Shown: in pieces, positions 1 through 22,566 of the stretch
Numbering within the stretch: position 1 is the first letter of the stretch
How the letters are laid out: the number at the start of each line of letters is the position of its first letter
Source: a virus
IMG/VR virus record: IMGVR_UViG_3300025120_000614
Location: 1-22,566 of that record
DNA: 22,566 nucleotides
Reading direction: 5' to 3' (one strand)
Notes under the pieces: generated by a model
Told to the model about the DNA's origin: nothing
Database searches by the model: none
What the model saw: only the letters and a program-made list of their open reading frames with translations
Program-made: the position numbers and the translations under genes

Positions 1-1474
1 GGTCAATCACAATCAGCTTTAGGTTTTCCATCTCTAGCATCTGATCGTAGATGCGCGAGAACTCTTCGCCCATCATGTATGAGTTGTCGAACTTCTGCAT
101 GATTGGAAACACACCACCCAAGTTAGGTAACGGTAATATGCGCAGCTTATGATCGTAGTGTTCACGATATTTTTGAGGATCAAGTCGAGCGATACGCCTA
201 TGCATTTCATCTTTATCGTCTTCCGCAGTGATCAAGATAACATCACCATGCTCCGCTACCAAACCACCGAATGATCTTTCCATAGATGCGCCAGAGGCAA
301 CCTTCATTGACAAGTCGAGCGTCATCATACCTTTACCGCTATCCCCTGCCGCAGCAAATACCACTGGAACACCTAAAGGTATTGTGTCTCCGATAAGAAA
401 CTTTTGTTCTGGTGCAGACCCGATAAAGTATTTGTCGATCAACAGGCTTTCATCAATAAGCGAGATTGGTTTTTTTACTTTGCTTTCATGGGTTTGCAAG
501 AACCTATTGATGTCAAACTCCTCATCAATAGCATCCGCAGCATCCCACTTCTCAGGCTTTGTGGATGGAATGTGCAGCATCAATGTAGATTTTGCGCCCG
601 AAGCCTTTGCTTGTGCTTCGACAATACGAGCAAGTTTCTTTCCTGCATCATCATTGTCAGGCCATAAAATAACTTCTTTGTTGCGTAAGGGAGAGAAGTC
701 GAACTTTTCTGCTGTGTTTTCAGACAGCATCCCTGCCCCACCGATGGTACAGGTAGCTGCGTAACCAAGATCGGTGAGAGCGTCAGCACACTTCTCTCCC
801 TCTACCCAAATCACCTTGTTGGAGCCTAAGATGTTGGGTATATTATAGAGGGGTCTTGGTTCGGGTACACCTTGGCGTCCATTCATGAACTGGCGGAATT
901 GTTTCTTAGGCTTCCCGGCACTATCCCGAACAATTTCGCCAGATTCATTCCTGTCGAAGTATTTTCGGACCGTGACGAGAACCTGACCATGTTCATCAGT
1001 GTAATCGTATTCCTGCTCAAAGGGTGTGTTGGGACCAATTTGCCTCTTTTGTTCGGGTTGTGCAAAGCCGTTTGTGGCAGTTGTATTCCTGACCTCAAAG
1101 TTTTTAGGATCATTGAGCTTCACAATGTTTTCTGGCTGTGGCGCAAAATCCTTTGGTAGATATGTAGAGAAATGCTCTACTATCTCAGTGAGTGACCAAC
1201 CGCGTCCTTCTTTGAGAACTTTGCAGATGCCACCAACGCCATCACCTGATTCGAAATCTTTGCCGCTTAAAAACCACGGGCTGTTTATATCAATATTAAT
1301 TCTTAACGATTGACCGCGCTCACCGCGCAGTGAACCTAACATAAAATCGTGTCCGCGCCTAACGCCTTCAGGGTAAGTATCAATCAGCATGTTTAACTGA
1401 ATACTTCTTGGAACTTCCCTAGAAATGCGTTCAGCTACCTCCTTCGATGTCTTGCCAAACTGTAAAATATTCAT
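1..1474 (-). CDS. TOPRIM primase / RepA-like helicase, partial (C-terminus beyond window)
   Basis: Bifunctional replication protein expected to prime and unwind DNA at the phage fork. The minus-strand frame is open from ATG at 1474 to the window edge (491 codons). Residues 1-105 resemble the N-terminal part of phage primases but show no CHC2 zinc-finger cysteines. A TOPRIM core lies at about 219-300, with VEGEK (E225, E227) and WPDNDDAG (D273, D275, D276) as the metal-binding signatures. A RecA-type helicase domain of the RepA/AAA_25 kind follows, with a P-loop at about 375-383 (AAGDSGKGM), the ITAEDDKDEMHRRI segment at about 415-428, and Walker B (LKLIVID) exactly at the edge. AGGGA upstream of the ATG supports the start. 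It is the last visible gene of the leftward replication operon, 70 nt after the Cas4-like nuclease. The P-loop has Gly where Ser/Thr usually follows the Lys. The C-terminal half of the helicase cannot be judged. Confidence 0.88.
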   Translation of the reverse strand, partial: MNILQFGKTSKEVAERISREVPRSIQLNMLIDTYPEGVRRGHDFMLGSLRGERGQSLRINIDINSPWFLSGKDFESGDGVGGICKVLKEGRGWSLTEIVEHFSTYLPKDFAPQPENIVKLNDPKNFEVRNTTATNGFAQPEQKRQIGPNTPFEQEYDYTDEHGQVLVTVRKYFDRNESGEIVRDSAGKPKKQFRQFMNGRQGVPEPRPLYNIPNILGSNKVIWVEGEKCADALTDLGYAATCTIGGAGMLSENTAEKFDFSPLRNKEVILWPDNDDAGKKLARIVEAQAKASGAKSTLMLHIPSTKPEKWDAADAIDEEFDINRFLQTHESKVKKPISLIDESLLIDKYFIGSAPEQKFLIGDTIPLGVPVVFAAAGDSGKGMMTLDLSMKVASGASMERSFGGLVAEHGDVILITAEDDKDEMHRRIARLDPQKYREHYDHKLRILPLPNLGGVFPIMQKFDNSYMMGEEFSRIYDQMLEMENLKLIVID

Positions 1475-1544
1475 TATCTTGTCCCTACAAACGGTAAATA
1501 TACTAGATATGGGGTTGCGTCATACAAACGCTCCCCATTTTTTT
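1475..1544. other. Intergenic gap between nuclease and primase-helicase genes
   Basis: Seventy bases without a gene. It holds a GC hairpin with a nine-T tail that reads as an intrinsic terminator on the plus strand (separate entry), plus the AGGGA ribosome binding site of the primase-helicase gene. No convincing leftward promoter was found. Confidence 0.6.
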
Positions 1545-1546
1545 TT
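1509..1546 (+). terminator. Intrinsic terminator pointing rightward, against the operon
   Basis: The plus strand shows ATGGGG (1509-1514) and GCG (1517-1519), a loop, then CGC (1529-1531) and CCCCAT (1533-1538): a 9-bp stem with an asymmetric internal loop. It is followed by nine T residues (1538-1546). On the minus strand the A run precedes the stem and no T run follows, so only rightward RNA would be terminated. No rightward gene lies to its left within the window. Confidence 0.6.
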
Positions 1547-2327
1547 ATTCGTCCCAACAAGATTCACGGTATTCGCAGAACTTGCAGAGAAAAAAGTCTT
1601 TGCTTTGAGCGATACGAGGTAGAATGTCACCTGATTTTGCAGCAGTCAAGATATTCACGGCTCGGTCACTAGCTTGTTGAGCTAAAGATGCGTTGTACGG
1701 CACTAGCTCATAATAAATTTCTGATGTGTTTTTATTTACTACAGAGAACAAAGCAGGATGTTCGGTTAGCTCCATATACGTTTGATACAAAGCTATCTGA
1801 GTTGCGTAAGTTGGGTTCGCTTTGGTAACGCCCATGTTTACAAACGTTCTAAACTTTTTATCGTTTGATGATTTGTTTTCCCACAGTGACGGGTAGCCCA
1901 TTTCAACTGGACCTTCACAAATCACGCCATCTATATGACCTCTTATTTCGCCATCAGCGATAGAGAAGCCAAACTGTTCACCCATCTTATCTTCTGTGCG
2001 TAGATCAAACCCTGCATCGCGTATCCATTTAGCTGCATAGTCTTCGATGTTATGACCAAACTGAAATATGCGCAGTGTTCGTGCGCTGAACTCTTTGTCA
2101 GGATCAACAGGGTAATTTAGATAGCGATACTGTATCTTGCGTTGACATTCATCACCGATACTAGACGCGCCAATATACTTACGGCGTTCACGTTTCTTCT
2201 CGCCTGCGACGATAGCATTATCAACTGCTGCCTTAATGTGTTCTACAATCGGGTCTTCTTTAGAAGGGGATTGATGTAGAAGGCCAAGAGCCTGTTGACT
2301 TATAGTAAGTTTCTTCGAGTTTTCCAA
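1545..2327 (-). CDS. Cas4/RecB-like PD-(D/E)XK nuclease with Fe-S cysteines
   Basis: Probable DNA exonuclease of the PD-(D/E)XK superfamily acting in phage recombination or replication. Numbering from TTG at 2327 (260 aa), visible elements are H92 in GHNIEDYAA, D133 in RGHIDGVI, E150 and K152 in LWENKSS, and Q177 in YATQIALYQ, i.e. the H-D-ExK-Q order of RecB-type nucleases. One Cys (C61, GDEC) before the core and three at the C-terminus (C248, C251, C257 in CKFCEYRESC) match the 4Fe-4S cage of Cas4 and AddB nucleases. The frame also allows a TTG at 2333. The TTG at 2327 is preferred because GGAGA lies six bases before it; no ATG precedes the conserved region. It overlaps the preceding small gene by about 68 nt. 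No cas1 or cas2 is nearby, so a CRISPR role is not supported. Confidence 0.85.
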   Translation of the reverse strand: MENSKKLTISQQALGLLHQSPSKEDPIVEHIKAAVDNAIVAGEKKRERRKYIGASSIGDECQRKIQYRYLNYPVDPDKEFSARTLRIFQFGHNIEDYAAKWIRDAGFDLRTEDKMGEQFGFSIADGEIRGHIDGVICEGPVEMGYPSLWENKSSNDKKFRTFVNMGVTKANPTYATQIALYQTYMELTEHPALFSVVNKNTSEIYYELVPYNASLAQQASDRAVNILTAAKSGDILPRIAQSKDFFLCKFCEYRESCWDE

Positions 2328-2484
2328 TGTCAATCTCCGCTGCTAGACGTTGTGATTCCTGTATGCCAAATATCAGAGTGTGAACTTGCTCTTCTGATAG
2401 ATCAGAAAAACGTGTGTCCCATCCAAACTTGCCTAATATGTGAGCCAATTCTTCGATTGGCTTTGGTTCTGGTGGTATTGTCAA
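2260..2484 (-). CDS. Small conserved phage protein, unknown function (TTG start)
   Basis: I do not recognise a named family. The 74-residue product has a Pro-rich start (PPEPKP) and then looks helical (LAHILGKFGWDTRFSDLSEEQVHTL), with no Cys or membrane segment. The reality of the gene rests on its start: TTG at 2484 overlaps the upstream stop as TTGA, with GGAGG/GGAG eight bases before it, so translation is likely coupled. Its last 23 codons overlap the nuclease start in another frame. It lies inside the replication operon, so a helper role in replication or recombination is possible but not shown. Confidence 0.6.
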   Translation of the reverse strand: MTIPPEPKPIEELAHILGKFGWDTRFSDLSEEQVHTLIFGIQESQRLAAEIDIGKLEETYYKSTGSWPSTSIPF

Positions 2485-2771
2485 TGTATTGTCTCCTCCC
2501 TTATGCCGAACAATTCTATTATTTCACCGACCTCATTTGGGTCAGCGTCTTTATTTCGAAAGCCTATACTTAAAACTTCCTTACCTTTTACCATAATTAA
2601 TGCTGTTCCAAACAAAACAGGATTTTCTGCTTCGTTAAGATGAATTTGTATTGCTTCGTTTGCTACGTCCTGAACTTCTTGCAAGTCATTTGGATCATTG
2701 ACCCAACAAATCATTTCGATTTCGGACGCTTCGACATTACCATCATCGTCTTCTGCAAACATAAGATACAT
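2481..2771 (-). CDS. Conserved hypothetical protein of the replication operon
   Basis: A 96-residue acidic protein of unknown function. The sequence reads as alternating strand and helix (MYLMFAEDDDG, EMICWVNDPNDLQEVQDVANEAI, VLFGTALIMVKGKEVLSIGF), compatible with a small alpha/beta fold. The frame is open further upstream to 2816, but ATG at 2771 is preferred: GAGG sits just before it, and it falls one base after the stop of the preceding DUF6378-like gene (TGA-A-ATG). An earlier start would give an unneeded 44-nt overlap. Its stop overlaps the TTG start of the next gene. No catalytic motif is visible. Confidence 0.65.
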   Translation of the reverse strand: MYLMFAEDDDGNVEASEIEMICWVNDPNDLQEVQDVANEAIQIHLNEAENPVLFGTALIMVKGKEVLSIGFRNKDADPNEVGEIIELFGIREETIH

Positions 2772-2772
2772 T

Positions 2773-3075
2773 TCAAACCTCGGCATCTGGGGCGTCCTTA
2801 CTCGAAAATTCTCCACCCAGAGAAGAGTACGCTGCCTTGTCTACCCACGAGTCTGAGTGATCTATTTTGTTTAGGATACGCGAAGTTTTTAGCCAGTCCA
2901 TCATTAATGCAACATGCGTAGGGGTAATCTCCCCGTGTGATATAAGTGCGCTGCGCAAAATAATATTCCAACCCTCTGCAATTCTGTCGTGATTGTCGTA
3001 AGCCTCACCATAGTCTTTGGCCCTTTCGCCATTGACTAGACTTTCTGCTTGCCTCAAGAACTCTTCTCTTTTCAA
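2773..3075 (-). CDS. DUF6378-like phage protein (TTG start)
   Basis: About 100 residues resembling the DUF6378 family common in phage genomes: ERAKDYGEAYDNHDRIAEGW, then GEITPTHVALMMDWLKTSRI, then HSDSWVDKAAY. The molecular role is unknown to me. The all-helical pattern with conserved E, D and H residues recalls MazG-like nucleotide hydrolases, which is only a loose inference. The frame is open upstream to 3132, but TTG at 3075 is the better start: AGGAG ends eight bases before it, it overlaps the helicase stop as TTGA, and family similarity begins right after it. Confidence 0.72.
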   Translation of the reverse strand: MKREEFLRQAESLVNGERAKDYGEAYDNHDRIAEGWNIILRSALISHGEITPTHVALMMDWLKTSRILNKIDHSDSWVDKAAYSSLGGEFSSKDAPDAEV

Positions 3076-4748
3076 TGTAATTTCTCCTGCGCTGCATGAA
3101 ACGCTTTGCCTAGAGCGTCTTTGTTCCAACAAAAACTCAAAGCACAGCCTGCTTTGTATTTAGTCCACGAGAAGTCCATTGAACTGATATGAATGTCGTG
3201 ATCCATTAACAGGTTCTTTTGTTTCTCTGTGGCCCTGTTATTAAGCCAACGCTTCGTTTTATTTGCTGCATCGCTATCTTCAATCTCGCGTAAGAAATCA
3301 TCGGCTGCTGACATAGCATGCACTTTTTCACCAATCGCTACTGTGCGAACACGGCCTTTTTGTGATTTTACCATAGCGACCCACATATCATCTTTGATGT
3401 GACCTACAAAGGCGAATCCCTGAAAGCCCATAGCCATCAGTGCATTGCCCTCTTGAAATGGGCTAATCCACATGAAAGGTGATAACTGCATCAGATCGTA
3501 TTCAGTCATGATAAACTGTTCGAGCGCAGCTTTCTCTTCTGCTACAAACTCATGACCGCAGATCGGACACACTGTTAAACGCGCATGAACCTCTGCGTTG
3601 CATTCAGGACAAGTCTTTGTGGGTGCTTCGCCCTCAACCGTTTTGTCTCTTCCATCTAGGTTAGCTGCATCATCAATACTGCCATGCGTAATGACAGACG
3701 TACCAAAGTCCATAACGATGCAATCAGTCTTGATTGTGTCTGGATATAACTCAGGATCAACGATGCGTAGTCCACGACCAATCATCTGCACCATTGTACC
3801 CTTCTGAGAGCATGGGCGCGTTAGAATGATACAAGACACAGGTGGAGCATCAAACCCCTCTGTAAGCACCGCTACGTTGACCACAACCTGTAAATCACCA
3901 TGCTCAAGGTCATGGAGCATCTCTGCTCTTTTATCTTTTGGTGTTTCACCTGTTACAAAGTTTGCATCAACACCAGATTCAAGAAAGGCTGCACAAAGAT
4001 GTTCAGCGTGTTTGACTGTTGAACAGAACACAACAGTCTTGCGATCCCCTGCTTTTTCTTCCCATTCACGAACAATTCTATCGTTAATGACTTGGTGATC
4101 CATAATCGCGGCGACCTCTTCCATGTCATATTCTTTGCCGCGTTTTGTGACGTTATCTAATTGATCATTGATACCCAGATCGACCACAAAGGTTTTGGGC
4201 CGAACCAGAAATCCCTCTTGGATTAACGCACCGATTTCGATTTGATGTGCGCAGTTGTTGAACACAGAGCGCAATCCTTTGCCATCACCACGATTAGGTG
4301 TAGCTGTAAATCCTACAATCTCTGCACTGTCGTTGTCTTCAAGCACGGCATCAATCACACGGCGATACGTTCTTGCCGCTGCGTGATGGCCTTCATCAAT
4401 CACCACCATGTCGAACTTGGGGCGCTTGGCTAGGTTGCGTTCACGAGAAATAGTTTGCACCATTGAGAATACGGCATCGCCATCCCAATGCTTGACTGTA
4501 CCGTTCACAATACTTGTTGTGATGTACGGGTTCACCTTTTTGAACTTGGATTGGTTTTGCGCAACAAGTTCATCGCGGTGCTGCACGATAAGAATTTTTT
4601 TACCTTCTTTGTGCCGCTTGCCTACAAGCGCAGAAAGCATGATCGTTTTGCCTGCACCCGTTGGTGCAACGACTAGAGTATTGCCGTGTTTGTCGAGAGC
4701 TTTTAGAGCATCGCTTACGGCTACCTCTTGGTAGGGACGTAGTAACAT
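3072..4748 (-). CDS. Superfamily 2 DEAD/DEAH-type helicase with zinc ribbon
   Basis: ATP-dependent nucleic-acid helicase or translocase of the phage replication machinery (558 aa). Visible SF2 motifs, in order: Q-like motif LRPYQ at residue 3; Walker A APTGAGKT at 28-35; DEGHH from 118; TATP at 148-151; TEGFDAP at 296-302; and motif VI QMIGRGLR at 321-328. A four-Cys zinc ribbon follows (C380, C383, C394, C397) and then about 160 residues of unassigned C-terminal sequence, plausibly for DNA or partner binding. The architecture is that of phage UvsW/RAD25-like helicases. The ATG at 4748 has AGGTG upstream. Its stop is shared as TTGA with the next gene. Upstream lies the 92-bp structured gap, which would form part of its leader or separate it from the SSB-like gene. 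Confidence 0.9.
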   Translation of the reverse strand: MLLRPYQEVAVSDALKALDKHGNTLVVAPTGAGKTIMLSALVGKRHKEGKKILIVQHRDELVAQNQSKFKKVNPYITTSIVNGTVKHWDGDAVFSMVQTISRERNLAKRPKFDMVVIDEGHHAAARTYRRVIDAVLEDNDSAEIVGFTATPNRGDGKGLRSVFNNCAHQIEIGALIQEGFLVRPKTFVVDLGINDQLDNVTKRGKEYDMEEVAAIMDHQVINDRIVREWEEKAGDRKTVVFCSTVKHAEHLCAAFLESGVDANFVTGETPKDKRAEMLHDLEHGDLQVVVNVAVLTEGFDAPPVSCIILTRPCSQKGTMVQMIGRGLRIVDPELYPDTIKTDCIVMDFGTSVITHGSIDDAANLDGRDKTVEGEAPTKTCPECNAEVHARLTVCPICGHEFVAEEKAALEQFIMTEYDLMQLSPFMWISPFQEGNALMAMGFQGFAFVGHIKDDMWVAMVKSQKGRVRTVAIGEKVHAMSAADDFLREIEDSDAANKTKRWLNNRATEKQKNLLMDHDIHISSMDFSWTKYKAGCALSFCWNKDALGKAFHAAQEKLH

Positions 4749-4840
4749 AAAACACCTGTTCGCTAGAATTGGTGGGGGGATTGCGGCCCTCTGCCCCCCG
4801 GTCAGAGGTCTAGCAGGCGCGGATTGGCCCTGCCGCTAGA
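4749..4840. other. GC-rich, repeat-built, highly structured intergenic element
   Basis: A gap of 92 bases, far more GC-rich than its surroundings. On the plus strand it contains TCTAGC-A-GGC (4809-4818) opposite GCC-GCTAGA (4832-4840), a 9-bp stem with one bulge. It also contains CCTCTG (4788-4793) opposite CAGAGG (4803-4808), whose loop holds CCCCCC (4794-4799) complementary to GGGGGG (4774-4779). Stem plus loop pairing could form an H-type pseudoknot. Parts are repeated: GGATTG followed by GCCCT and GCC occurs at 4778-4795 and again at 4821-4834, and CCTG followed by CGCTAGA occurs at 4756-4767 and 4828-4840. No T tract follows on the minus strand, so it is not a simple terminator. Replication origin, RNA regulatory element or protein-binding site are all possible. 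Confidence 0.65.
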
Positions 4841-5464
4841 TTATCTTTGCGCCCAAGACGGAACACCACCAGACGATTGAGGCTGCGTAGGTGCAGCTTG
4901 CTGAGTGGTTTGCGCTGCTACAGGAGTCTGTTGCATTGGCGCTTGTCCGCTTGGAACGAATTCCCGCGAATTAGGTGTTAAAGCTACGGTCAAGCAATTG
5001 CTATCACTGTAGCCGTTAGTCCCTTTCTTAATACCAACTTTAGCACAAATTTCCATAGCATTTAAGTCAAAAACTCCAGAAATATTTCTTGCCTGTTGCG
5101 CTTCTGCCGAAACGTCCGCAGGATCAATGTTACGCGCACTCTCAACAAGTGATTTTAATGTGCGTAAACCAATCTCTTTGGCTTGTGGAATACCGCTTTG
5201 ACCCATCTTGTCACCATCGACAAAGACGCGATCCCAAAACTTACGGCGATCAAATTCACCACCAATAATGGTAAACTCAAGTTCCATCCACTTAGCCGCA
5301 GAAGTCGCTGACTTTTTAAACCAAGGTCCAGAACCAAATTCTGGAACTTCGGTGTCACCTTGCTTTACAAGGACAACTGCACGGCAAACTGTGCCTTTAG
5401 GAATTAAAGAAAACTCACGATCCTGTGGGTTATCATCGGCGGGTACGTTATTTAAATTAAGCAT
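4841..5464 (-). CDS. DUF669-like single-stranded DNA-binding protein
   Basis: Likely phage SSB-like protein protecting single strands during replication and recombination. The 207-residue product begins LNLNNVPADDNPQ and contains the block PKGTVCRAVVLVKQGDTEVP, followed by KWMELEFTIIGGEFDRRKFWDR, typical of DUF669 proteins. The body looks like a beta-rich OB-type fold. The last 40 residues are Gln/Pro/Ala-rich and flexible, ending PSWAQR, so the acidic tip of bacterial SSB is absent. The frame is open to 5509, but ATG at 5464 is preferred: GAGGA lies upstream, conserved sequence starts there, and it overlaps the stop of the upstream ATPase gene by 8 nt (ATGCTTAA). Sitting next to a Sak4-type ATPase supports a recombination role. 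Confidence 0.75.
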   Translation of the reverse strand: MLNLNNVPADDNPQDREFSLIPKGTVCRAVVLVKQGDTEVPEFGSGPWFKKSATSAAKWMELEFTIIGGEFDRRKFWDRVFVDGDKMGQSGIPQAKEIGLRTLKSLVESARNIDPADVSAEAQQARNISGVFDLNAMEICAKVGIKKGTNGYSDSNCLTVALTPNSREFVPSGQAPMQQTPVAAQTTQQAAPTQPQSSGGVPSWAQR

Positions 5465-6329
5465 TTTGTGCTTCCTCTTCGCTAGAAGTTTGTGTTGCAG
5501 GATCAACAAATGTTAAATCCCTTGGTTGATCAGAAGAGCTACCAGACATCTTTTCCATCAGCTTGCCTAGATGCGGCTCTTCCAAAGTTTCGAGGCGACC
5601 AGAGCGATCTTTTGCAGGGTAGCCCCATTCATTCAATGGCTGACAGATAAACGCACGATACTGACCGTGATCACCTGACAGGATTGCCATTGTAATTACT
5701 TCGTCAACAATTCCGGGCAATTCACGCCCTGTCTTGCTGCCTTCAATTTGCAGCGCATATTGCTTGCGTCCATAATCATCTGTGATTTCATCAAGAATGC
5801 CAACAAAAATTACATTCTTTGTACGAATGTGCTGAAGGTGTGTTAGCCATGACATCATTTCACGCCCATGCATTCCATAGGCTGCGCGTGTGTCTAGCTT
5901 TCCAGAACGCTCAGAGCGTGTTTCTGGTTGCTGTAAGCACCACTGAAAGCACAAACGCCCTGCGACAGTAATAGAGTCTACAAACAGACTATCAAACTTG
6001 TCCCAAATATCTGCGTTGTCTCCATACATTTTAGCAACGTAATCGTAATGCGCTTGGCTGTATGGCTGATCTTCTGACAGTGATGGGTTAGCACCACCTA
6101 AGAAGCAAGCTAAGTCACGGCATTCAGTCCATGTACGCGGACGAATCACATCAATTGGGTAGCCTTCGATAGCGGCATCCCCTGCTTCTAAGTCCATAAA
6201 CAATGTAGTTTTTGGATCAAGAGTCCTAGCAAGTGTGGTTTTACCCACACCGCTTGGTCCACACACCACGATTTTGTGGCCCTTCTTTTCAGCTAAACGC
6301 TGATCGGCTGTGATAATTTGTAAAGCCAT
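5457..6329 (-). CDS. RecA-like AAA ATPase of the Sak4 / AAA_24 type
   Basis: Probable single-strand annealing or recombination ATPase (290 aa). Walker A is GPSGVGKT at 24-31. An acidic strand, TTLFMDLEAGD, follows at about 41-51. Walker B is FDSLFVDSI at about 112-120. A RecA-type strand, NVIFVGILDEI, lies near 170. The C-terminal region with PGIVDEVITMAI fits phage AAA_24 proteins, which are often annotated 'ATP-binding protein' and include Sak4. ATG at 6329 overlaps the upstream stop as TAATG, and GGAGG lies before it. The direct partner gene downstream is the SSB-like protein, the usual arrangement for Sak4 systems. Confidence 0.82.
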   Translation of the reverse strand: MALQIITADQRLAEKKGHKIVVCGPSGVGKTTLARTLDPKTTLFMDLEAGDAAIEGYPIDVIRPRTWTECRDLACFLGGANPSLSEDQPYSQAHYDYVAKMYGDNADIWDKFDSLFVDSITVAGRLCFQWCLQQPETRSERSGKLDTRAAYGMHGREMMSWLTHLQHIRTKNVIFVGILDEITDDYGRKQYALQIEGSKTGRELPGIVDEVITMAILSGDHGQYRAFICQPLNEWGYPAKDRSGRLETLEEPHLGKLMEKMSGSSSDQPRDLTFVDPATQTSSEEEAQNA

Positions 6330-6727
6330 TATTCTACCTCCTCAATAGTAAAGCCACCAACTTCTACGGTACGGCATGGTTCGAGAGTTGCCTTGATTGC
6401 AGGTGGGGCTGCTGTGTATTTACGCTCTTCAACTGCAAGCGTAATTTTTCCATAGTGACGCGCATCTTCTTCAGGCATGGACTGTAATACAGTGCCAAGT
6501 TCTTCCTGATCCCACACAACCTTTTTGCGGACCGTAGCTTTCATTTTACGATTGCCTGCAATAATGTATGTAGTTCCAAAGTCTTTACCATCTGCGCGTA
6601 ACGCATCACTTACTTGAGTAAAGAAGGTATCATAGATTTGTTCATCAACGTTTTTGAGTTCATCACGCATTTCACTAATGACATACTTGAGTTCCTCTCG
6701 ACGCTCAAAAAGTTCACGACTGTTCAT
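6329..6727 (-). CDS. Conserved hypothetical, first gene of the replication operon
   Basis: A 132-residue protein of unknown function. Residues 1-45 are a charged heptad-like helix (RREELKYVISEMRDELKNVDEQI), likely a coiled coil. The rest contains a basic strand (RKMKATVRKKVVWDQEEL) and a C-terminal beta-like tail. One Cys, no membrane segment and no enzyme motif are seen. It is preceded by a good ribosome site (GGAG eight bases before the ATG) and by the candidate early promoter and operator at 6762-6790, so it would be the first protein of the regulated leftward operon. Its stop overlaps the ATPase start (TAATG). Confidence 0.7.
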   Translation of the reverse strand: MNSRELFERREELKYVISEMRDELKNVDEQIYDTFFTQVSDALRADGKDFGTTYIIAGNRKMKATVRKKVVWDQEELGTVLQSMPEEDARHYGKITLAVEERKYTAAPPAIKATLEPCRTVEVGGFTIEEVE

Positions 6728-6761
6728 GTCGATTCTCCGCTGTTAAGTTACTAGAACCCTA

Positions 6762-6790
6762 TCTATCCCACATGGCTTGGGATATGTCAA
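6762..6790 (-). promoter_or_regulatory. Candidate leftward early promoter
   Basis: On the minus strand a perfect -35 TTGACA (6790-6785) is followed by a 17-bp spacer and a weak -10 GATAGA (6767-6762). TG stands one base upstream of the -10, giving an extended -10. The leader to the ATG at 6727 would be about 27 nt. The -35 overlaps the stop codon of the DUF1064-type gene. The spacer is covered by a perfect palindrome. Confidence 0.55.
6764..6784. promoter_or_regulatory. Operator-like palindrome O1
   Basis: Perfect inverted repeat TATCCCA-N7-TGGGATA lying between the -35 and -10 of the leftward promoter. Its right half GCTTGGGAT and the CCCAC junction recur in the second site at 7120-7140 with the same 7-bp spacing. 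This suggests one DNA-binding protein acting at both promoters. Confidence 0.6.
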
Positions 6791-7161
6791 CGACTTTTTT
6801 TAGATAAAAATATTTCTATGCCAAGGCATGCCTTCATTAATTTCTTTTTTAGTTTAAATTCAGGGGTTTCTACACCCTTGGCATCCTCGACCACTTCATA
6901 CCAGTCACCGTCTTTGTTTTGCTTCTGGTATCTGAAGTCAGCAATGTAAGCACAAATCTTTTCGTCATTGACCATAAGATTGTATCGCACTTGTAGCTCC
7001 AAGTCCTTGACCGTCCCTGCGCGTTCTAGTGATTTAATATATAAGTAACGCTGTGATTCCCACTTAGAATCGAACTTAATTCCTTGCACAGTTACTTTCT
7101 TATTACCGTACTTGGGTCTTGACCCACGCCGCTTGGGATTATATACAGTAGTAAACGTCAT
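6787..7161 (-). CDS. DUF1064-type nuclease (PD-(D/E)XK, resolvase-like)
   Basis: Probable small structure-specific endonuclease (124 aa) of the DUF1064 phage family. KYGNKKVTVQGIKFDSKWESQRY is followed by AGTVKDLELQVRY, AYIADFRY, VVEDAKG and KLKKKLMKA. Candidate PD-(D/E)XK residues are E35, D75, E92 or D93, and K95. A role in branch resolution before packaging is inferred from the fold. ATG at 7161 lies only 18 bp from the divergent regulator's ATG. Its own Shine-Dalgarno is poor, with GGAGG 13 bases away. Because it lies upstream of the candidate leftward promoter, it must be read from late-gene read-through or from a promoter I could not identify inside the regulator gene. Confidence 0.75.
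   Translation of the reverse strand: MTFTTVYNPKRRGSRPKYGNKKVTVQGIKFDSKWESQRYLYIKSLERAGTVKDLELQVRYNLMVNDEKICAYIADFRYQKQNKDGDWYEVVEDAKGVETPEFKLKKKLMKACLGIEIFLSKKSR
7113..7126. promoter_or_regulatory. Second inverted repeat over the regulator's -35
   Basis: Perfect inverted repeat TGGGTC-TT-GACCCA. It overlaps both the -35 TTGACC and the left arm of operator O2, so it offers an alternative or additional binding register built from the same GGG/CCC half-sites. Confidence 0.4.
7119..7147 (+). promoter_or_regulatory. Promoter of the ribbon-helix-helix regulator gene
   Basis: The plus strand carries TTGACC (7119-7124), a 17-bp spacer and TATACA (7142-7147), a near-consensus sigma-70 type promoter. 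The predicted start is near 7154, with a leader of about 26 nt to the ATG at 7180. The whole promoter lies inside the 5' part of the oppositely read nuclease gene. Confidence 0.65.
7120..7140. promoter_or_regulatory. Operator-like palindrome O2 (imperfect copy of O1)
   Basis: Contains GACCCA-N7-TGGGAT in the regulator's promoter. Aligned with O1 (6764-6784) it matches at 15 of 21 positions, including CCCAC and GCTTGGGAT, with identical half-site spacing. Its position over the spacer predicts repression by steric block, most simply autorepression. Confidence 0.55.
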
Positions 7162-7179
7162 TTATGGGAAGGAACCTCC

Positions 7180-7398
7180 ATGCCAAAACCTGAAAAATAC
7201 AAATCAGTCGGTATATCAATAGACGCGTATCAAAAACTGATCTTCATTGCCGATCAAGAAGATCGTGCTTTGGGTAGACAGTTATCACGCATGATTGAAG
7301 AATCATACGAAGATGTTCAGGAACGTGTCAATAGTAAGCGCGGCTATCAACCCGCTGCTGTAGGCATAGGCGGTATAACTACAGTCATCGAAGACTAG
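7180..7398 (+). CDS. Ribbon-helix-helix (Arc/CopG-type) transcriptional regulator
   Basis: The only rightward gene in the window (72 aa). Residues 7-13 (YKSVGIS) form the expected DNA-contacting beta strand. Helix A is about 14-28 (IDAYQKLIFIADQED), the turn is RALG, and helix B is about 33-46 (RQLSRMIEESYEDV), giving the RHH dimer fold. The C-terminal 20 residues are Gly-rich and probably flexible. The start has AAGGA seven bases before the ATG. It has its own promoter (7119-7147) and its own terminator (7423-7458), so it is a monocistronic unit. It stands at the junction of the virion and replication modules, and matching operators at both nearby promoters suggest it represses itself and the replication operon. 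An antirepressor or antitoxin-like role is a weaker alternative; no toxin gene is adjacent. Confidence 0.82.
   Translation: MPKPEKYKSVGISIDAYQKLIFIADQEDRALGRQLSRMIEESYEDVQERVNSKRGYQPAAVGIGGITTVIED
7395..7398. other. Shared CTAG giving both stop codons of convergent genes
   Basis: CTAG is its own reverse complement. Bases 7396-7398 read TAG for the rightward regulator, and 7397-7395 read TAG for the leftward virion gene. The two genes therefore end on the same four bases with no intergenic space. Confidence 0.9.
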
Positions 7399-10259
7399 AG
7401 AAGCCCTGCGTTACCTAAACCACCCAGTAGTGTTGCTGCCACTGCTGGGTTTTCTTTTGCGCGTTGTCGAATATTAGAAAAATCAGGAACGTCAGATATT
7501 TCTACCGGGGCAACATCAGGAACTGGCATAGTTGTTCGGCTTACTGGCGCTGGTACCGAAGATACTCTACGATTTTCTAAATCACGAGCTATATTGGAAG
7601 CGCCTTCTTTCATGGAACCTACAGTTCCTACGGCTACTCTCATACCTTGTTGTTTTGCAAAAGATTTACTGGTGTCGTTTAAAACTCTTAAAAACACTTG
7701 CATTTTACCAGCTTTAGTTTTTTCTTTTGCCGCTTCTTTTCCATACCGTGCTGCGAAAGATGTGTAGAACGGACCAGTAGACAAGAACTGACCGATTAGA
7801 CCAAGACGAGCAATTGTTCCTAAATTTTCTAATGGATTAGCAGCAATATTAGCCGCAACAAGATCACCGCCTTCAGCAGATGCGCCAAGAACTTTCATGT
7901 TTTGACCAAATAAAGCGATAGAATCAGCTTCTGCTTTAGGAAATAAAGCTCCTAGTTTACCAGATTTTTCAGCCCGTAAAAGGCGTTCTGATAATTGTTT
8001 AAAGGCTTTTTTGTCTGTCATAAAGCTATGCTCAAAATCACCTATAAGGTTTTGCATATAGTATGATTGTAACTCAGCTAACTCTTCAGGTTTATCTTTA
8101 AAAAACTTTGAAAGTTTTGTAATGTCATTACCTTTGACAGATGGGCTTGCCAACAAGTCTGCTGCTTCATCTGGCATCAATGATCCTGCACGAATTTTTC
8201 TAGCCATTGCCGCAGAATCAAACTGTGCTTTTTCTTTCATAATGTCTTTTACATTACGCAATAAATTCACACCAGCTTCGTCACCACCCTCTTCTACGAA
8301 ATCATCAATAACACTTTGATTTACTCTTGTTAAAGATAAAGTATCCATTTGGTCTGCCAGCCTACGAACTTCTGAAATTCGTGACCCGAACAATTCATCG
8401 GCTGTACCGCCTAAATCATCTAATTTTTGTTTAAATTTGCTTCCGCTAAATTTTCTTGTTGCATCTAAAGTTGAACCTGATTCACGCATTGTTTTACGCA
8501 ACCATTCAGAAGCCGCACGTTCTCTTAGCGTATTAAAAGCGTCTTTTCCTAAATTTTCCTCTAAAACTTTTTTAGCATCTTGAAGCAATTTTGGATTATC
8601 GTTTTGTATAAAACGACCATATGCACCTTTTGGGTTTAATTCTACGCCACCTTTAACAGAGTTTTGTAAACTTTTTATACTAGCCGCCGATGAAACTTTT
8701 TCAAAGCTGTCCATGCCTTGTTTAAAGAAACTACGAAGTTTTGGTATTTCATTAGAAACATCTTTAAAAAGTTTCTTTTGTTCGGCTGTTAAATCACCAG
8801 CCGCTTTTCTCCTCATAGCATTGTTGACAGAAGTAGGAGATATAAAATCATCTAGCTTATTGAGAAACTTGTCTTTCATTAACTTAACACTGTCAGAACC
8901 GTAGTTACCCATCCAAGTGTCATTAAGAGTTTTTCTAGCCTTGTATACTTGAGTAAAAGAAGCATCATCAGGTAATTGCATAAGCTCTCTTACAGCATCA
9001 CGAGATTTTCCAAGATTTCCTGATCCAGCCGCTACCAATCTATCAAGCTCTAATTGAGCGTCAGATTTTAATGCGCGAGTATTAAATAGCGCGGTATCAC
9101 CAACTGCACTGTTTGTTAAATTTTCAAGGTTAGCAAATTTTTCTTTTACTTTGTCATCAAAGGCTTTGTATGCGCCAACAAATGCCCCTTGTATGTCAGC
9201 GTTTAGTGCGTCATCTTTTTTTGCAGCTTTTCCTATTTGAACAGCAATGTCATCCATGTGTTTAATTAAATTATTAGATGCAGTCTTTTCAGCTTGAAGC
9301 AATGCATTATCACCCGCTGCTACAGCGTTTGTTAGAATAGCAGCAGTAGCATCTATATCTACACCACCATCAGCGCCATAAGCGCGTAACTTTGCCAAAT
9401 CTGACATAATCTTTTCATGATTTTGACGTAATCTAGCAGATGTACCTAGAGCCTTCTCACTCATTGCCTGTTGACGGGCTACAAGAGAATTAGCGCCCAT
9501 AGCAGATAATGAAGGCTTATAGCCAGATTTAATAGCAGTAGCGACCTCTTCCTGCGTTTGTGGAGCTAACTTGCTACCTGCACGACCACGACCTACTGCG
9601 AATCCAAAAGATTTGCCAATTGCACCAAATACACCTTCACCAGCAGCGGCTATAAGAGCTTCAGTACCAGCCGCCTTACCAACATCAAGAAGGCTTTCTT
9701 CCTGTGTCCCTCTTAGCGTTTCTACGCCTTCTTCGACTAACTTACCACCTCCAGCACCTAAACCTGCACCAATAGCAGCACCTAGTATTGGAATAGGAAT
9801 TGCAGCCTGTCCTGCTATAGCACCGCCAATACCACCTACAATTTCTTCACCAGCCGCGCCTACAAAGTCTTGTAAATCAGACAAAGTAAACCCGCTTTCA
9901 TCAATCATAATCGGCTTGTCAGTCTCTATGCCAAGCAAAAGTGCGCCTTTTGGAGTGATCGCTAAGTCTCCACGATCATCTCTCATATAATCGCCTTCTC
10001 TAAAACCATAGCGACCTAAGACATTTTCTTCTTCTTTTTCTGTCTCAGCGCCTGCTAACTGGCGTCTTAGGCGATTATTTTTTATTCCAGTTTCTCTGTC
10101 TATTGGTGTTTCATCTCTAATGGCTAATGGTGAAACTGAACGTTCCATTTTTTTAATTAAACGTTCGGCTTGCAACATTTCAGGATACGTTGGTTTTTCT
10201 CCTTTAATTTCAAAAGGAATAAACTCGCCGGGTCTAATTTCAAGTTGAATTTCAGGCAT
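7395..10259 (-). CDS. Large internal virion / ejection-type protein
   Basis: A 954-residue protein, probably an inner-virion protein released with the DNA. After a polar N-terminus (to about 125) comes a Gly/Ala-rich zipper-like stretch at about 132-225, with repeated GxxxG spacing (GGIGGAIAG, GAAIGAGLGAGGG). Such stretches are typical of membrane-inserting ejection or tape-measure proteins. Most of the remainder is long charged helix with coiled-coil character, and a Pro-rich tail (APVSRTTMPVPDVAPVE) lies near the C-terminus. No lytic transglycosylase or protease motif was recognised. It is the last gene of the structural block, as for gp16-like ejection proteins of short-tailed phages. ATG at 10259 has AGGA upstream. 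It ends in the CTAG that also gives the stop of the convergent regulator gene. The assignment is from composition and position only. Confidence 0.6.
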   Translation of the reverse strand: MPEIQLEIRPGEFIPFEIKGEKPTYPEMLQAERLIKKMERSVSPLAIRDETPIDRETGIKNNRLRRQLAGAETEKEEENVLGRYGFREGDYMRDDRGDLAITPKGALLLGIETDKPIMIDESGFTLSDLQDFVGAAGEEIVGGIGGAIAGQAAIPIPILGAAIGAGLGAGGGKLVEEGVETLRGTQEESLLDVGKAAGTEALIAAAGEGVFGAIGKSFGFAVGRGRAGSKLAPQTQEEVATAIKSGYKPSLSAMGANSLVARQQAMSEKALGTSARLRQNHEKIMSDLAKLRAYGADGGVDIDATAAILTNAVAAGDNALLQAEKTASNNLIKHMDDIAVQIGKAAKKDDALNADIQGAFVGAYKAFDDKVKEKFANLENLTNSAVGDTALFNTRALKSDAQLELDRLVAAGSGNLGKSRDAVRELMQLPDDASFTQVYKARKTLNDTWMGNYGSDSVKLMKDKFLNKLDDFISPTSVNNAMRRKAAGDLTAEQKKLFKDVSNEIPKLRSFFKQGMDSFEKVSSAASIKSLQNSVKGGVELNPKGAYGRFIQNDNPKLLQDAKKVLEENLGKDAFNTLRERAASEWLRKTMRESGSTLDATRKFSGSKFKQKLDDLGGTADELFGSRISEVRRLADQMDTLSLTRVNQSVIDDFVEEGGDEAGVNLLRNVKDIMKEKAQFDSAAMARKIRAGSLMPDEAADLLASPSVKGNDITKLSKFFKDKPEELAELQSYYMQNLIGDFEHSFMTDKKAFKQLSERLLRAEKSGKLGALFPKAEADSIALFGQNMKVLGASAEGGDLVAANIAANPLENLGTIARLGLIGQFLSTGPFYTSFAARYGKEAAKEKTKAGKMQVFLRVLNDTSKSFAKQQGMRVAVGTVGSMKEGASNIARDLENRRVSSVPAPVSRTTMPVPDVAPVEISDVPDFSNIRQRAKENPAVAATLLGGLGNAGLL
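7423..7458 (+). terminator. Intrinsic terminator of the regulator gene, inside the opposing gene
   Basis: CCCAGTAGTG (7423-7432) pairs with CACTGCTGGG (7440-7449) in a 10-bp stem with one G-U pair and a 7-nt loop, followed by TTTTCTTTT (7450-7458). It begins 24 bases after the regulator's stop codon. The bases also encode PAVAATLLGG of the opposing virion protein. There is no T run in the leftward direction, so it is one-directional. Confidence 0.8.
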
Positions 10260-10261
10260 TG

Positions 10262-12241
10262 CTATTTCCTAACTAACTTACCATCCACAAATACAAGTGA
10301 ACCTAATCCTTTTAAGTCTTCAAAAGTACCATACTTTTCAACAATGTTATCGTAAGTTCCTTCTTGGTGATTAGATGGATCAAGCAAATCTTCAAGAGCA
10401 TTGTCAAAATCATTTTGTTTTGCACCAAAAATTTGATCAAGGCCATCAAGAGCATTCAATGTTGCATCAAGGTTTGTAAAGAAACCAATGTTACCCATCA
10501 AATCATCTGTCCACATTTCAACGTCACGATTTGAAATGCCGTTACCAGTCTCTTGTGTAAGGAAACGCTTGTATTGGTTAAGTAGCTTTTTAGTTTCGTA
10601 GTTATAGTCCTCGACATCGGTTGGTTCACCCGTTAAATACTGTGATGGAGCAATAGCTTTCATCAAACCGTGTAGCTTTTGATATGCTACCTGCACAGTA
10701 CCACCGCCCTCTGCAATTTCAGTTGCAGTTGTACGCAATGCTGAAATTGTTTCACGCGCGTCAACAACGCCATCACGACCTAAAACATGCTTACGAATTG
10801 CAGCTTCAGGTTTTAAATAAAAGCCGCCATTCGGGTTTTTGGAATCATAGACATATGGTATTTTCCATGAATCTGACGAACCCTGTCCGTCCACAAACTT
10901 ACGATCTTTGGTTTTGCTGTAATCACCACCAGTTGTTTGAGCCTTCAAAATTTCTAACTGTGCATCTATATTTGCTTTGGAGTCTTGTTCTTTCATTTTT
11001 AAGTCAGAGGCATACCATTTAAGGTAAATTTCTTTTTGAAAATCTTTATTGGCTGATGCTGATGCTAATTCAGCATCAACATCTGCTCGACGTTGTTGCA
11101 ATGCATATTTACCCGCTGCAAGTTGAGCAGCTTTTGAATCCGCAGTTGCTTTATCTAAATACGGCATAGCAGCCTCACCTGCTTCGCCAAGTGCTTCAAG
11201 CGCACCACTAAACCCTTTACCACCTGCTTTATTCTTTAATAAAGCAAGACCCCAAGCCTGTAACGCACGACTTTTATCAATTTTGCCACTTGCATCTATT
11301 CCTGTAGCTTCTTCAAATTCTTTTCTATAACGAGCTATAGCGTCTTTTTTTGACTCACTTTTACGAGGCGGAGAGTCTGATACATCTTTCATAGCTGCAA
11401 AAAATGCATTATAAGCAGCGTCAGGTCCAAGAGAAATACTTTTTCCTCCTGTATCTTTAGCATTTTTTTCTTTTTGAGCTTTTAAATATGCTGCCCGTTC
11501 ACCGGGTTTTTCTACAATATCTCCACGACCACCTGTCAATATAGCCTCTAAAGTTTCCGCAGGACTTGGCGCAGCATCTTCTAACTTTGGTTCTATTTTT
11601 TTATCTTTAGGTTTAGCATCTAGCCTAGTAAGAAGCTCCCCAATTTCGTCCAAAGCAGATGGTTGAAATGCAGCTTCTTCTCCAAGCAATTCTCGTGGAG
11701 CAAGAAGTGCTGCTTCATTTGCAAGAATTTCACGCTCAGTTATGTTTCCAACGTTTTCAAATCGACCCGGAACTGCCATATCTTGTATAGAACGATAAGC
11801 CTTTTCCATTTCTGAAATATCTTCTTTGCCAAAACCAAACTGTTGACCGCCTTTAGACATAAAAGGGCCACCACCACCGAAAAACCCACCTTCGTCTGGA
11901 ACCAAGCCTTCGATTGGTATAGATAAACCTTCATTTTCCATAGTTCTTTCAGATAGATCGTTTAAATATGCCCCAAGAGCGTCTTGGTTTTTAAAATCAA
12001 GATTATTTTTTAACTCTTCAAATGCATAATAACGACTACCCGGCCCTCTTGGAATCTGAACAAATGTTCCCGCTGCTTCGGGTCCTTCTGCTGCAAAAAG
12101 ACTTCTAAGATTTGCAGCTTGTTGTGGTCCTGTAAGTGCTTTTTGTTTATAGCCTAAACCTTGGTTTAACACATTTTTGCGAGTAGGATTGTTTTCGCTA
12201 TATCTTTGCGCTACCTGATTATATCTTTCTTCGGGAGTCAT
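10262..12241 (-). CDS. Probable internal virion protein, unknown family
   Basis: A 659-residue protein, not recognised. It begins TPEERYNQVAQRYSENNPTRKNVLNQG, has a Gly-rich patch (GGFFGGGGPFMSKGGQQFGFGKED) at about 160-185, and contains long charged helices (KEKNAKDTGGK, KKDAIARYRKEFEEATG). No membrane segment or enzyme motif is evident. The frame extends two codons upstream to a GTG at 12247. ATG at 12241 is preferred because AGAGG lies five bases before it, making the GTG part of the ribosome site region. It sits between two other Gly/Ala-rich virion-type genes (6-12 nt and 2 nt spacing), so a shared role in the inner virion or DNA ejection is inferred. Confidence 0.55.
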   Translation of the reverse strand: MTPEERYNQVAQRYSENNPTRKNVLNQGLGYKQKALTGPQQAANLRSLFAAEGPEAAGTFVQIPRGPGSRYYAFEELKNNLDFKNQDALGAYLNDLSERTMENEGLSIPIEGLVPDEGGFFGGGGPFMSKGGQQFGFGKEDISEMEKAYRSIQDMAVPGRFENVGNITEREILANEAALLAPRELLGEEAAFQPSALDEIGELLTRLDAKPKDKKIEPKLEDAAPSPAETLEAILTGGRGDIVEKPGERAAYLKAQKEKNAKDTGGKSISLGPDAAYNAFFAAMKDVSDSPPRKSESKKDAIARYRKEFEEATGIDASGKIDKSRALQAWGLALLKNKAGGKGFSGALEALGEAGEAAMPYLDKATADSKAAQLAAGKYALQQRRADVDAELASASANKDFQKEIYLKWYASDLKMKEQDSKANIDAQLEILKAQTTGGDYSKTKDRKFVDGQGSSDSWKIPYVYDSKNPNGGFYLKPEAAIRKHVLGRDGVVDARETISALRTTATEIAEGGGTVQVAYQKLHGLMKAIAPSQYLTGEPTDVEDYNYETKKLLNQYKRFLTQETGNGISNRDVEMWTDDLMGNIGFFTNLDATLNALDGLDQIFGAKQNDFDNALEDLLDPSNHQEGTYDNIVEKYGTFEDLKGLGSLVFVDGKLVRK

Positions 12242-12253
12242 AGGCACCTCTTG

Positions 12254-13549
12254 TTAACCGCTAAAACCTTGCATTGTTGAATACGCTCCAACACCCTGCA
12301 AGAATGGGTCTGCTGATGTTTGTGGACCTTGTGTATATTGACTATACATAGACGCCGATGGCGCTCCAGTTAGGAAGTTCTGTGCGTAGCTAAACGGAGC
12401 AAGTGCTTGCTGTGTTGTGTTTAATGTATTTTGACGCGTAAAGTCCTGTCCTTGTTGAGCGTACTGACGTTCTTTGCCACCAAGCTCATACATAAAGCCA
12501 AGGTCAGCAGGTTGCATGCCTGCATACACACGACCAATATCAGCAGATGTACCCGCTAATTTGCCATAGGCTTGACCTACATCAGCTTGCGCACCGCCTA
12601 ACTGACCGTATGTTTGTCCTAATCCACCTGTAAGGCGTCCTGCCTCTAGGTCACGTTTCTTTTCGTTTTCAGCGGCCCCTAAACCACGTTTGGCTGCATC
12701 CTCAAAGGCACTTGATTCTAAAGTTGCTCCAGATGCACCCAACTTACCTGTAAGACCAGAGGCTTGTAATGCACGTTTGCGCTCTGCTTCGTCTGTAGCC
12801 ATCGCATTTGCCATCGACTTATCATAGCCCTTTGACAAAAGGTTGGCGATAGTACCTTGCTTGGTTTCTTCAATAGCGCGTTGCGTTTCTGCGGCCTGAA
12901 TGCCTGAACGAGAGCCACCAAAAGCACCTGCGCCAACTGCCCTAGCTTGATCAGCTTGACGTTGCTGCGCACCCTCACGGGTAATTTTCTTCATAGCAGA
13001 GTCAATGACCTGCTGCTTGTAAGGGTCCATAAAGTCTTCAACTGAGCTTGGATCGAAGCTACCAAGACCCTGTTCAGCTAACTCAAATGCACGGCCTGTT
13101 CTGCGGTCAAATGCTTCTTTAGCGCCAAACTGACCACCTGCATCAACAGAACCGCGTCCAGCTTCTAAAGCTGATTTGGCATCTGGGAAGTAATCAGTAA
13201 GAGCTTTTGCCATAGTAGCTTGGCCCGTGCCTAAACCACTTGCTGCGTCAGGTAAGTAACGAGGAGTTCCTGATGCGTCTTGAAAATAAGGTAGGTAACG
13301 ATCCATAAACTGTTGACGTTGCGTTGCATCGCCAAGTGTACTTGTTACGGCTGACTGAAGAGGATCAGTGCCTGCTTGAACATAATCTGGAATTTTAAAT
13401 AAATCAGGGTATTTAGTTGCGTCTAAAATGCCACCCGAAAGAGTGCCACTCCCGTCATCTTGCCCAAATATCTTACCAAGTAAGGCTAAATCTAAGTCTT
13501 GAATATATTGTGGACGAGAAGTTATTACGTTTTGTGTGGTTTCAGTCAT
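12254..13549 (-). CDS. Ala/Gly-rich virion-associated protein, probable internal protein
   Basis: A 431-residue protein. The central block GAQQRQADQARAVGAGAFGGSRSGIQAAETQRAIEE and the following Ala/Gly/Gln-rich helical stretches (GLTGKLGASGATLESSAFEDAAKRGLGAAEN, GLGQTYGQLGGAQADVGQAYGKLAGTSADIG) are of a kind I associate with inner-virion proteins of marine podovirus-like phages. The repeated G-x-L-x(2-3)-A pattern suggests amphipathic helices that may insert or assemble. The C-terminus is Gln/Tyr-rich and low in charge. ATG at 13549 overlaps the stop of the upstream gene (TAATG). Function is inferred from composition and position. Confidence 0.6.
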   Translation of the reverse strand: MTETTQNVITSRPQYIQDLDLALLGKIFGQDDGSGTLSGGILDATKYPDLFKIPDYVQAGTDPLQSAVTSTLGDATQRQQFMDRYLPYFQDASGTPRYLPDAASGLGTGQATMAKALTDYFPDAKSALEAGRGSVDAGGQFGAKEAFDRRTGRAFELAEQGLGSFDPSSVEDFMDPYKQQVIDSAMKKITREGAQQRQADQARAVGAGAFGGSRSGIQAAETQRAIEETKQGTIANLLSKGYDKSMANAMATDEAERKRALQASGLTGKLGASGATLESSAFEDAAKRGLGAAENEKKRDLEAGRLTGGLGQTYGQLGGAQADVGQAYGKLAGTSADIGRVYAGMQPADLGFMYELGGKERQYAQQGQDFTRQNTLNTTQQALAPFSYAQNFLTGAPSASMYSQYTQGPQTSADPFLQGVGAYSTMQGFSG

Positions 13550-14559
13550 TACGCTATATCCTCTAATTTATCCATCATACCATACATTTTCTGAATACCT
13601 TGATTTAAATTACCATTGCCAGCGCCTTTTACCGCGTCACGAGTCATAACAAACTCGCCTGCGGTTAGCATAGCAGGAACATCGTCTTTTGTACCAGAAC
13701 CTTCGCTTGGCATAATACCACCATCACGGCGCGGGAAATATGTTGCGCCGCCTTCATTTAATCTCATAACATCACCTAGCTTAACCCTTGTAGGGTCTGC
13801 CATTGCTTCAGCGTATGTTTGATTTGAGCGCCTTGCAGCGCGATCTAAATCAGTCTCTTCGTAATCTTTACCAAATACAGAATCTAGCAATTGAGAACCA
13901 AGACCCATAGCAATAGCCTCACCTGCTTTGTTGTTTAACAATCTACCAATGCCCTCATCTGGATTAAGATTAAACAAATCACCTATACCCAACAAGCCTT
14001 CTGCACGTTCGTATTTAGGCTTTTTTAGTTTATCTTCAATAATCTTTTCAGTAAGCGCGTCAGCTTTGCCACCACCAAATGAGCTTAAATTTGGCTTTCC
14101 TACATTTGGAACATCTGTATCCATGCCAAACAAGGCACCAAGACCAGAATCACCACCTGACATATAGCCCAAACCACCGCCTGCAATACCTCCAAGCAGT
14201 GCATCACGCAAAGATGGCTTGCCTCCAGTAAGTGCTTGTAACGCAACGTTACTTATAGCGCCCTGAACGATAGGGTTGCTAAAGAAGTTACCACCGCCAC
14301 CACCAATAAGTTGAGAGCCAAATTTAATTATTTTATCAATAAAGAACTCAGGCTCACCCGTCACAGGGTTAATGCTATTTTGACCAGAACCAACAGTATA
14401 ACGCATTGGATCGGCACCTGCATCGGCAAAAGCCATACCCAAACCACGCGCAACTTCAGGGCTACGTTGTAGAACTTCAGGGGGTACAACCATTTCGCCC
14501 GGAGCAACGTGCGCCATCATTGTATCACCGTTTCTACCGTATTGTGCCATGCCTTGCAT
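13549..14559 (-). CDS. Gly-rich virion protein with paired PGEMVV / AGEFVM motifs
   Basis: A 336-residue protein likely acting in the tail or inner virion. The N-terminus carries HVAPGEMVVPPEVL (about 17-30) and the C-terminus carries the related DDVPAMLTAGEFVMTRDAV (about 292-310). Motifs of this kind recur in phage tape-measure and internal proteins. Between them lie Gly-rich segments (GSQLIGGGGGNFFSN, LLGGIAGGGLGYMSGGDSG) with zipper-like spacing. ATG at 14559 has GAGG eight bases upstream. It heads the group of virion genes that are joined by overlaps or short gaps down to 7395. Whether it is tape measure or ejection protein cannot be decided here; it is short for a tape measure. Confidence 0.6.
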   Translation of the reverse strand: MQGMAQYGRNGDTMMAHVAPGEMVVPPEVLQRSPEVARGLGMAFADAGADPMRYTVGSGQNSINPVTGEPEFFIDKIIKFGSQLIGGGGGNFFSNPIVQGAISNVALQALTGGKPSLRDALLGGIAGGGLGYMSGGDSGLGALFGMDTDVPNVGKPNLSSFGGGKADALTEKIIEDKLKKPKYERAEGLLGIGDLFNLNPDEGIGRLLNNKAGEAIAMGLGSQLLDSVFGKDYEETDLDRAARRSNQTYAEAMADPTRVKLGDVMRLNEGGATYFPRRDGGIMPSEGSGTKDDVPAMLTAGEFVMTRDAVKGAGNGNLNQGIQKMYGMMDKLEDIA

Positions 14560-14611
14560 ATTAAAACCTCGTGACCGCTATATATAAGTTACCAAATCTT
14601 TACATAAATTA

Positions 14612-14836
14612 CTAGAGTGTTGACCCAGAAATAGCTTCAGGGGCAGTTACAGTTATACTTGTGCTTCTTTTTTCGCTTCCTGTCCACGGATTATTGCACT
14701 CTGGACAGTTACCATCTGGGTAGCTTGCAATCTCTTCTGGCGTGTCAACTGCGTTATCGCAGCTTGCGCAATGCACCATATCTGTACTTGAGGAAGGTCG
14801 CCATTTAGACCCATCTGGCATTGTAATAACTGTCAT
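14612..14836 (-). CDS. Small zinc-ribbon protein in the virion gene cluster
   Basis: A 74-residue protein with CASC (C23, C26) and CPEC (C44, C47), a classic four-Cys zinc ribbon, flanked by a short start (MTVITMPDGSKWRPSSS) and a Ser/Thr-rich tail. The function is unknown. It could be a DNA-binding or structural mini-domain used in assembly. ATG at 14836 overlaps the upstream stop as ATGA, so it is translated with its neighbour. A 52-nt AT-rich gap separates it from the next virion gene; that gap holds TATATA but no good -35. Confidence 0.7.
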   Translation of the reverse strand: MTVITMPDGSKWRPSSSTDMVHCASCDNAVDTPEEIASYPDGNCPECNNPWTGSEKRSTSITVTAPEAISGSTL

Positions 14837-15129
14837 GATATTGTCACCGTAGCAAAGCCCACCTGTCCTGTTCCTTGTAAACCACGAACATGTGGGGTGT
14901 TGAGTTCAGCGACCTTTAAAGAGCCGCCATGATTAAAGACACCACCTAGCTCTAAGCCGCTGTCATCCGTTTGTAATCCTGTAAATACCGTAAACGTGTT
15001 ACGGCCTTCGCCTGCGTTTTGCATTTGTTCTAAATAAGTAGAGTAAGATCGAACAAGTTCAGCAAAATACTGATAATCATATTCTTCAGGCGGTACGGGA
15101 AAAAATGGTAATGTTAAGTTTCTGGACAT
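14833..15129 (-). CDS. Small conserved virion-associated protein
   Basis: A 98-residue protein beginning SRNLTLPFFPVPPEEYDYQYF and ending GLQGTGQVGFATVTIS. I have seen this pattern (NLTLPFFP, then a Tyr-rich helix, then NHGGSLKVAELNTPHVRG) as a conserved hypothetical next to tail genes in marine phages; no function is known to me. The first half is helical, the second beta-rich. ATG at 15129 overlaps the tail protein stop (TAATG), and GGAGG stands just upstream, so it should be expressed with the tail protein. Confidence 0.7.
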   Translation of the reverse strand: MSRNLTLPFFPVPPEEYDYQYFAELVRSYSTYLEQMQNAGEGRNTFTVFTGLQTDDSGLELGGVFNHGGSLKVAELNTPHVRGLQGTGQVGFATVTIS

Positions 15130-17498
15130 TACCGCCTCCCGTCAGGTCGGACTTCTACCCTTGGAGAGCCAAGTCTCCATGTTACGCCCGTGTCTGCGCT
15201 TTCAATTCTAAACGCAAACGACCTGCCTCTAAGCCGAACAAATATCTGGTCTGTGAACTGTTCTACCGGGACGCTGGCTGTTTTTGCGACTGATGCTGCG
15301 TCTGATGATAAATAATTACCACCGGGAAAGTTACGAACTTTTAAGGTCATAGTGGCACTAGGAGTTACTGCTGTAGAGTCCCTAAATGTTAAATCTGGTA
15401 TTAAGCGCCTCATAAAGACAAATTGTTCGCCTTCTCCAAGGTCCATTTGACTTGATTCGATATATGCACTGATTGCGCTTGCTGGACTTGTACTGCCATC
15501 ATCAAATCCAATTTCGTGTAAATATAAACTATGATCAGTTCCAGCAGCTATAGGCTCAGAGTTAACACCACGATCTAACCACACGGTTCGCGCTAGATTG
15601 CCAAAATACCATACTTTTTGTTGATAGTTATATGTTACATAGCGATCATTTTCGCTACTTGACGCAGATGGATAAAACCACGTTACCTCAGAAAATGCTG
15701 TGTTTGTAGAGGCTGTAATTTTTTCCAACTGATCATTGTTAATATCGGTAAAAACATAATCGCGTACAGAGCAGGGTAGACGTTGAACAGCACCACCGTA
15801 TACATAAAACTCTTCTGCACCCATCCAAAAAACATTGTCTTCAACATTTATAGCGGCAAGAGGGCCAGCTATTGTGATGTTTTCTGAAATGGCGTTAATA
15901 CCAAATGTAAATGGCGGCCCTAAAAACTGCATGGCGTGAAGTGATACGTCAGTAAATACAAGGACTTGTTGCCTTGTTTCTATAGCTGTAACAATCTCTG
16001 AACCAGAACCAATACGCAAATCACCTGCTGTGTTTTGCACATTAGCACCCCATTCAGATATATTTTCTTGATCAGAAAAACGAATGAGCAATGGGTCTTG
16101 TATGCCCGGATTTGTTTCTGAGTCACAGCCAAACGCTATAACGTGACGATCCCTATCAGATACCAATACCTGCTTGGCTATTGTTGGCGCACCCGCATAG
16201 TTGTCTAACTGATTAGCCGTTATAGTTAAATTATTAACAGGCGTTGACCCTCCAAGATTTGCACCCAAAATTGTGATTGTGTCAGAGACATTATAATTTA
16301 CGCCACCACCTACTATACTTACTATATTGTAAACACCGCCTACAGCCTCAATAATAAACTCTGCGCCAGAGCCAGAGCCGCTTGTACTATCTTGTGTAAC
16401 GCCAGTAAAAGTTGCTGTTCCTGTCGATGTTCCAGCGGCTGTTGCGGCTGCAATAGAACCTGTTGTGTTTAACTGTACGGCACGACTAGTTGTGCCAGAT
16501 GTTCTGTCCCAATAATAAATTGCACTGTCACGAACGTTAATAATTAAGTCTTCACCAAAATTATCGTGCGACCATATACGAAGAGTTTGCCCAGAAGCTG
16601 CCAAAGATGTGCTAGAACCCCAAGCTCCACGACCCCAAGTACCTGCACCCCAACCATTACCTACGATAGTCGTGTCAAGGCCAGTGTTGATTTGATATTC
16701 ACCAACAACACTACCACCGCCGTTGCCAGAATCAGAACTTGTAGCGAAAACAAACGTTGGATTTAAACCTAAGTAATTTGTAATACTGCCAATAGTCGAA
16801 ACTGTACGAGCCTCAATTTGATAACTGTTGGCATTTACAATTGCAGTGATTTGATATTCTTGATTAAGAACATCCGCAGTAATAACGCCACCCAAAGAAG
16901 CAGCGGCTGAAAAAGTTACAAAATCATTTTCAAGCGCACCATGATTGGAATCGGCAACCACAATAGTTGCGCATGTAACGGCTTGCGCATCAGCGTGAGA
17001 AGCAGCAGTAGTGCTACTTTCACCACGAACACATCCTGTCAAATCATTACCTGACAAAGCAGCATATGTTATAATCTCATTTTCAATCTTTATGCGGCCA
17101 GATGCAGGAAATCCAGAAGAAGAGGTAAGAGTTATTGTTGTATCAATTGCTGTAATGGCACCATCAAGATCATTCGCGCTTGCAGAAAACGTTACTTCAC
17201 CTGCACTTGTTGTGTTTCTAATTGGAGTAATGTCACTATACCCACCACCCTCATTAACATAGTATTTAAGATGCGTCCCAACACCAAGAAAGCTAGTGCC
17301 ATCTAATGCAACCCAAGGATGCAAAGCACGACATGTGCCTAAAAAGTTAGTTGATGATTCCTTAATCCAGCCGCCTATTTTTTCAGGATAACCAAAGCGA
17401 AAGCGCACTTTGTCCATGTCAAACCAACCGCCTTCATTAGTATATGACGTAGTTTCACGGTTAATACCGGGTCGAAACTGAAGTTTAGTCAGCGGCAT
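15129..17498 (-). CDS. Tail / DNA-stabilisation type structural protein, modular
   Basis: A 789-residue structural protein of the short-tail assembly. The N-terminus FRPGINRETTSYTNEGGWFDMDKVRFR and PEKIGGW are hallmarks of phage tail proteins often annotated as stabilisation (P22 gp10-like) proteins. Most of the chain is beta-rich with recurrent aromatic strands, compatible with a beta-propeller or beta-barrel body. Two insert-like modules stand out: residues about 104-178 (DTTITLTSSSGFPASGRIKIENEIITY...GCVRG) and about 358-428 (GSGSGAEFIIEAVGG...VNYNVSDTITILGANLGG). Both resemble beta domains seen in other marine phage tail proteins. ATG at 17498 has AGGAG eight bases upstream. Identity as gp10 homologue is by pattern only. 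Confidence 0.72.
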   Translation of the reverse strand: MPLTKLQFRPGINRETTSYTNEGGWFDMDKVRFRFGYPEKIGGWIKESSTNFLGTCRALHPWVALDGTSFLGVGTHLKYYVNEGGGYSDITPIRNTTSAGEVTFSASANDLDGAITAIDTTITLTSSSGFPASGRIKIENEIITYAALSGNDLTGCVRGESSTTAASHADAQAVTCATIVVADSNHGALENDFVTFSAAASLGGVITADVLNQEYQITAIVNANSYQIEARTVSTIGSITNYLGLNPTFVFATSSDSGNGGGSVVGEYQINTGLDTTIVGNGWGAGTWGRGAWGSSTSLAASGQTLRIWSHDNFGEDLIINVRDSAIYYWDRTSGTTSRAVQLNTTGSIAAATAAGTSTGTATFTGVTQDSTSGSGSGAEFIIEAVGGVYNIVSIVGGGVNYNVSDTITILGANLGGSTPVNNLTITANQLDNYAGAPTIAKQVLVSDRDRHVIAFGCDSETNPGIQDPLLIRFSDQENISEWGANVQNTAGDLRIGSGSEIVTAIETRQQVLVFTDVSLHAMQFLGPPFTFGINAISENITIAGPLAAINVEDNVFWMGAEEFYVYGGAVQRLPCSVRDYVFTDINNDQLEKITASTNTAFSEVTWFYPSASSSENDRYVTYNYQQKVWYFGNLARTVWLDRGVNSEPIAAGTDHSLYLHEIGFDDGSTSPASAISAYIESSQMDLGEGEQFVFMRRLIPDLTFRDSTAVTPSATMTLKVRNFPGGNYLSSDAASVAKTASVPVEQFTDQIFVRLRGRSFAFRIESADTGVTWRLGSPRVEVRPDGRR

Positions 17499-17580
17499 TC
17501 AACAATCTCCTAATACCCGAATTATACATATTTCAAACAATTGTTCGAGTTATATTTTTAAAAACAATAAACCGAACATT
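17499..17580. other. AT-rich gap between endolysin and tail protein genes
   Basis: Eighty-two bases, very AT-rich. It holds inverted arms TGTTCG (17542-17547) and CGAACA (17573-17578) with a long loop, a self-complementary AACAATTGTT, a TTTTTAAAAA palindrome and a perfect leftward TATAAT (17526-17521). No T-tailed GC stem is present, so no terminator is called. Confidence 0.5.
17521..17526 (-). promoter_or_regulatory. Candidate leftward -10 for the virion gene block
   Basis: A perfect TATAAT on the minus strand, 23 bases before the tail gene start and just ahead of its AGGAG site. The bases 16-18 further upstream do not match a -35 (ACTCGA/CTCGAA). It is therefore a weak call: it may need an activator or be chance in AT-rich DNA. 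Confidence 0.3.
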
Positions 17581-18219
17581 TTATGATAGCCATCCATATA
17601 TTTTTTTAGTTTTTTCTAAGCGGTCATCTAAGCCATGAGTCCCACCATTTACACGGCGCGTAACCTCTGTAATTACATCGTCGTTTACACCCTTATCTGC
17701 TATTTTAAAAAGCCCATTACGTTGAAAAAACCAGTACGCGCTTTCAAATGCGTACTCTGTAGCCACAAGATCAGGTTCCTTCATTACGTCAGGTAAACGC
17801 ATTTCTGATGCAAACTTTCGGTAGTTTGTACGGCCCGTGCATTGCAAAAATCCTCGGCCTCGGAAAGCGAAACCGTCATTTTTCTCAACATTTCCAAGCG
17901 CACCGCCCTTCGATCTGTGTTCATCCATATACACATAGTTGGCGATCTTTTGCGGATTACGCGCATACTTAGATGCGTCCTCTTTACCTTCACCAAAATA
18001 ACGACCAAAAACACGATTTAATGCGTCTTCAGAATAATTAAGATTTTCTTCAGTTAACTTAAAATAACCACTTTCATGCGCAGATTGACCAAGTAGATGA
18101 GCCGCACGTTCTGGCGATAGCTCATAGTGTTGAGAAATTGCTTTTGCAGTATTAGGTCCAAAAGCCCCATCTGGGGCTACTCCGCAGCGTTTCTGCAAGG
18201 CTTTCATTGCGTTACTCAT
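17581..18219 (-). CDS. Endolysin, GH19 chitinase/muramidase-like with N-terminal wall-binding segment
   Basis: Peptidoglycan-degrading enzyme that ends infection by cell lysis (212 aa). Residues 6-28 (KALQKRCGVAPDGAFGPNTAKAI) look like a short peptidoglycan-binding_1 repeat. The GH19-type catalytic domain follows: AHLLGQSAHESGYF with candidate acid E49, EENLNYS with E58 as candidate base, and GFAFRGRGFLQCTGRTNYRKF, a strongly conserved block. There is no signal peptide, so export needs a holin, consistent with the holin genes just upstream. ATG at 18219 overlaps the stop of the small membrane gene (ATGA). Substrate is inferred to be cell-wall peptidoglycan rather than chitin because of the phage context. 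Confidence 0.88.
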   Translation of the reverse strand: MSNAMKALQKRCGVAPDGAFGPNTAKAISQHYELSPERAAHLLGQSAHESGYFKLTEENLNYSEDALNRVFGRYFGEGKEDASKYARNPQKIANYVYMDEHRSKGGALGNVEKNDGFAFRGRGFLQCTGRTNYRKFASEMRLPDVMKEPDLVATEYAFESAYWFFQRNGLFKIADKGVNDDVITEVTRRVNGGTHGLDDRLEKTKKIYGWLS

Positions 18220-18410
18220 TTGATTTTCGCCTTCATAAATAAAATTATACCATACACAATAAGACCAAAAGCCGTTGCTACTGCAACATCCAAAAGATGT
18301 TCTCGCATATGGTATATAAACTCAATACCCGCTTGAACATCGCCCTGACTGGCAATTGTGTTTACTTCTACGTTTTTAGTACCGTTAAAGGTTTCAATAG
18401 TTTGTTCCAT
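18216..18410 (-). CDS. Small single-span membrane protein, holin or antiholin candidate
   Basis: A 64-residue protein with a polar N-terminal half and one strong membrane segment near the C-terminus (LLDVAVATAFGLIVYGIILFM, about 39-59), followed by KAKIK. The basic tail would keep the C-terminus in the cytoplasm, placing the N-terminus outside. It overlaps the endolysin start by ATGA and the upstream gene by TAATG. Its place directly before the endolysin and its size suit a class III holin, antiholin or pinholin-like accessory, but no family is recognised and a better holin candidate lies at 18814-19194. Confidence 0.6.
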   Translation of the reverse strand: MEQTIETFNGTKNVEVNTIASQGDVQAGIEFIYHMREHLLDVAVATAFGLIVYGIILFMKAKIK

Positions 18411-18814
18411 TACCTAGCATCCGAATGTATGGGTGATCGTGTAAGATACTCCAACGTGCTTTCTAAGGTTTTAACACGGGCCTGAACCTTAATGATTTCC
18501 ATCATATGACCAGCCATGCCACTCATATCATCATTTATCATATCTATATCTTCCCAGATTTCATTGTCGCCATCTTCAATTTCTTCATAAACCTCAGACA
18601 ATATATCAATAATTTCTTGCAGATGGTCAGTATTACGCTCCACATCCCTGATTAAATTGGTACGGTCAGTCGCGTTATTTTCAACGGTAAGAATACTTAC
18701 TGTTTCTTCAAGGTTAGATATTGTACTAGCTTGTTGCGCAGTCCACCAGATGAAACCACCTATCTGCAAGACGATAACGCCTATTACTGTTATAGGTAGC
18801 TTCATATTTTCCAT
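18410..18814 (-). CDS. Membrane-anchored coiled-coil protein, spanin-like
   Basis: A 134-residue protein with an N-terminal anchor (LPITVIGVIVLQIGGFIWWTA, about 6-26), then a long acidic coiled coil (ISNLEETVSILTVENNATD, DVERNTDHLQEIIDILSEVYEEIED) and a second coil near the C-terminus (VKTLESTLEYL). This single-anchor plus periplasmic coil layout matches inner-membrane spanins (Rz-like), which act after endolysin. No Rz1-type lipoprotein partner is embedded that I can see. ATG at 18814 and stop at 18410 both overlap neighbours as TAATG. An accessory holin regulator is an alternative. Confidence 0.6.
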   Translation of the reverse strand: MENMKLPITVIGVIVLQIGGFIWWTAQQASTISNLEETVSILTVENNATDRTNLIRDVERNTDHLQEIIDILSEVYEEIEDGDNEIWEDIDMINDDMSGMAGHMMEIIKVQARVKTLESTLEYLTRSPIHSDAR

Positions 18815-19194
18815 TATTTCTTCCTAACGAATTGTTTGTACCCTTTCACGCCAAATGAGGCTGAAATTGCAATTCCTAAACTGTAAAAATACCAGTCCGG
18901 GGCTTTGTGAAGCTGCTCAAAACCTCTGTCAACAATGCCTTCGGCACCCGGTACAAAGGCTAAAATTAATGGAATACTTAGAACAATTACAAAAAATTCG
19001 TCCTTCCAGCTTGACCCACTATTCTCTGCCATGACTCGTTCCCAATCAGCAACGCTTGTCTTTTCAGACAGTAATATCTTTGCTTTAGCTTCGGCTTCTG
19101 TAAGTTTTAACTTGGCTTCCGCAGCTTGCTTAGTAGTCTTGGCATCAATCCATGACCCTGCTAAATTTGCTATTGGTGTTAAAAATTGTAACAT
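18814..19194 (-). CDS. Holin of the GTA three-transmembrane type
   Basis: Probable holin that opens the inner membrane for the endolysin (126 aa). It has an amphipathic Ala/Lys/Glu helix (KTTKQAAEAKLKLTEAEAKAKI), then the conserved block SSWKDEFFVIVLSIPLILAFVPG with a membrane segment at about 67-83, then a second at about 101-117 (WYFYSLGIAISASFGVK). The N-terminal hydrophobic stretch (LQFLTPIANLAG) would supply the third segment. The WKDE...IPL...F.PG and P-x-W-Y signatures match the family first described for gene-transfer-agent release. Linked to both neighbours by TAATG. Confidence 0.8.
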   Translation of the reverse strand: MLQFLTPIANLAGSWIDAKTTKQAAEAKLKLTEAEAKAKILLSEKTSVADWERVMAENSGSSWKDEFFVIVLSIPLILAFVPGAEGIVDRGFEQLHKAPDWYFYSLGIAISASFGVKGYKQFVRKK

Positions 19195-19541
19195 TATTTC
19201 TCATTCTCCATACTCATGGATATTTTCTTATCTGCCTTTGCAGAATAAGCATTGAATCCCATAAATGCAGCGACAACACCTGATGCTGCAATTACATACA
19301 CAGATGCAATATCCGTTATTAAGCTTGCCGCTTTATCAAAGCCAAGCACACTAGCCAGTAATATAATAAATGGATAAATCAGCATCCCTGCTAATGCGAA
19401 GCCAGTATATCTACGCTCCGCGTCTCTTTTTAAATCCCTATCGTTTATCTCCAAACGTCTTTCTTCCAAGCGTAGCTTTTCCCACTCGGCAACCTGTATG
19501 ACGCCATCGCCATTACTGTCAGCTTTCTCGAACTCTGTCAT
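19194..19541 (-). CDS. EF-hand protein with two membrane segments
   Basis: A 115-residue protein starting with a complete EF-hand loop (D8, N10, D12, Q16, E19 in DSNGDGVIQVAE). A charged helix (KLRLEERRLEINDRDLKRDAERR) follows, then two membrane segments at about 47-66 (GFALAGMLIYPFIILLASV) and 78-98 (VYVIAASGVVAAFMGF). The loop predicts calcium binding on the same side as both termini. I recall similar EF-hand/membrane proteins in marine phages without known function. It directly precedes the holin (TAATG overlap), so calcium-tuned control of lysis timing is an attractive but untested idea. ATG at 19541 has AGGA upstream and overlaps the previous gene by 23 nt. Confidence 0.72.
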   Translation of the reverse strand: MTEFEKADSNGDGVIQVAEWEKLRLEERRLEINDRDLKRDAERRYTGFALAGMLIYPFIILLASVLGFDKAASLITDIASVYVIAASGVVAAFMGFNAYSAKADKKISMSMENEK

Positions 19542-19719
19542 TTGCGTAATCCTGTACTATTCTTCGATCATAACCTAAAATAATTAATTTGCCAAATCTA
19601 TCATATGCTGCAAACTTCTTACCACGTTCTATTATTGTTGGCTGTTTACTTCTAAGCAAGTCACCTTCATTGAATTGTGTGTTACCATTATCTTTGCTTT
19701 TTCTGCTTGCTCTAGGCAT
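19519..19719 (-). CDS. Small basic protein, unknown
   Basis: A 66-residue protein with a very basic N-terminus (MPRASRKSKDN), a central IIERGKKFAAYDRFGKLIILGYDRR and an acidic/basic C-terminus. It has no membrane segment or Cys. The FAAYDRFGKLIILGYDRR stretch looks like two beta strands with a turn. The Shine-Dalgarno (CAGGA) is very close to the ATG. It overlaps the EF-hand gene by 23 nt and follows an 85-nt AT-rich gap (19720-19804) in which I see no gene and no clear promoter. I do not recognise the family. Confidence 0.6.
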   Translation of the reverse strand: MPRASRKSKDNGNTQFNEGDLLRSKQPTIIERGKKFAAYDRFGKLIILGYDRRIVQDYANDRVRES

Positions 19720-19804
19720 TCCTGTTTGTCCGAATAAGTCCCTATTTGGTAATATTGTAAACGATCTGTACTAATAAAATGTAAAAAAACTAAAACATAA
19801 ATCA

Positions 19805-20281
19805 TTACCACTGACCTCTACCTTTGCCTATAAAGTATATTACTGTCCCAAATATAACAAATCCAACTAAAACAATACAAATCCCAACACCCCAATTTAT
19901 GAGGTTGTCTATTTTTTCTTGTCTCTTATATACCGCTTCTTTCTGTAAACGTCTTTGCTCGGCCTCAATGTTTACAATAGATTTCCAAGCACTTGGTCCA
20001 TAATAGAGACTAATATAGTCACGAAGCTCGTCACGCATTTCTTTGGCTCTTTGCTGCGCTGCCCAAATTTCAATCGCTGATGTATCAAATCCCGGCTTTA
20101 CCTTCCTCCAAAGTGGAGGGTCTTTCGCCTTATTGCCAAGGTAATCTAAATCACTTACTGCTCTACCAAAGTTTGATAAGTCTCTACCTAGTTCTGAAAT
20201 TTCTTTACCTGCGCTAACGGCACGTTTAATGCCGCTATAAGCGGCTGTGGCGAGAGCTATTGCACTTGCTGGATCAATCAT
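19805..20281 (-). CDS. Conserved phage protein with C-terminal membrane anchor
   Basis: A 158-residue protein. The start MIDPASAIALATAAYSGIKRAVSAGKEI recurs in marine phage proteins of unknown function. The middle is helical and charged (WAAQQRAKEMRDELRDYISLYYGPSAW, EAEQRRLQKEAVYKRQEKID). The end has one strong membrane segment (WGVGICIVLVGFVIFGTVIYFIG, about 129-152), making it a tail-anchored type. ATG at 20281 overlaps the stop of the small Cys-rich gene (ATGA). It may be part of the lysis or superinfection functions, going by its neighbours only. Confidence 0.68.
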   Translation of the reverse strand: MIDPASAIALATAAYSGIKRAVSAGKEISELGRDLSNFGRAVSDLDYLGNKAKDPPLWRKVKPGFDTSAIEIWAAQQRAKEMRDELRDYISLYYGPSAWKSIVNIEAEQRRLQKEAVYKRQEKIDNLINWGVGICIVLVGFVIFGTVIYFIGKGRGQW

Positions 20282-20451
20282 GCTTCACGAAACCTCACTG
20301 GACAATAGTAATCCGGGTCTACACGATAAACCCTATCATAATATCCAAAGCGTTTTGACCCACAATCGTAGTAACACGCTTTGTAAAACCAGCTACCGTA
20401 GCCGTTTACCCACATGTGTCCATAAGCTACAAACACAAGCGTACATAACAT
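20278..20451 (-). CDS. 57-residue Cys/Tyr-rich small protein
   Basis: The minus-strand frame from ATG at 20451 to TGA at 20278 encodes a 57-residue protein rich in Tyr (9) with four Cys (C3, C26, C30, C50): a hydrophobic start (LCTLVFVAYGHMW), then FYKACYYDCGSKRFGYYD and VDPDYYCPVRF. It overlaps the upstream stop as TAATG and the downstream start as ATGA, which strongly supports it as a real gene in the chain. The start could act as a short membrane or export segment, with the Cys pairs forming disulfides outside the cytoplasm. The function is unknown. The CxxxC...VDP...CP pattern recalls other tiny marine phage proteins but I cannot name a family. Confidence 0.72.
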   Translation of the reverse strand: MLCTLVFVAYGHMWVNGYGSWFYKACYYDCGSKRFGYYDRVYRVDPDYYCPVRFREA

Positions 20452-20684
20452 TATCGCTCCATTAAACGATCTATTTTTTCTTCAATTCTATCAAACCGTG
20501 CTACGATTTGATTCATAACCGTAGAGCTATCAGTCTTAGTGACATACTCTTTTGCCATTTCTTCTCTTGTTTTATTCAAGAGAATTTGAACGCGCCCAAG
20601 TTCACTGTGTTGAGATTTTAACCACCAACCTAAACCGCCTATTGCAGCAGTTAATCCTATATTTATGAGCGCGTTCATTTCCAT
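20451..20684 (-). CDS. Small membrane-anchored coiled-coil protein
   Basis: A 77-residue protein with one N-terminal membrane segment (NALINIGLTAAIGGLGWWL, about 4-22) followed by charged helices (ELGRVQILLNKTREEMAKEY) and a C-terminal heptad coil (VARFDRIEEKIDRLMER). The shape recalls small XhlA-like or spanin-like accessory lysis proteins, but no family is certain. The start at 20684 overlaps the upstream stop (TAATG); an in-frame ATG two codons later is possible. Its stop overlaps the start of the 57-residue gene. Confidence 0.65.
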   Translation of the reverse strand: MEMNALINIGLTAAIGGLGWWLKSQHSELGRVQILLNKTREEMAKEYVTKTDSSTVMNQIVARFDRIEEKIDRLMER

Positions 20685-20923
20685 TATTCAGCCGCTACCT
20701 CTTGAGCCTCTTCGACTTCCTCTGGATTTTCCAAAGCATTAGCCAAGAGTTCAAGAGCTTTTTGTCGCCCTAAATTTAACTGATCGACATTGAAATATGC
20801 GTTTCCTAACTTACGGTCAAAATCATTTAGGTGATTCAGCCACACTGTTTGAGCTTCATTCATGTCTTCGACAAAATATTCTTTTTCGTTGACTGTGATG
20901 GGGGTCTTTTCATTTTTTCCCAT
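20684..20923 (-). CDS. DUF6447-like small phage protein
   Basis: A 79-residue acidic protein. TVNEKEYFVEDMNEAQTVWLNHLNDFDRKLGNAYFNVDQLNLGRQKALELLANAL resembles a family I know as DUF6447, frequent in marine phages and of unknown role. The pattern is a short beta hairpin, then two long helices, with a Glu-rich tail. It has no membrane segment. It is followed at once (TAATG) by the membrane coiled-coil gene and preceded by 21 nt holding a good AAGGAG site. Confidence 0.68.
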   Translation of the reverse strand: MGKNEKTPITVNEKEYFVEDMNEAQTVWLNHLNDFDRKLGNAYFNVDQLNLGRQKALELLANALENPEEVEEAQEVAAE

Positions 20924-20944
20924 GTTAGTCTCCTTTATGTTAAG

Positions 20945-21166
20945 TTATTTAAAGTCTGCAATAGCTTTATCTACAGCAGTCATGCTTTCTGAAGTCCAAT
21001 AAGTCTTGGCTTTCATCAGTTCTAAATGCTCTACATTACGAGCTTTGGTTGCAGTCCATTCGTCTGCTTCCATATCATCAGGTTTTCCTGCGTTTAACAG
21101 ATCAACAGAGTGACCCATTGCTGTGTAGTGTGCTGCTATTTCTTCTTTGGTTGGTTCATCAGACAT
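20945..21166 (-). CDS. Small helical acidic phage protein, unknown
   Basis: A 73-residue protein, TKEEIAAHYTAMGHSVDLLNAGKPDDMEADEWTATKARNVEHLELM and then TYWTSESMTAVDKAIADF. It looks wholly helical and acidic, with no Cys or membrane segment. Its position just after the fibre gene could suggest a fibre-assembly helper, but nothing in the sequence proves it. ATG at 21166 has AGGAG seven bases upstream. Confidence 0.65.
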   Translation of the reverse strand: MSDEPTKEEIAAHYTAMGHSVDLLNAGKPDDMEADEWTATKARNVEHLELMKAKTYWTSESMTAVDKAIADFK

Positions 21167-21194
21167 TTCTTTCTCCTTTTCTGACTGGTTACTA

Positions 21195-22566
21195 TTAAGC
21201 GTTTTCTAGGGCAGTGATCCGTGCCTCTAGTTCTTGGATTGTAGCGACCAAGAGTGGCACTAACTTGCTTTGGTCAATACCTTGGTAACGTGGAACCGTG
21301 TTGCCATCATGGTCTACTTTCATTTCGTCTTTGTCACCAGAAACAGCCTTTGGAACAATCTCTTTAACTTCGTGAGCAATAAAGCCTTCTGTGTCAGGTG
21401 CGTCTAACTTATCGTCAATCCAACTAAACTTTTTAGGTTGAAGTTGTTTTAGTCTTTCTGTTGCACCTGTTAAGTCTGAAACATTTTCTTTTAATCTGTA
21501 GTCTGAAGAAGTGTTGTACGAGGTTGAACCTGAACCTACGGTTATTGAACCAACTGGGGAAGATGCACGATAAAATTGAATAGCTTCACCATTACTTACA
21601 GCCGCAGCCCTATGAACAATAAAGGCCTCATTAGCTTCAGTAGTTGTTGTGTTAGTAATTGTTACATATTGGGCTTGAGCGCCTTGACCATTAATAACCA
21701 TCCCAGCATTATTTTGCCAATCATTGCCTCCCGAAGCTCCTGCTAAACAAGTATAGTTTGATGCGCCATTATACCAATATCTAGGATTACCAGCCCCATC
21801 CGACAGCACGATGTTGTTGCTTGAGGTGCGGATGTCTAGGCTATTTTGGTTGCCGTCAAAACGCCCAACAATAGTATTTGATGCACCTGTTGTTATTAAA
21901 CTTCCTGAACCTTTACCAATAGTCGTGTTACTGTATCCAGTAGTAACTCCATTTAATGCGGTATAACCTACGGATGTATTATCATAACCTGTAGTATTTG
22001 ATAATAAAGCGTATGCACCAACTCCTGTGTTATAACTGCCTGTAGTTGTAGCAGATAAAGCTCCATAACCCAAACCAGTTGTAAAAGTTCCAGTTGTCAT
22101 TGCGTCACTAGTAAATGTACCTACTGCTACGTTATAGTTTGTAGTAGCGAGTTTAAGGGCATCTACACCTATAGCAACATTAGATACTCCGCTTTGATTA
22201 GTATATAAAGCATTAAACCCAGCAGCAGTATTATTAGAGCCTGTTGTATTGCTATACCCTGCTGAACTACCAAAAAAAGAGTTGGGTGAACCAGTAGTAT
22301 TACTAAGCCCTGCTCGATACCCAACCGCAGTGTTGTAATTTCCCGTGGTGTTTGCAGTTAGTGACTGACGACCAAGTGCTGTGTTCTGAGCACCAGTAGT
22401 GTTGCTTGTTAAAGCTGAGTAACCAACAGCAGTGTTATGAGATGCAGTAGTGTTTGCACCTAACGCATAATTACCAACAGAAGTATTGTGGGTTCCTGTC
22501 GTATTCGCATCAAGATTTTGATACCCTACAGCAACATTTTCAGTACCAGTGGTGTTTAAGAGTAAT
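21195..22566 (-). CDS. Tail fibre / receptor-binding protein, NTAVG repeats plus S74 chaperone, partial (N-terminus beyond window)
   Basis: Host-recognition fibre or tailspike, trimeric by analogy. The frame is open from the right edge (22565) to the stop at 21195; the Met at 22100 is internal, not the start. From the edge to about 21861 the chain is made of 17-residue units of the type NTTGxxNTAVGYxALxx, resembling YadA/Hep_Hag-like beta-roll repeats. A beta-rich linker follows. The C-terminus is an S74 intramolecular chaperone: SSDYRLKENV (Ser codon at 21506-21504, with downstream Lys as the expected catalytic pair), then EGFIAHEVKEIVPKAV and a final coiled coil (ELEARITALEN). Members of this family trim themselves off after guiding trimer folding. 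No enzymatic depolymerase domain is seen in the visible part. Confidence 0.85.
   Translation of the reverse strand, partial: LLLNTTGTENVAVGYQNLDANTTGTHNTSVGNYALGANTTASHNTAVGYSALTSNTTGAQNTALGRQSLTANTTGNYNTAVGYRAGLSNTTGSPNSFFGSSAGYSNTTGSNNTAAGFNALYTNQSGVSNVAIGVDALKLATTNYNVAVGTFTSDAMTTGTFTTGLGYGALSATTTGSYNTGVGAYALLSNTTGYDNTSVGYTALNGVTTGYSNTTIGKGSGSLITTGASNTIVGRFDGNQNSLDIRTSSNNIVLSDGAGNPRYWYNGASNYTCLAGASGGNDWQNNAGMVINGQGAQAQYVTITNTTTTEANEAFIVHRAAAVSNGEAIQFYRASSPVGSITVGSGSTSYNTSSDYRLKENVSDLTGATERLKQLQPKKFSWIDDKLDAPDTEGFIAHEVKEIVPKAVSGDKDEMKVDHDGNTVPRYQGIDQSKLVPLLVATIQELEARITALENA
21861..22565 (-). repeat. 51-bp coding repeats of the fibre gene
   Basis: About fourteen in-frame units of 17 codons. 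Clear copies read NTTGTENVAVGYQNLDA, NTTGTHNTSVGNYALGA, NTTASHNTAVGYSALTS and NTTGAQNTALGRQSLTA. The NTTG and N(T/V)xxG positions are kept while the rest varies. One irregular stretch occurs around 22110-22170, where the spacing departs from 17. The array continues beyond the right edge. Confidence 0.85.

Follow-up and report, generated by a model that had tools for sequence, protein, structure and literature searches.

Phage T4 gp32 binds a pseudoknot that precedes an unstructured A+U-rich ribosome-binding site, and gp5 of phage M13 represses the message of another gene, as described in two sources (PMC535899, PMC3014915). The first source also places the homing endonuclease gene segG next to the gene 32 pseudoknot of T4 (PMC535899). 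The locus considered here belongs to a virus record of 22,566 nt from IMG/VR, the whole of which is called the window below. As in the gene 32 operators of T4 and RB69, an mRNA of phage replication genes is concerned and an SSB gene is involved. As in T4, a pseudoknot is located 5' of a Shine-Dalgarno sequence with an A+U-rich unstructured stretch between them, and an endonuclease gene, segG in T4 and a PDDEXK_14 gene in some genomes of the present group, is found nearby. However, the T4 pseudoknot consists of about 28 nt and precedes the SSB gene, whereas here an interlocked core of 67 nt follows an SSB-like gene and precedes a helicase or nuclease gene. The T4 operator is bound by gp32, while binding of the element by the SSB-like protein is putative, the OB fold of this protein being predicted.

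Three other groups of structured RNAs resemble the element in part. In HDV-like ribozymes the helices follow one another as a b c c' a' d d' b' (helix names as in Table 1), and this order, shared with the phage theta ribozymes, was found in all parsed cores of the present element. These ribozymes are termed 'nested double-pseudoknotted' and have a catalytic C at the first position of the J4/2 junction (PMC10879173). Unlike HDV-like and theta ribozymes, the element has an additional pseudoknot e, no tRNA was found in the window and there is no match in Rfam. Recoding pseudoknots also occur just 3' of a stop codon, but here no conserved extension frame accompanies the knot. The intergenic IRES of dicistroviruses is also a triple pseudoknot in a viral intergenic region (PMC9458429), but at the present locus a Shine-Dalgarno sequence and AUG are present, the size and host differ, and no homology is claimed.

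The gap between the two genes of the window (4749-4840) extends exactly from the stop codon of the SSB-like gene to the ATG of the helicase gene, both being on the minus strand. GC content is 0.62 in 4748-4840 and 0.35-0.52 in 500-nt windows. The GC-rich gap between an SSB-like and a helicase gene, reported in a preliminary description of this DNA, is exact in its coordinates. The fold energy of the gap is ordinary (z -0.82 for the plus strand and -0.51 for the minus strand), and the case for more than chance comes from comparison of relatives. The Shine-Dalgarno-like motif of the helicase gene lies about 20 nt downstream of the core. Elsewhere in the window, the minus strand of 7395-13549 encodes three large proteins (954, 661 and 431 aa) with no PHROGs match at E 0.001.

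Table 1. Features of the element and flanking genes in the window; numbers in brackets are core positions, position 1 being window base 4840, and A4 is the structure-blind alignment.
Feature	Position	Strand	Evidence or remark
SSB-like gene	4841..5464	-	PHROG 2300, predicted OB fold
Pseudoknotted RNA core, 67 nt, from first base after SSB-like stop codon	4774..4840	-	conserved in at least 66 distinct cores
a, UCUAGC (1-6), 5' strand, partner a' (27-32)	4835..4840	-	outer four pairs form in 96.4% of A4 cells
b, GCGGC (5-9), 5' strand of b, a pseudoknot helix with GGC as its core	4832..4836	-	compensated variants CGAC/GTCG, TGGC/GCCA, CGC/GCG
A10, unpaired, between b and c	4831..4831	-	invariant in A4; 0 changes on tree
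c hairpin, 11-14 with 23-26, 8-nt loop	4815..4830	-	varied yet pairable
a', GCUAGA (27-32), most conserved segment, partner a or a''	4809..4814	-	0.17 changes per column
d, CCUCUG (33-38), 5' strand	4803..4808	-	26 double compensatory events, 0 breaks in helix d
e, GGGGGG (42-47), in d loop, 5' strand of pseudoknot e	4794..4799	-	99.5% paired in A4
d', CAGAGG (48-53)	4788..4793	-	helix d compensations
b', GCCGC (54-58), directly 3' of d'	4783..4787	-	compensated b/b' variants
e', CCCCCC (62-67)	4774..4779	-	partner of e
a'', UUCUAGC (73-79), third copy of a, just 5' of Shine-Dalgarno	4762..4768	-	complementary to a'
AGGUG, Shine-Dalgarno-like, of helicase	4753..4757	-	sequence; AGG-type motif in 57/66 tails
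Helicase gene (ResIII / Helicase_C)	3072..4748	-	domain matches

The SSB-like protein belongs to a PHROG listed as of unknown function and has no Pfam match. Its fold was predicted with a mean pLDDT of 72.9, and the best match of the model among solved structures is PrgE of pCF10 (E 4e-5), which we take to be an OB-fold SSB. Matches of the model among viral structures include DUF669 proteins and an SSB, and it seems likely from these predictions that the protein has an OB fold. A sequence search of the PDB gave only weak matches to triosephosphate isomerase, which were disregarded.

Relatives were collected from IMG/VR using the helicase and SSB-like proteins as queries, which gave 145 sequences with both genes and 49 distinct gaps. 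The set was widened with a profile of distant SSB-like proteins to 406 sequences carrying the SSB-like gene; 22 of them, with less than 100 nt downstream, were left out. All the remaining loci (384/384) have the element immediately downstream of the SSB-like stop codon, parse into the same helices and represent 53 distinct cores, the loci being redundant because the same contig was often fetched repeatedly. Gene-independent pattern scans added further loci, and the total then comprised at least 66 distinct cores and at least 472 loci of the CTAG-type element, corresponding to 156 distinct 300-nt windows.

The position of the element is nearly constant. It starts 0-3 nt past a stop codon in 467 of the 472 loci (other five undetermined), and the SSB-like gene is upstream in 463, the other nine having less than 140 nt of upstream sequence (less than 100 nt in seven, 112 and 139 nt in two). 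Downstream, the helicase gene was found in 396 loci, a PDDEXK_14 nuclease gene in 54 and too little sequence in 22. The nuclease gene, encoding 138 aa, is inserted directly 3' of a'' (54/450 loci with a classified downstream gene, or 19/156 distinct windows; examples are L110, L094, L081, L060 and L131), and where it separates the helicase gene from the junction, the element remains with the SSB-like gene. Searches of 16 records over their full length revealed a single convincing copy per record (16/16); two further matches at E about 0.6 were taken as chance.

The order of the helices, a-b-c-c'-a'-d-e-d'-b'-e', is that of interlocked pseudoknots, the third knot being formed by the G-run in the d loop with the downstream C-run. 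Bases 5-6, the last two of a, are able to join either a/a' or b/b'. In helix c, a register shift in a distant clade and a change of the innermost pair from C-G to U-A were observed. The preliminary description had listed a 9-bp bulged stem, a 6-bp stem with a C-run loop, a G-run outside it (4774-4779 on the plus strand) and two duplicated blocks, and all of these are present in the gap. Pairing of the loop with the outer run is upheld, but the plus strand had been read, and in the sense RNA (minus strand) the loop is GGGGGG and its partner CCCCCC. The bulged stem competes with the better-supported pseudoknot GGC (7-9)/GCC (54-56). The conserved repeats a and a'' correspond to one of the duplications, CCTG..CGCTAGA. 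The other, GGATTG..GCC, is probably incidental and falls in part within a loop that distant relatives have not kept. Internal duplication is mostly not the main point.

Compensatory changes, counted on the SSB-gene tree of the 53 cores, are most numerous in helix d (Table 1). The inner six pairs of helix e show six compensatory double changes, no single changes and no breaks, and helix b shows three pairing-preserving double changes and three single breaks. Helix c has two compensatory double changes, four single breaks and one double break; helix a has one compensatory double change and seven single breaks, most of which fall on the open end of the helix. Since helix a is nearly invariant, it is beyond the reach of covariation, though its sequence fits pairing. 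In a tree-based covariation null, E values of 0.1 or less were obtained for d3, d4, d5 and d6 only; the pairs of e, b, c and a missed this level because they vary too little.

In A4, 87.7% of cells are paired against 44-56% with slid partners, and the covariation score is attained by 0/500 shuffles. In another alignment (A5), made by a model knowing a, c and d only, helices b and e together are paired in 83.1% of cells against 51-75% when slid, and again 0/500 shuffles attain the score. Taken singly in A5, e is paired in 96.9% and b in 66.3%; the distant clade has lost the outer pairs of b, and in some rows the register is off by one base. The b strand and the bases following d' co-vary beyond permutations (p 0.004, 17 distinct combinations), and the combinations seen include CGGC/GCCG along with the variants of Table 1. 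Helix e was located by pairing in the curated alignment, so its register there is structure-guided, and the structure-blind A4 agrees with it; conservation does not extend to an optional seventh pair of this helix. Covariation among aligned homologous gaps, the check proposed in the preliminary description, brought to light compensatory double changes in the helices d, e and b.

In the sense reading, the core pairs include 28 G-U against 3 A-C, the latter being G-U when read from the opposite strand. From this excess, selection has most likely acted on the sense RNA. Summarizing the comparative data, it may be concluded that the gap contains a real, conserved structured RNA read from the minus strand in the direction of the genes, as confirmed by comparison of sequences.

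Changes per column on the tree amount to 2.6 in the core, compared with 4.5, 3.0 and 12.3 for SSB codon positions 1, 2 and 3. Strand a' is far more conserved than a, with 2.0 changes per column in the latter, as is expected if a' serves two competing partners. Of the 66 distinct tails, 61 contain a stretch of 5 nt or more complementary to a', compared with about four expected in shuffled tails, and the spacer before a'' varies from 3 to 13 nt. Column counts for a'' were anchored on TAG and are therefore partly circular, and the complementarity of a' and a'' owes something to common descent. Since a'' is absent or shortened in five of the 66 tails (L137, L145, L148, L425 and L455), a switch between the two partners would not be universal. 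The distinct tails (66) have a mean A+U content of 0.65; a hairpin hiding the Shine-Dalgarno sequence within them was considered and rejected, local fold z being mostly near 0. L455, L137 and L145 have kept the knot and lost the third UCUAG copy, and they represent natural tests of the switch idea.

Comparison of the loci demonstrates a sense RNA that is knotted and has a constant place between the stop codon and the Shine-Dalgarno sequence. The best explanation of this element of a phage replication-operon mRNA is, in our opinion, a switch acting in cis on translation of the gene that follows the SSB-like gene, a reading to which we give slightly less than an even chance. The structured leader of the helicase gene suggested earlier holds as regards structure, and its control of translation is what we infer. 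Strand a' would pair with one of two partners, a adjoining the SSB-like stop codon and a'' adjoining the Shine-Dalgarno sequence, and the choice would be biased by a ribosome that has reached this stop codon or by SSB-like protein on the knot. The footprint of a ribosome at this stop codon would presumably cover a and b, and a' would then be left free for a''. As an alternative trigger, the SSB-like protein may bind the knot, as gp32 of T4 does in its own leader (PMC535899, PMC3014915). Synthesis of the helicase would thereby follow either synthesis of the SSB-like protein or its free amount. The stronger conservation of a' than of a and the retention of a'' despite variable spacing favour the switch, as do the constant place after the stop codon, the compensatory changes, the sense-strand G-U pairs, the predicted OB fold of the SSB-like protein and the T4 and M13 precedents. 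The persistence of the element beside the SSB-like gene where the nuclease gene is inserted speaks less for it, as a role in the 3' end of the SSB mRNA would suit this equally. The SSB-helicase junction is a site where post-transcriptional control of replication genes would be expected, and the element, if this reading is true, would represent an independent case of different architecture that can be tested.

The main rival is a role in mRNA stability, which we consider unlikely. The knot would block exonucleases and protect the 3' end of the SSB-like mRNA or a processed RNA, so that much SSB and little helicase would be made. Such a barrier is favoured by the compactness of the knot, with its few conserved unpaired bases, and by its invariable location where the SSB-like gene ends, whatever gene comes next, but it leaves unexplained both the conservation of a'' beside the Shine-Dalgarno sequence and the exact placement at the stop codon. 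A riboswitch or another leader of the aptamer type, responding to a small molecule or a host factor, is still less probable: a knotted fold before a Shine-Dalgarno sequence with an alternative pairing is what such a leader would have, but conserved unpaired bases are few (A10 is invariant and the c loop variable), the contexts are of phage type only, and Rfam yielded nothing at E up to 10.

Self-cleavage of the operon mRNA by a ribozyme of HDV-like topology appears very improbable from the sequences compared, despite the common helix order. Neither the junction that should hold the catalytic C nor a C at this place is conserved, b' being 0 nt from d' in most of the 66 cores; a single nt between them, where present, may be C, G or A, and the register of three rows is ambiguous. 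The G1 of HDV P1 at the cleavage site has no counterpart either, since the first base of a is U in 42/53 cores and G in 4/53, and no HDV family of Rfam was matched. With the catalytic features absent, the element illustrates that HDV-type topology occurs without them. A replication origin acting as DNA, raised in the preliminary description, or a priming site of this kind is hardly credible: a single copy per record and a location among replication genes would suit it, but the G-U pairs fit sense RNA, and this fragment record has no skew flip at the gap and no iteron-type repeats.

Two further candidates were rejected. Readthrough or frameshifting disagrees with the 47 distinct gaps, whose lengths fall in all three frames with no conserved extension frame (10 open frames among 141; in-frame extensions of 0-34 aa). 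An intrinsic terminator, i.e., a GC-rich hairpin with a T-run, was not found on the minus strand in 4500-5100, which agrees with the initial view that the element is not a T-tailed terminator.

With E up to 10 allowed, Rfam 15 gave 0 matches for this region of the window and for L137, and none was found at the gathering score in the whole window or in five diverse loci. Among open-licence papers on structured RNAs, pseudoknots and phages, no title or opening of an abstract describing the element was found. The initial suggestion of a pseudoknotted RNA element, possibly of a new kind, is supported in its structural part by compensatory changes, fixed position and the lack of an Rfam match, and a well-supported structured RNA outside Rfam exists in a common group of uncultured phages. 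The fullest form of our reading, a new non-catalytic RNA family that combines HDV topology with a third pseudoknot and acts in a large uncultured phage group as a partner switch of the nearly invariant GCUAGA gated by the ribosome or the SSB-like protein, is rather doubtful as a whole.

A 501-nt query gave no match among cultured phages, and no match to the element was found in plasmids. With the 92-nt DNA as query, the only match among cultured phages was partial (55%), in Caulobacter phage CcrSC at E 0.07, and was taken as chance. Judged by eye, the GenBank sequence MW202473, with a helicase relative of 35% identity, has a different gap without the element, and AcaML1, with an SSB-like protein 28% identical, has no such element after its SSB-like gene; MW202478 has another gene order. 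A scan of a genome collection revealed two contigs with the element, L277 and L278, in metagenome bins of Thalassolituus and Rhodobacteraceae. These contigs are the sole hints of a host, and both carry the nuclease insertion.

Follow-up and report, generated by a model that had tools for sequence, protein, structure and literature searches.

The locus described here raises the question of whether a small phage gene controls both its own promoter and that of the adjacent replication/recombination genes. The window, by which is meant the whole stretch of DNA analysed, is a 22,566-base fragment of a tailed phage taken from a virus record. Its structural genes (7395-22565) and its replication/recombination genes (2-7161) form two leftward blocks, and at the junction between them lies the sole main gene of the plus strand, a 72-aa ORF (7180-7398) that encodes a putative ribbon-helix-helix (RHH) autoregulator. 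The sequence-only reading had proposed that one 21-bp operator, present as O1 and O2, is common to the promoter of this gene and to a leftward early promoter, and that proposal is now strongly supported by conservation of the sites in relatives. The phages form a widespread, uncultivated group, probably of marine alphaproteobacteria.

Setting of the junction

The genes to the left of the regulator, all on the minus strand, are a DUF1064 gene (6787-7161; Pfam PF06356, E 5e-19; phrog_190, E 3e-34, a PHROG of Holliday junction resolvases), gp132 (6329-6727; phrog_2480, function unknown), which is the first gene downstream of O1, and a Sak4-like ssDNA-annealing ATPase (5457-6329; phrog_124, E 4e-47; PF13479), the second gene of the O1 operon. 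Beyond the latter is an ORF that, from its sequence, reads as a DEAD-type helicase. A near relative of 55 kb, G006, encodes a primase/helicase, and also terminase, portal and capsid proteins. A hairpin resembling an intrinsic terminator was detected by a terminator scan right behind the regulator stop codon (7422-7450, plus strand), and a similar hairpin was present in at least a subset of relatives.

The Sak4-like protein (5457-6329) was 49-54% identical to those in the recombination modules of AcaML1, an Acidithiobacillus phage, and Wolbachia phage WO, and about 30% identical to those of other phages, which suggests that recombination modules may have been exchanged between phages. In AcaML1 the flanking genes are instead those of an excisionase, of a site-specific recombinase and of another regulator, and no divergent 72-aa regulator is annotated there. 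Membership in a known phage family was rejected, the regulator and gp132 both being unmatched in the phage collection (about 50,000 deposited phage records contained no relative of the regulator), and the junction was absent from the annotations of AcaML1, related through Sak4, and of Roseobacter phage CRP-901 and DSL-LC04, related through tail proteins.

Other features of the window and of G006 were seen in passing. A repetitive, tail-fibre-like protein (21195-22565) is cut by the contig end, and its C-terminal part (SDYRLKENVSDLTGA) resembles an intramolecular chaperone domain. Within the regulator gene, a sigma-70-like promoter on the minus strand (7302-7331; TTGACA-N18-TATGAT, 11/12) faces DUF1064. 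G006 (locus L254) encodes an amidoligase-like protein (11870-12967) and a gamma-glutamyl cyclotransferase (8666-9067), which lies within an accessory region on the minus strand.

The two operators

O1 (TATCCCACATGGCTTGGGATA, 6764-6784) was confirmed as a perfect 7-N7-7 palindrome, located in the 59 bp that separate DUF1064 from gp132 and placed behind a perfect TTGACA (6785-6790, minus strand), the TGA of which is the DUF1064 stop codon. The claim that it covers the spacer of a leftward promoter holds for this -35 element, but the candidate -10, GATAGA (6762-6767, minus strand, spacer 17), which is read from sequence alone, is weak, with a 3/6 match to TATAAT, and was not picked up by a promoter scan of the window. 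The TTGAC is retained in relatives that have an inserted cargo gene instead of DUF1064 upstream, and is therefore a promoter element and more than a stop codon. On the minus strand, the half-sites of O1 are CCCA (6781-6778) and TGGG (6770-6767), with a third, AGGG (6757-6760, a 3/4 match), 10 bp downstream of the second.

O2 (TGACCCACGCCGCTTGGGATT, 7120-7140) has half-sites CCCA (7123-7126) and TGGG (7134-7137), and a third, TGGG (7113-7116), upstream and 10 bp from the CCCA. A recount bore out the reported match to O1 (15/21 identical, mismatches at positions 2, 3, 9, 10, 11 and 21, with the same 7-bp spacing), and O2 does, as claimed, fill the spacer of the regulator's own promoter (7119-7147, plus strand), which consists of TTGACC (7119-7124), N17 and TATACA (7142-7147). 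The TTGACC and the TATA segment are conserved among the regulator promoters of relatives.

Judged from the window alone, O1 and O2 are within chance: two matches with three or fewer mismatches arose in 17/100 shuffles, and perfect inverted repeats of the 7-N7-7 type number three in the window, or 30 when any gap of 0-12 between the 7-nt arms is allowed. These statistics being insufficient, the two sites are taken as real because they are conserved in relatives. The conservation set comprised 80 gp132 relatives from viral contigs, and O1 and O2 were found at matching positions in nearly all of those belonging to one large clade, clade A; O2 was present at all of the regulator promoters of this clade. 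In the 23 distinct canonical O1 promoters that remained after duplicate removal, the bases of CCCA and TGGG were invariant (2.0 bits per column), and the spacer columns held mostly 0.4-0.9 bits. The motif scan that the sequence-only reading had named as a check gave the predicted confinement: across 14 related contigs (about 484 kb, as summed from listed record lengths), CCCA-N7-TGGG was counted at these promoters about 21 times and outside them 4 times, fewer than the roughly 7 that our own chance estimate predicts, reversed-pattern controls also having been run. Within the window, O1 and O2 are its only occurrences.

In O1 promoters, with the CCCA taken as zero, a TGGG stands at +11 and in many cases another TGGG-like site follows at about +21. 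A subclade has TGGT or TGCT as its decayed central half-site, and there the third position reads TGGG in full without exception. The layout of O2 is TGGG-N6-CCCA-N7-TGGG. From these patterns, the operator appears to be a row of three half-sites, spaced by about 10.5 bp, rather than one 21-bp palindrome, so that the sites of the earlier claim are real but each would be a three-half-site array. Three contacts at the spacing of one helical turn would suit stacked dimers.

The two-promoter scheme, although right about both sites, had missed that O2 is embedded in the DUF1064 ORF (codons N8-S14, minus strand), the first 17 codons of which contain the entire regulator promoter. Among 41 distinct DUF1064 sequences, codons V6, Y7, N8, P9, R12, G13 and S14 were each represented by one codon, even though five of these seven have four- or six-fold degeneracy, while the codons over the O2 spacer varied (AAA/AAG for K10; CGG/CGA/AGG/AGA/CTG for R11). 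The frozen codons map to the -10, the two half-sites and the -35 of the regulator promoter, and those of the third half-site, P16 (CCC) and K17 (AAG), were kept in 40/41 sequences each. Mean codon entropy was 0.0 in the frozen core compared with 0.90 elsewhere, and 0/200,000 degeneracy-matched draws were as low. Since the frozen codons track the half-sites and vary over the spacer, protein constraint is inadequate as an explanation. The 5' end of DUF1064 looks to be a clear case of dual use, with an operator, visible as frozen synonymous codons, written into the protein code.

Cargo promoters and the distant clade

A third operator, also missed by the two-promoter scheme, is found on the promoters of cargo genes. 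In 28 loci (including L013, L096, L120, L148, L151, L162, L163, L173, L184, L196, L215 and L248), out of 107 distinct ones, DUF1064 and gp132 are separated by an insert of about 370-990 bp, and each of the 28 carries a rightward gene, opposite to gp132, behind a TTGAC and a half-site array; the window itself is without such an insert. The products, of 67-258 aa, were sorted by eye into about ten apparently different families, and two related ones match phrog_3754 (function unknown). Because the operator is shared, the cargo genes are candidate early host-takeover or counter-defence genes, and their functions are perhaps host takeover or anti-defence. It is possible, and is put forward here only tentatively, that the whole forms a plug-in regulon, in which one repressor would control its own, the early and the cargo promoters, and accessory genes would be expressed in an early pulse and then silenced.

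In most lineages of a distant clade, whose regulators share 31-40% identity with the window protein, the promoters of the regulator, gp132 and the cargo gene all bear a changed site, of the AGTWTGGGAT type. Examples are AGTTTGGGATTATATG at O2, AGTATGGGAT (reverse strand) at the gp132 promoter and AGTTTGGGAT at a cargo promoter, and from the sequences at the three promoters it follows that the site has been altered alike at all of them. The L174-L183 lineage has kept TTTTGGGAT at its regulator promoter, and an O1 of the AGTWTGGGAT form was not recognisable at its gp132 promoter. The gp132 promoters of L228 and L229 have other sequence in place of O1 (the palindrome GTAAATATATTTAC in L228, and CCCCATGTATAGGG), which may be a re-specified operator.

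The regulator and its proposed circuit

The sites and promoter elements are real: their conservation at the DNA level is separate from that of the encoded protein, they lie on promoters and, genome-wide, hardly occur elsewhere, and they accompany the regulator gene in contigs that are long enough. The regulator itself is present in almost all relatives with a contig that extends over this position. The 72-aa protein of the window gave no matches in Pfam, PHROGs or NCBIfam, and RHH profiles matched one relative weakly (RHH_5, E 0.03; RHH_7, E 0.13). Against the PDB, the best match of the family profile was also a weak one (E 0.08-0.10), to HP0222, an Arc/MetJ-type RHH protein (PMC6269979). The expected RHH layout would place a strand at about K8-I14 and helices at 14-26 and 30-55, and the pattern KYKSVG(V/I)SI, helix, EDRAIGRQL helix is compatible with this fold. 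An AlphaFold monomer (pLDDT 67) had both helices, 14-26 and 30-55, and a helix at 4-9 where the strand is expected; Foldseek with this monomer found no match, hhalign against CopG and Arc gave nothing, and a single-sequence structure model was poor. The RHH identity given in the sequence-only reading is thus plausible but weakly backed by profile and model, and the protein likely has this fold. Half-site arrays with a period of 10-11 bp at promoters are the type of site expected for RHH proteins, binding in this case being predicted. The regulator also has a conserved C-terminal tail, GIGG(I/L)xxVIED (7357-7395), after a variable, probably disordered linker, and this tail is possibly a partner-binding or degradation signal.

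The best explanation, which we consider probable, is that the 72-aa protein is a dimeric autorepressor, most likely of RHH type, that occludes its own promoter and that of the recombination/replication genes, giving early shut-off. Its dimers would bind CCCA/TGGG half-sites at 0, +10/11 and +21 bp, placed in each of the two promoters after the -35 and before the start site, with O2 targeting the regulator's own promoter and O1 that of gp132, Sak4 and the replication/recombination genes downstream. At infection, both promoters would be free and would fire; as the protein accumulates, RNA polymerase would be occluded at both, so that the regulator limits itself and the early genes are turned off. 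Operators on its own and on a neighbouring early promoter, which are what an autoregulated circuit calls for, were found in O1 and O2, conserved and almost confined to these places. The sites lie between -35 and -10 and therefore fit occlusion, as described for viral RHH repressors (PMC5569661). Weighing against this explanation, the predicted strand residues KSVG/KSIG are near-identical between the clades, though their sites differ, and the L174-L183 lineage does not show an O1 of the expected form; the weak -10 of the O1 promoter and the uncertain RHH fold count on the same side. We infer that the 72-aa protein would be the binder of the half-sites, that it would repress rather than activate, and that the purpose of the circuit would be early shut-off rather than lysogeny.

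Arc and Mnt of phage P22 are likewise small phage RHH repressors (for the family context, see PMC3325190), and their operators of about 21 bp, which lie over core promoters and take paired dimers, resemble the putative circuit. The 72-aa regulator has no sequence similarity to Arc detectable by hhalign, and unlike Arc and Mnt, it is associated with CCCA/TGGG half-sites and a third half-site, and with operators on its own and a replication/recombination promoter, in phages where no integrase was found. SvtR of the archaeal virus SIRV1 is a small RHH autorepressor with few sites in its own genome that acts by promoter occlusion (PMC5569661), but it belongs to an archaeal virus, has another recognition sequence, and its main target is a late structural gene. 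F55 of SSV1 is an RHH protein with tandem sites on early promoters and on its own promoter (PMC5569661); it differs in maintaining the lysogeny of an integrating archaeal virus and in using tandem ATAGATAG sites.

An alternative that we hold to be unlikely, but that survives better than the others, is that another factor, a host regulator or another phage protein, binds the array, the 72-aa gene being merely a target. In its favour, binding by the 72-aa protein is a prediction and its DNA-binding fold is weakly supported, but the sites are confined to promoters around the 72-aa gene, the gene accompanies them in nearly every relative whose contig reaches that far, and the site type shifts together with the regulator clade. 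In addition, CCCA-N7-TGGG is unlike the boxes of alphaproteobacterial LexA (GTTC-N7-GTTC) and CtrA (TTAA-N7-TTAA).

Next, and improbable, is a role as a lysogeny or immunity repressor, in which the same protein and sites would serve to sustain a prophage or carrier state and to exclude superinfecting phages. Mnt of P22 is a viral RHH repressor with a role of this type. F55 of SSV1 is another (PMC5569661). However, the marks of a temperate integrating phage, an integrase and prophages in host genomes, did not emerge: tyrosine recombinases (PF00589) numbered 0 in 9 records and serine recombinases (PF00239) 0 in the virus records, which ran up to 60 kb, and a gp132 relative was present in only 1 of 84,980 bacterial and archaeal species genomes, on a contig of a Rhodobacteraceae MAG of which the examined 16 kb were phage-like in ORF layout. 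Because no integrase was found and the species genomes gave one match, the timing half of the earlier proposal of lysogeny- or timing-type control, that is early shut-off, is preferred over the lysogeny half.

Less probable again is activation, with the 72-aa protein recruiting polymerase to early promoters in which a good -35 is paired with a poor -10. This is conceivable because the window's leftward -10 is a weak one that the promoter scan missed, and RHH proteins that also activate are known (AmrZ, AvtR), but the sites fill the -35/-10 spacer and overlap the -10, so that bound dimers would block polymerase, and the regulator's own promoter has good elements. Finally, that O1 and O2 arose by chance or act as RNA elements (a hairpin or attenuator), with O2 reflecting conserved amino acids, has the window statistics and the conserved NPKRRGS encoded by O2 in its favour, but is very improbable: a chance origin is ruled out by the relatives, a hairpin or terminator by the half-site swap (the subclade weakens the 7-nt-loop hairpin yet keeps the 10-bp spacing) and by the position of O2 upstream of the regulator's likely transcription start, and coding coincidence by the DUF1064 codon test, in which synonymous freezing tracks half-sites, not residues, while the cargo promoters have the same array in opposite orientation.

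Occlusion by a 72-aa autorepressor, the reading preferred here, is a circuit of a type already known, since Arc/Mnt, SvtR and F55 are established cases of viral RHH proteins that repress themselves through operators at their own promoters and at early ones, and the 72-aa regulator would be a new member. The literature gave precedents only; this regulator family, its operator embedded in coding sequence and the cargo slot equipped with operators turned up in none of the searches. If true, the plug-in regulon would operate in a lineage in which no integrase was found, with a regulator site inside a protein-coding gene, and the slot between DUF1064 and gp132 points to candidate genes for host takeover or counter-defence. 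The analysis yields a testable regulatory circuit for a widespread, uncultivated group of phages.

Follow-up and report, generated by a model that had tools for sequence, protein, structure and literature searches.

The window (the whole stretch of DNA that was analysed, a virus record of 22,566 bases) carries recognisable genes that all run leftward, with replication genes on its left (for a nuclease, a Sak4-like protein, a helicase, a Cas4-like exonuclease and a primase) and virion and lysis genes on its right. The gap between two leftward genes is filled by the sole rightward gene, an ORF (7180–7398, plus strand) for an RHH-like protein of 72 amino acids which is here proposed to be an autoregulator. 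It is flanked by the nuclease gene (6787–7161, minus strand; DUF1064/PHROG 190, Holliday junction resolvase), which hosts the rightward promoter PR, and by a gene for a protein of 954 amino acids (7395–10259, minus strand; the 954-aa gene), which lies directly upstream of the leftward replication genes and hosts the terminator of the rightward unit. The stop codons of the regulator ORF and the 954-aa gene overlap, while the Shine-Dalgarno sequence of the regulator, GGGAAGGA (plus strand), overlaps a TGGGAA element at 7165–7170. The 954-aa protein matched no PHROG, nor any Pfam family above the cut-off, and its putative virion role is inferred from gene position. The locus would represent a control node where the virion module meets the replication module, in an uncultured marine phage family known only from metagenomes.

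Relatives were collected by IMG/VR searches with the 72-aa protein (8 loci), the 954-aa protein (34 loci) and the nuclease (best 80 of 317), and all 113 loci from these first searches contained a match to the regulator. Further scans yielded 219 loci with a full ORF, two of which were left out for short flank, and these comprise 98 unique sequences when compared across the ORF plus 100 bases before and 62 bases after it. Loci with an incomplete ORF or with the start off the contig (L008, L012, L096, L099 and L112 among them) were left out of the counts. The regulator gene occurs, at the same place, in each of the 98 unique relatives that have a complete ORF and enough flank. As the loci overlap heavily (with one contig repeated), unique sequences were counted, yet these are related and the counts do not represent independent events; the parsimony tests applied to third codon positions at PR and at the leftward promoter PL correct for kinship only roughly.

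The rightward promoter, the overlapping array and the proposed regulator protein

PR (7119–7147, plus strand) is composed of TTGACC (7119–7124) and TATACA (7142–7147) separated by 17 bp, with an expected start near 7154. The earlier note had described it as near-consensus, and while a conserved site is indeed present, this label is generous for a match of 9/12 (5/6 at the -35 and a poor 4/6 at the -10). The promoter scan did not list PR, since it demands a T at the last position of the -10. It is conservation that leads us to judge PR genuine despite its modest score: TTGACC-17-TATACA is exact in 95 of the 98 unique relatives, the exceptions seen having TATAAA or TATAGT at the -10. Two of the 98, which lack the alignment anchor, have CATATATGGG here and a -10 of TATAGT, and were left out of the 96-row anchored alignment. 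The claim of a sole rightward gene with a promoter inside the 5′ end of the nuclease gene is thereby confirmed; the self-contained rightward unit of ORF, PR and terminator is real, and its ORF and promoter are not products of chance.

Comparison of relatives had been proposed as a check that the promoter bases are kept beyond what the opposing codons require, and it bears this out. In nuclease codons 6–9 and 12–16, which span both PR hexamers and the dyad described below, third positions changed on average 0.11 times, as opposed to 8.17 in codons 17–118 (tree of 85 unique rows). Additionally, 62 degenerate nuclease codons keep their amino acid throughout 81 unique sequences; seven of these are codon-invariant, and all seven lie inside codons 6–16 (hypergeometric p 7e-8). 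These patterns support the view that the bases of the predicted promoter are kept far beyond codon needs. T7-type RNA polymerase (PF00940) was not found in any of the three records searched, with T7 as positive control, and host-type promoters are therefore expected. Pieces of other genomes carry comparable sigma-70-like sites (spacers of 16–18 bp) ahead of genes of similar size: in two genomes TTGACC-18-TATA(G/A)T precedes a gene of 315/313 aa by 20 bp, and ATGACA-16-TATAAT precedes one of 112/104 aa. Both are likely other promoters of this phage family, the sites being at L114 14971–15000, L119 5942–5971, L115 8933–8960 and L118 12236–12263.

The PR -35 is overlapped by a perfect dyad, TGGGTC-TT-GACCCA (7113–7126), which is exact (TTGGGTCTTGACCCACG) in 90 of the 98 unique relatives. 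Its left arm varies in 8 of the 96 anchored rows, while CTTGACCCA (7118–7126) is invariant in all 96. A third TGGG element and the PR -10 are contained in TTGGGATTATATACA (7133–7147, plus strand), and TTGGGATTATATA is equally invariant (96/96), as is TGGGAA (7165–7170, plus strand), a possible further half-site, with the limit that the anchor itself contains TGGG. The direction alternates from TGGG at 7113 to CCCA at 7123 and back to TGGG at 7134, in steps of 10 and 11 bp, and another TGGG starts at 7165. Alternating spacing of 10–11 bp suits small dimeric repressors. The constraint on the array extends to bases that a promoter would not need, and the dyad over the PR -35 looks like a candidate operator. 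In the nine longer records it is single-copy when no mismatch is allowed, and nothing independent therefore links the regulator protein to the array; elsewhere in these nine records there were only copies with two mismatches, i.e. no regulon sites beyond chance-like ones.

A single-copy, invariant dyad at a module boundary could also be expected of a replication-origin or packaging site, in which case the protein would be an accessory factor binding this site and the promoter match would be incidental. We regard this as very improbable, since the invariant bases correspond to a -35 and a -10 placed 17 bp apart and correctly positioned ahead of a Shine-Dalgarno sequence and an ORF, and since the window's GC skew shows no sign change at this point.

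The regulator protein has 29 of 72 residues invariant among 27 members. Profile matches to the RHH class were sub-threshold: Pfam RHH_7 matched 4 of the 27 members without significance (best E 0.13), a PHROG Arc-like repressor profile matched one of 27 (E 0.14), and HP0222 (1x93) aligned over profile positions 12–52 (E 0.15). Similarly, the alignments with P22 Mnt (12–42 to 12–42, gap-free, p 0.039) and P22 Arc (17–32, p 0.072) were marginal, while two other P22 proteins, serving as negative controls, gave one aligned column each. We take 1x93, Arc and Mnt to be RHH proteins. The AlphaFold monomer model (mean pLDDT 63.5), which is of little informative value, has one long helix (14–55) and not a strand-helix-helix arrangement. 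These sub-threshold but co-linear matches are suggestive only, and we describe the protein as RHH-like without assigning it as an RHH member.

The terminator and the end of the 954-aa gene

The intrinsic terminator of the rightward unit (7422–7460, plus strand; stem 7422–7450) lies inside the 3′ end of the 954-aa gene and consists of ACCCAGTAGTG-TTGCTGC-CACTGCTGGGT followed by TTTCTTTTGC, with 11 pairs including one G-T. It is the strongest terminator-like site listed in 1–20000 (folding −18 kcal/mol, z −2.89), and synonymous resampling of the virion codons produced an equal hairpin in only 1 of 10,000 cases and a stem of 8 bp or more in 10 of 10,000. The terminator claimed at this place by the earlier note is thus upheld in the window; however, its conservation is partial, with a stem of 10–11 pairs kept in 52 of the 98 relatives and falling below this in the other 46. 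Five or more T follow the stem in 32 relatives. Constraint on the stem, which had been proposed as a check, is evident within one C-terminal allele of the 954-aa protein, PAVAATLLGGLG: the stem is kept in 43/43, and the stem codons are CCA in 43, GCA in 43, GTG in 42, ACA in 43, CTA in 40 and CTG in 40 of these 43, while two loop codons vary. Several other C-termini have stems of as few as 3–9 pairs. The predicted terminator is, on this comparison, real and selected where present, while being neither universal nor needed everywhere.

The last ~20 codons of the 954-aa gene (7395–7480 and the corresponding parts of relatives) appear as swapped alleles (PAVAATLLGGLG, PYIAS, PALAS and others), and such mosaic C-termini suggest recombination at the gene end. 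A leftward terminator-like hairpin was observed at the end of the 954-aa homologue in some of the 98 rows (10 bp in ten rows and 7 bp in three; L030, L176, L183 and others).

A predicted facing promoter inside the regulator gene

PL (7302–7331, minus strand; TTGACA-18-TATGAT) is located inside the regulator gene and faces PR, with an expected start near 7295 and directed toward the nuclease and replication genes. With 11/12 it is the best promoter-like site in 1–20000, in a scan whose site total (39) equals the shuffled expectation (39.1). At this place, 51 of 75 unique ORFs carry a site of 10/12 or better, whereas synonymous recoding gave 3.8 per replicate on average and at most 8, under a null that ignores shared ancestry. 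Every one of the 71 sequences in the window's clade, which is defined by G or E at regulator residue 5, has the -35 TTGACA, as opposed to none of the 27 outside it. Within the clade, codon 49 changed six times each at positions 1 and 2 and not once at position 3, an inverted codon grain which implies that such hidden promoters can be found by sequence alone. The four third positions within the PL hexamers changed 0, 3, 0 and 0 times against a mean of 6.97 (p 0.00015, 68 unique rows), the tree being derived from the nuclease alone and the clade selected with knowledge of where PL is retained; with all 92 rows included, the test is weaker (p 0.022). Third positions of regulator codons 2–12 and 28–30 (7183–7215 and 7261–7269) also change little. 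Among 24 scanned rows without PL (three TTTACA rows were left out), no substitute leftward promoter was found at a shared position. In the window's clade, PL would drive the nuclease and replication genes. Facing conserved promoters with overlapping predicted transcripts, a feature of 186/P2-type switches, are found here at the level of sequence.

As PL lies inside the regulator gene, the opponent of PR would be the replication operon and not only the late genes. The earlier note had placed the collision between the regulator and late leftward transcription, as a bistable or timing switch, and had missed PL. Late leftward transcription could indeed cross the unit, since the neighbouring genes are leftward and, in 85 of the 98 relatives, the 954-aa gene has no leftward terminator-like site close to its end. 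That such read-through is the main opponent nevertheless seems quite unlikely to us: the window's clade has kept a dedicated promoter facing PR, a leftward terminator-like hairpin does occur in 13 of 98, and antisense crossing by itself is common to any opposed gene. Bistability is unsupported, as no integrase match (PF00589) was obtained in 9/9 records, some of which may be fragments, while the control matched in 14/14; timing is the more plausible role.

PL is absent in 27 of the 98 relatives, and face-to-face promoters are therefore not essential to the family. Since the other clade keeps PR and the array without PL, collision would be a trait of the clade and autoregulation a trait of the family. 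Retention of PR and the array where PL is lost would also suit a plain autorepressor, in which PR, array and protein form a feedback loop, PL is an ordinary replication promoter placed where there was room, and interference is negligible; moreover, compact genomes force overlaps. We consider this unlikely, given that no second exact dyad was found in the 9/9 records, and hence no other target that would explain a purely trans-acting regulator, and that the geometry makes each transcript cross the opposite promoter. The likeliest reading is a collision between the regulator promoter and the replication-operon promoter, combined with autorepression, rather than chiefly one between regulator and late genes.

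A proposed control node and its known counterparts

The ORF, both predicted promoters and the array are conserved elements at the DNA level, and the terminator is one in part of the family. We favour, with slightly better than even confidence, a compact control node in which PR drives an autorepressed regulator, a head-on PL serves the replication genes and the terminator limits PR; firing, binding and timing are what we infer. PR would give rise to a short mRNA for the small, RHH-like putative DNA-binding protein. The most likely binding site of this protein is the TGGG/CCCA array that covers the -35 and -10 of its own promoter, and binding there would shut PR off. The expected starts of PR and PL are ~140 bp apart (about 141), so that head-on RNA polymerases from an active PR would depress PL. 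Autorepression would then free PL, resulting in a delay before the replication genes are expressed, and the arrangement probably times their start; alternatively, the bound protein may obstruct PL transcripts, forming a roadblock within nuclease codons 6–16. The terminator would keep PR transcription out of the remaining 954-aa gene. A replication timer of a lytic phage, encoded almost entirely in overlapping coding sequence, with head-on PR and PL and a bound array that also serves as a roadblock within the opening codons of the first replication gene, is a possible but rather doubtful extension of this node. The locus is a clear example of how promoters and a terminator can persist within opposing genes despite codon drift, and it suggests that promoter collision could determine when replication genes are expressed in a phage that has no apparent lysogeny module.

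The immI region of Salmonella phage P22 is similar by annotation, having a small Arc repressor gene with an operator (14798–14818) over its own promoter (14793–14821) and a facing antisense promoter, sar (15097–15125, minus strand), just downstream of arc. However, sar produces a short antisense RNA with its annotated end (15021) at the end of arc, whereas transcription from PL, which is internal to the regulator ORF, would continue into the replication genes; P22 proteins are at best marginally similar to the regulator, and P22 has an integrase. Lambda is temperate. Its convergent pR and pO likewise engage in cross-talk that affects phage replication, although the abstract describes neither a regulator gene nor an operator array beneath the opposing promoter (PMC3985674). 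Opposed promoters with transcriptional interference are also described for coliphage 186 (pR/pL) and P2-like phages, where face-to-face pairs interfere, not always reciprocally, and sites of the 186 regulator Apl are spaced 10–11 bp (PMC7498355). The lytic and lysogenic promoters there are 40–60 bp apart and use other repressors. Here, in contrast, the expected starts lie farther apart, no integrase was found and the opponent would be the replication operon. A roadblock protein is reported to change interference modestly in wild-type cells (PMC6593788).

Convergent phage promoters are already known; among the papers listed by a literature search, none was found to describe this regulator unit. 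Among 50,697 phage records there was no DNA match to 6500–9500, and no tblastn match to the 72-aa protein (E 0.1) or the 954-aa protein (E 0.01), while a protein from a relative, searched with E up to 10, gave two chance-like matches. L114, a relative of 56 kb, has a terminase that shares ~60% identity with its counterpart in Pelagibacter phage HTVC027P, in whose annotated stretch (18000–57595) no such unit was seen, as judged by product names. One genome contig with the unit (L123 5939–6243, WTIQ01000492.1) has the same PR block and a regulator protein that is 48% identical; it is binned as a Rhodobacteraceae MAG, a weak hint that Rhodobacteraceae may be a host lineage.
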